DNA of 64,000 nt from Selaginella tamariscina. Its lineage: Eukaryota; Streptophyta; Lycopodiopsida; Selaginellales; Selaginellaceae. Positions 1 through 64,000 of this stretch are shown here, piece by piece. The stretch is from NCBI GenBank assembly GCA_003024785.1, contig PUQB01000161.1, forward strand, positions 312,223 to 376,222, in the 5' to 3' direction. The notes beneath the pieces are model-generated. The model saw only the letters and a list, made by a program, of their open reading frames with translations, had not been told where the DNA came from and searched no databases. Both the position numbers and the translations under genes were made by a program. Numbering within the stretch: position 1 is the stretch's first letter; every line of letters begins with the position of its first letter.

Positions 1-436
1 TCTCCAAAGAGGCTTCAAAGGCAGCCACGAAACCTTCAAAGTCTTCCATCAATGGGTTCACGCTCCAGCAAGGGGGCAACCCAAGCCCGTGGAGATCCAC
101 TTAGTAAGGATGCCAAAAAGCCAACCTTTTGTGCATCAGTCGAGTAGCGGCGTGGTTGCATGCGGATCAAGAGCCGGATCTGATTCAGGAAACCTTGGAA
201 ATCGGCACGATTGCCACTGAACTTTTCTGGCATGCTGATCTTCGGCTCCGAAGAAAAGTTCGATGAAGAGGGAACCACCGATGCCTGAAGAGAGCCTGCG
301 CAGCCTTGGAGGATGCATCAGCAGCTGCATGCGCCGCATTGGTGGAACCTTGCAGATCGGTGACCACTTGGCGCAAAGTGGCCAGCTCATGAAGCAACAT
401 TTGGTGCTCACGTTGAAAGTGCTCAAAATCAGCCAT
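1..436 (-). pseudogene. gag, N-terminal part, frameshifted and cut by the window edge
   Basis: The start codon at 436 opens a protein beginning MADFEHFQREHQMLLHEL, a leucine-rich coiled-coil start typical of plant gypsy Gag. Homology then passes into a second frame (278 down to 36) carrying PKISMPEKFSGNRADF and QPRRYSTDAQKVGF. The capsid-like homology then seems to continue in a third frame to the window edge. At least two frame changes mean this copy could not make full-length Gag. The assignment rests on similarity to the better preserved gag at 47625-48207. Confidence 0.7.
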
Positions 437-527
437 GATCTATGAAAGAAAAAGAAGGAAAATGAAGGAAAAGAATCAAGGAAAAAAAGTAGCTGGAAAA
501 GAGCTATGAAAGGAGTTACTATCAAAC

Positions 528-1133
528 TGTCAAGCCACGATCCAGGAACCAGGAAGAGAGCAGGATTCCAAGAACAGAAGGCTTGACTCAGGAGCAGGAC
601 GAGAGCAGGACAGGAACTAGGAACTAGGAGCAAGACAAGGACAGACAGATCCAGGAGCAAGACAGGAACAAGATAGATCCGAAAGCAAGACAGGAGCAAG
701 ACAGGAAAGGCACAGGACAGGATCCAGGAGCAAGACAGAACAGGAACAAGATCCGGAGCAAGACAAGAGCAGGACAGGATTCAGAGCAGGATAGGATCCA
801 GGAGTGAGACGAGGAGAGAACATGAAGCAAGGAGTAAGACAAGACAAGATTGATCGTAGTAAACTAATGTTGATAGTAACTGATTGTACAACAATTAGGT
901 CAGAGCTTTTATGCTCACAACTTCCAAGAGCTAATCTAGGCATGAGTGCTAAAAGTGGTTGCATGCATCTAAAAGTGTGTGTGCATGCAGAGGCTAAAAC
1001 AAGTCCACATCCTCTAGGCATATCCTGTGGCATATCATGTAGAAATATCCTGTAGGTATCCTGCAAGCATATTCTATATCCCATATCCTGTATCCTGTAT
1101 CTGGAATCCTGCATCCTGTATCGGGTCGTGACA
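528..1133 (-). repeat. LTR of the left-edge gypsy element
   Basis: The segment begins TGTCAAGCCACGA and ends TCGTGACA on the plus strand, giving TG...CA ends and a short inverted terminal match. The inner edge lies just outside the gag leader, and the sequence before it (atcaaac) matches the base run before the LTR at 48361. The interior is unusual: about 540-800 is a degenerate minisatellite around ggagcaagacaggA, and 1020-1120 is a run of atcctgtatcctg-like units. The outer border is inferred from the terminal motif; the partner LTR is not in the window. Confidence 0.65.
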
Positions 1134-4100
1134 GGGCAAGATCCTAAAGTTTATTCAAATTATCTTTTAAGATTTGAGGGATAGTCATTTTAGGGAATCT
1201 AGGGTATAACCCTAAGTCTTATGCCTATTTAGGCATTAGTTAGATCTTATCATCTTAGCGTTACTCACACAAAGTGTTAATATCACTTGGCAGCCACGTG
1301 TTACCACATGTTGACCTTTGGGTAAAAACTTTAACAAATGTTTTATCTGATTTCCATGCTGCTAAACTTTGTTACTCTTAGCTGAAAGAGGAGCTTTCCA
1401 GAATACAACCTTTCCAACTCCTATTTTCTATTCGTAGTGCTTCTTTGGTATCAATGTGTGATGAAGTTTATATCTGAAGCAGCAACGAGACAAGCTAATT
1501 GGAGGAGTCTCAAAAATGAGGAAGAGGCAGAGGTTGCAATTAGAGGAAGATGAAGAAGCTAAAACATACATCTACAACTACATATTTAGCATTTGAAATT
1601 GAGCTATGTATAACATTTGAAATTGAGTAACGAAATCAAGAAAGAAGCTTCAAAAGAGCAACACATATGATTCTTATGTTGGGCCATTCTCACAAGGCAA
1701 ATGAGAAGGCTTTTGATTACCGATAGTTCTATTGCTTTCGATCATCGATAGTTTTATTATTGATGGGGAGGCAGAAGCTTACTTTAGAGCTCCACAACAA
1801 TGAAATAGGCTGAGAACTTGTACAACAACTTTGCAACAAAGGCTTGCAAAGAGAGCTCACAAATCTTATAGCAAAATGCTTGCACAACTCCAAATCTCTC
1901 CTCCACCCTAATACTAATGGGACTAAACATACGATTTGAAACATTAGTTTAATGGTAAAAAAACAATTAAAATTTTGAAGTCTCCTTTAAATTAATTTAA
2001 AGGAATTCCTAGTGTGAAATTTTCATTAAAATTGTATGTTTAAATTAGTCCCATTAAATTTGACTTAATGGGACTTAATATGAATCCATTTTAGTTTAGA
2101 AAGCATTTTAGGGCTAGTTAATGGGCGATGTTAGTGCCCTAGAATGATAATTAAAAACTTTAGTGTAAAACTTGTTTTGTTAACACATTTTGGCCGGCCT
2201 TTGTTGCTGTTGTCCTTTCTATTTCGATTGTTGATTAATATATAATACACAAGATTATAATTAAATGTTTATTATTGATGTAAAATTGTAAATAACATTT
2301 TACCTACATACATTTTTTAAATAAGATTTTTAATACTTTTTGAAGAGAATTCTTTATAATTATAATTTTAATAGCAAATATCCTATTATAAAAGTTTAAT
2401 TAAGAGTTAAATTATAAAAAGATTTAAGACACATGAATGCAAAAACGTTAATTAATTCACGTATTAGTCATTATACTCCTTTAATGCACCATGTATTAAT
2501 ATGATGTCAACATTAAATATATCAGAATAAAACATTAAAAAAAGTTATAAAATAAACTATAAATAAGTCTTCATGGGGCTTACGTTATAAATCACAAGAA
2601 TATGTTGATGTTAATACCAAAATATACTTAGAATATTCAAAGGACGTTTCAAGCACAATAAGTCTACACAACAAACATTATACAATCACCATGTAGGCAC
2701 TGTATAAGCATTGTCATTGCTTTAGATTTTACCACATGCAATTTGTCATATCGTGCTAACATTCCTGCATATGCCTTAAGGTCCATTTATTTTATTTTCA
2801 AAAGAATGGCCTAATTTTCTTAACATAATCATGAGGCTCAAGTCAAAAATTAAAGCATTTCTATTATAGTTTTTACATGGTGCCATGAATATGGCTCATT
2901 AGATGTCAACCTTAAAATCCCCATTATGAACCTTTAAGAAATTAATAAATAAATGTTCACCTTGTGAGTCATGATGCATGACCAACTTAATTATAAATGT
3001 GTTCCTAGTTTAACGTGGAGATATGATGATATAAATTGAAATAAGAAACACCACGATAAAATTGTTTATAGGTTGGAGTTTAATGTGAAAATTTTTTAAT
3101 AGCATTATGAACTCAAATTTTACAATCATGAGGATGATCCTAATCAAATAGTGATATTCATGCATATGAAAATCATTATTTAATTGGGAACATCATCATG
3201 ATCATAAACTTTGAGTCCAAAGTGTTATTAGATTTTCCCCATGTTAAACTCTAATCTATATTAAACATTTGAGAGCAAGATGTGTAGACAAGCCAAAAGA
3301 CCTATCATGTTCTCAATCACACAGTTTAAATTTTTCACTTACTCTTGTACACAACTCATTTGTGTTTACAGAGATAGATTTGATAAGATTTTCACTGTTA
3401 GTTTTACATGAAGATGATTGATAGATATAAAGAACATGTTAATAAATACATTTATAAAGATCAAGAATAATGGTTGAGAATTTGTCAATTTAGGCAGCTT
3501 CAAATATGTACAGAATTTATAGGTTGGCAAGGTGCATTTCATCCAAGAGACTTACTATAGTGCAGCTAATGAATGACATAATCACTATCATATTGTTGTG
3601 TATCTATGTGTTCATTGAAGGTGAAAATAATTATACTTTTAAGAATTAACATAATTAATGGATTAGTTAATAAATATTGTTATCACCTCTTATGTTCAAG
3701 CATAACGATTTATCATCTCTCACTATTTGAGGAATTGTAAGAATTGCAAGCTAGAAAATAAAATATACAACATGTTGTAATAGATTTAATTGGAATATTA
3801 CGCTTTATGTTTATGATTCTTTATAATTAGTAATTCTGTGTGTCATCCAAAACCTCCTAAGTTGTTTTGCAAGTAACTCAGTAAGCATATCTTCTTCTTA
3901 CGTATAACACCATCTCTTAAACCTTGTCAAGCTACCATATTATTGATGTCGTGCACTTCACCACTTCATTAACTATATATCAATGAAGTCAAAACATAAA
4001 AATTATTGCCAAGTACATGTGTTATATTAAAAACCATTTGCAACTAATAACACAACATGTGAAATGTTTTACTCTTCATATAACATTTCTTTTCAATTAT

Positions 4101-6600
4101 CTAAAGTTGACAATTAGGTTGTAATGCATTTAATAAACCTCATGCTTATTATAATATAAATAAAGTCTTTTACACCATCTTAGTTTCATGAACATACACA
4201 TATAATGTAATTGAATTTAAAATAAATGGTATATAATCTGAATTAGACAAATATTTTTTTCTTTTTAAAGTATCAAACCTTTCACTAAAGGCAATGAAAA
4301 TGCACTACAAAAACATAATTCACAACACTTTATTTCCCACTATATAAATAACAAATGGAAGCCCTTAACCTTGGCCAATATACACATCATTATTATTAAA
4401 AATATCAACATATGCATAAAAACCATTAGATGTGTTAAGCCATTATTAACTTATAATCTTAGGTATTAAAACCCATTAGTTATACTTAAACATTGACCAA
4501 TGCATTAAAAATCTATTAGATGTGTATAAGTTGTTAGATGTGCTTAACATTTATAAAAAGTAATTATTTAGTCTTTTAAGTTAAACTAATTAATTAATTA
4601 ATGTAGCAAGATATATATTTCGTTTCTTAATAACTTTGGTAACTTAAAGGTTAAAAGATGTATTTAATAAAATATTTTATATCATATGAGGAAAATATAT
4701 TAATAAAAATTTGGGCCATCGATTCAAGTATTCTATGTTTGTTTGTACATAAACTATTCTACATACGTTTATATATATAACATGTGAATAAATATACATT
4801 GAACTTTAAAATATAAAATATAATTTATGTTTAATATATATTGGAATAATATAGCAATATTATATAAGTTAAATAATACTAAAATAAAAAGAACAAAGTG
4901 AGAACATTGTAACTTAATAAGCAAATATAAAAAATATTTAAACAATTATGTATATATCATATGTCAAAATCAAATTTAATCATAGATATATTTAAAATAT
5001 AATAGTTAAAGAATTTAAAACTATGCAAATTTTTTTATAGTTATTAAATGAAAGATTGTTTAAATGTAGCACCTTTGCCTGGCAAAATCCATGACCACAA
5101 TGTAGAAATTGCGACCACCCCTTTTTACATAGATCCACAACCACACAACTTGCATGGGCTTGAGTATAAAGCTTGAGTAGGGCCAAAACCCTCAAAGCAA
5201 TTAACACACTTTTCTCCACCATTTGTATCGTTTCTTTTAATTCAATTCAATTCAATTCAATCTCAGTTTTCACAATAACTCTTATCCGTCGACAAGTGTA
5301 GTTATTAACATGGGAAAACTTTCCTATGCGTAGAAATCATTATTCACAGCGTAGGAAAAGCTTTCTAAGTTAAAGTAAAGAGGATTTTGATCTAGTATAG
5401 CTTTATAAATATAAGGTCAAGGATAGGATTTTGCTTTGGCCATTGCCATATATAGCACTTATAAGGTAGTTTTCTCATAGGATAAGCATATATTCACTAT
5501 ATATATCATATATATATATAATTATGCACTTACATTACTAAATGATTACAAGAGATAGCAAGTGAAAAGACTTACTTCTTCTTAAAGATTCTCTCTCTCC
5601 CATGCATTCCTCTCCATAACCTTCATAGCCTTCATAGTCTCTCTCTCCCCCTTCTTGCCCTAACTTGCTATAACCGAATCCTGTCCTTATCGAACCGTCA
5701 TAACCATCTACTCCTCCTGCGTAGGATATTTCCTACTATCGTAGGATTTTTTTGTACCTGTAGGATTTTTTTCTACCGCACCTTTCTTACGAGCTTTCCT
5801 CCACCGTAGGAAAGTTCGATGTATGTAATTCCTACATGCTCTGTTTTTGATCCCTAATAGTAGTCTATTCGTCTCAGCAGATGAAGTATTCCTGCTCGGA
5901 TTCCAATTCCTAACAGAACTCATATTCACATAAGAAAGAATGTTAAAAACCCCTTTTGCATTATTATTCCCAAGTTTCATATCATTAAACTGAGTAGCCC
6001 TTTCTTAAAATCTTTAAAAGCATTTGAATTATAAAATAATATGAACATGTGCACACATGTTCATAGAAAAAAGGTATTTTACCATGTCATCTAATGTGAA
6101 TAATTTTATACCTTAACTTATATTGAAAGTAGCTAAAGATTCTTTTCACAGAGTGGACATAAAAGTTTTAAAATAGTTAAATATGCAACACCTTTTCTCA
6201 TTTTAAGGACTCACACTGCTTTTCTTCCTCCTTAGAATGAGGGGTAGTTTGAACCATGGCACATACCTCAAGGGCAATGTAGAAAACTTAGATTTGACAC
6301 ATTTTGTTCATTCTCTTATTATAACCCATTCACAAACTTTCATAAATATCTCATTCTATTAAGTACATCTAAAGAAAAGTTACACAATAACTTGAAAAAG
6401 AGTTAAGTTATCATATAAAGTAATTTAACTAATAATAAATTCATCATGTTAAGGATAACAACTGGATTAAGGATTCATTAAATAGTTAAATAATTAAACC
6501 TACCAATACTAGGTATCTGTTATTTTGTGAGTCTGTTTAACACCCATCAGTGGTCATCCTTGATCCAATAGTTTTAATAGTGCTACATAAGTTTAAGAAT
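1134..6600. other. AT-rich intergenic spacer, no supported gene
   Basis: I see no convincing exon series in this 5.5-kb stretch. It is very AT-rich, with scattered short open frames lacking recognisable domains. A CT-rich tract near 5580-5700 (repeated tctctctctccc) resembles a plant 5' leader but has no coding frame behind it. Around 6410-6750, motifs of the type aggttaagxataa recur as loose repeats next to the left end of the candidate transposon. Confidence 0.5.
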
Positions 6601-6764
6601 TAGAATAACCTTTGGACATCATTTAAAATGAATGCACATGGCATAGATGCTTAGAGATAAACTCACTAAGTTAAGATAATAATTAGGTTAAGTGTAAACT
6701 CACTAGGTTAAGGATAACAACGTCATTAAATAGTTAAGCCTAACTTAAGGTAGATTAGAATACC

Positions 6765-6795
6765 ATATATGCACGTTGTAACTAAAGTGGGCATG
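6765..6795 (+). repeat. Left inverted terminal-type repeat (31 bp)
   Basis: The sequence starts atatatgcacgttgtaac and ends gtgggcatg. Its complement recurs at 21726-21756 with two mismatches. Further inward, at about 6930-6970, GGAATATTCC and TTAGAATATTC motifs resemble the inner side of the right end. The outward border is not sharply defined. Confidence 0.6.
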
Positions 6796-7049
6796 ATACG
6801 TGAAAATGGGAATATAAAATAAATTACTAATTAATACTTAAGTTTTAATTATAATTAATTATTTAATTAATATGTAATTAAGCCTTAAATATTAATTAAT
6901 TAATTAATTAATCCTTCAATAACCTTACTTAGTAAGGAATATTCCTAAAATATCTTAGAATATTCATATTATTCAAAATAGTTTATAATGAAAATACTAT
7001 CAAACATAATTAGAAATGAAATCATTTTCTTATCAACATGTTAATTTTT

Positions 7050-8215
7050 TTATAAATACTTTCTTCCTATCATACAAAGAAATCTTTTCATTTTGTCTAA
7101 ATCATCACTCTCCGGATTAATCAAATCATTTTGGTCAATATCTTGATGTTGTTGCCACCACTTAACACTCTCACGAATGCAATTGGGAGTTGCCATCCTT
7201 GTTAATACATAAGATGTGATAAGAGAAGGTCTGCATAAAGGCTCATCTAAAAACTGACGTTCCTTAAGAATAATATTATAAAGCGCCCGGTTGCTATCCT
7301 TCATTTTATAAAATTCAATATCACGAGAAAGAAAAGCTTCAGGAAATGTATGATACGGTGGATACTGCTCACAAAAATTTTCGAGATTCTTCTTTCTGAG
7401 GCACGTATCCAAGTAGTTCACTAGCTCATCCATGATATCGGTATCAGAATATGGATCGAAAGTGATTGGATGAATACAAGCAATGTTTTGGTTGAGCATA
7501 GCCTTCTGAGGAGAGTCGTCTACTACTAATCTGTGCGTTCTTCATTATCCTTAAGCGACTGATCTCCCCATGAGTCCCAATTATTCTTTCATTCTTGAAG
7601 AAGTATGGCTTGCTTTCCTTTCTTATATTGTGAAATTCGAGAGGTTTATAACATTCGCTGGTCAAAAATCCAATCTTTACGAATCACCTCTTCTGCAACA
7701 CTACAATGTTTCTTAAGTAAATTCAACAGCGGTGTTAAGTTATGAATCTGCATGCATGACCAAATCCCCACAAGCGCACCCATCTCCTTAAGCTTTTGAA
7801 AGAGACGATCCAACCCTGGACGAAAAATAATATCATATCGAAATTTACCATGACAAGGAATGAAATCTCCTTGTTTGATTTCTTTTTTCTATCCTCGGGC
7901 CTTTGTCGATGAAGCAGAACACCATTGACATCCAACAACACAATATGGCCATGAGTAACATGAGATAGCGTTGCCTCTTGAATACTTTGCAAATCACTTG
8001 TTTGCTCCCTTTCACATTTATCCGTTGCCACTATCTCGTTGCCTATCCCTTCATCATTTAATTGTACATCATCCTTACAAGATTCAGATATTGCATGCGC
8101 TGAAGAAATTGATTTCGGAATGAAGCCAATAAAAATGATGATGAAGTGGCCCCCATGGTAACGATGTTTTGAGCTGCATTATTATCCATTTCCTGCATGA
8201 ACTCTGTCATTCTGA
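7050..8215 (-). pseudogene. FCP1/NIF-type HAD phosphatase-like protein, frames broken
   Basis: Reading leftward there is an N-terminal extension, then HAD motif I in the form HIVLLDVNGVLLHR (7950-7900). RPGLDRLFQKLKEMG with GIWSCM follows at 7830-7750, then a region with DWIFDQR (about 7680), then VVDDSPQKAMLNQN (7525-7485), which is HAD motif IV, and a C-terminal part to a stop at 7050. This order is that of FCP1/NLI-interacting-factor-like phosphatases of the HAD superfamily. The second aspartate of the usual DxDxT motif is Asn here (DVN), as I recall from other plant members, so phosphatase activity is doubtful. At least three frame changes separate the blocks. It lies immediately downstream of the methyltransferase-like gene on the same strand, as possible transposon cargo. 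Confidence 0.65.
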
Positions 8216-8482
8216 CATGTGGCACAAGAAATTGTCGCCAAACCCCTCTCTTACCTCATGGCAATGCTGAAAATCCATGTTCTCAATTATTTCATTACAT
8301 CTGCAAAATGATAATTAGCTGACCTTAAAATTATCAAGGTATATTATTTACCTTGTTAATGTGTGACCCATGTTTGAACTAAAAGCTTCATTAATCCTTG
8401 AGAATTTATTTTCTGTACAAATATAAAAGAAATATACAAAAATGCCTTATGTTACACTCATTTACAACTATTCATCACTCTA

Positions 8483-11400
8483 TCAATTCATTATCAATTC
8501 TTCTTCGCTATTACCTTCTGAGTGAGGCGAAGAAGGTCTAAGCCGCTTGTGAGATGGTTCAAGATCTTCTGCATCTTCTATTGATGTTTCCATGGGTCCT
8601 GGAGTGTGCGAATGTTCTGTACTCCTCGAGATAACTTCCGGTCTAATATCTGATTGAAGTTCGTTCTCAGACTCCGAGATTGAACCAGATTCACCTTCAG
8701 AGCTATCGCACTTATCTGGAGGGAACTTTCTCAAATACGCCTTTATGGAATCGTTGGGGTACTCAGTTGAGACCCAATCTATCCACTTGTTCAGGTCCTC
8801 AACCATGGTCTTATCCTTTTCAACGGCAAACACACATGTATGCCGAAGGTAACACTCCTTCAAGACGGACCCCCTAGTGCAGTAGTCAAAAACCCACGCA
8901 TCACTGTGAGGACCCCTGATCAAGTTGACGATGCTCCGTGCCGCTTGACTTGTAATGTTTGGATAACGTACATTGCCGAATACGTCACTCATACCTATCG
9001 GTGTATCGGATGGAGGTTCAGGGCCGTTGGAGTGCAAACAGATGCCTGGCCAGTCATTTGGAAGCTTGAAATTGTTTGGCGCATTCCTAACAACCAAGTG
9101 AACAACGGTATCAATGCACTTGGGATTAGCATCGTTCATATAAAATCCTGTCCAACGATGTCTATTCTTCTTGGCGAAGGCGAAGGCAAAAGTATCGGTG
9201 ACATGAGCAAGAATCAAGAAATAAATACCTGAAAAAGTAGGTATCAGTGAAGAGCGCAAGCATGAATTCAATAATAAATACCTTCTATGTATATGCTTGC
9301 ACGGCTAAGTTTCTCCACCAGATCCTCTAGTGCCCTATCTGTCGAAAGATTTTTTGACACCCGCCGATCCATCACGAACAATTGAAACGGTTTCCTACAA
9401 GCAGTGATGTTACCCCATAAAGTCTCCGAATCTAACAACAAACATCTGTAGGGCTTGTCGTGATTCGTAGCATCCTCCTTTATAAGGTTCAATTCGGTTC
9501 TCCGCTGCTGAAGGACTGCCATAAGAGAAGGCGTCATCCCAATGTTCTCCTTTTTGGCGTTGGCGTGCAATAGATTCTTGCCTAGATCTTCCGATTGGTT
9601 CACCCATTCGACAAGCATATCATCGTTCGTCACATGCAAATATTTGCTGACCTCTTCATATGTTGAAGTCGAGGTCCAACCCAGTTTGTGGCAGTGTATT
9701 CCCAACCACTCCTTGAAATGCCTGACCGTCTTCAACTCCATTGCCTTGAGATGAAAAGGAGAGGTTGGGCTGCTGTTATTAATTTGTAGTTTGCCATCGA
9801 TCACCAAATCAGCCAAGACTTCCATCTCCTCCATCGTTGTTCCATTTAAAGGCTTCAACCATGTGAGCTTGAAATCGTTGTCTACATCCTTTGTAGATTG
9901 AACAGACTTAGCCTTCGGCGTCTTACTGGGTTTCTTTGCAGACTTTTCTGAGGGCTCCCCTTCACTTGTCTGCTTCTTCTTCAGTGTTCCTTTTGAAAAG
10001 GATTCCATAATCCCCAACCATTTGGCAAAGATCCTATCTTCGGGGCAAGAAATCAACATCATCAGAAAGATGTTTCCTTCCCGCCCACCTGGGCAAAATC
10101 AACTGCTGCAATTTCTTCAACTCTCTGAGGAAAAAGACAGATTAATATACCGGCGAGATAAATCCCGCCCAAACAATTTGCTTACCCGGTATTCCGCAGA
10201 TTGTGTATTCCCTGCGGTAGCTCTTTGTGGTCGCTGAAGAGATTCCCACACGGCTCGCGTGTGTTTAAACTTCTCCCATATTTTGCTGTTGTAGTGGTTG
10301 GTGTCGGCAGCGTCCCATTCCGCCGATAACTTATGGTACTGCTCGATTGTGAGATTCGGCTTAGCTAAAAACGCCGATCTTTTTGTCAGCTTCTCACGGG
10401 TATGCTCGGAAAGTTTTGTTGCCATCGTTCCTTTGTTGTGTTCCGAGAAGTCGTTGGGCTGCCGTTATTGTGTGCTGGCCACTAATGATGTAGTACTTGA
10501 TAGATTTTTATTCTCCGTCTGAATCTTCATGAGTTGTTCTGGTGTTGTGATCCAGACTTTGTCAGCGCCCTTCCTTCTTTCATAGTATGGACACAAAACA
10601 TTATGTGGAACGGTATAAGAATTGTCGTCCTTCATCTTCTCCATGAGCTCAGCTACACGTTCCTGGTTGAGTGGCCTGTAATTGAAGTTTGGGTTGACGC
10701 TGCAATATTTAACCCTACAAGGATAAATCTTATCATCCAACATCATTTCCTTGTGACTTATTGCAGCATGAGATGCCACAGGTGCAGCTGACAAAACGAT
10801 TGATGATTTTCTTTTGCGATCCGAATCAACATGTGTGATCCCCGACTGCAGCTGTTCTAGTGTTCTCGGTACACTCTTCCAGCTCCCAAGCTTCCTAAGC
10901 AAATTGAACGTGATCTGTAGAGAACCTGAGACCGAGCCACCTCTCAATCTCCATTATGATGTCGCTGTGTTCTTCTTCAATGTGAAGAGGGAAGATTGCT
11001 CCACTTGCTGATTTTCTGTATTGTGAAGCAATATCTCCTGACAATACACCTACTCGATGAGTCTGAAGATTTTCGAAGTAGACATCCAGATGGATCCCCT
11101 CCATAGATGGGCTTTCGTTGAGTTGAAGAAGAACTCCAAGGTCAACATCATTAGTGAACACGTGAACGTCATTATCCACAAGTCGACAAAACCACCCGAA
11201 ATTAATGTTGTAACTGACGACCTCTGGATCCGAGAACGTGACATTGGATGGAACAAGGCATATCTGTCGAGCATCGTCCAATCTGGGTTCGCAGCCTGCT
11301 TTCGGGTGCTTGACTAGCGAATCTACTTTCCATTGTTTTGCTTGTCCATGAGATGTGACAGAGGTTAATTTGACAGCAGCCATGGTTGCTCCAATGCGCT

Positions 11401-11579
11401 TCCCATTTATCTTAAAATATGGCCAAGTTGATTCCAGAATCCCCCTGCCCATCTCTTCTCCTGCTCTTGTCTTTAATGTCACCTCAATTCCACATCTGAA
11501 TACAAAAATGATTAGTTCAAGTATCCGAGTATAACAGATTTTATTTTAATTCTTACCCAGAATTTGACGACGACTCCAT
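8483..11579 (-). pseudogene. ParB-like plus amino-methyltransferase-like protein, several frame breaks
   Basis: A 23-bp first coding exon (11579-11557, MESSSNSG) joins in phase to an exon starting 11495 (GT/AG borders). Domains in order: an N-terminal domain (about 11480-10900) resembling the start of the transposase-like protein at 18.1 kb; a ParB/sulfiredoxin-like region with RPLNQERVAELMEKM (10690-10630) and SGQHTITAAQRL (about 10490-10450), matching the ParB GQH..AA..L signature; a linker with WDAADTNHYNSKIWEKF; an intron near 10190-10130; a Lys-rich tract; then a methyltransferase-like region with YRCLLLDS and, near the C-terminus, WVFDYCTRGSVLKECYLRH..VFAVEKD (8915-8820), resembling motif I (FxGxG) of permuted N4/N6 amino-methyltransferases. 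The acidic tail ends at 8483. I could not find a clean DPPY/W motif. Homology crosses frames about five times, so this is a decayed copy or has indel errors. Confidence 0.6.
10150..10175. repeat. Isolated copy of the palindromic repeat inside a methyltransferase-gene intron
   Basis: The stretch ccggcgagataaatcccgcc is a variant of the array palindrome with the ATAAAT core also seen in array A (for example 12418 and 13244). It falls between a plausible donor (ccGGTAAGC on the minus strand) and acceptor (TTTTTCCTCAG), far from the main arrays. This links the gene to the palindrome family. Confidence 0.7.
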
Positions 11580-11721
11580 ACTAATGACTCGATCTCCTTG
11601 TTTGATCAAATCGTCCTTCTGCAAAATAATACACTATAAATATAAATTATATAAAAACGCACACACACTTGTATAAACCCGAATATACAAAAATAATACA
11701 CAGAGAGAAGTAGACGTAATT

Positions 11722-11808
11722 AACTGTCCGAAGCTCACATTTGTGTTAGTGCAAAAGAAAGATAACATTTCGTTTTAGAACCACCACAAATGTGAGCTCT
11801 GGACAGTT
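11722..11808. other. Strong hairpin upstream of the leftward gene
   Basis: Bases 11722-11745 and 11785-11808 are inverted copies (about 22 of 24 pair; core cacaaatgtgagct), with a loop of about 39 bases. The hairpin sits about 145 bp upstream of the start codon at 11579, in the likely promoter or 5' leader of the leftward gene. Function unknown: it could be a regulatory stem, a small-RNA precursor or a fragment of an inverted-repeat element. Confidence 0.7.
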
Positions 11809-11920
11809 TTACATAGATTCCTAGCTTTTACTCGAAATATTATGATAAGATGATAAAAGTAAATAAAATGAGATATGCAACTTATATATACTAATACACA
11901 TATATATTCACATGGAAGGT

Positions 11921-13480
11921 GCGGCGGGATTAATCTCGCCACCCCTTCAATGCCTCCTGAAAGAGTGGGCGGGATTAATCTCGCCACCTTTCTGGAGGCC
12001 TTGAACGGGAGTGCGGAATTAATCTTGCCACCCTTCTCGGTCTCAGAGAGAACTGGGCAGGATTTATTTCTCACACCCCTTCAGTGACTCCAGAAAGGGG
12101 CGGGATTAATCTCGCCCACCATGTAAGGATGGTTAAATGAATTTCCCACCCTTCCCAATTCTCTCCATTGGTATGTTGAAAACCTTCTACGTCTCAGACA
12201 GAAACGTTTGGGATTGGTCCGACTCACCAATGGAGAAAAAAAGGGTGGCGGGATTCATTCTCCAACAGGCATTGAAGACTCGGCGGGATTAATCCCGCCG
12301 CCCAGGGCCTTCACTCGGTCCCTATGCGGCGGGATTAATCCCGCCGGACGCCAATTCCCTGCGCGGAATCGGGCGGGATTAATCCCGCCGCCTAGGCACT
12401 TCAGGCAGGCCAATGGCGGCGGGATAAATCCCGCCCGATTCCGCGCAGGGATTGGCGTCGCGGCGGGATTAATCCCGCCTCCCAGGCCCTTCACTCGGGC
12501 CTTAGTCGGCGGGATTAATCCCGCCGAACGCCAATGCCCTGTGCGAAATCTTGCGGGATTAATCCCGCCGCCTAGGCCCTTCAGGCAGGCCAATGGCGGC
12601 GGGATAAATCCCGCCCGATTCCGCGCAGGGCATGCGTACGCGGCGGGATTAATCCCGCCACCATGTAAGGGATGGTGAAATTAATCCCACCACCCTTCTC
12701 AGTTCCCTCCATTGGTATTTTGTAAACCTTCTCCGTCTCAGACAGAGTTAGTCGGGATTGATTCAACATACCAATGGAGGAAAAAGAAGGTGGGATTAAT
12801 CCCCACCGGGTAATGAAGGTTCGGAGAGACTAATCCCGCCGCCCTCTCGTAAATCATGCGCTCACACATATATATTGGCTGCGGCATTTTGAACAGGGAT
12901 GGGTGGGGGCGGGATTAATCCCGCCGCTTATATCCTGCGGAAGTGCCTGAGCGGCGGGATTAATCCCGCCGCCCTCCGCGAAGGGCATGAGCGTGGGGCC
13001 GGATTAATCCCGCCGTTCATGTCCTGCGTGAATTCCCTGGGCGGCGGGATTAATCCCGCCGCCTTACGCGCAGGACATGTCATGCAGGCTCTTCGGTTAG
13101 CCTTCCGTGCAGGATCTTTCATGCAGGCTCTTCGGTTAGCCTCATGAGCGGCGGGATTAATCCCGCCGCCCATCCCTGTAAATGCCCTGCGCGGAATCCG
13201 GCGGGATTAATCCCGCCCATTAGGGCCTTCACACAGGCCATTGCCGGCGAGATAAATCCCGCCGCATTCCGCGCAGGGCATGGGTGAGCGGCGGGATTAA
13301 TCCCGCCGCCGAGGCCCCTCACGCAGGCCATGGGCGGCGGGATTAATCCCGCCGCTCTTCGGTTTGTCGTAGAGCGGCGGGATTAATCCCGCCGCCCATA
13401 GCCTGCGTGAAGGGCCTCGGCGGCGGGATTAATCCCGCCGCCATGGCCCCAACCATATAGCGGCGGGATTAATCCCGCCG
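11921..13480. repeat. Palindrome array A: 18-bp GGCGGGATTAATCCCGCC repeated about every 45 bp
   Basis: About 16 perfect copies of the self-complementary 18-mer and about ten variants occur here, e.g. at 12282, 12328, 12372, 12462, 12508, 12642, 12953, 13042, 13149, 13289, 13335 and 13461. Start-to-start spacing is mostly 44-46 bp. Many copies extend to 20-24 bp (CGG...CCG flanks). Variants change one half only (TCTCGCC) or the core (ATAAAT). Spacers are GC-rich, recur (ccaggcccttcac; ccctgcgcggaatc) and often appear as inverted pairs. Two related 150-bp blocks (12110-12260, 12655-12800) interrupt the series and hold longer hairpins around ccattggtat. The array lies upstream of the leftward gene, in the centre of the candidate transposon. 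Confidence 0.95.
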
Positions 13481-13489
13481 CTCGAGGGC

Positions 13490-14228
13490 TTAGCGTGTGT
13501 GCGAGAGATAAAATTAATAAATAAAAAAATTATACAGATAAACACACACATATATATATGTGTGTGTGTATATATATATATATATGTATGTATGTATGTA
13601 TGTATAGGAGTGTACGTGTGTGTGCAAGAGATAGATAAATAAATAAAATTATACAGTACTGGTACACATAATATATGTGTGTACATAGGTATATATATGT
13701 GTGTATATGTATATCGTGTGTATGCGTGTGAGCGAAACAAATAAAATCATACAGATAAACAAACACACACACACATATATATACACAGGAGTGTGCGTGT
13801 GTGTGCGAAAGATAAAACTAATAAATAAATAAAATTATACAGATAAACACACACATATATATGTGTGTATATAGATATATAATCCATAGAGAAAGAGAGA
13901 GAGTCTGTGAATATATAAGCATATATATAAACTAGTGTTGTATGTATGTATATATGTATATAGGTATATATATGTGTATATGTATATTGTGTGTATGCGT
14001 GTGTGAGCGAAACAAATAAAATCATACAGATAAACAAACACACACACACACACATATACATACACAGGAGTGTGCGTGTGTGTGCGAGAGATAAAACTAA
14101 TAAATAAATAAAATTATACAGATAAACACACACATATATATATGTGTGTATATAGATATATAACCCATATGAATATATAAGCATATATATAAACTAGTGT
14201 TGTATACTATTTGTTAATATGCATTGAT

Positions 14229-14282
<54 letters not shown>

Positions 14283-14547
14283 GCAGTGTGCGTGTGTGTG
14301 GGAGAGATAGATCAATAAAAAAAAATTTACAGATACTGGTACACATAATATATGTATGTATATATGTATATAGGTATATATATATATGTGTATATGTATA
14401 TCGTGTGTATGCGTGTGTGAGCGAAACAAATAAAATCATACAGATAAACAAACACACACCCACACACACATATACATACACAGGAGTGTGCGTGTGTGTG
14501 CGAGAGATAAAACTAATAAATAAATTTATACGCACACTCCTATACAT

Positions 14548-14580
<33 letters not shown>

Positions 14581-14630
14581 CACGATCTCACCTGTGTGCA
14601 CAGCCGCCGCCGCCGATTTCACAGCCGCCG
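13490..14630. repeat. TG/TA microsatellite tract with four tandemly related blocks
   Basis: The tract is dominated by (tg)n, (ta)n, (tgta)n and (ca)n runs. A block containing gagcgaaacaaataaaatca, followed by cacacaca and then gtgtgcgtgtgtgtgcgagag, recurs at about 13730, 14005 and 14420, so the region grew by segmental duplication of units of several hundred bp. Long open frames here on both strands are products of dinucleotide repeats, not genes. Confidence 0.85.
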
Positions 14631-14971
14631 CCTCTTGAAACCCTAAGAATATACCTAAACCCTAAAGGAATTAAATATATATATTAACCCTAATAGAATA
14701 TTCCTTCTGAGAATATACTTAAACCCTAAAAAAATAAAATATAGATTCGCCCTAAACGAATATTCTTTCATTATATTATTAGCGCGTGCGTGTGCGTGGG
14801 TGTATCACATACACCCCAAAAATATAAATCATGCAGGGATTTAACATGTGTGTGTCCATGAGAGTGTTAAAGTTTCATGTGTATCAATACATACATACAC
14901 ATTGCATATATTAATACACATAATATATACATACACACGTGTATACACACAGACATACATACATATTACAT

Positions 14972-15541
14972 GGGTTTAGGGTTTAGGGTTTTGGATTTAG
15001 GATGGATCATGCATGGTGTGTATGTATGAGAGAAGAGAGAGTGTTGAAAAATTATTTTTGTACACATTGCATATATTAGTACACATATATACTTACACAT
15101 ATTATACACAGATATACATACATAGTATATGAGAGAAGAGAGACAGTACATATTATGGATCATGCATGGTGTGTATTATACACACAGACATACATACATA
15201 TTAGTACATAATATTAGAGAGACCGAGTACATATTATAGATCATGCATGGTGTGTATGTTTGAGAGAAGAGAGACAGTACATATTAACATGGATCATGCA
15301 TGGTGTGTATGAGAGACAGAAAGTACACATATATACATACAGAGTACACATATATACATGCACACGTGTATACACACAGACATACATACATATTACATGA
15401 GTAAATTCATTGTGTTACATATTAGGGTTTAGGGTTTAGGGTTTAGGATGGATCATGCATGGTGTGAAGAGAGAGTGTTGAAAAATTATTTTTGTACACA
15501 CATGTATACACAGGGTTTAGGGTTTAGGGTTTAGGGTTTGC
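14972..15541. repeat. Interstitial telomere-type TTTAGGG repeats
   Basis: Short runs of the plant telomere unit occur at 14972-14990, 15422-15447 and 15511-15540 (three to four units each), with near-matches at 14640-14750 (aaaccctaa). They sit among duplicated blocks containing ggatcatgcatggtgtgtatg (15001, 15157, 15238, 15290, 15449). All three runs have the same orientation. Confidence 0.85.
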
Positions 15542-16760
15542 TCCCAACAAGCTTAATATAAATATTACACATGTAAATTCAATGTGTTACATACACACAG
15601 ATTGAGTACATATATCATACATGCGTTGAACATGATGTTTTCAATAAAGAAGCAACATATTTCTTCAGTTTGGTTTAGGGTTGTGCATGTGTGTGCATAT
15701 GTGTTTTTGTAAGTTCTTGTAATGCGTGTGTAAATTTATGATTGTGTTTATATATGTGTGCAAAACAAACATCGAATAATTGAAAATAATATTAATAAAC
15801 ACACTATGAACATATTTTAAATTATACATAATAATATATGATTTTATCTAATATATAGCCATATATAGTTTTAATAATATATATTAATTTAATATTGATA
15901 AAAAGGTTTAACATTGAAATATTCTTGAAATAATAAGAAATTAATTGAGAAAATCCCATTAATATATACAAATGTAAATTAAGTACTCAAATAATCTAAA
16001 TTAATTATCATAATCATGTTTAATATTGGAATATTCTTGGAATAATAAGAAAATAATAAAGAATATCCCATTAATATAAAGAAGATTAATTACTCAAGTA
16101 ATTAAGGAAATGATATTAATATATATATTATTAAAACTATATATGACTATATATTAGATAAAATGATGTATTATTATGTATAATTTAAAATATGTTCATA
16201 GTGTGTATTAATTTAATATTGATAATAAGGTTTAACACATGAATATTCTTGAAATAATAACAAATTAATTGAGAAAATCCCATTAATATATACAAATGTA
16301 GAATAATTACTGCAATAATTAAGAACAAGACTAATTTAATTATGATAATCAGGTTTAATATTAGAATATTCTTCAAATATTAATAAAATATTAAAGAATA
16401 TCCCATTGATACTAGGAAATGAAAACTAAATACTCGAGTAATTAAGAAAATAATAATAATAAACAGACTATGAATATATTTTAAATGATACATAATAAAT
16501 ATCAATTTATTTATTGTATAAGTATATATTTATATATATATATATAATAAATATACTTGAATACTAAGAATGTAGAATATAGTCTAAAATTTCGTAATAT
16601 TAAACAGCTTGAATCACTTGAATAACATTAAATGCAATTTTAAAATACTCATTGGAACTGGAGAGTATATATGTCAGAGTGTCGGATATTTGTGTCAACT
16701 CATCTTAAATTTTATTTTCTGTTCTTTTTAAAAATTTGAATTTCTGACATATGTATTGTC
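15542..16760. other. AT-rich spacer with internal duplication
   Basis: No coding signal. Segments around 15880-16090 and 16205-16400 are related copies sharing gaaataataaxaaattaattgag and aaagaatatcccattgat-like strings. Part of 15780-15870 is inverted relative to 16120-16205 (for example catattttaaattatacata and its complement). Confidence 0.6.
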
Positions 16761-16776
16761 GGTCTGACATGTAAAT

Positions 16777-16962
16777 TTGAAAATGCATTTAATTTCCCAC
16801 TCAAATTCAGATCTGGTTCTTTCTCCGGCAAGGGTTTCTTCATTTCTGTATTTTTCACTCTTTAGATCTTCTTTTTTTCTTCATAGTGATCATCTCAGGA
16901 GCGAGATTAAATTGGGTGCTATTCTTTATAGGAAAGCACGGCGCCTTCAGTGCTGTTTACAA
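16777..16962 (+). other. Probable 5' leader exon of the transposase-like gene
   Basis: A mixed-composition stretch with plant-leader character (tttctccggcaagggtttcttc) ends at a consensus donor TTTACAA|GTAAGTAT at 16962. The next good acceptor on this strand before coding sequence is TTTATGTGCAG at 18131, giving an intron of about 1.17 kb that would contain palindrome array B. The exon could be untranslated or encode a short leader. The transcription start is not visible. Confidence 0.4.
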
Positions 16963-17126
16963 GTAAGTATTATAAACAAATTTAAAAATACTTATAAAGA
17001 TTCACTCTCTTACATTCTCTCTTAAAATTACAATTTAGGGGTTTAGGAATGCATTAGGATTATAATATATTCCGTTAGGGATTTATCCCGTTTAAATATC
17101 CTTTTAACTTAATATTCTAGGTTAAC

Positions 17127-17984
17127 CGGGCGGCGGGATTAATCCGGCCATTTCTTTTTCGCCTCTTCGAAGAGGTGGCGGGATTAATCCCGCCACCATC
17201 TCTCGGGCAATGCTTCTCCGCCACTGAAAAAGAGTGGCGGGATTAATCCCGCGATAACCTTCTCAACTGATGAAGAGTTACCAGAATTTATTAGAAAGAG
17301 TTGTCGGCGGGATTAATCCCGCCAACCATTTTAGGAGGCAGGGAAGGGGTGGCGGGATTAATCTCGCCACCACATCCCTGTTTTAAGGATTTGGGGACAG
17401 GATTTATCCCGAGATCTCTTTGAAATCATAGTTTTGGAGAGAGTTATGTGCGGGTTTAATCCCGCCACCCATTCCCCGTCGTAAGAATTGTGGGCGGGAT
17501 TAATCCCGCCTTGGACTCCCTCCGACAAGGAAGAGCCGGCGGGATTAATCCCGCCGCCTCTTCCTCCTCGGGGGCCGGCGGGATTAATCCCGCCGACTCT
17601 CTCCGGCGAGGATGAGTCGGCGGGATTAATCCCGCCGGACTCCCTTCCTCGTCGGAGAGAGTCGGCGGGATTAATCCCGCCGGACTCCCCCGAGGAGGAG
17701 AGGCGCGGGATTAATCCCGCCGGCTCTTCCTTGTCGGAGGGAGTCCAAGGCGGGATTAATCCCGCCGACCGTTCCTCGTCGAGAGAGTCGGCGGGATTAA
17801 TCCCGCCGGACTCCCCCCGAGGAGGAAGAGGCGGCGGGATTAATCCCGCCGGCTCTTCCTTGTCGGAGGGAGTCCAAGGCGGGATTAATCCCGCCGACTC
17901 TCTCCGAAGGGGTTGAGTCGGCGGCGGGATTAATCCCGCCGACCGTTCCGTCGGAGGGATTCGTGGGCGGGATTAATCCCGCCC
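17127..17984. repeat. Palindrome array B: same 18-bp palindrome, GC-rich mirrored spacers
   Basis: About 13 perfect copies and five to six variants of GGCGGGATTAATCCCGCC occur, e.g. at 17176, 17305, 17492, 17537, 17576, 17620, 17663, 17750, 17789, 17833, 17877, 17924 and 17966. From 17492 onward the spacing is 39-47 bp. Spacers are built from the same words on either strand: ggctcttccttgtcggaggg (from 17722 and 17850) is the complement of ccctccgacaaggaagagcc (17518). The interval 17510-17575 is therefore largely the inverted complement of about 17811-17880. The array falls inside the proposed first intron of the transposase-like gene. Confidence 0.95.
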
Positions 17985-18131
17985 ATCAGTTGTATTAATC
18001 AAACATGAGATATTATCTCTAAACATAATTATGTATTATTGCATATGCATATTATTAAGTAACCGTAATTCAGATTTCTTAGAAATATTGCATAAACAGA
18101 TATCATAAATAATACAATTATTTATGTGCAG

Positions 18132-21100
18132 GACAATATGTTTAATACTGGAGATAAAGTATGTCTTCTTCGGAACAACGAGATAGTTGGCACTGGAACT
18201 GTGGAAGTTCGAGATAATAATGCATCATGTCACAATATTGCCCAAGGATCTTGTGTGTACGTATGGGTGAACACCATTTACAAGCATGTTGAGGTTCTGG
18301 GAATGGAATTTGAGGAGGGTTCTCCTATTGTGGAATTTGGATGAAGTCAAGGCTGACACAGAATATGCAGAGTCACAAACAAATAGTAGCACGAGTTTAC
18401 CAGATGATGGCTTGCCTGCTGTGATGGATGAGGTGATTCTCTTTCTTCGTGAGATTGAAGTCGGAAGAGGCATCATCACAGCTATAAATCCAATGGAAGC
18501 AGTGTCAGAAGAGAAACTAGGGTCCGACTTCGTGGGTGTAGTTGTGACAGAGGTTTCACCTAATGGCACATTGTATCCTGGATCCCTCGTGAGGTGGCGA
18601 ACATCTGAATTAAGACGGCAAGATGGTTCAACATATTCTGGGTTGGATTTCAATAATAACAACCCGGAAGAACAACTCATATTTGAAGAGGTTCCTTGCA
18701 TTGGTCCTATTGTAAGAAAAAGGCGATTCATGGGTTGTAGATCTTCCCCTGCAAGTTTCAGCAAGAGGGTAAAGATGGATCCTACATCTTCCGAAAGTGT
18801 TACGAGCATTTCCACGATTGACTGTTGCAAGAAGAAGTGTTGTCAGATGGCAGACCGGAATGAAATTACCCAATGTAGACATGTCTTTCGTATGCTCACC
18901 CAAAAGCAAAGGCATGAGTTTGTATATGCTGCACTAACTGGGTGTATTGATGGAATGGCCTCGGACACAGGTTATCAGAGTACATCCATGGTATTTAATA
19001 AGGTGGCCATCTGCTTCAAAGCTTGGTACAGTATATACGGGATCCCAAAGACCACGTTCTACCGTCGGAGGGATGAGTGGCTAGATGGAGCGCGAACCTC
19101 AGTTCATGGGAACACTCGCTTGGTCAAAACCCGCTCTCACATCATGGCAGCCATAGAGATACTCAAGGCTTTTGTGGAAGCAAATGCAGACAGGATGCCT
19201 CACAAATGCCGAACCACAAATGCAGGGGTCAGGGAAAATCTCAAGGTTTTACCTTCAATCTACACTCAATTGAAACTGTGTGAACATGTGAACAAGTGCC
19301 TCAGTTTGATGGGGCTCCAAGCAATCTGCACTGGTACCTTCAACAACATATGGAATACTCATTTTAAGGATGTGGAGATTGCAAAACACTCTAGCTTTTC
19401 TAAGTGTGACACTTGTACATCATTGAAGGCTGCAGAGGCTTGTGCAAAAACCTTGGTGGAGATCACTACCATTCAAAGGAAGATGGAGGCCCACATGATT
19501 GCACAACAAACTTGCCGGTCTCAGTACTATGCACACCGCATGCTTTCTGTGTCACGCCCATCAGAGTACCTGTGCTTGATCCATGACAAGATGGATCATT
19601 CAAAGACCAGCATTCCAAAGCTCTTTGCAACACCAAAGTGCCTTGGAAATGTCATGAAACTTCCGATTTCATTGACATGTGTGCTAACACATGGACACGG
19701 TTGTGAGTCATATGGACACTTTTCACTTCCACATTGGTCTAGCGACTCCAATTTCACTATTGGGTCGTTAGCCATGTGTTTCAGAAACCTTGAAGCCCAC
19801 TCACAGACAAGTCCTATCAGTGATCTCAAAGTGAAGAAACAACACCTTCAACCTTTACATAATGCTCTCATGAACACGTCTGCACTTGAGGCTACTTGGG
19901 AATATGAGAGGCATTGTCAACAGCCTGCACAAAAATAGATGGCCCTGTTGAGAGTTCAGGTTCAGTGGAGGGATCTAGCTCAAATAGTGTACATGTGTCC
20001 TCAACATCAAATAAGCTTCCTCGTCATTTGCTTTTACAGATGGATAATTGTGCAGGCGAGAACAAAAATAGGTAAATCATTTTACTTAAGGGTTTCTCAA
20101 GCTCATACTTACTTTTATTTTCTAGATATGTGCTAGCATACTTGTCAATGCTTGTTGCCAAAGGTGTGTTTGAAACAATCACGCTCAGTTTCCTTATGGT
20201 TGGTCACACTCATGAAGATATTGATGCGTTCTTCAGCAAGGTCTCCAACTCTACAAAAAGGACAAGTGCACTTACCTTACCGCATATGATGAATCTTTTT
20301 GAAAATTGCATCTCCAAAAAAAGTTGTGCTTTGCTTGTGACTGAGGTGCCAGACTTCAAAAAATTTCTCAAGGAGTATATAAAAGAAGGGAGTGATTCTT
20401 TAGTTGGTCACCTTGTGCCGCTACAATTCTTTTTCTCCATACGAGATGGTATACCTATTATGCAGTACAAGTTACGGCCATCAGAGCAGGAGTGGTTACC
20501 GATTAATGCTCTTCAAAAGTGGAGAGGATGGAAAGCCACTTCTCCCAGAAGGACAACCAGACCCTATTCCATTGAGTGCCCAGCTCAAGGAACAAGAGGT
20601 TATTATTGATGGCATCAAAAAATATGTGGCATGGGTTCAAAAATCGATGCCAAAGAATTCTGATAAGGCAACTGGTTACTCAGAACTATATAAGCATGTG
20701 GTCAACTATTGGGAGACTGTTGTTCGAGAGTTGGAAGGGCCTACTGTCACAAGTACAGAATTGCAACACCCTTTCTGGCCTAAAACAAGGTGGCGAGAGG
20801 AGATTGAAATGACATCACTGAGCATAGACGACATAGAAGCCAGTAGTGATGTGGAAGTGCAAACCCCACACTTTGTTGGACAAAGGAACCAAAAACCTAA
20901 AGCATACTTTGATTGCTGCAAGGATCTTCAAAAACTAATGATGGTTCTCATTACTCCAGATGCGTCATATAATCAGCCTATTTGGATGGGTCAAATTATC
21001 GACACACCTGAAGTAATCACAAAAAATAGTATTGTTAAGGTTGCATGGTTCAAACCACAAAAAAGGCGACACGAGAAGGAGAGCGAAAGATATAATGGAT

Positions 21101-21246
21101 GCCTAGAGAAAACATGGTCTCCCAATCAAAAAGACCCAGCATGTTTTATAAATGTTAAATCCATTCGATATGGGTGGATGTCAAGAAGCGTTGATAAAGT
21201 CACGATTAACAAAACTGCAAGGGAATGTATGTTTTCTGAAGCTTAA
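18132..21246 (+). pseudogene. Transposase-like protein with GHTHEDID motif (DUF7869-type), frames broken
   Basis: Following acceptor GTGCAG (18131), the start codon at 18138 opens MFNTGDKVCLLRNNEIVGTG. A one-base break near 18342 leads to a second N-terminal module (VILFLREIEVGRGI, 18430-18480). Then come a basic region, a Cys-rich region (SKCDTCTSLKAAEAC, 19400-19445), an LIHDKMDHSKTSIPKL block (19578-19625) and DNCAGENKNR|YVLAYL across a 54-bp intron (20072-20125). SFLMVGHTHEDIDAFFSKV follows (20190-20247). The three Asp/His-rich blocks look like an RNase-H-fold DDE-type catalytic core; I recall the family as DUF7869, common in mosses and ferns. A C-terminal domain (IVKVAWFKPQKRRHE) ends at 21246. 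Frame changes at about 18342, 19890 and 20517 indicate decay or indel errors. Catalytic roles are inferred. Confidence 0.65.
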
Positions 21247-21725
21247 AGCAATTACAAAATTATAAAATATCATATATTTAATATTCATAATTATTATAAA
21301 CTCTTTAATAATAGTACCAAATTGTATACTTAACTATATAAATTTAAAAAATGATATGGAAGATTGACTATATTATTATAGGATTTTATATATATATTAT
21401 TACTACTACAAATTTTTAATTAATAATGTTATATTTAAATATTAATATTTTAATAACAACATCAATATTATATAATGTACCTCTTATGCTCTTCCTTAAT
21501 TGTTATATTAGGCAATATATTATATAATTTAATACATTCTACTTTTATAATGTTATTAATTTTTGTTCAATGAATGCTATAATTTATTAAAGGGTAGAAT
21601 ACAAAATAGAATATTCTAAAGAATATTCTCTTTTCAAACATATATTCTAAAGAATATTCCTTTAATATTAGAAAATGCTAATTAAATAGCTAAAATTGCT
21701 AATTATTAGGAAATGGGACTATAGC
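21247..21725. other. 3' flank of the transposase-like gene to the right inverted repeat
   Basis: AT-rich non-coding DNA. It includes paired motifs aaagaatattctc and aaagaatattcct (about 21615-21660), similar to the region just inside the left inverted repeat. No gene seen. Confidence 0.5.
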
Positions 21726-21756
21726 CATGCCCATTTTAGTTACAACTTGCATATAT
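21726..21756 (-). repeat. Right inverted terminal-type repeat (31 bp)
   Basis: This is the partner of 6765-6795 on the opposite strand, starting catgcccattttagttac on the plus strand. It lies about 480 bp beyond the stop codon of the transposase-like gene, where a terminal repeat would be expected. Inner flanking motifs (agaatattcc, 21600-21665) echo those of the left end. Confidence 0.6.
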
Positions 21757-22049
21757 TAAGAATAATAATTAGGTTAAGAGTTATTAAATAGTTAATTCAA
21801 AGTAAATTCATTAGGTTAAAGATAATAAATGAGTTAAGGCTTCAGTTCATTAAATTAAGAATAATAATTAGGTTAAGAATTTATTAATTAATAAATTATT
21901 ATTGAATAATTAATCTCACCAATGGTGGACATGTGAATTAATTAATAAATTCTTAACCTAGTTGTACACAGTCCACCATGATCATTACTATGTACCTTAT
22001 TTTATGGACTTATATATTAATATTTATTGCCCATTAATGAAAGTGATTG
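21757..22049. repeat. ggttaag-type repeats flanking the candidate transposon on its right
   Basis: Motif ttaagaataataattaggttaag occurs at 21757 and again near 21855. A close relative lies at 6671 on the left flank in the same orientation. A small hairpin (ccaatggtggac / gtccaccatg) spans 21917-21980. No coding signal. Confidence 0.55.
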
Positions 22050-24159
22050 TTAAACAGAAAAGCCCACCTTTTCCTATTAAACCAGATACATTCACATAGT
22101 AGTTAGGAAAGGTCAGACGTTTTTTATTTGTCTACTCTCTAATATATTAAATAACTTTCTTATAATGCCAAAATGACTAGTCTTCGAAGTTAAGAATAAG
22201 AAATAGATTTTGGATATTACTTGTTAAACATATCTATTAGAAGTACATATAAATTATACACAAGAGATCTTATAATATGCACCTTCTTTCCTAGTATAAA
22301 TACAAGAGAACAAGCATGGAGAGTCTTCTCTCTTCTCCCTTACCCTCTCTCCCTTCCTTTACCACGTTATCATTTTCCTTCCAAATCTTTCTTTTCCTCT
22401 CCTTTCTCATAAGGATTCCTATCTGCCTTAACTACCTTCCTATCTTGCCAATGTTATCATTTTCCTTCTAAATCTTCCTTCTCCTTTCTCCTTTACTTTA
22501 AGTAAGGAATTTCCTTCCTAGGAGCTTCTTTTCAAACTTTATACAAACCTTCCTACCCTTATTCTTTACATACTAGGATGTTCTTTGCTCTTATCTTTCT
22601 ACATTAACACTGTCCCCACCTTATTTGTTGCTAGGTCCTCACAACAACTATCCTACTCCTTCATTTGGATGTTGATTTTCATAGTACTGTAGATTCTCTC
22701 ATTTGTACATCAAAATTTGTTTTTCCCTCCTTCAGTTATTAATTATAAATTAATATATAGAGTTGTAACACTTGATTTTCTTCATGTTATTTCTTAAGTT
22801 TCTTCTTCTTATTGAATAGTTTTTTCTTTATGTTGCTAAATACTTTTCACTTCATGTTGTTGAATGGTGTTCTTTTCATATTCTTTAGGCTTATTCTTTG
22901 TGCCTATAGTTACTTGCTCTAAAGGATTTGTAGTATACACATATGTATATTCTGCATATTATTCTTGAAAATCAATCTCATATGGGATTCCTTTATAAAA
23001 AAATTCCTGTAGTCCAAGCCTATCTTCTTCATATTAATTAATACCGATCATTTCAACTTTGATAAGATCTTCCTTCTCTTTTATATTGTTTATCATTTCT
23101 TTCTTCATAAGGTTTATCATTCTATTGTCCATTATATAGACCATTTATTCCTCCATAACACCTTTCATCTTTGTTTTCATAGGGAGTGTCATTTCTTCTC
23201 CTATAATATTTATCGTTTACATTCTAATAAGGAACATCATTCCTCCTACTATATGATTTACCATTTATATTTTCATAAGGAACATCATTATTATTTTTAT
23301 GGTTCATATTGAAAGGTAACCTTTTAAGAGGTAGATGATCATTATTACTTCTCTTTCTTTATCCGAGTCACATTTTAATTTTAAAAATGTTACAATCTCG
23401 GCCACATGTTCTTTCTTCCACATGTTTAACATGTCACATCCCTCCATTGTATAACTAGGATTTATTACATTTAATGCACCATACCTTTGCCTTTTACTCC
23501 TCCTTAATTATCATTTTCTTTAAGGTTTTCATAAATTAAGCCAATGTTTTCTTATCCATTGGATATTTATGAACCTTACTATGTTAGTTTTTGCTTTCTC
23601 ATCATCAGAGAATTCCTCTTGGCGTGAACAAGATGACGAAACTCATGGCCCTACCATAATATAAGTCAAAAGCATAATCACTGTTAAAGGTAAAAGGTCA
23701 GAAGTATTATTGTGGAGAGAATAAGGGTATGAAGGTTCGCATATAGTTTGGAAAGAAGATTGCATATGAAGAAAATACTTAATGAGAAGAAAAAGAGAGA
23801 AAAAAGAAAAGAAAGACTCAAAAGGAAAATAATGACGTGGGCAAGAGAGGAAGGTAGTTAGGGCAAAATGGGAAGGGAGAGGGCAAGGGAAAGGAGATAG
23901 GAATCTCCATACTTGTTCTCTTATATTTTTTTTAGAAAAAAGGTGCATATTATAAGATCTCTTGTATATAATTTATATGTGTTTCCAATTAACAAGGCAA
24001 TAATTAAAATCCAATTTTATTTTTAACTTCGAAGATTAATCATTGTGGCATTATAAGGAAATTATTTAATATATTGGAGAGTAGACAATTAAGAAACGTT
24101 TAGCCTTTCTTAACTACTATGTAAAAGTTGAATATGAAAAGGTGGGCTTTTCTATTTAA
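22050..24159. mobile_element. Foldback-type element with about 350-bp inverted arms
   Basis: The arm from 22050 (ttaaacagaaaagcccacct) to about 22395 is repeated inverted from about 23810 to 24159 (aggtgggcttttctatttaa). Paired landmarks include ataatatgcaccttc with aaggtgcatattat, gagaacaagcatggaga with ctccatacttgttctc, and catagtagttaggaaagg with cctttcttaactactatg. The 1.4-kb centre is non-coding, with repeated strings such as taaggaacatcat and gtttatcatt. No clear target duplication was found. This is the structure of a foldback or long-TIR MITE-like element. Confidence 0.75.
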
Positions 24160-24747
24160 GAATTGGCGACCATATAAGGATTTCACCATTGCATTATTAG
24201 AATTCATTGAATGAAATGTTAAAATGATTAATTGATTGGAATTTTAATAATAAAAATGACTTAAAAAGTGTAGAGCTGAATGTGTACATGGTAAAAGAAT
24301 GAATGGAACCTTGAAGAAATTATTGTCATGATCCGACATTAGTCAATAAAAGAAATCAAAGACATGCCTAGAGAGTGGCAACCCAATAACAACTTGAATA
24401 TGACAAAAAATAAACATTAGTATTTCTGGGAAAATAATAAAAGATATCGTAGAAACAATATAGAAATCGAAGGTTGATATAAAGAATTAGAGACAATATC
24501 GAACGGTTAATCTGTGAAAGAAAAAAAAGAAAATTCAAAAATATCGAGAATACAAGGAGGATCTCTTGAGACTCCCTAAGATGAAGGGCAAAAGGTAGAA
24601 GAGGAAATACACCAAAAGAAAAAATTATTTTAAATATGGCACTTTTCTAGGAATGTTTAAGGATACAATGATATAGGATACATTCTCTATAGGAAAGAAA
24701 GAGATTCCAAAAAACATTTACAACAATTTAAAAAGATAATTAAAGTA

Positions 24748-25228
24748 TAGAAAAAATTACATTTATGCCCCTGAAATTTATAATATCCCTAGAAGTTTTA
24801 TATATTTACATATACCCTTGAAACTTCAATTTAAAACTTCATAAATTTCAAAATTAAAAATTAAAAAACATTTTTAAAAAATCAATAAAAATTTATAATT
24901 AATTTGTATTTTATTATATTTAAGTCCAAAATACAACCTATTAAACATATATATCACAATATAGTATAATTATTTTTAAAAATATTTTAATTTTTACTAT
25001 GACAATTTTTTAACATTTAATACTTAATTATTTCATTCGCAATATATTATGAATTGAAAATATACTTTTAGTTAATATTGTTATTTTAAAAGTCAAAATA
25101 TTACATTTGAAGTTTTTCAAGGGTAATTTACAACTTTTAGAGGGGTATATATGTAAATATAAAACTTTTAGGGGTATATATATGTAAATATGATAAATTT
25201 CAGGGGTATAAATGTAATTTTCCCTAAA
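24748..25228. mobile_element. MITE-like inverted-repeat element, about 0.48 kb
   Basis: The left end reads attacatttatgcccctgaa and the right end ttcaggggtataaatgtaat, its complement with one mismatch. Inner arms also pair (ttatatatttacatataccc with ggggtatatatgtaaat). The centre is pure AT-rich DNA. No coding capacity. Stem-loop MITE assignment by structure only. Confidence 0.7.
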
Positions 25229-25689
25229 CTTTATAAGGTGATTAATATAAAAAAGTTGCCTATATTTCCTTATATATTGAAAGGAAATGCCTTTGATTAG
25301 TATTATAACATTAAGAAGGAAGGACTATCAAAATATTACTAATGCTTTTAAGGAATATTTTAAAGAAGAATTATTTAAGAAACATTTAAAGAAACTTAAA
25401 AATATTTTTCAACGCAAAACAAAAAAAGATAAATAAATATACACATCAGTTTAAGAAAAAGTGTAAGGCATATGTAAAATGGATGCCTTATTACAATGAT
25501 ACAAGCAAGGGTTGCTAAAATCGTACCAAGATTTAGCACTTACTATTAATGAAAAACATAAAGATGATCTTATTAATAAGTTGAAAATTTATGAGAAAAA
25601 GAGAAGACAAAAAAGGTAAGTTGAAAGTATATGAAATGAAAGATGTTCACTCTGAAATGTCATGGTTGAGGTACATCATTATCTTGTTC

Positions 25690-26219
25690 TTTACCTTTCA
25701 ATCATTCTGCTCCCATTCGTCAATCTCAGACTAATTCTCCACCACTTGTGTTGTTATAGGACTCTCTTCATTGGTGTCTCCAAGCTCTAAATCGAACGTG
25801 ACGATCCTCACTCGAGGCTTCTTCTTTCCTCATGTAACAAAACCCCATAAACCTTTCTCAAAAAATATACTCTTGACCTTAATGAACCACACATAGGAGT
25901 TGTTGTTGGTAAGCACCTTGATGGTCCTTGTCTGCTTGTCGCCTTTTGCCATCAACAGAAAGCTCTTAACGAGAAGAAATAAAGAGAAAATAAGAAAGGA
26001 GAAAGTCAATTAACTTGACGATTTAGACTAATTTTCAGTAATGAACTAGATCATTAGTCTTTAGCAAGAAAATGCACTCAAGCATGATTTTCACAGCCTA
26101 ATCTGATACCATGTTGAGAAACAAAAACACAACCAAGCACTAAAAAAGAAAGAAAACCAAATGGTGTTGGACCTTTGTTAACATGGTATTTAAACATACA
26201 AAATATAGCTATTACCTAA
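25690..26219 (-). mobile_element. Ty1/copia retrotransposon fragment: LTR piece, primer site and gag start
   Basis: On the minus strand, the complement of 26101-26111 is TGGTATCAGAT, the initiator-Met primer-binding site. It directly abuts an LTR end ...CTCAACA (plus-strand TGTTGAG from 26112). Downstream, a start codon at 25952 opens MAKGDKQTRTIKVLTNNNSY then VWFIKVKSI, the typical N-terminus of copia Gag. An in-frame stop follows after WGFVT and the reading then decays. The LTR piece may end near 26219 (ctaaca), where a different dispersed repeat begins. No pol is present, so this is a dead fragment. Confidence 0.6.
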
Positions 26220-26790
26220 CAAATTCTATGTCACTAGGGCTAGGAAAGAGGGGGGGCTCCATCATGGAAATAAGGTAGGGTAGTGAATTTATAATTGAGC
26301 TTGTTATTTTCATACCAATACAAGCTTTAGTTTATGTCGTTAAGGCATAACCTAACAGAGTACGTCACACCTTAAGAGTTGTTTAACCTTTATCATTTGT
26401 GAATTCATGTTGGGAGGTCTTATCGGAGTACATGTTCTAATGGTTAGAGGTTGAGACATGTCTACAACCTTTTCTTCATGTTAAGTTAAGAGCAACATTT
26501 CCAATTAAATAAGGCACATTCATATCTTGTTCAATTATGGACATGAACATCTTAAATAACATGTTCTCTTTACTATGTTTTTAAAGGTCCATAAAGAAAG
26601 GTTCTAAGGTTGGCATCTACGAGGCATCAAATGGGCTACCTCATATATGGTACAATGTCCATAACCTTATAAGTTGTGTCACGTGTTTGACACTAAGGAG
26701 TTGAATACTTTAGCAAGTATGCATGTTTGTGCTTGCACAATGATGAAACCTTGACATTTGCTTAATAGGGGGTTAGGTCTTGTAACTGAG
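26220..26790 (-). repeat. Dispersed repeat related to 41.4-42.7 kb, opposite orientation
   Basis: Strings such as ggaaataaggtagggtagtg, ataccaatacaagcttta and ggagtacatgttctaatggttagaggttgagacatg are complements of strings at about 42480-42700 (cttgcactagtaagagaataac; gacatgcctcaacctttaacc). The same words occur near 41400-41550. The poly-G/C tract aggggggg also recurs in the LTRs at 33735 and 40100, suggesting one family linked to the plus-strand gypsy element. Confidence 0.6.
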
Positions 26791-28437
26791 TAGTTGAATT
26801 ATTTAATGGAGTGGAAGAAGTCTTTTTTCTTTGATAAATGTCTCTTTCTATATATTATACTTCAACAGGATGACACAGATTACTGAATATTCTCTTAAGC
26901 ATTTTTCTGGATATTTCTGGTTGAGAATATTGTGTAAATCGACTGATAAAAAATAAATATAAGATAACATATTGTATATATATGTTACATATATTATATA
27001 AATGCAAATATTAATATATTGTATAATTCTAAAATTAAATAATAATTTGAAAGAGCTTAAAACTGCTTCACAACACAAAGAGCTCAATCTGGTAGTTTTC
27101 AAGAGGATTAAACTTTATTTCTCTAGTTGAGTTCCTATTAAAAATGGTTATAATACATGAATTGCATAGATAGTAATTGATTCACGTATTATATTATACT
27201 TATTTAAAACACTACATATCAAAACGATGTTATGTGCATATATAAAGAAATAATTATCAAGATATATATATCATAATGGTGAAAAGAGTTATAGAATCAA
27301 CTTATAAATAAATAATTTCCTTTAATTGCAATAGTCGATTCAAATTTATTCATGATGAAATTGTAATTCTTCTTCATTATATGCTAGTGGTAAATGAGCT
27401 TTTCAAAATCCTTGAACATAGTTATTATTTTACATTTGCAATTGCTAAACCATTTAATGTCTGTTATATTTATTTCAGAAAAGCAAATAAATAAAATAAA
27501 ATAAATTTACTAGGTTTTAAATTTTGAATTACTTATAGAATTTCTTTCAGGAAAATAATGAAATTCATGCACGTAAGTACCTTAGGACAAGTTTACCAAT
27601 AAATATTAACATATTGTTTTTTCTTTTTTATTTCAATATTAAATTAATAATTAAACTAATTAAGATAATCTTAATTTTACTTTTTACTTTATCTTTAACC
27701 TTTCACATGAAATTATAAACAATTACAATTTAATAAGTTTTTAGCTTAATAAGTACTCACATATTATTTTTATTAATATTAATTTATATCATTATAGATT
27801 ATTAAGTATATTATACATATGTATAAAGCATACATTAAACTATTTTATTGGAATATAAAAAATACATATAGTAGTTTCACACGTATTAATTAAATTAACT
27901 ATTATTTGAGAATTTAATTAGTAATAATATTATTGACATAAATGCTTGCTGAAGAATAAACATACAAAACAATTCTATAACCTGGTCAATTATAATTTAG
28001 AAGTAAACATTGTGCATAGTATGTAAAGCTGAAAATAAAATTATAAGTAAATGGATGTTTATCCAGTTCTATAATACATAAAACATATTAATAATATTTA
28101 TATACACTTTGAAAGGTGATATTTACATTTTAATACTCTATTACTTTTTAATTTGATATAGCTTTATTGTCATGATTATTTATAACTTATTATATTCTTT
28201 AGAAATTTATAATATTAAGAATTAAAGGTTGAATAAGCTTGGGAGACAAGTGACACACGTCCTCCATTCACTAATTCCCGGCATGCAGCCAATGATTCCA
28301 AATTTTTGTCAACTTAGATTATTCATACTTAGAGCTGTTAGATGACAATTGAGTCTTGGTTTTAAAGTATTATACTGAATAATCTCATTAAGATACATAA
28401 CATATAGCTTAAAAGTCCCTATATTGCATGCAGTAAT
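26791..28437. other. AT-rich spacer
   Basis: No supported gene, RNA or structured repeat. The longest open frame (27102-26848, minus) has no recognisable domain and is rich in Ile/Tyr from AT bias. Confidence 0.5.
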
Positions 28438-29158
28438 ATGGCAAACTGTCTTAGAGGAGGTTGCATCCCTGGTACTCCCCATGAAGTACATGATGTTCCC
28501 TCTCAAACACAACAAGAAGTTCTTGCAGTGGTAGGAAAGCAGTACTGTACATCTTCTCCTTTGATCTTCGATATTCTCTTAGATGCTGGGAAGATTCCCA
28601 ATAATTTACTCCGTTATGAATGGTATGGTTGGAATAAGGGGACACTCCTTGATATCAATACCAGAGAAAGGCTGTTGTCGGTCAAGACTAAGGTACGATT
28701 AAGAAAGTGTTCTTTTGTAAATCTTATAACATGTGTGTCAGATATGGCTCTCCATGACAAATGGGTTGCTGTACGCAACGGAAAGAAAGAAAAACTGTTT
28801 AAAGTAGTGGCAAAGACGTCGTCCGTTCTAAACCCAACACGCCTGGACGTCTTCCTTGCTAAAAATATTGGAAAGAAAGCAGATTTTAGAGTGGAAGGCA
28901 GTTTCTGCACCAAAGAACAAAGTCTACTTTGGAGATAAAGCAATAGCTCATGTAAGTAATCCTCGAAACATTAATCTGTTTATCTTTAAATTAGACTCTA
29001 ATTTGCTGCAACAGGCACAATTAACAACAGATGCAAATAAGTCTAGACTCCATGTTGAAGCTGGTGTGGACTTGGCTTTCATAACGACTTTGATGGCGAT
29101 TGTTGAGGAACACCGCGGGAGGATTTGTGTACGTTTAGCAATGAATGGGTTGGCATAA
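28438..29158 (+). CDS. LURP-one-related (LOR/DUF567) protein, two exons, one frame break
   Basis: Exon 1 (28438-28951) ends AT|GTAAGT and exon 2 (29015-29158) follows acceptor GCAACAG. The protein shows the tubby-like LOR fold markers in order: VVGKQYCTSSPLIFDI, DMALHDKWVAVRNGKKEKLF (the family SLHDRW-type block), LDVFLAKN, DFRVEGSF, YFGDKAIAH, then HVEAGVDLAFITTLMAIVEE. LOR proteins are small plant proteins linked to defence in some species; their biochemical role is unclear. One extra base near 28912 moves the YFGDKAIAH block out of frame. Without that base, the splice phase into exon 2 is correct. This suggests either a recent pseudogene or an assembly indel. The N-terminus is less certain because upstream frames were not resolved. 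Confidence 0.7.
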
Positions 29159-29785
29159 GATTGAATTAAATTAATATAGATTGACTCAAGTTGTAGTTTG
29201 TAAAAACCTTGTGAGGTATAAATCTTCTTTTCTTTCCATTTTTTCCGTATTATGATGACCTGTACAAATGTGTTCGTCTGAAATAAACAAACACTTCAGC
29301 TAGTTCCTTAGACGCATTATGAGACCACACACATACAGTGAAAAGTTAAATTATAAGCGAATACATATCCAATTCAATAGAATGCAGATGTCTTGTAAAA
29401 GAGAAATAGCACTTAATTTAAATAATTATATATATTTAGATTATTCATCACCTGCTCTTCACATATTTAATTTACATTTAAAATACATTGCTTTAAAGAA
29501 ACAATACTATACAAAATGGTGACGATGCCTAGGGCTTGACACTAGCTAGTGAGGTATTTATTTGGATTAAACTATTAGCATTGTTAATTCATGAACTGAC
29601 TTTTTAATCCAACTGTTAATGGAATGAAATGAATAGTTGAAACATACAATATAACAAGATGTATTACGAATATGAAAAGAGTGTACCACCTGGTCATACC
29701 TCCGTGTGATCACGTTCGGACGTTCCGAACCTGACCCTCCGATTACGTTCGTTGATTGCATTCGGGATCGGATCATTAGATTTGG
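29159..29785. other. 3' flank of the LOR gene, no further gene
   Basis: The 3' region contains T-rich and AT-rich DNA. A short CG-containing stretch (29695-29765, gttcggacgttccgaac) is partly palindromic. No coding signal. Confidence 0.4.
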
Positions 29786-30184
29786 CTTGGCCTAAACAAA
29801 TTAAAGATTCCACGGGTATACTTATTAATTATTATAATTATGTTATTAATATAGCCTATATATACTTATTAATTTTTATTATTCCAAGAATATACTTATT
29901 ATATTTGTATAAAAGTGTTCAGTGAACTGTTCGAGGCAGCTCGAGATTGGACTCACGATACCATGGTAGGAGCCCACTTAGGGACACTTGGCCTAAACAA
30001 ATTAAAGATTCCACGGATACTTATTAAGCTTATATACTTACATATATAATATATAGCTTATATATACTTATTAATTTTTATTAATATACTTATTATAGTT
30101 GTATAAAAGTGTTCATTGAACTGTTCGAGGCAGCTCGAGATTGGACTTACGCTACCATGGTAGGAGCCCATTCAAGAACACTTG
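29786..30184. repeat. Two-copy tandem repeat, period about 201 bp
   Basis: Copy 1 starts cttggcctaaacaaattaaa at 29786 and copy 2 starts with the same string at 29987. Both contain ctgttcgaggcagctcgaga, ccatggtaggagccca and gtataaaagtgttca. Copy 2 has small deletions in the AT-rich part. No gene is recognised in the unit. Confidence 0.85.
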
Positions 30185-31330
30185 TAGAACACAACCTCCC
30201 TATAATATAAGAAATAAAAAGAAAATTTACATTTACGTTGGTTCTTGACAGTTTCTTGTCTTCATTTATTTATTTATTTTTCTTTCTTTTAATTGTCATA
30301 TAATTGATATACACTAAAAACCCATTCACAAATATATTTAAATAAAAAAATATGTTAATTCAGAAATGCATTAACACTAAAGAGCCTTACATTTTAATTT
30401 TATAGTTTTAAAATAAGGATTTAAAGTTAAATTTTTTTATTTCATTAAATTTTTCCATATCATAATACTTCATCTTAAATCCCTCCTAAATATAAAGAGG
30501 GGCCGTATTTCGCAAACTAGCAGTCACTTACATCACATGCCCCATTTACATTTGTTGTACAGTCTAATTGTTAAACTTACCTAACGAGTTTTAAAACTTT
30601 CAATCTTTTGAATCTTAAATTATAAGAAGAAAATTGGATTTATAAATTTTTATTATATTTGAGACGAGTATGTTATACAGCCCCCTTTAGTATTAGTGGT
30701 AATTAATTAAAATTTGATTAATAAAAATATTAAAAACCATGGAAAAAATGTGTGTTTAATAAAATTTATATACCAAACACACACACACACATCTGAAATG
30801 CATTAACCCTAAAGGTCTTTTTTCATTTATATTCTTTAAATGTATATAAAATCAATAAATAATTAGCTTAATTAAGTATGATTAAGGGAGGGGATATATA
30901 ATAGAACCTACCCTTACATTTTTATAAAACTAATCAGACAAAGAAGTTTAAATTATTATTAATTCATTTATTTGACTTTTGATATGTGATATTATAATAT
31001 CTATTATGTTTTTAATAATTCCACATATCTCCAAGATTCATGTATGGACTTCTATCTAGTTTGGTGGCCTTGAACTAAGTTATTAAGTTATTTAGCCTTA
31101 TTTAAGAGTTGTGTATGTTCTCATGATCATACATATGAATTTATAGCATATGTATAAATGTATTTATATATAGTTTTAATACAAATTATTATATTTTTTA
31201 CTTCATAAAAGTTGTTAAACCTGACTAAAATGAGAGTTTAATAAGCATTTACTCATTTGTTTATGGAGATATGACAAGAATATTATTAAAAAAATTGAAA
31301 TATTTAATTCAATGGTCACTTGTGTATACA
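30185..31330. other. AT-rich spacer
   Basis: No gene or organised repeat apart from a short (ac)n run at 30778-30790. Confidence 0.45.
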
Positions 31331-31570
31331 TTCTCATGTTCATAATTTTGAGACCTCAAACCTATCGTCCTCTTGCCCCTTAACCTTTGCCAAGGGTGTG
31401 TATGCATTTTCATACTCATAATGTTGAGACCCCAACATTATGACCCCAAAGCTAGAATCCCTTGCACCCTTTATGAGAAGTGTATATGCATTCTCATGCT
31501 CATAATGTTGAGACTCCAATGCTAGCATCCCCACCCCTCAACCCTTTACCAAAAGTGTGTATGCATTCTA
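31331..31570. repeat. Tandem repeat with units of about 80-100 bp
   Basis: Three to four degenerate units share tgtgtatgcattctcatgct, cataatgttgagac and ccccaa/gctagaatcccc. An open frame across it is a by-product of the repeats. Confidence 0.75.
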
Positions 31571-31769
31571 CATCGTAAGTCAATTATTTAAATAAATAAT
31601 TATCTTTTTACATAATTGGTTTACACAAAAATCATATTTAAAACCTTTTAATCTTATGATTATGATGCTAGAATATCAATTAACACATCTCATGTTTAAA
31701 TTCAATTAAGGGTTACATATACATATACCTAATGAAAAAATTATTTATATATATTATATATATTATATA

Positions 31770-31823
31770 TATTAGAAGGTAAAATGTGTCTTATGCTCTA
31801 TACACATACATATATATGCCCTA

Positions 31824-31860
<37 letters not shown>

Positions 31861-32060
31861 GATTTAGAAGGTAAAATGTGTTTTATGCTCTATTATATAT
31901 GCCCTAATGATTGAGACGTTTTATGCTATGTACATGCCCTAATGATTGAGAAGGTAAACACATCTTATGCTCTATAAATATACATATATATGTCCTAAAA
32001 ATCTAGTCTAGAGGGTAAAAGGTGTTCTATGCTCTATACATGTACATATATATGTCATAA
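31770..32060. repeat. Tandem repeat around ttagaaggtaaaatgtg, with (ta)n
   Basis: Degenerate units of about 60-100 bp contain gaaggtaaaatgtgtcttat, gctctatacacatacatata and atgccctaatgattga (starts near 31773, 31865, 31910, 31945 and 32005). A (ta)n run occupies about 31826-31857. Confidence 0.75.
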
Positions 32061-33321
32061 TGATTGAAATGTATAGAGAGCAACTAATTTGTGCACTCTG
32101 TCATACGCATGCTGTGTGCCAGAGCATGATTTTATATAAATATGCCCAAATCTTCCATAGAAATCCTTGCCAAGGATATCCTTAGTTGGTCCACAGGATA
32201 CCAAAGTCGCCATATGCATGGCAAAAAAATTATTGACCCATAATTAACAAAGAAGTCATGCTGTAGCCGGCATTAAGGTGGTGGTGGTGGTGCGGTGTCC
32301 GCTGATCCAGCACAAAATAGAGAGTTGTTCGTATAACAATTACAGAGAGCACAGTGTATGTTTATTTATCAATAGTCTATTATATGTCGAATAATATTTT
32401 CAGATAATGATAACAATTAATCCTCAATAGCTACCCTAGACAAAAGTGTGTTAACTTCATACTTGAAAAGTGCCGGCATGTGTATGAATATGTCTACATT
32501 TGGATTCATGGATATTATTCATATGAAACCGTAATACATATGCATGCAAGGTGTATAACTATGATTGGGGTATGTTTTTTCCATTTGGAACTTATCACAC
32601 AAACATGTGGGTACTAAGAGATTGTGACATTGCACATTCCAGGTAAACCTTTGTCATCGTAGGACAAATTGAAGACCTGTTTCAGCAGTCCCTTTACCTC
32701 GTGCCTAAGTATCTCACCATTCATTAAATTCCCACAAACAACGTTCTTGCTAGCCTTGTTAGAGATTTTTTGGCTGCTTCTAATTTACTCACCATCTCAT
32801 TGTAGGGATGTCGCTGGAAAGAGATGTAATTGATATGTTTTGATCTGATGTTAGTGGGGTGATCCTAGTGGGTGTTTGAGCATAAGAGCTATACACCATA
32901 TAAAAGAGAACCCAGTGCTTCCTTTAAAAAATCTATTTTCTCTAATGTCACTTTGCAACAAGCAATTCCTTAGGAACTTTCTCCACATGCTTTCCAAAAT
33001 AGTACGCATGGATTATATTTCCTGCACAAAAAACATGTTTTAATAAATTATAATAAGTAAACAATGAATACCACAATAGGGCTACCATAGAACATATATG
33101 GAGATAAACATGGTTTAGGGTTAGAATGTGCAAATTAGTCACTCTGCAAATGAACATGCAGAGTCTATAAGACATTAACTAGTTTAGCTAGTCTCTTTTC
33201 ATATGTGGTACCCTCTAGGGCCAAAATTGAAGTGGGCCACTTGTTATATAGTGCATGGGGCAAGCTAAGCATGGAAGTAGGGTAGAGGTCCCACCAAGTG
33301 TCTTAAGGAGCCTACCTTGGA
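32061..33321. other. Spacer before the plus-strand gypsy element
   Basis: No confident gene. The stretch 33180-33320 is less AT-rich and has the look of the repeat family seen after 40660 (ccaccaagtgtcttaaggag), so it is probably older repeat debris into which the retrotransposon inserted. Confidence 0.4.
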
Positions 33322-34298
33322 TGTCATAGTTTTTACTATGACTCGACCCTTTACTTTGGGGTTTGACTGTTGTTAGCTACTGGATTATGTGACGAACCCT
33401 AGATGTAGAAGAAACAGGCCCGCATAGTGCACTTGGGTATCTAGTGATGGTCCGGCCGGGTGTCGTTAGGTATTTAAGAAACTCTAGGCGAAGCTAGCAC
33501 TTCCATTTAGAGAACCCTCCCCCATTTTGACGTTCCAGGTTAGGGTTCTTCGCTGATTATAGCTTGTCAAAATAAGGGTTAGGGACACCCCTAGGGTTGA
33601 CCTAACCCTAGGGTTGCCCTAACCCCACGTCCTAAACCCCCCCCTAGGGGTTAGGTTTAGGATTAGGTTAGGACAACCATTTTCTCTAAGGGCTGGCATT
33701 TCCGTGCCAGCCCACTTACTCATTTAGGTAAACAGGGGGGGGGGGGTCCGTCACATAAATAAGGTAGAGTATATGTAGTGAGGCTTCCTGGGTTCAAAAG
33801 AGAGCTCGTTAACCTCCTACCGGTGCAAGCTAAGCTTGTGTCGTCAAGGTGCAACCCTCTGTTGTGCCGCCCAAACTTCCACACGACAGGGGTACAACCC
33901 ACCCTAGGGTTAGACTATCCTTATCGTTGGCAGGATCTTGCCTTTGAGACAAGGGCACGTCACTTCCAAGGAGTTAGCCAGATTCCTTGGTCCGAAAACC
34001 TGCTCGCAAGCTCAAAGGTATTGCCCGAGTTCACGTTCCGCAGAACTAGTGGTTGAGGCCTTGCTCCGGCCGCCTCAACCACGCCAAGCTAGGAACAACA
34101 CCTATAACTCGGCCAGTCGTGCATCCTGATTCACAAGGTGAGTCTCGTTCGTGGACTTGGTCAGTTAGGGTTTAAGTTCCTAAGGGTTGGGTTCCTAATA
34201 CGGGTTACTTTACCAGATTCCGTGGGGTTTCCAGAGAGGGGATTCCAGGGTTGGCACCTGGCAAGCCGCCTTTGTGGCACCAGGTAAAAACTCTGACA
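33322..34298 (+). repeat. 5' LTR
   Basis: It begins TGTCATAGTTTTTACTATGA and ends AACTCTGACA, 977 bp. A short inverted repeat (tcatagtttttactatga) lies at the very start. The interior holds poly-C/G runs (cccccccctagggg; gggggggggg at 33735) and many ccctagggtt units. Confidence 0.92.
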
Positions 34299-34300
34299 AT

Positions 34301-34311
34301 TGGTATCGAGC
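34301..34311 (+). other. Primer-binding site, initiator Met tRNA type
   Basis: TGGTATCGAGC lies two bases after the 5' LTR. It differs by a small change from TGGTATCAGAGC, the plant tRNA-Met(i) complement. Confidence 0.75.
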
Positions 34312-34624
34312 AAGTTCTCTGCGGTCAGTAGGACTACCTTAAGTCATAGAGTGTTTCAATGTTTAGATAACTCTAAATTCTTGATCTACTCTATCGCTTT
34401 GGTTAACATGTCTGTATTCTGCGCAGAGAGTTTGATCCTGTGAGTTGTCAAACTTCGGAGAACACTTGCTCAGTGAGTCGGCGTGAGATTCTAGGTATGT
34501 CCGAAAGTCTTATGCTAGTTCAAGCTGATGTGTGTGGGTGTACAACCTGTGCAGGGTGTTTCCAACTTAACATTGGGAATATTCCGAGCATATTCTCCGA
34601 GTGTTGAAACTAGGGTTCAATACG

Positions 34625-35760
34625 ATGAGCAAAAGAAAGCAACCGGAGCCTGAGGCAGAGAGGGCTGTCGCAGAGGCTCAAAATGAGGAGATGGATGAAG
34701 CTGATCCAGGTCGACCCCCTAGGGCTAGGCAGCGACCTGGTTGGCGTGAAATAATGATGGATGCCCTAAACGAACTTCGAGGGGATGTCTTGGGATTGAA
34801 TGACAGAATCGATAATGTTGCCGTTCGGATTCCAACGAATACGGCAGTGCCAGACGTTCCGCAACCAGACACACGGAAAAAGAAGAAGAAGCATGACTCA
34901 GAGTCAGGTTCCTCTGAATCAGATTCTTCGACGGAAGTAGTTGGTGGAGGTCCCAGTAAATTCAAACCGGTAAAGCCTTCGAATTTCATGGGTTCAAAGG
35001 ATTACAAGGTTTTGGATGACTGGTTGTATGATATGGAAAGCTATTTCGAGGCTGCTTCCGTGAGAAAGACAGAAAAGGTTGCATGTGCTAAGCAGTTTCT
35101 TAAAGAAGAAGCTAAGACTTGGTGGCGAATTGTTGAAGGTGAACGTGGATACCGAAACAGCTGGAAGCACATGAAAAAGGAGATCAAAAAGCAGTATATG
35201 CCGGATGATCTCGGTTTGCGATTGCGTGCTGACCTGGCACTTTGTCAACAGGGAGTTCGGGGAAGTCCTATGGACCACGTTTATCGATTCGAAAGTGTAC
35301 GGCGATTGGTGCCAAATATGAGCGATGATGAAGCTCGAAGTTGCTTCATGGCTAGCTTGAATGAGAAAACGCGAAGGGAGATCTTAAGGTACAAGCCCAC
35401 AAGCTATCGGGAATGTCAAGAGGCAGCTCAAAAGGTTGCTTATGGCATGTCGTTAGAAGACTTGTACAAAGGGGAGGAAGCAAAACCTAAACCAAGGAGG
35501 TTTCCTCCAAAGTCTGGGTTCAGAAGGTTTGATAGGCGACCAGATCAATCGCCATCAATTCGAAGTGCAAGTCCCTTTGTTGGCAGTTCCAAGTTTTCGG
35601 ACACATCAAGACCCACCGGATTTCGGAAACCATTGGCGTTACCACCTCCTCAGCAGACCAAAGGATCGGCTCCAAAGTCTGCTCCCCCGTTCCGCAGGCG
35701 GGGTCGTGAAATGTTATAATTGTAACAAGCCTGGTCATTTTGCTAAAGAGTGTCCGGCAC
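34625..35760 (+). pseudogene. gag with zinc knuckle, one frame break
   Basis: The start at 34625 (MSKRKQPEPEAERAVAEAQN) fits better than an upstream ATG at 34601. A Ser/Lys-rich linker is followed by the retrotransposon gag domain (FMGSKDYKVLDDWLYDMESY at about 34985; AKTWWRIVEGE at 35110), then a basic Arg/Pro tail. The frame breaks near 35695, just before the knuckle CYNCNKPGHFAKEC (35713-35754, CX2CX4HX4C), which is read in the next frame. Gag packages the element RNA in cytoplasmic particles. Confidence 0.85.
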
Positions 35761-38700
35761 CCTCACAACAATCAGGACATTTCAAGGCGATGGTAGAAGA
35801 GGAAGTTGCTGAACCAGAAACGCTTGAAGATCCGGAAGATGAGTCAGAAGAGGTAATGTTGTGCCAGACACAACCTGCCTTATTCGCTATTCAAGACAAA
35901 ACTGACCCTTTGCTATATTTGACAGGAAGGATACGAGGGGACCGAGTCCGAATGATGATCGATACTGGAGCAACATACAACTTCATATCGACTAGTCTAG
36001 CTCGTCGATTGAATTTGGATGTAATAAAGATGTGTGAAATAAAGATCAATTTTGGCAAAGGTTCTCAAAATACTAATAATATAGCAAGGGCAGTTCCTGT
36101 CCAAATCAAAGATTGGAAGGCTAAGCTAGACTTAGTTGTCTTGAATATGACGGGGTTTGACTTTGTTCTGGGTATGGAATGGTTCCATAAACATGTAATC
36201 GAAATGAGGGGTTCCGGAGATAATCGAATCACGCTTGCAGCAGATAAAGAAGCCATTAGAAAAACGACGCTCAGAATGGAAACGCTAACTGATAGGATTG
36301 GAATCCTATGTTCCTTACCTTGACTCAGTTGCGTAAAGCAGTTAGACATCGGGAACGTGTGTTTCTTGCAATGGTTTTGGATACTGGTGAAGTCAAAATA
36401 GGAGATGGTCAAGAACATGTTCCCGAACCTATTTTGGAAGTCTTGAACATGTTTAGGGATGTGTTACCGAAGATTGCCGCCTGAGTTACCTCCACGTCGA
36501 GCTGTGGACCACAGAATAGAGGTTTTGCCGGTTCGTCTCCACCGGCAAGAGCCCCATATCGGTTAAATCCTCAAGAGTTGATTGAATTGAAGAGACAGCT
36601 GACGGAATTGGTTGGTCGAGGACACATTCGACCTAGTCGATCACCATATGGTGCACCGATCTTGTTTGTAATGAAAAAGGATGGTACGATGCGAATGTGT
36701 GTGGACTATCGAGCACTGAACGCGATAACTATCAAAAACAAGTATCCTCTTCCAGTGGACGACTTGTTTGATAGACTATCAAAAGCAAAGTATTTTCAAG
36801 AATAGACTTGAGGTCTGGGTACCATCAGATTCGGGTAGCAGAGAATGACATTGAGAAGACCGCTTTTCGAACGCGTTATGGATCATTTGAGTTTCTAGTC
36901 TTGCCATTCGGGTTGTGCAATGCTCCAGCAACTTTTTGCACAATGATGGATGATGTGTTTAGAGACTATCTAGACGAGTTCGTGTGGTGTATATTGATGA
37001 CATTCTGGTTTTCAGTTCGACAATTGAAGAACATGTGGAACACTTAGAAAAAGTGTTTCAGAGGTTGAGAGAGAACCAGTTGTATGCTAAAGAAAGCAAG
37101 TGCGCATTTGGTCAAACCAAGATAGATTTCTTGGGACACTTGATCTCAGGTGGGGAGGTTGCCATGGACCCAAAGAAAATTCAAGCTATTACTGAGTGGA
37201 TGACCTTAAAAGACGTGCATGAAGTTAGATCATTTCTTGGTCTGACAGGGTATTACCGAAGATTCATAAAGGGTTACTCAGAAATAGCGGCCCCATTGAC
37301 AGATCTTACGAAGAACATTCCATGGCATTGGACTCCAGAGTGCCAACGTGCATTCGTCAAACTCAAAGAGGCTATCTCTTCTGAGCCAGTTTTGCAGTTG
37401 CCCATCTTTGAAGATCCCTTTGAAGTAGAATGTGACGCTTCCGACTTTGCAATTGGTGGTGTATTGCAACAAAAAGGACATCCAGTGTCCTTTTCTCGAA
37501 GAAGTTAGATGCCGCGCAAACTCGATGGCCTACCACGAAAAGGAGATGTATGCTATTGTTGCTTCCTTGGAGTATTGGCGTCATTATCTTCCAAGTCATG
37601 GCACTGTGGTTTGGACAGATAGTGTAACTCTAAGGTATTTTGAAACGCAGCCGAAGCTATCACCAAAGTATGCTAGATGGCAGCAGAAGTTGGCACGATT
37701 TCAGCCTGAAATCAGACATAAGGCGGGAAAGGAAATGTGGTAGCTGATGCACTCAGTAGAAAGGGTCATCTTCGTATTATGTCAGCACCCGTGTCAACTT
37801 TGGTGGATGAATTTGTGACGGCGTATCCTCAGGACAAGTTTGCCAAGGAAGCTTTGAGCCTGGTGCAAAGAGGAAACAAGTTCATCAATTACGAAGAGAT
37901 GGTAATATTCCAGCAGGAATAGAAAGTCGAATGGATGCACTCAAACAGGCCCATTTTGCAGTACGAGATGGAGTTCTTTATTATAAAGAAAAGAGACTCT
38001 ATGTTCCAGAAGGGACATGGAGGGAGAGGCTATTAAGAGAGCATCACGACGTTCCTTTGGCAGGGCATGGTGGAAGGCACAAGACGTTGGCTTTGTTGGG
38101 ATTCTATTGGTATGATAGAATGTTGCCAAGTATGTCAAGACATGCCCCACATGTCAACAAGTGAAAAGTCGTTCGCAAAAACGAGCTGGGAAGTTACAAT
38201 GTATACCGATTCCAGAGCGGCCATTTCAAAGTGTTACTTTGGACTTTATCATGGGATTGCCAAAATCTTGTGGTTTCAATGCTCTTATGGTGGTGGTCGA
38301 TCGATTTTCAAAGGTTGCTCATTTCATTCCAACTGTAGAGACAGTGAATGCAAAAAAGCAGCAAAGTTGTTCTTCCACGAAGTCGTAAGAGTGCGAGGGC
38401 TACCGGAAACGATGATCTCAGACCGGGATCCTCGATTTACTGGCAAGTTTTGGGGAACGTTGTTCAAGCAATTTGGGACGATGCTGAGGTTTAGTACGGC
38501 TTATCATCCACAAACGGATGGTCAGACGGAGAGGGTAAACCGACAAGTCGAGGACTATCTCAGATGCTATGTTCAAGGTGATCAACTTGATTGGGCTGAA
38601 CACTTAGATATGGCTGAGATATGTTACAATAACTCGATGCACACTGCAATCGGATGTAGCCCGATGGAAGTGTTAACTGGGAATAAGGGTGGTATTCCTC

Positions 38701-39309
38701 AGAGTATGGTGTTACCGAAAGACGATAGCAATCGAGTTCCATCTGTAGCAGAGTTCACGGGACAATTGTATCGAACATGGGAAGCTGCTCGTCAAGCGAT
38801 GGCTGCAGCACAGGAAAGGTATCGTCAGCAGTACGATAAGCATCGGCGGGATGTAGAGTATCAGGTTGGGGATATGGTATTGTTGAGTACCAAAAACCTG
38901 AAGGTTCCAATGACTCTTTCGAGGAAGTTTCTATCGCACTACATAGGTCCATACAAGGTGGTGAAGCAAGTAGGGAAAGTGGCTTATGAGTTGGATCTTC
39001 CTCCGGAGTTGGGAACAATACACAATGTGTTTCATGTCAATTTGCTCGAGCCATTCCACAAAGATGAGAAACATCCGCAAAGATATGAAAACTTACGTCC
39101 GCCCCCAGCTGGTTCATGAAGGTACGGAGTACGAAGTCGAATCCATATTGGGCAAAAGGAAGGTTTATGGACCGCGAAAACGTAAGTTTGAGTATCTCGT
39201 CAAATGGAAAGGCTATCCAGCGTGCGAATCGACATGGGAACCATTGGAGAATCTACAAAACGCGATGGAGTTGGTGAATGAGTTTGAGGCAAGGTCTCAA
39301 ACTAATTAA
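35761..39309 (+). pseudogene. pol: protease, RT, RNase H, integrase, chromodomain; multiple breaks
   Basis: Protease: MMIDTGATYNFIS (35953-35991). Reverse transcriptase: [20 protein letters not shown] (about 36690), [19 protein letters not shown] (36817), and the YIDDILVFS active site (36987). RNase H: VECDASDFAIGGVLQQ (37426). Integrase: the zinc-binding region near 38030-38160, VTLDFIMGLP (first Asp, 38238), ISDRDPRF (second Asp, 38415), YHPQTDGQTERVNRQ (catalytic Glu, 38503). An SH3-like segment (NVFHVNLLEPFH) is followed by the chromodomain KFEYLVKWKGYPACESTWEP (39180-39245), ending at 39309. Breaks include a base loss near 36798, a frame change near 36985, shifts near 37500 and 37740, and a stop at 37921. 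Together they would prevent one polyprotein. Confidence 0.9.
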
Positions 39310-39674
39310 GGAATAAAGTTATTTCTTCTTAACCTAGGGGCCGACAGACAACATTAACTAGAGGCCTCCGATATAAATTCTAGTTAACTAAAAGAAATTA
39401 ACTAACTTGTTGTCTGTGTCGGGTGACAGACTTTGCAGACGTGCAAAAGGTCTCCAAATGACTTCTTGTCGCAGGTGGTACCTCCGGCAGCTGAGTTCTC
39501 ACTCAGTGAACGACGGTTCTGAAGTATTTGGCTTCGCGTAATGCAAGGGGGGTAATAAAACTTGTGAACTTTTTGCTGACTCCGCATAGAGTGATTAGCG
39601 TTAGTTTTCAGTTAATTTTTCCTAACCTAGTCTAGTCTTGGAGTTAGACGTCAACGAGGACGTTGACATTTTCA

Positions 39675-39687
39675 AAGGCGGGGAGTG
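39675..39687 (+). other. Polypurine tract
   Basis: AAAGGCGGGGAGTG directly precedes the 3' LTR, as expected for plus-strand priming. Confidence 0.8.
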
Positions 39688-40660
39688 TGTCATAGTTTTT
39701 ACTATGACTCGACCCTTTACTTTGGGGTTTGACTGTTGTTACCTACTGGATTATGTGACGAACCCTAGATGTAGAAGAAACAGGCCCGCATAGTGCACTT
39801 GGGTATCTAGTGATGGTCCGGCCGGGTGTCGTTAGGTATTTGCAAGAAACTCTAGGCGAAGCTAGCACTTCCATTTAGAGAACCCTCCCCCATTTTGACG
39901 TTCCAGGTTAGGGTTCTTCGCTTATAGCTTGTCAAAATAAGGGTTAGGGACACCCCTAGGGTTGACCTAACCCTAGGGTTGCCCTAACCCCACGTCCTAA
40001 ACCCCCCCCTAGGGGTTAGGTTTAGGATTAGGTTAGGACAACCATTTTCTCTAAGGGCTGGCATTTCCGTGCCAGCCCACTTACTCATTAGGTAAACAGG
40101 GGGGGGGGGTCCGTCACATAAATAAGGTAGAGTATATGTAGTGAGGCTTCCTGGGTTCAAAAGAGAGCTCGTTAACCTCCTACCGGTGCAAGCTAAGCTT
40201 GTGTCGTCAAGGTGCAACCCTCTGTTGTGCCGCCCAAACTTCCACACGACAGGGGTACAACCCACCCTAGGGTTAGACTATCCTTATCGTTGGCAGGATC
40301 TTGCCTTTGAGACAAGGGCACGTCACTTCCAAGGAGTTAGCCAGATTCCTTGGTCCGAAAACCTGCTCGCAAGCTCAAAGGTATTGCCCGAGTTCACGTT
40401 CCGCAGAACTAGTGGTTGAGGCTTGCTCCGGCCGCCTCAACCACGCCAAGCTAGGAACGACACCTATAACTCGGCTAGTCCGTGCATCCTGATTCACAAG
40501 GTGAGTCTCGTTTGAGGACTTGGTCAGTTAGGGTTTAAGTTCCTAAGGGTTGGGTTCCTAATACGGGTTACTTTACCAGATTCCGTGGGTTTCCAGAGAG
40601 GGGATTCCAGGGTTGGCACCTGGCAAGCCGCCTTTGTGGCACCAGGTAAAAACTCTGACA
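39688..40660 (+). repeat. 3' LTR
   Basis: It starts TGTCATAGTTTTTACTATGA and ends AACTCTGACA, 973 bp, nearly identical to 33322-34298. Differences include the length of the poly-G run and a few single-base indels (for example tatttgcaag versus tatttaag). Confidence 0.92.
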
Positions 40661-43177
40661 AAAAGCATCCTCACTTACCCCTTGAGAAATCACCCTCATC
40701 TGGGAGTACAACCCCTTTAGGGCAACAAGGGGTACTTCAAGGTGTGACTAACCCCTAAGGGTTTGAGTGATCAAGTTATACCCTAGACTTAGGGCTAGTA
40801 CTTAGTGAGGACACGAGTGTGTGTTAGAAGCAAACATGAGTGTTCTGCTAAGTAAACTCCCCAAGGTTAAGTTTGGATAACCCTAAGAACATGACCTTGC
40901 AAGTGCCTCACGAAATGGGCTCTTGCTAATGAGCTTCGGTTGTTCCACCCTTAAATCCCAAGAAGAAGACCCCTCCTTAACTGAGTATGCCAATAACACA
41001 TCTAATTAAGAAACCGAATCTCTCTTGAGTGAATGCCCAAGGCTTAGCACCTAATGTGAGCACAAGCTTACATGCTTGTTAGAGTATCCAACCCCTCGGC
41101 ATTTAGCCCATGAGACAACCCCAAAAGGCATGCCTTGGGTGTTGTACCATCCAACTTAGTGTCACATGAAGATGTAACACTGTTTCTTAAGATGTGGGTT
41201 ATCGTGCTATAGTCCCTTAGATTTAAGAGTTGCACCATGTGCCACAAATGTGACTCTCCAATGCCAACTCTAGAACCCCTATATGATCCCTCAAGAATTG
41301 AGTAACGTGAACCTGTCAACAAAGATCCCACGCTCAAGGACATGAATGTGCCTTACTTAACCATGAATGTTACACCTAACTTGACGTGGAGGAGGAGGTT
41401 GGAGACACAACCTCTAACCTTAGAATGTGTATTTTAACAAAACCTTTCAGTCATGGATTCACTAATATTAAGGGTAGGCTACCTCGAAGGTGGGTTAGTG
41501 CAGCACAATAAGGGTTGCCTTAACGACATAAGTTAAAGCTTGCACTAGTAGAAGAGTAACAAACTCAGTCATGAACCTAAGAACTGACATGGAATTCCAA
41601 GCCCTTGTCAATTAGATGAGCTTATGTTTAACCTAATTCCTCCCTACCTGAGGGGGTGGGTTAAGGCAACCCTAGGGGTGTTCCTAACCCTATTTACATG
41701 TTAAACTCATTTGCATTAATCAAAAAAACTAAACTAAAAAATGTCAAAATCGGATGAGAGTTTTCTAAATAGAAGTGCTAGCTTCACTTAAAGTTTCTTG
41801 TAAATATCTAATGATACCCGATCGGACCATCATTATATATCCAAGTGCACTAAATGGGCATGTTTCTTTTATACCTAGGGCTTATTACATAATCCAGTAG
41901 CTAACAACAGTTAACTTTCAAAGTAAAGGGTCGAGTTATAGTAAAAACTATGACACTAAGCATGCAACCACACGAGTGCCTCACAATAGGGCTCATGCTA
42001 ATGAATTTAGGTTGTTCAACTTCTGAACATGTTCACACCCCCAAGAAGAATGCCCCTAACAGAGTGTTTGTTAACACACCCCATTATAAGACCTAACCTC
42101 CCTTGAGTGAATGCCCAAGGCTTAGCTCCCTAATGTGAGAACAAGTGCACTTACTTACTAAAGTATCTAATTATTTGACATTAACTATAACACAACCCCA
42201 AAGGGCATGCCTCGAGAGTTGTACTATGTGTCAGGTAGCCCAATGTCACATCTTCATGTGATACTATTTTCAAGATATGAGCTATATAACCCCCTCAGAC
42301 TTAAGAGCTACACTTAGTGCTATAAACATGGCTTCCAAATGCCAACTTTAAGACCCCTTTATGAACTATTAAGAACCTAGTAAAGAACTTGTCAATCAAG
42401 ATTCCAGTTAGGTAAGAACATAAACGCGTCCTACTTAGCCGCTAGTGCCACTTTTAGTTGAAGGAGGTTGGAGACATGCCTCAACCTTTAACCATTAAAA
42501 CATGTATTCCGATAAAACCTCCGAAGTGCGAATTCACCAATGATAAGAGTTGGGCTACCCTTAGGGTGTAACGTACTCTATTGACTGGAAGTTAGAGCGG
42601 CATAATATAAGTTGTTTTGATGTCACAAGCTAAAACTTGCACTAGTAAGAGAATAACAAATTCAATTGTTAATCTCTCTACTATTGCCCTACCTTATTTC
42701 CATAACGGAGCCCAGCCCCCCCCCCCCTCCCTCCCTTTTTTCCTACTTGTTGAGTGAGCTAACACATAAAAATAGCCTCGGTGTTAACTAAATGGGACTT
42801 CAAGGAGGTTTTAAGGCATGGGGTTAGGGCAACCCTAGACCCCAAGAGTGTTCCTAACCATATTTGACATGCCAAACTCATCTTGACACACACGAACATG
42901 GGAGAGTTTTAAATGATACACACTTGAGGTATTTAGTGATAATTGGTCAAACCATTCTTAAATACTTTAGTGCAATAAGTGGGGTTATTTTTCACTCATT
43001 ATATGTTATATATGTTAACTTTAATGTCATAGTTTTTACTTTACTTTGGAATTGATTATTATCACCTACTGTAATTTGTGTTTGTACTTGTATCTTGCTT
43101 TCGTTAATATAATTATCAAAATGTGAATAGAAGTGTCCTAAACTAACCTTTTGTTGTAAGTTTAGCTGGATCATTCA
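40661..43177. repeat. Duplicated repeat block with an inverted LTR fragment
   Basis: A unit of about 1.06 kb is present twice: 40885-41575 corresponds to 41960-42670 (shared: gtgcctcac, ggttgttc, ttgagtgaatgcccaaggct, acaaccccaaaaggcatgcc). Between the copies, 41640-41954 is an inverted, diverged piece of the chromovirus LTR: its complement starts TGTCATAGTTTTTACTATAA and includes ggaccatc and the gctagcacttc region. A second, more decayed LTR-like piece lies at 42840-43070 (tgtcatagtttttact). No host gene is seen. Confidence 0.7.
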
Positions 43178-43574
43178 TGTCATAACCTTGTGCAAAGGGC
43201 GAAAACCTTTAGAACAAGGGTGGAACCTTGAAAGGAGGAGATTATATTCAAGAAAGAAATGAATATAAAATGAAACACAAGGCCGAAGACTAGTGTTAAA
43301 TGATTCTGAAAAACCTAGAACTGGAACCCTGTTTATTATCTAAGGTCCTGAGGATTGTATGGTCCACAACTGGTTTGGAATGTGTGATCCACAACTGGTC
43401 TGGAATGTGTGGTCCACAATTGGTCTGGAACATGCGTATGAATATACGCCTTGCTATTGATGGTGTAGTTCAGCATCCAGGATCATACGGATCAGTTGGT
43501 TAACAGTGTGTGTTAGCCAAAAGGTCTCGGGTTCAAGTCCCGTGAAAGGCAAAAAATAACCCATGATCCTTACA
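43178..43574 (-). repeat. 3' LTR of the minus-strand gypsy element
   Basis: The plus-strand sequence runs TGTCATAACC...GATCCTTACA. Adjacent at 43575-43590, the complement AAAGGGGAAGATAG is the polypurine tract. It contains a tRNA-like stretch (43488-43550). Confidence 0.9.
43485..43552 (+). other. tRNA-like A- and B-box segment inside the LTR
   Basis: The segment ggatcagttggttaacag resembles a pol III A box. About 30 bases on, gggttcaagtcccgtg matches the B box (GGTTCAANTCC) with a T-arm-like inverted repeat. The other LTR keeps both (48624-48690). The layout matches tRNA-derived SINE heads. It is not a functional tRNA gene because the acceptor stem and anticodon arm are not recognisable. 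Confidence 0.6.
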
Positions 43575-43810
43575 CTATCTTCCCCTTTGATGATGAACAC
43601 CGCACATCACTGGTCCAGGTTTTGCAGGATATCGTTGATGAAACTCGGCAAAAAGATCAGGAGCATGAACAAGATGAGCACCGCATGTCACTGGTCCAAG
43701 TTTTGCAGGATATCGTTGATGGAACTCGGCAACAAGATCATGAGCATGAACAAGATGAGCAGCAGGCACTTGGCAGGTTTTGAGGACGTTGATGGAACTC
43801 GACAACAAGA

Positions 43811-46800
43811 TCAGAAGCATGAACAAGATGAGCAGCAGGCCCCAAGTGCGTTCGCCAGGTGGATAACTGATCTAGTCCATGGAGTTAAGAATTGCAGCAA
43901 CCTCGAACTCAGGTTCACCAGCAACTGTAACTGGAGGAGGTGGGGAAGAAGTCGGCCAGGTTCAAGAAGGAGCATGATAGGCTCCAACAAAGAAACATGG
44001 AACACGGTATGGATCCGGATGGTTGGCGGAAGCTTGAGACGAAACGTCACATAGAGAGTTTTTTCGATGATGCGAAATGGTCCCAAGCGTTGATAGTCCA
44101 GCTGGTCACAGGGACGTGTGGTTGGCCAATGACGCCGGAGGAGCCACACTTGGTCACCAATTGTGAATGCTGGAGGAGAGGAACGGGAACGATCAGCAGC
44201 TTGTGTTGCAAATCCCGAGCGCGTTGAAGATGATGCTGCACTTCATGGACCTGTCGGAGATGCTCAACACGATCATCGGCAGCAGTGGTGAGGCCAGGAA
44301 CCACGGGCAAGCTGTAGGACCAGCGAGGATGAACACCAGAGAACGCGAAAAATGGCGACACACCTATGGATGAGTGTGCCGTGTTGTTGTACGCGAACTC
44401 GGCAGCAGGAAGGAGATCGACCCAATCATCTTGCAGATGAGAAATGAAACACCGGAGATATTGTTCCAGAGTCTGAATCGTGCGCTCCGATTGTCCATCT
44501 GTTTCAGGATGATGTGCAGTAGACAGCTTCCCGGTGATACGTAGCCGATCTAGGAATCTCCGCCAGAATGCCGAAGTGAACTGGGGACCTCGATCAGTGA
44601 CAAGTTCATCAGGAAGACCATGAAGACGGAACACCTCCCGGTACACCAGATCTGCAGCATCAGGACCCGAACATGTCTTGTTGCAGGGAACAAAGTGCGC
44701 CATCTTAGAGAACCGATCAACAATGACTAGGACAGCATCAAACCCTCTAGAAGGCGGTAAATCCGTGAGGAAATCCATGGTGATGGATGACCATGGCCGC
44801 TGAGCAATAGGAAGAGGCTGTAGTAGTCCAACCGGTCGATGACGAGGAAGCTTTGTACGCTGGCACGTGTCACAAGATCGCACAAATCTCTCAACATACA
44901 CGGAAGCCGAGGCCACCAGAACACCCGTTGTACCAGCTCGATCGTCTTCGAATGCCAAAATGTCCTGCAGCTGTGTTGTCATGGCAGTGTTGGACAGCTC
45001 GCAACCTCAGTTCTCGTCCGGAACATAGATTTGGATGTGGTGGTACAGCAACCCATTATGAAGATGGAAAGCAGCATAATCTCGTAGTTGTGACCCTGAA
45101 GACAATGGCTGAACTCGTCGAACATGTGCAAGGACATCACGAGCAAACTCGTCTTGAGGGAGATTTTCTCGGATTAGATCCAAAAACGAAGTGTCAACTG
45201 GAGCAGAAGAACGGGAAAGCGCGTTACCAACAACTGGTCGGAGCTCAGGATGACTTGTTCTTGTTGATCAAATCGGATTTCACCTGGTACTGGAGCTAGG
45301 TAACTGCGACGAGATAAGGCATCTGCTTTGCCATTTAGACGACCGACGATGAATAATCACGTATCGGAACCGGGACAAAGACTGTGCCCATCGCGCCTGA
45401 CGTCGATTGAGAACTCGTGCTGTTGCCCAGTACTGGAGGTTCTTGTGATCACAATACACCTTAACCACATGCGGGGAACCTTCAAGGAATCTGTGCCACT
45501 CCTCAAAGGCATCGACGATCGCCAGCAGCTCCTTGTTGTAGACATCGTAGTTGATCTCAGGTGCAGTGAACTTGCGGGAATGGAAAGCAATGGGATGGAG
45601 AAGATGATCTGGACCTTCCTGGGACAACACTCCACCAATGGCGAAGTCAGAGGCATCAGCTTCCACGAAATATGGCTTCGCAGGGTCAGGATGGATAAGA
45701 ACAGGTGCCGAGGTGAACGCCTTCTTTAGGAACTCGAACGCCTCCTCAGCCTCAGAGGACCAGACAAATGGAACATCCTTGCCAGTCAACTTCGTCAATG
45801 GCAATGCAATCTTGGAGAAATCCCGAACGAAACGTCGATAGAAGTTCGCAAACCCGAGGAAACATCGAACATCACGAACATTTGATGGTCTCTCCCACTC
45901 CAATACAGTCCGGACTTTTGCAGGATCCATGTGAACACCTTCAGCTGAAATGATGTACCCCAGGAACTCGACAGACTGCTGACTGAAAGAGCACTTCTCC
46001 AACTTGGCAAACAAGTGGTGCTTCCGGAGCCTCTCCAAGACTAACCGTACATGCCGTTCGTGTTCTTCTCGAGTCTTGGAAAATATCAGGATGTCGTCTA
46101 GGTACATGATGACAAACAAATCCAAGAAGTCCCGGAAAATATCGTTAGCCATGTGCTGGAACACAGCAGGTGCATTTGTCAGGCCGAACGGCATTACTAC
46201 GTACTCGAAATGTCCGTAGCGTGTACGGAAAGCTTTTCCACTCGTCCCCTTCTCGAATTCGGATGAGATTGTACGCTCCTCTTAAATCGATCTTTGTGAA
46301 GTACCGGGCACCAGAAAGACGTTCGAGCATGTCGGAGACGAGCGGGAGAGGATACTTGTTTGGAATGGTGACCTTATTCAGATCTCGGTAGTCCACCACG
46401 AGCCGGAGACTTCCATCCTTCTTGGAAACAAAGAATACTGGAGCACCAGCCGGTGATCGCGAATGACGGATAAATCCGGTGACAAGATTCTCCTCAATGT
46501 ATTTCCTCAATGTCTCCAACTCTGTTGGTGAGAGACCGTAAATGGGACCGGAGGACGGCTGCTTACCCTCAACGAGATCGATAGGACAGTCGTACTCACG
46601 GTGCGGTGGCAAGGCAGAAGCTTTTTTTTGTCGAAGACGTCTGCGAAATCGGCATACTGCTTTGGTAAGGCAGGAGGAACAGAAACATCCTTAGCAGAGC
46701 AGGGATAGACTTTGATCGCGAACACGGATGCTGGGTCATGTCGGCTATCTTTCTTGAACTGCTTCAAGGTGATATGCGAGACTCGAAGTGGAGGAGGAAC

Positions 46801-47205
46801 TGGAACAGGATCGGAATCAAAGAGTGTGGCTGGAGTTGAAACAGCTGGGAAACTGTTCATGAAACGTTCTCTCCAACCAGGATCCACCAACTCGATCCAC
46901 GGCAAACCAAGGATAATCGTAGAGTCTGGAATAGAAACAACACTGAAGGAGATGTTGCACACAGCACCGCAAGCAACGACCTCAACGAACTCCGTGTCAT
47001 TTATTACCGCTCCAGATTTGATATCTCGTCCATCAACGACCCGTACAGAACCAGGAGTCTTCAAAGGATGTAGACGGATCCCGTGCTTGACAGCAAAATT
47101 CTTGTCGATGAAATTTGCGTTCGCTCCGCTATCCACCAAAGCTTTACCAGAGAACTCCACCTCTGGTGTCTTCAGCTGCACCGGAACATGGAACGGCTTG
47201 CACAC
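43811..47205 (-). pseudogene. pol of the minus-strand gypsy element, broken frames
   Basis: Protease: ALVDSGANANFIDKNF (about 47130). [22 protein letters not shown] (46410), [15 protein letters not shown] (46194), MYLDDILIFS (46105). RNase H: FVEADASDFAIGGVLSQEG (45660). Integrase: CDTCQRTK (44880), ITMDFLTDLP (first Asp), VTDRGPQFTSAF (second Asp), HHPETDGQSERTIQ (Glu, 44510). An SH3-like end, TVFHVSLLEP, is near 44000. The C-terminal tail is Gln/Glu/His-rich and repetitive (43590-43840), and I could not find a proper chromodomain in it. Frame changes near 46500, 46200, 45290 and 44150. Confidence 0.88.
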
Positions 47206-47306
47206 CTTCGTGGATGGAATGGATCCAAGATGAGGAAGGGAAGATGTTATGAGTGAAGAGCCTTGAGGAACATGAGTTGTTCCACGGCAATCCAGCCGGA
47301 CGGCTC

Positions 47307-48207
47307 CTATTCGGGCTGGATCTTCTCGTTTCCCGGCAGCACAGCAAGGGCCACTTCACGAGCTTGTTTTGGACGTCGATGACAATTCTCCAACTTGTGG
47401 TACGGGTCCCCACAGTACAAACAAAGCTTGTACTGAATCCGCTTCTGACGTTCGGTTGGCAAAAGCTTGCCTCGGCGTGATCGCCCTAATTCCATCGGGG
47501 ATGGTTCTACTGAGGAAGATGATGAATCAGCAGATGAGGGAACAGGGACTGCAGAAATGGAAGAAGACGGCACCAAGAAGAAAGAAGGATGCCGACGTTC
47601 TTGTTTCGCTCGATCAACCGGTTGTCACAACGAATTGCCAACTCGATCATGCTGGTGAGGGTTTGGAACCGCAAAATTCAGCAACATGTCTTTGACCTCG
47701 TCCTGCAACCCCGACCGGAAAACCTCCTTGAGAGCACGATCTCCCCATGTGACATCACAAGCAAGAAGTTGAAACTTCGATGCGTACTCTGCTACCGACA
47801 TACCCCCTTGGTGAAGCTGACGGAGTTTGGTGATGGCAGCACTCTCACGATCCACGTCACTGAACATCGCCGTGAACCGTTCCACAAACTCGTCAAAATT
47901 CCCAAGGATCGGATCATTGTTCTCCAGCAAGGCTGAGAACCATGAAAGAGCAGAACCAGAAAGCAGCGACCCGATCAATCCAACCTTAATGGGTTCTGTG
48001 CTGTAGCGCCTCGGCTGCATCACGATCCGCAGACGAACTTGATTGAGAAAACCTCGGAACTTCGATCGGGTACCATCGAACTTTTGGCATGCTGATCTTT
48101 GGCTCTGGAGAATTCGCACGCTGTCGGAGCTGATCATTCTCCAGGTGTAGTTGTTCGAGCTGCTGCTGGAGGGCAGCAACTTGCTCATGAAGAGCATGCT
48201 CGGACAT
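47307..48207 (-). pseudogene. gag of the minus-strand gypsy element
   Basis: The start at 48207 gives MSEHALHEQVAALQQQLEQL, a coiled-coil N-terminus, then PKISMP. A frame change leads to the capsid-like domain (QPRRYSTEPIKVGLIGSLLS, about 48030-47970; SVAEYASKFQLL, 47790). Another break precedes the zinc knuckle CLYCGDPYHKLENC (about 47423-47382). The knuckle type CX2CX4HX4C and the domain order are those of plant gypsy Gag. Confidence 0.85.
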
Positions 48208-48360
48208 GATGAGTCGAAGAAGAAAAAAATCAAAAAGAAAAAGAGAAGAAAATCAGAAAAGAAAAAAAATCGAAAAGAAAATTGAAAAGAGAGAAAGAAA
48301 GAAAATGGGATCGATGACAAGCGGAAACAGAAGCTTGTCACTACCTAGAATCATTCAAAC

Positions 48361-48716
48361 TGTCACGACCTTGTGCAAAGGGCGAAACCTTTAAACAAGG
48401 GTGGAACCTTGAAAGGAGGAGATTGTATTCAAGAAAAAATGAATACAAAATGAAACACAAGGCCGAAGACTGGTGTTGAATGATTCTGAGAAACCTGGAA
48501 CTGGAACCCTGTTTATATATCTGAGGTCCTGAGGATTGTATGGTCCACAACTGGTCTGGAATGTGTGGTCCACAATTGGTCTAATATACGCCTTGCTATT
48601 GATGGTGTAGTTTAACATTCAGGATCGTATGGACCAGTTGGTTAACACATGTGTGTGTTAGTTAAAAGGTCTTAGGTTCAAGTCCCGTGGAAGGTAAATA
48701 ATCCATGATCCTTACA
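48361..48716 (-). repeat. 5' LTR of the minus-strand gypsy element
   Basis: The plus-strand sequence runs TGTCACGACC...GATCCTTACA. It lacks the string tctggaacatgcgtatga-type segment found in the 3' LTR near 43430. No standard Met primer site is obvious in the adjacent sequence. Confidence 0.9.
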
Positions 48717-48734
48717 ATTCATTTACACGTGTCA

Positions 48735-48864
48735 CTATTTAAAGAGAAAAAACACACTTATTGTTAATTAATTAGAAAAATATATATCAAACTTTAAGTT
48801 TTAAATAGTGAAAAAACACACTTATTGTTAATTAATTAGAAAAGTATATATCAAACTTTAAGTT
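48735..48864. repeat. Two-copy tandem repeat, period 64 bp
   Basis: The string aacacacttattgttaatta occurs at 48751 and 48815 with matching flanks (atatatcaaactttaagtt). Immediately outside the retrotransposon. Confidence 0.85.
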
Positions 48865-50537
48865 AATGATGCAATAAAATATTAATACAAAACTTAATAA
48901 GTAACTGAATAAACATTATTCAATAAAGAATCCATTAGTGTCTTCACGAGCTATTAGTTAATTCTTTGTTAATGAATATTAGATATTATTATTACTTAAA
49001 TGCACCAGGGCTCCTCTCTAATTTTATTAATACGAATTGTACAACTAAAGAAAACAAAAATTTTAAAATGAACCTTCACTATAAGTGATAATAAGATTAG
49101 TTGAATAACTTTGGTGTCACATCATGTCTTATGAAATTAAATTAATAAAAGTTTATCATGAATGAAAAAGTTAATTAACAAGTATGTCAAATATATTTAG
49201 AATATTTAAAAATATACATAAAATATTTTTTGTGTAAGAGAATTGACACATATACATATGTGTTTGTGTTTTTTTGTAGGCACACCTTCATGTTGTGAAA
49301 AAATGGTAAAGTAGTGGCACTATTGAACATAGCTCTAAGTGTGTTTATACGATAGAGTTGCTGTAACGAAGAGAGCTATCGAAAAAGGAACATGAGGATG
49401 GAAAAACGCACTAAATATATTAATTATTAATCATTTACTTTTAATAATATTAACATTTAAATTAATTATAGTTTAATATCAGTTGGTTATTTAAATAGTT
49501 TATAACTTTGTTTATCAGCTTCTTCAACATTCATTGAAACATTGCTGGATTGCATGTTTTGGCAACTTCGATTTGAGAAAATACAAAGTAGCTATATTAA
49601 AACACTATATTATTTACATTTAAAATGTTATTATCAAAGTGAGACTATTAAAGTCTAGCATAAACATGGAGAGTGTAACTAGCATAACTATTAACTATCA
49701 AATTATGATTTGTTGTTATTTACTTTATATAAATTTAATAAGTTAATAGGTTCAATATAATTAAAGTTAAAGATAAAATTTAGGTAATCACTCATATTCC
49801 AAAATGTGTTAATCTCGACACCATGCAATGATGAGAATTTTTTTCATCTTTCAATAGTAAATCAATGTTAATTATCATTAACTATAATAATAATTAAGTT
49901 AAATTAAAAGGTTGGAAATGCTAGAGAGTGTTGCCTTCTCTCTCTTTATATTTAAATTATAAGGTGTGTATATATATGATCTATATCTATCATAACAATC
50001 ATTAATTAACATGTATAACACATACATTATGGTTTCTAATTATATACATATTATATGTAATGTTGAAAAATGATTTACCATATTATTATATATGTAACAC
50101 AATATACTTGTAAGTATAAATAAAACATGATATGCATATAAAATATAATATAAGTACTATTATGATTTATAATGTATAATTAGTTTATATATATATTCAT
50201 TCATACATATGTATTAATTTATTCATATTAAAGCTAATCCTATGCGGCATATGTACACCAACTCAGTAGATACACTAGAATACACATCAAATATATTAAT
50301 CTTTATAATATTAAATATAATGAGTTTAAAAAATAACTACAACATTGTGGAGAAGAAAATATACTTTAAAAGATTGAATGTTTTTCAAATTTAAATAAAT
50401 TATCAACCATATTAAAATTAAAATATTTAAACAATTCATTATTTAGTAAAACAAAATAAATAAATTATATATATATATATAAATGCGGACTCCCATATTA
50501 TTATTTGTATATAGTTGAACAACGGAATATTCAGTAT

Positions 50538-50573
<36 letters not shown>

Positions 50574-50626
50574 CTAGTAGTTATAGATGGAAGGCTTACA
50601 GCATATCTATCACATGTGAATAATAT
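48865..50626. other. AT-rich spacer
   Basis: No gene found. A (ga)n run of about 34 bases lies at 50540-50570, close to the end of the HSP20-like gene. Confidence 0.5.
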
Positions 50627-51037
50627 TCATATGAATCTTCGTAGCATCTCTACTCCCCTATATAGCACACCTCTGGATCTTTTCACCGGCTCCTGTAAAC
50701 AGCCACAAGTCACAAACCATCTCGGGTGTGCCTCTCCCTCTCTAAAAAATACACATACAATACCTGGATTGGTACCGGACGTCTAGGGATAGACACCCTT
50801 AAAAGACCATCACACAGCTCGTGAGTGATGTTGTGTCTAGAGACATCTTCCATAAGGATGAACTTGACAGCAAAGATCTTCCTTGGACCGCCCCTCTCTT
50901 GTCTCAATACCTTTCCCACCTCCAACTCCCTGTCCTCAGTAACTCCTCTGATCGAAATAACACTATCTTCTTCTACCTGTACCGTACACATACATATGCA
51001 TGAGCATATCCTTCGTGTGTGTGTGTGTGTGTGCGCG

Positions 51038-51081
<44 letters not shown>

Positions 51082-52106
51082 CATATACAAGTACATGATG
51101 CAGGTGTTAAATTTAGGTTATATGTATGTTTCTGTGTGAACTTACATTACATATATATAATGCTATATGTGTATAGTTAGATTACGTAACATTCTGCGTA
51201 AAGACGAGCTTACAGCGTACTAACCTGGATCTGTACAGACTTGACACGCGGCATCTCAAGGAGGAAGAGATAGGAATCCGACAACTGATGTATGTCCGTC
51301 AACGGAGTTACGGTGACGGACTCGTTAACGGGGCAGGGTGGCGGTATGCGAGACAAAGGCAGCGGTTTGATGACTTCATCTAAACACTCCACGGTGCAAC
51401 TACCCATCCTGATAGGGGAAGAGGAATATGCTCCGTCGTGTCCACTTCCGTGTTCGCTCCTTGGTCATGTAGAATGGGGACAGTGACCTTCAGCACCAAC
51501 TTGTGCGTGTTAGTACGCCATACACATGCCCAGAACGGATCTCCACACTCAGAGTGTGATATGCCATGAACATACATAAATATAATCTATACCTTTAACA
51601 GGCCGTCGCTCAACTCGTGAGTGATATGGTGCATATCCACATCGAGAGCAAGGACAAACTTACGAGCAAAGACTTTATGGGTGCCCCTCTGTCAGCACGA
51701 GCCAGTTGACGAAACAGCTCTTCCACGACAACTCCTTTAATGGAGAGGACACGAGAAGCCTCGTCCACCTGCAAACAAAAAGCCTCGTTTTTTATCTCTC
51801 GTATATGTACACACAAACATGATCATACAGAATTTCTGACCTCTAACTGGACGGATTGGACACCGGGCATCTCCAGGAAGAAGAGATAGGAGTCGGGAAG
51901 AGAAAACGATGTTCCGTCAATGTGCTGGGAATGATGGAAATCCCCATGCCGCATCTATAGAGTAGATACATGGGCTCTTCCTTAATCTCTTTGGAGGCAG
52001 AGCAGCTCGTCCTTGTGGATTGCTTCCCACAGTTGTTGTCGCATCCCTGCGCCACTACCACTAGCGCCAATGCGCACACCGCCAGAATCAGTCGCATCCT
52101 CTTCAT
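50627..52106 (-). pseudogene. Double HSP20 (alpha-crystallin) domain protein with N-terminal signal-like segment
   Basis: Exons placed from splice sites: 52106-51841, 51768-51593, 51487-51225, 50976-50764, 50692-50627. The start MKRMRLILAVCALALVVVAQ is a clear signal-peptide-like helix, so the ER or secretion is suggested. Two alpha-crystallin domains follow. Each is split by an intron at the same place: SLPDSYLFFLEMPG..VQLE / VDEASRVLSIKGV..ITHELSDGLLK, then QLSDSYLFLLEMPRVKSVQIQ / VEEDSVISIRGV..ITHELCDGLLRVSIPR. HITHELxDGLL is the conserved end of plant small heat-shock domains. Frame changes near 51960, 51700 and 51430 break the chain, so it is a pseudogene or carries indel errors. A possible extra 5' exon (52331-52208, MAVTKALRLEKVNMYEGL) could instead put the hydrophobic helix internally. 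Confidence 0.65.
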
Positions 52107-52331
52107 CGCAAAGAACCCTTCGCACAAGGTTTAACTCTTATTACAGAATATTAAAGTAATTACTCTGAAATTCCGAATAGTATACATACACACACAAATA
52201 TATATACCTTGGTACAAAAGTGTTTTTATTAGTTGGAACTTGTGAGAAGCCGATAACAACGATGTATAACCAGCCAGTAAACCCTCGTACATGTTAACCT
52301 TCTCCAATCGTAAGGCTTTGGTAACAGCCAT

Positions 52332-53915
52332 GGTGAATAAACATGCAAAAACATGTATATCGATTTACTCCTACTCAATGCTTTAACACAAATACGTATA
52401 ACAAACATTAACTAATCATTATTACCAAATTAATTAGCCAGCACGCCTTACGTCTCATACATACATACATACGTATACATATATCTTATTTGTTATGTAT
52501 TGATAGTTATACACACGCACACACGCAGGCACCCGTAAACACATGTTATTTGCAAAAACACTACCATCCTATTAATATTTATATATATAAATACCTTTTT
52601 ATATTCCATTAACCACACGTTCTTTAGTGTTCTTCCAATCTAGGAAACGAAAAAACTAACCATATTTCTGTCTTCAAGTACAGTATCAACCACCGTCCTC
52701 TTAAAAAGTCTCTATGCGCTTCTAATATGTTACCACAAGTTAATCTTTTATTCACTAATACACACACTCATACATACCCACGAGGCTCGTTCGGTAAGTT
52801 CAATACTGTGTCAGAATAATAAAAATCAAAAAGTGCATTTACAATAATTCTGGAAGGTAATCTTTTAAAAATTAAGTGTAAAATATCATTATATTACAAT
52901 ATCAGGCCACGGCAATAAACACTCATCTTGCTCATCCCCATTAGTATCGTTTGTTTGCTTGCCGTGTGTGTGTACCTGCATAGAAACCTCAGCGTGTGTG
53001 TGTACGTGCATAGAAAAGAAACATTGTATCTCCACATTGCATAGAATACCACGTAAACTAAGTGCTAAACTGTGGCCTAAATGTGTGATTAATTAAGATT
53101 GAAGATAAAAATATATGAATTGAGTTTATTAATGGTTATTATACTGTTCAAAATTTATATAATATATAGGTATAATATTACTGTATACCACAAGTTTGTC
53201 GTATTTTGGTCTTAAAAGCTTGTAGATATCTTGCACATTCAATATACAACCATGTAAGTAAAACGAATTAGTTCCAATTATAAGGCTAAGTTTAAACTCC
53301 ACCTCGATGTAACGGAGGTCGAGCTCTTAGTTATAAATAATTCATCATCTAGTGTACGAATAGTAGTCGATTTAATTTCCACATAACTCCTATGGTTTAA
53401 CTACATCATTATATATATGCATTATAAAGATTATTATGTTTAAGGTTATATTTATTTTTAAACCTTGTTTCCCGTTTTTGTTTTCAGTGATTCCTTAATT
53501 AAAAAATAAACAATTTTATTAGTATATAACCTCACAATATGCTATAGACATGCAGTACAAATACGTACACAAATATAAATCTCAGTATATACTCATTATT
53601 CACTAAAGTTAAATGACCTAAATCACATCGTATAATTTCAACATAAATCACAAATTTTATGTTATATATGATTTATGTAATGAAATTAATATACTTATCG
53701 TACTTAAAAGATAATCACAAGTAAAGTTAAAGTTACATGCAAAAGAAAAATACATCAAATAATTAACATAAATTTTATGTTATATTTCCCGTTGGAATGC
53801 ACGCAATATTATAAGAAGTAAAGCACTATCCATAAAGAGAAAGCTATATTATAAATATAATACTTGTATGTACTTATAAATGCAAAGTAAATTGAATATG
53901 AAGAGACTTATGAAT

Positions 53916-53953
<38 letters not shown>

Positions 53954-56208
53954 CTAAACTTACATATGTATATACACATGTATAAAGAAATTTATATTTT
54001 TTCTTAAGAACCTACAGACACATATAAACATAATCATATGTATGAATATATATTTATTTACATATTTCTTTTCATAAATAAAACATTTTAATATTAAATA
54101 TAGAATTTACAACAAATATTATCTCTTATCTCCCTTGCCGAACATGTACGCTCGCTTTTCCGTTGCCTGTAATGTGTGTGCGTGTATGTGAGTGTGTGTG
54201 TACGTATGTGTGTTATAAGAGCTCAAAACGCTCTAACATACTGAGCGCGTGTGTGATACAGAAACACACATTACCTGGGATTCCTATTGATCTACGTGCT
54301 GATGTGTAATGCCACGTGGCATTTGAATGTGTAAAGTTATCTTTTATTGTTGACAATTATGATGAGCCAAAATATAGCAAAAGATACTTTAATTAAATAA
54401 TTAAACCTTATATTATTTCTCACTTATTTAAAAATGGCTATATTTAAGGTATGATTTTAGGATATAGTGCATATGCTAATTGAATAGTTAGATTTTATTT
54501 TAATATCATTTTTAGTTAATAATAACATTTATCTAGAAGTTAAATGTTGTTGATTTAAATTTAAATAATAATTGTATAAAAATAAAATATATTAGTAATT
54601 TTATTGAATTTAAATAAGAGGGTTTGGACATTGATGATAAAATATATTTTAATTAAATAATTAAAATTTTATTTCAACCAGGGAAATGATAATAAATACA
54701 TTAACAATATTATATTTTTGACAGAGGAGATATACAATTTATGTTTTACATAATATTTGCACAAAAATTAAAAGATATTAATAATATGTTAGGTATATAT
54801 GTATGTTGTATTAAATAATATTAAGAATTTCTAAAATACAAGTATAGGCTACCAATATTTCTATACTAAAACACGCACACAAGTTTTGAAATTATGATTT
54901 AATAGATAGAAGTTATATTAATGTTTCATATGCTTCTCAAGTTCAAGTGAAATGAAGAGTTAATATTAATATTAATAATAACAGTATTTATCTTTAATCT
55001 TAGCATTTATGTTTATTTTTAAGTATTATTTATCTTAAACAAATTGTTGTGTATAAAACTTAATTAATTGACATGTATTTAAAGAAAACTTAAATATGCT
55101 AAATGATGCATATAAGTGAAATACATGGGATGTTAATTATTACTATATATATATATATATTAATATATACAGATATATTATTACATAATATTTGACACAT
55201 ATATAGTTTCTCTTTAGAATAGTATAAATACAGAAAAGTAATTAATAGTTTTATAAACTTAACATATATGCATGTATACGCAAGTTTTTAAATATTTCTA
55301 AAGATTATAAATTGATAGTTTAGTTTATTATAACTATATATATATAACATGTCTACAAAAGAAATTATTATTTTGTTCATGAACCTTAAAGAACAATATG
55401 AATATGCATTTCACACACACACACACAAACATAATCGGCCTCCCTTTTTGTATTATAATAATTAATTAAAGCTTAATTAATTGGTAAATACATATTTAAA
55501 GAAAACTTAAATATATAAATAATATGTATAAACCCTGATGATCTTTAATTTATATCTTCTAAATGTATATTAAATTATTAAAATAATTAGTTTAATTAAC
55601 TGTGATTAAGGGAGGGGCCTGAATTGTGAAAACTAGCCATCATATTTATATGTATGATTTCTTTATATATTCATTTTGCATATATTTTAATATATAATTT
55701 ACTAGTTTATACACAATATACATATATTTTATTTTATATTTATAACAAAAATAACAATTTTTTTAATGAGTTACCAGCTGAGTTAAATATAATGCATATG
55801 TAAAATCAGGTAGTGCAATAACGTTAAAATCATGTATTATATAAACATTTTTTACATTTAATAAATATGTATAGATATTTATGGAAAATTATATAGAAAT
55901 ATTGTACATTGTATTATTATGTATGAATATATAATGCATTATTATCATGTTATGAATATGTTTAGATAATTTAGTCTTTTATATTGCTATTAATGTAAAA
56001 TTTACTACTCATAATTGTGAACTCTCTCTCTATGTGTGTTGTGTGTGTGTTATATGTATATTATATGTGTGTGTGTGTGTGTACATATATTTACTTGTAT
56101 AATCATTGATATATCTATATATCATTTGTCATGAATTTGTAATAAAGAAAAGAAAAATAAAAGATGGAACATACATGTATTATATAATGTATTATTATTA
56201 TTATAGTC
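52332..56208. other. AT-rich spacer with microsatellites
   Basis: No gene recognised. Contains (ta)n at about 53920-53950 and 55145-55160 and (tg)n at 54175-54210 and 56035-56085. Duplicated strings of modest length (for example aaagaaaacttaaatat at 55080 and 55498) suggest old local copies. Confidence 0.5.
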
Positions 56209-58105
56209 TTAACTCCATGGCCACTTAAATGCAGTAGCAGCTCTGGCTTTCTGAAGAGCATCAAGAGCCCTGGCCTGAGCTTCTTGTGCTGCCTTGTCAA
56301 CTCGAGGCCTACATATTTGAGAAAGCTTAACACAACAACACGCACACGCGCGCGCGCACACACACATGCACAGAAATATTAAATATGTAATTATAAGACT
56401 TACTCTTGTTTGGCAGTGTCAAGCTCTGGCGATGTCGGTCCCTTAGTATCTTTGTATCTACACAGTTTAAAACAAAAATAATCACAATAGTACACATAAA
56501 TATGCACACACACATATACACACACACACCAACGTACTTATAAACTACATACTCAGTAGTGTCAGTCTTTGGCGGTGTAGGAGAAGTGACCGATTTAGTA
56601 TCCTTATTTCTACAAAAGAAAATATCAAGGTAGGCCGTTAGAGAGAGAGAGCATAATAGGTGTATATTTGATATACACCTATTATTTACATGATAATTAT
56701 ATACAAATGATAAGAGGATAATTCACCTATTAAAATTATTATTGTACAGATGCTATACTCTCTCACTCACACACCAAACAGGATGGTCTCTCCTTCCTTC
56801 CCTCTCTCTCTCTCTTCTCTCTCTTCACACACACACACACACACAAACACCTTGAATCAGGTGATGACTGTTCCATTGTCTTTGGTGGGCTAGGTGTGGG
56901 AGAACTTGGTGGCTTAAGGTCCTCATATCTGGAAAATAGTATTATACTAATTTGCTTTTTGATCAATTATTAATCATAATTAATAGGAATATAAACTATA
57001 AAACTATATAGAAAATAATAGGTATGAAGGTATGTACCTGGTGTAAGGTGATAAGGGCTTTGATGCTGGTAAAGGCGATGAAGGCTCTCTGCTAAACAAT
57101 TATTTGATACAATAATTATTTTTCATAACTAGAAAAGTTGAAAAATATAAACAATTGATTTAATATTTAGTAGATAGTAATTATCCATGATACCTTGCAT
57201 TCAAGTTGTTTTACTCTCTTTGGAGAGTGCGGAACTTTTATCATCCTCCACTTCTGCGAGACAATAGCAATAGTAATTAATTATACAGATATTAATAAGT
57301 TCATACATTTCTAATATAGGTAATAGTTCTTGATATGTAATAATTATTGTTATTACTAATCTTATCAATTACTATTTAAGTGTGTGTCGAGAGAGTTTCA
57401 TCTTCAAAAAGGTCTTACCAGAAGCTGGTGTCTGTGGAGGTGGAGAAGCAGAAGGCTTAAGGTCTGTATATCTGCAGCAATATACAATTGAAAATCTATA
57501 GAATATATATTCATATGTAATTATATAGTATTACATATGTTAAAGCTATTCACCATACATATATAAAAATTGCAAAAGTATTTGTTAAATAAATGTGTGG
57601 AGTTGTGTATTGTTTGATATACATAGAATACGTGTGCGTGTTTGTGTTACACATATGCCATGTCTTATACCTTGAGTAGGTAGACAACGGTGCTGGTTGA
57701 CCATTCGAGTCAGAGTCAATTGATGGAGTTGACTCTGACTCCGCCGATGAAATTGAGTTCGACTTAACTGGCTGACTAGGTTTGACGTTTTCCTTCTGCC
57801 ACGGCCAACGAAACGCAGGAGTATTAGTCTCTGAAAAAGTATCCGTATTGGACTCCGTATCAGTTTTCGTATCTTCCATATTAGATTCCTTAGTATTTTT
57901 TGTAGAACTCTCTGCGCTTGGCGCCTTTGGCATTGGAGAAGATGGTGGCTTTAGATCAGAGTATCTAGTACATGATGGAAATTAGCATTACTATATACTC
58001 ATATTACTACGTTTTCTTGTTAAAGAACTTTACCGGTTGTAAGGTGATAATGGTCTTGATGTTTTAGCTTCCTCCACGTTCTCCTTTTGCGGAGGCCTGA
58101 AAGAC

Positions 58106-58143
<38 letters not shown>

Positions 58144-59997
58144 GGAGACAGACAGACAGACAGACAGACAGGTGGGGTACATCAAATAGACACCTATGCA
58201 CAATTGTAGCTTATAATACCTTGTAGCAGATGGGGTTGGTTTTGTAGTTTCCTTAGTGGTCTCAGGGTCGTCTTTGCAAAGGGCTGGAAAATAAGTAATT
58301 ATAAGATAGTGTGCGTGCCCACATACACACGCTTTTGTACAGATATATTAAGTAAATCATAGAAAAAACTATCATAAAAGAGAGAGTGAATATTCTATTG
58401 TACCTGAATATACAACTATATTGTGTAGCTTATTATACCTTGTATTAGATGAGGTTGCTTTTGTGGTCTCAGTGCTCTCAGAATAGACTTTTTGCAAAGG
58501 GCTGAAGGCAAGGAACTTAAAAGACGAATTGTGTGTGTGTGTGTGTGTATAAACATTTATATATACACGCTTGTATACAGATAAGAAGTAAATCATATAA
58601 TGAGCTAAAATAAAAACCTTGTATCTGAGGGGATTGTTGACTTGGGAGTCTCCTTGGTGACAGGTTTATCTTTCTGTGAAACGCTGAAAGAAAAACCCAT
58701 GAGAGAGTGCGTGTGTCCATGGTCGCTATATATATATATATATATATATATAAACAATAACGAAGTACCTTGCATCTATTTCATTAACGGTCTTGGGCTC
58801 CGTTTGCTGTGAAACACTGGAGAACAAGTCACACATTATTATAAAGACTTAAGTGTGTGTGTAACATTATGCATAGTTTGTGTCTACGTGTGTGTGCTCT
58901 ACATATATAGTAAGTATATATATATATATTTATTTATAGTAAGTAAAGATACCTTGTATTTGTGTCTGCGTCTTCTTGTTGCCAAAACCATCGAAATTTG
59001 CCCGGTTTTTTGGGAACCTCCTCAATTACCTCCGTGTTTTCTTCCTTGGGCGGTTCTTCACTTTTCACTGGTTTAACTGGTTTTCCATCCAATTGTTTAC
59101 CATATTTTTCGCTCTTAGCTACTTGTTTGCATAACTCTTTGGAGGTTTTGAGTCTTCTGTCCACAGAAGAAGCGATTCTCTCTTTCTCTTCCTTACTCAA
59201 CCTGCATTAATGTAATTAAGCCCACACACACACGTGTGCCTGTGTGTGTATAATATGAATAAGGTTTGCTCTTATGTGAGATGTAGTTTGATCGCGAATA
59301 TAAAATTTACACGCGCGCGCGCAAACACCACACCCTCTACGAAACATTAGTATTAAAATCTAAAACAAATTATCTATTAAGCATATAAAAGACAAAAAGG
59401 CTTATCTTTTTCGAATAATAATTGAGGTTTTACTCAATTTACTATCTTTAATATATATCTTTTTATAGTGTTTGACATAAGTGTTGCTCCCAGTTTGCAT
59501 ACATATATATGTGAACGTTACACACGCACACCCACACTATATATGTACAGAAAATTCTCATTAACTGGATGCGTAGCCACTAACACACACACACACACAC
59601 ACGCACACGCACACGCACACGCAGAGATACAATATTTGATATAATGGCATAGCCAGGTATAATATGGACTTACATATCGTATTTTTGACACCTCTTAGCA
59701 TAGCTGGTAACTAATATGTCTATTACACACAGACACACAAACACGCACACGCACACGAACAGACAGAACACACATCATATATTCAGTTTCTTTTTAGTTA
59801 TCATACGTTAATATGTGTATTACTAATAAGTTAATAAGTATAATAATTATACATATAAAAATAGTGTATATTATTAAATAATTAAATAATGCATTTTTCG
59901 TTAAATTTCCGGGCTGGTTCTTCTCGTAGATAGTATGATCTATATATCTATATATAATAATATATATATTTTAATGATGTGTTGTGTTGTGTGTGTA

Positions 59998-60030
<33 letters not shown>

Positions 60031-62800
60031 AGAGGCTTACAGCTTTCCTTCTTTAGCAGCCCCATAGCAGCATTTGCCATGGCGTTGGCTCTTGCAGCAG
60101 CAGAAATAGCATCTCTTGCTTTCTCAGTTAATTCCTTCTTTTTCTTTTGTAAATTTTCTGCCTCTGCCGTTAACATTGCTTCCTGTGTTTTTAACTCCCT
60201 TGAACCTGTATTAAATAATGTGTTAACAATCAATTAATGTATTACATTTTAAATATAATGATTACATATATTTAAAGATTAAAATAGGTTTCTAAATTCT
60301 TAAAACGAATGCAAATTCAGTAATAAAATAAATTGTACAATAAACTATTTCCATTTAGAATAACTTTTAGAGTTTTGCAAAACATCATCTAACATGAAAT
60401 GTTCATCTTAAATTTTAAGTTTAAATATATTCATTTCATATATAAATATATAAAGTTTCTTCTTTGGTACTAAAATATCAACTTGGGAGTTTTTAACCTC
60501 AACAGGCTTTTCCTCTTGTTGTTTGACAGGCTTAGTGTTTTGTTTAGTTCCAACTTTCTGCACTTTCAACACGTCAAAATGGAACAAGTAAATAGCTAAA
60601 TAAATATAAAATTAATAAACCAAATAAATAAAATAAATATAGGTGTGTATGTATATAGATAAGTTTATGTGATATCATATTAAGACAATAAATAGCCAGG
60701 TTTTGAAATAATAATAATCAATTCTATATAGTTAAATAAATTATAAAAACTTAATTATATAAAATAAATCATACCTTAGTTGTAGTTCTATCAGAGGGTA
60801 TTCCTGCTAAGAGTTCTTCAATAGGCCGTAAAGGGGCAGTTGTTTCTGCAATTGCCTCCAATATTTTGTTCTCCCCCAGCTCCAAATTGTTCACTATACA
60901 TGCTATTAATTCAGCAACCTGGAACGCTGGAAAATAATAATAAATACTAACGTAACTAACATTAATAAATGGAAATATTATTGTATTTTTTACGATGATT
61001 AATAAACAATTAACACGTTTTCATAAGATGAGAAACTAAGCACTAGAGGTATGTATAGGATATTCCCGCGTATCACTTCAAACATTCTAAGAATATCCTG
61101 ACACATAGACGCACGCACTGGTGTGAATGTCTGTATGTATGAACGAGTTACGTAGTAACATATATAGTAGTATAATGATATAATTAAATTAAATACATGA
61201 AAATAATGGTAAGAAAACTACCTGAAGTCTTGATACCTGGCCTCCAGTTAAAGCATCTTTAGGAGCTAACCTGAGATTATGCGTTCCTTAAATGCATCTG
61301 TTGGCCGTTCCATTCCACCCGGTCTCAGAATCTATTATAATGATGTTATTTAACATAAAATATTATTAAATTTAATCATTAGGTAGTTGAATCGTATTTT
61401 AAATATCGAAACATTACCGTGTACACCAAACCGCTCTCAGTGAGAGCCTTCTCTGCTTTTGCTTTCCAAATAAGTACTCCCCAAAACAAGCTGGCATCAA
61501 AGATAAATACACATGGTGTGCCTCTGCGTGTGTGTGTGGTGTGTGAGAGAGAGAGAGAGAGAGATTACTTGAGGACCGAAGCTGGCCAGCCAAACTTTGT
61601 TGTACCCAAGGATGTGACAAGTATAAAGTGCTTCACACCAGCATTTTTAGCTGTCATAAAATCTGTTATGATAACTTCTCACACATAATCGCACTATTAG
61701 TAATTAATACAATCGTCTGTGTATTTATATTTTATATTAAATACGCTTACCAGAGATGATGAGATTTTCCGTTGCCTTATAATCGATCCTGTATGGTCCA
61801 GTAATATCAAGTATCTTTTTCTCGCTAGCACCAATTGCACAAATTACAACTCCTGCATTCCCAAAGCAATATAATATTTCAGAAATTTAAACACATACAC
61901 ACATGTACATATATAGCGGCCACTTTGTGTGTATATAAACGCGTTTGAACGTATGTATATACACAATGTCCGCATGAATGTCTGTGTACATATAGCACCT
62001 GCATTTCCCAGTGCAGGTTCGATTCCTTCAGGCTTTTCTAAATCGCATTCTACAAAGTCCAGCAACTGTTCTTGTTGCTTTTTTGCACCAAAGAATGAAA
62101 GTACTTTGGAAATTGGTGTAGTTGAGTTTGTTTCCTCTGTAGTTGCTTCCTGCATACGAACATATAACGTGTATTTACATGTATATGCATGTGTAATATA
62201 TACATGTGGAATACATACCTATAGATAAATTATGCATGTGCACGGCAGGTATATTATATGTGTGACGTGTAAGTATACATTCATAGAGCTTGACTCCGTA
62301 GGGGTATTTTCCCCTAAAGCATACAGATCCACAAATACACAAGCACCTGTTGCAAATACAGATACAAGAGAGAGAGAGAGGAGGGGAGGGGAGGAAGGTA
62401 GAGAGTCATCTAAACAGTATAAGTACTTAACGTATATGTGCATATGTGTGTATGTGTACACACACAATTACCGCAAACATGGTTTGGGCTTTATCGATGT
62501 TACGAACTCCAGCACGAACTTGAAATCCCAACTTCAACAGCTCCCTGTTATGACGAATAAACTGTTGAGTATTTTTATAATATGAATGATAATAATAATT
62601 TAAAAATGGCTTACTTAACAATCCTTGATCCAACTTGCCCCGTTGCACCAGCAACAAATACAATATTGTCATTTTTCTTTAGCTTTCCAGCCTTCTTTGT
62701 GCTAGTATCTTCACTGGTTGCACTTGTAGCTCGTATGGCTGCACATATATGTATATATGTCAGTTTTCATACGTTCTCGCACACACAATATAATATTTGT

Positions 62801-62852
<52 letters not shown>

Positions 62853-63418
62853 GAGGTTAACATCATATAACCCTTAACATTATATGATCTTAAGAAAGTT
62901 GAAAATGAAAACATATTAATTTCTGACGAAAATTACTGGGAACACATTGGACAGGTTTTCCTAAACTTCAATTAAAAACAATTGACATTTATCTCACACC
63001 ACATGCATGCACGCATGCACATAACGCGTGCATGTATCTATCTTAAGAGATAAAATACTAATCTGTATGCACATTTCCTACATGACAAGGTATGATGCAA
63101 AGGTTTGTACTAAACAGACACATTATGTGCCTCTGTGTGTGGGTGTAGTAAGCTCGTTAAACCTCTAGTTCTGCCTAAATGTGTGTATAGTCATATCCGA
63201 GAATGTAGGGCATACAGACACACACACGCACACGCACACGCACAGACACCATTATGTATGTGTGCATAACCTGGAATGTGGCTGGATTGATACAGGCGCC
63301 TCTGAATTGGAACAGTTCGATCAAATCCGATGCAACGAGCTGCAGATTGAACAGGAAGCATAGCCAGAGAGCATTGAGGCAGAGCACATTTCCCCCTAAT
63401 CAGCTCCGCCATCGCCAA
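56209..63418 (-). CDS. TIC62: TIC62-like chloroplast protein with NAD(P)-binding domain and FNR-binding repeats
   Basis: About 20 exons. Exon 1 (63418-63271) is a Ser/Arg-rich, acid-poor transit-peptide-like start. Exons 62738-62615, 62544-62472, 62149-61999, 61852-61751, 61650-61569, 61490-61418, 61331-61223, 60918-60775 and 60557-60498 join in phase. They give the atypical short-chain dehydrogenase fold: VFVAGATGQVGSRIVKELLK (nucleotide-binding glycines), FVECDLEKPEGIEPALGNA, GPYRIDYKATENLI, FILVTSLGTTKFGWP, LRPGGMERPTDAF, VAELIACI. A Lys/Glu-rich middle (59200-58953; helical exon near 60210-60045) is followed by repeat exons. Repeats such as SPYNRYSDLKPPSSPMP (58040/57960), YTDLKPSASPPP (57470) and PYTRYEDLKPPSSPTP (57040/56940) are the ferredoxin-NADP reductase binding motif. 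The last exon ends FKWPWS at 56209. TIC62 tethers FNR at thylakoid and inner envelope. One base appears lost near 61288; joins around 60.5-59.2 kb are unresolved. Confidence 0.85.
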
Positions 63419-63691
63419 AACCTTCCCACAACCTCTGCCCTAATTTGCCAGGCTATCAAACGCATCGCGGGAAATGATATCATCCAACCACGTGGTTTAC
63501 TCTCATACGTTGTATGTAATGCGCAGGATACGAATATTCACTTACGAAAATTCGTCCGCTAAAGATCTTAACAGTTCACAGTAATGTCACAGATATATGT
63601 ATACATATCATACAGTATAGAAACTATACACAATATAGTTTTCATATACATACGTTTCCATAACATACATATCGTATAGTATATTGTAAAA

Positions 63692-63763
<72 letters not shown>
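63692..63763. repeat. (CT)n(TA)n(GA)n inverted microsatellite hairpin
   Basis: About 26 bases of ct repeats, about 20 of ta and about 26 of ga form a nearly perfect palindrome, lying between the TIC62-like start codon and the stop codon of the PPR gene. Confidence 0.9.
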
Positions 63764-63766
<3 letters not shown>

Positions 63767-64000
63767 CTATGTCAGTTGGGAAAAACTACAAGATTGTCTA
63801 AGCTCTCTCAACTTATCTCTAACCTGTGCAACCTTAATGCTATTTCCCGCTTTCACGTATGCATCTAACAACACATTAAGAGTAGTAACAGGCCACGTAT
63901 TCCCCGGCTCCTCCATATACAATCCAATCTCTCCCACTTCACGAAAACAATCCCCATGAACAAGCCCCGTAATATAACTTCGTAACTCTGGGGCCTCAAA
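63767..64000 (-). CDS. C-terminal part of a pentatricopeptide repeat (PPR) protein, cut by window edge
   Basis: An uninterrupted frame of 77 codons enters from the right edge (FEAPELRSYITGLVHGDCF) and stops at 63767. TTLNVLLDAYVKAGNSIKVA has the helix-turn-helix spacing and the TxNxLLDAYxKAG signature of a PPR motif. EVGEIGLYMEEPG precedes it. The protein ends shortly after (RELRQSCSFSQLT). PPR proteins bind organelle RNA. The full repeat count and target are not visible. Only about 350 bp separate its stop from the start codon of the TIC62-like gene on the same strand. Confidence 0.75.
   Translation of the reverse strand, partial: FEAPELRSYITGLVHGDCFREVGEIGLYMEEPGNTWPVTTLNVLLDAYVKAGNSIKVAQVRDKLRELRQSCSFSQLT

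Follow-up and report, generated by a model that had tools for sequence, protein, structure and literature searches.

Arrays of an 18-bp palindrome as candidate control regions of a high-copy DUF7869 transposon

The closest described systems are found among the CACTA (En/Spm) transposons, such as the soybean Tgmt* elements, which carry dense short subterminal repeats, direct as well as inverted, that are able to form stem-loops, these repeats being bound in En/Spm by the element-encoded regulator TnpA and their motif varying between CACTA subfamilies (PMC2613891, PMC8195511). A further point of comparison, cited in a review, is provided by E2F sites amplified by Brassicaceae transposons, which are 10-bp motifs present primarily in MITE copies (PMC12595863). 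As for the DUF7869 family (PF25273), proteins of the mosses Physcomitrium patens and Ceratodon purpureus belong to the same transposase family as the one encoded here and share its core motifs, and in our literature search we came across no account of its termini, of palindromic arrays or of an additional gene.

In the window, i.e., the whole 64-kb stretch of Selaginella tamariscina DNA analysed here, two dense arrays of an 18-bp palindrome are found inside a large element, one immediately upstream of each of its two divergent coding sequences (Table 1). Judging from sequence, we consider it reasonably probable that these arrays are cis-acting control regions of a high-copy DUF7869 transposon and that the 18-mers are candidate sites at which a dimer encoded by the element would dock to control both genes. 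The two systems are alike in being large plant elements with a transposase, candidate DNA-binding functions and dense short repeats in both orientations. Unlike CACTA, however, this element has ATGCAMGTTGTAACTAAARTGGGCATG termini (ATGCA...) and no CACTA terminal inverted repeats, encodes a DUF7869 transposase, with no tnp2/TnpD-type domain above cut-off in the Pfam scan, carries its arrays internally, at distances of approximately 5.2 and 3.8 kb from the termini and beside the two divergent gene starts rather than subterminally, and uses a perfect 18-bp palindrome as its repeat unit. On the best reading, the arrays may play a part like that of the TnpA sites in CACTA elements, while the element itself is not a CACTA. 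The Brassicaceae case is similar in that a short transcription-factor-like site was multiplied by a transposon, and differs from the dense 18-bp palindrome arrays of a large two-gene element seen here.

Table 1. Features of the element in the window and the basis for each
Feature	Positions	Strand	Basis and remarks
Whole DNA transposon, ~15.0 kb	6769..21752		Similarity borders among copies and inverted termini
Left terminal inverted repeat (27 bp), ATGCACGTTGTAACTAAAGTGGGCATG	6769..6795	+	Inverted termini at copy borders
Right terminal inverted repeat (27 bp), ATGCAAGTTGTAACTAAAATGGGCATG on the - strand	21726..21752	-	Inverted termini at copy borders
Possible 4-bp target-site duplication, ATAT	6765..6768 and 21753..21756		Identical 4 bp at both ends
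NLI-interacting-factor-like phosphatase fragment inside the element	7649..8178	-	PF03031
Left gene, unnamed multi-exon protein	8486..11579	-	ORFs; ATG at 11579 read by eye
Predicted leader intron of left gene, containing array A	11619..14591	-	Donor 14591, acceptor 11619
Array A	11923..13479		31 sites at <=6 mismatches, 26 at <=3, 16 exact
AT-rich inter-array region with microsatellites and TTTAGGG-type repeats	13480..17131		Presumed bidirectional promoter region
Array B	17132..17983		19 sites at <=6 mismatches, 18 at <=3, 13 exact
Predicted leader intron of transposase gene, containing array B	16963..18131	+	Donor 16963, acceptor 18131; first ATG 18138
Right gene, DUF7869 transposase	18138..21246	+	PF25273 match; relatives P0001-P0007; several reading frames, approximate exon borders, possible lesions

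The borders of the element are visible among its copies, similarity beginning at window positions 6764–6769 in 6 of the 10 copies, those showing the left end, and ending at 21752–21763 in 9 of the 10, those showing the right end. Exact terminal repeats, counted as matches to ATGCAMGTTGTAACTAAARTGGGCATG, number 2,259 in the 300.7-Mb genome (1,161 forward and 1,098 reverse; control 0), and 14 neighbouring inward-facing pairs, counted by hand among the matches listed, lie 13.9–15.0 kb apart, other such pairs being separated by 10.1, 11.8, 18.1 kb and more. The element is high-copy and apparently recently active. Matching flanking 4 bp occur in two of the five copies with both ends, namely that of the window and C658 (GTTT/GTTT), and are absent in C885, C875 and C202. 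That the element might reach past its inverted repeats, where GTTAAG repeats are found, was rejected, as other copies place these repeats outside the element.

At up to 3 mismatches the window contains 45 matches to the palindrome, one of which is a stray at 10152 while 26 and 18 fall in arrays A and B, respectively, compared with a mean of 0.04 and a maximum of 1 in shuffled sequences (n=100). Together the arrays hold 29 exact 18-mers, all 29 self-complementary, and 15 near copies (<=3 mismatches), or 50 sites at <=6 mismatches, which agrees with a sequence-only reading of about 30 perfect and about 15 variant copies in two blocks of 1.5 and 0.85 kb (here 1.56 and 0.85 kb). An additional 6-mismatch site is located at 17075, outside array B. 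The 44–46 bp step claimed for much of array A was also recovered: 27 of the 48 site-to-site steps have this length, a regular 44/46 alternation is kept in the stretch 12282–12642 (9 sites, sd 1.0), and the dense part of array B has a step of 43 ± 2.1 bp. The accompanying suggestion that the step amounts to about four helical turns, placing bound dimers on the same side of the DNA, was rejected, since with 10.5 bp to the turn 45 bp makes 4.3 turns, and the site positions show no 10.5-bp phase in array A (p=0.72) or array B (p=0.55). The stretch 12282–12642 is in phase at an 11.25-bp period (p 0.000), a period that is just 45/4, and array B is in phase at 11.0 bp (p 0.043; 5 sets were each examined at 7 periods).

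Exact palindromes number 27,128 genome-wide (300.7 Mb), a figure suggesting a free satellite; this was dropped because all seven arrays fetched as a sample from contig C1 turned out to lie inside the element (clearly so for six, the copy around the seventh being decayed), which ties the arrays to the two neighbouring genes. Nor are the spacers arranged head-to-tail as in an ordinary satellite, related spacer pairs being divided between direct (48) and inverted (50) orientation. Array B is present in all 10 copies selected by their transposase. Among prokaryote and viral contigs no two exact palindromes 18–34 bp apart were found, a single exact 18-mer in viral contig L001 was taken as chance, and the transposase relative P0003 and alignment A2 had no relative in the viral contigs.

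When diverged copies are compared with the window, array B palindromes differ by 5.4%, spacers by 25% and the right gene by 3.5%, in line with the earlier claim of a conserved core and drifting spacers, the palindrome identity in the array alignments being partly circular in that likeness to the palindrome guided the choice of sites and also anchors the alignments. Divergence is also greater in the spacers than in the leaders next to them (B, 25% vs 9%; A, 8% vs 1.6%), and CpGs are retained mainly within the palindrome, for which either selection or a lack of methylation may be responsible. Among young copies, A palindromes are more changed than A spacers in two of six, one of which, C202, behaves likewise in array B; homogenisation could mimic selection on the palindrome. 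Of the binding site or hairpin previously suggested as the object of selection, the former appears to fit the sequences best, while spacers as selected hairpins were rejected, since they fold no better than shuffles (mean fold z −0.02, 39 spacers); their positive palindromicity score (Stouffer 5.1) is not independent evidence because the spacers are related to one another. A selected alternation of spacer orientation was also rejected, the inverted layout not exceeding random spacer flips in any of four blocks (fraction reaching the observed value 0.07–0.66), although permuting the spacer order lowered the inverted self-match of the whole of array B (0 of 400 reach the observed value; other blocks 0.06, 0.14 and 0.51).

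Both arrays fall within predicted leader introns, the predictions being based on splice-site weights. For the left gene, the donor is the better of two above score 3.3 (minus strand, 11300–16000) and the acceptor is one of seven candidates, a slightly stronger one being located at 14726; for the transposase gene, the donor is the best of three above score 3.3 (plus strand, 15500–18350) and the acceptor the best of three candidates. The promoter role of the inter-array region is presumed because of the two divergent genes and their predicted leader introns.

We infer that a dimer of some DNA-binding protein encoded by the element would recognise each 18-mer as a two-fold symmetric site. Candidates for this protein are the transposase, through its N-terminal or helix-turn-helix domain, and the left-hand protein. 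Many sites acting jointly would enable the element to sense its own protein and to switch both genes, and they may additionally help in transpososome assembly. Because each site is its own reverse complement, recombination or template switching between sites would duplicate, delete or invert spacers and leave the sites undamaged, so that arrays could be lengthened, shortened or reordered around an unchanging site. The sole distant relative with DNA for reading gene surroundings, L002 (DUF7869 match E 1.6e-42), has a different palindrome, TTTAGCTCGASTCGAGCTAAA, seven copies of which flank the transposase ORF both upstream and downstream, with none inside it. More tentatively, each DUF7869 lineage may have its own palindromic 'address', repeated many times around the transposase gene and evolving in step with the domain by which the lineage's proteins bind DNA. 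Such a self-scrambling, site-preserving array, housed in the leader introns of two divergent genes, could invert and reshuffle and still function, the address being its own reverse complement.

It is unlikely, in our estimation, that the arrays act instead at the RNA level, through leader-intron transcripts that fold into hairpin-rich or double-stranded RNA with consequences for splicing, small RNAs or escape from silencing. The predicted intron position of both arrays is consistent with this, as are their folding energies (array A, −1072 vs −604 to −620 kcal/mol; array B, −653 vs −322 to −337 kcal/mol; 6 mononucleotide shuffles each), the 84.6% match of positions 17450–17939 in array B to their own reverse complement, and the excess of inverted self-match in array B over permuted spacer order. 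Strong folding is, however, expected of any GC-rich palindrome array, and both the spacers, which fold like their shuffles, and the inverted layout, which does no better than random flips in any of the four blocks, argue against an RNA-level function, as do the L002 sites lying downstream of the transposase ORF. Slighter still is the chance that the palindromes are host transcription-factor sites, each comprising two E2F-like half-sites (GGCGGGA and TCCCGCC) that would tie the element to S phase. GGCGGGA is the core of E2F sites and is contained in the half-sites, but half-site GGCGGGAT has T where the plant E2F consensus has A, a departure at the base next to the core. Transposon-amplified E2F motifs in Brassicaceae, as stated in a review, provide a precedent (PMC12595863), but E2F cannot account for both palindromes because that of L002 is unrelated.

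We regard as least probable of all that the arrays have no function and constitute a recombination-driven internal satellite, spread along with the element and homogenised by gene conversion. This would accommodate the arrays of near-identical copies, which differ in length and order, and the half-and-half orientation of spacers, the same as under random flips; homogenisation should nevertheless hit spacers too, yet these outpace the leaders, and the constancy of the two array locations, the persistence of CpGs mainly in the palindrome and the independent palindrome of L002 also speak against it.

With the arrays read as control regions, the DUF7869 transposase family, annotated here only as a domain of unknown function, gains an anatomy consisting of ends, two genes and control arrays, in an element showing signs of recent heavy activity. 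The arrays also offer a natural experiment on the evolution of symmetric binding-site arrays, with sites frozen and spacers free to flip. Should every subfamily prove to carry a palindrome of its own, swapping domains and palindromes between subfamilies would put the co-evolution of transposon proteins and DNA to a direct test. If true, the self-scrambling, site-preserving array would represent a type of transposon control region for which our literature search turned up no description.

In the right gene, DUF7869 was the only domain above cut-off in the Pfam scan (20076–20609, E 2.1e-27, 96.4 bits vs the curated cut-off of 26), Transposase_23 remaining below its own (E 0.28; 0.037 on a hand-joined piece), and the product is probably a DDE-type transposase. 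The structure model of P0001 had a pLDDT of 48, too low for any use, and the fold comparison of a second model covers mainly residues 261–619 and excludes no family. Purifying selection is indicated on both genes, dN/dS being 0.17–0.40 for the right gene vs four diverged matches, two of which, L008 and L010, overlap and come from the same copy, 0.36–0.53 for the N-terminal exon of the left gene (C462b, C658, L003, L031), and 0.35 (C462b) and 0.19 (L035) for its middle exon; near-identical copies have few coding changes, often nonsynonymous only.

Pfam, NCBIfam, PHROGs and PDB sequence searches recognised no DNA-binding domain in the left protein and gave no support to by-eye readings of it as ParB-like and methyltransferase-like; two PDB matches were to designed proteins and were disregarded, and no relatives were found in the protein database at E 0.001. 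By BLASTP in a 15-protein set, its N-terminus matched P0006 (E 0.004) and the window transposase (E 0.007), with no match to the L002 relative at E 1, and the N-terminal domain profile gave a single match among solved structures (E 1.2); an N-terminal domain common to both neighbouring proteins is weakly supported by these sequence comparisons. The phosphatase fragment that also lies within the element matches PF03031 at E 1.8e-6 on a hand-joined piece, and its unjoined ORF (7649–7888) does so at E 0.00056 with 20.1 bits, just below the curated cut-off of 21.8.

The 18-bp perfect palindrome GGCGGGATTAATCCCGCC matches the 64-kb window 45 times with at most three mismatches against 0.04 expected, 29 of these matches being exact, which bears out the two dense arrays described in the sequence-only reading; when up to six mismatches are allowed, the arrays hold 50 sites. 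The 45-bp period of that reading applies to part of the arrays, with a site-to-site distance of 44–46 bp in 27 of the 48 steps of arrays A and B and other distances in the remaining steps. Its argument that bound dimers would lie on the same face of the DNA falls, because 45 bp is 4.3 turns and a 10.5-bp phase is absent from the site positions of either array.

Genes, terminal repeats and palindrome sites of the element (window positions)
Feature	Position	Strand	Details
Left gene	ORFs within 8486–11545	−	multi-exon; left of array A, leftward
Right gene, DUF7869 transposase	18138–21246	+	right of array B, rightward; PF25273, E 2.1e-27
Inverted repeat	6765–6795 / 21726–21756		29/31 bp match; both genes and both arrays between
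Array A	11923–13479		26 copies of GGCGGGATTAATCCCGCC, ≤3 mismatches
Array B	17132–17983		18 copies of GGCGGGATTAATCCCGCC, ≤3 mismatches
Stray palindrome copy	10152		outside both arrays, ≤3 mismatches

The window's own genome (300.7 Mb) yielded 7,362 first-look candidates for the transposase, of which 78 were scored and are 97–100% identical, and the terminal repeat ATGCAMGTTGTAACTAAARTGGGCATG is found exactly in 1,161 forward and 1,098 reverse places (reversed control, none); these 78 copies and 2,259 repeats are a sign of a recent burst of an abundant and young element. Ten of the scored copies were compared with the window: where the left end is visible (six copies), similarity begins at window positions 6764–6769, and where the right end is visible (nine copies), it stops at 21752–21763. 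A 4-bp duplication is present in the window (ATAT) and in the copy C658 (GTTT) and was not seen in copies C885, C875 and C202. Selection on both genes is indicated. Relatives of the transposase numbered seven in one protein search and 167 in a further one, the named relatives among the 120 matches listed being mosses.

The exact palindrome occurs in 27,128 places genome-wide (reversed control, 0), and the places listed, all on the contig C1, form 17 clusters by hand count, 12 of which are arranged in six pairs 3.0–3.8 kb apart, as are arrays A and B in the window. The sequence-only reading asked whether arrays always lie between the same two gene families; of the seven clusters whose DNA was fetched, all belong to this element: six have clearly the same element context, and the seventh (L035) lies in a decayed copy in which left-gene pieces remain at 76–81%. 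On this contig array A adjoins the left gene in L003–L007, L031 and L034, and array B the transposase gene in L008–L010, L032 and L033. All ten copies picked by their transposase have array B, and six also have array A in its usual place, the remaining four being rearranged, shortened or interrupted by runs of N.

The palindrome core is held while the spacers drift, as claimed from sequence alone, with a contrast that is partly built in because sites were chosen palindrome-like and aligners anchor on palindromes: related window spacers (99 of 741 pairs are detectably related) differ at 19.1% of positions (474/2488) versus 3.4% (60/1782) in the flanking half-palindromes, and when six loci on C1 (L003, L010, L031–L034) are compared with the window, array B differs by 5.4% in palindromes (51/951) and 25.1% in spacers (356/1421), with 9.2% in the B leader and 3.5% in the right gene. 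For array A the same comparison gave 2.1% in palindromes, 8.1% in spacers and 1.6% in the A leader. The high spacer divergence and the CpG contrast are less affected by this bias, CpGs being kept in palindromes (o/e 0.98 and 1.07) and depleted in spacers (0.60 and 0.67). In six young copies, with a coding difference of 0.2–0.5%, palindromes and spacers differ by 2.7% versus 3.7% in array A and by 1.3% versus 5.2% in array B. Counter to this trend, A palindromes differ more than A spacers in C202 and C615, B palindromes differ more than B spacers in C202 (2/197 versus 0/311), and palindromes and spacers are equal in array B of C638 (4.9% and 5.0%).

Of the related spacer pairs in the window, 48 are direct, 50 are inverted and one is a tie; the ten other copies have 270 direct and 288 inverted pairs (rows summed; pairs within 2 kb, at a threshold slightly unlike that of the window count); in four blocks the layout did not differ from random flips. 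The transposase region is 99.8–99.9% identical in all ten copies, yet B sites range from 12 to 20; A sites number 29 to 33 in the six copies with array A in place, and a reversed orientation of interior B units recurs among copies. Since a palindrome is a direct and an inverted repeat at once, exchange between two palindromes can delete, duplicate or invert the intervening DNA, and we infer such exchange to be the source of the scrambling.

DNA context was available for a single relative, L002 (CADCWO010000071.1). This 4.3-kb transposon contig, with relatives among moss proteins, is catalogued in a metagenome bin assigned to cyanobacteria, where it is probably a eukaryotic contaminant. Around its single, uninterrupted transposase frame of 944 aa it carries another palindrome, TTTAGCTCGASTCGAGCTAAA, in seven copies with at most five mismatches (0.02 expected; motif-specific, 60 shuffles), three upstream, four downstream and none inside the ORF, which holds one copy with eight mismatches. 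In a motif-free test of the flanks, the largest 21-mer family is this same palindrome, with 7 members versus 1 or 2 in 15 shuffles. The window palindrome (≤4 mismatches) was not found in L002, nor the L002 motif (≤5 mismatches) in the window.

Beyond the observed element, array placement, site conservation, scrambling and second palindrome, we infer binding, its agent and its effect. On the simplest account, the symmetric palindrome would be a candidate site for an element-encoded dimer, with many sites per array, and multiple dimers next to both gene starts might constitute a self-sensing switch for the gene pair; the sites may perhaps also be used for assembly of a transposition complex. In this role the palindromes resemble the TnpA sites of CACTA elements (PMC2613891, PMC8195511), but termini, transposase and repeat placement all differ, and the element is therefore not a CACTA element. 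No paper on DUF7869, the palindrome sequence or the GHTHED motif was found in the open-access literature, nor, in the titles and abstract openings covered, a description of arrays of this kind in plant or moss transposons.

Rivals to the self-sensing switch are a role at the RNA level, a reading of the palindromes as sites for a host E2F-type factor, and one of the arrays as functionless satellite. Splice sites were predicted with splice weights. Within 15500–18350 on the plus strand, the best donor is predicted at 16963; the best acceptor has its end at 18131, just six bases ahead of the ATG at 18138 that comes first in the transposase gene. Within 11300–16000 on the minus strand, the best donor is predicted at 14591, and the left ATG is preceded by a predicted acceptor at 11619, a slightly stronger one standing at 14726. 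Both arrays are then predicted to lie inside leader introns of the divergent gene pair. Several TTTAGGG-type telomere-like repeats are found at 14650–15540, between the arrays, in the presumed promoter region.

In the left protein, stretches seen by eye as ParB-like and as recalling a methyltransferase motif (10397–10953 and 8486–9304, minus strand) were supported by none of the libraries searched. Behind the left gene and still within the element, a fragment resembling phosphatases of the NLI-interacting factor type (PF03031; 7649–8178, minus strand) is perhaps a captured host gene. GTTAAG-type direct repeats flank the element just outside (6425–6720 and 21753–21897), which would fit its insertion into a repeat already present there. 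Further right, a long inverted repeat (22046–22565 / 23718–24163, 77–81%, about 2.1 kb across) is possibly a fold-back or non-autonomous element, and direct repeats of 98.5% identity (33322–34299 / 39688–40661) with a gag ORF (PF03732) between them probably delimit a Ty3-type LTR retrotransposon.
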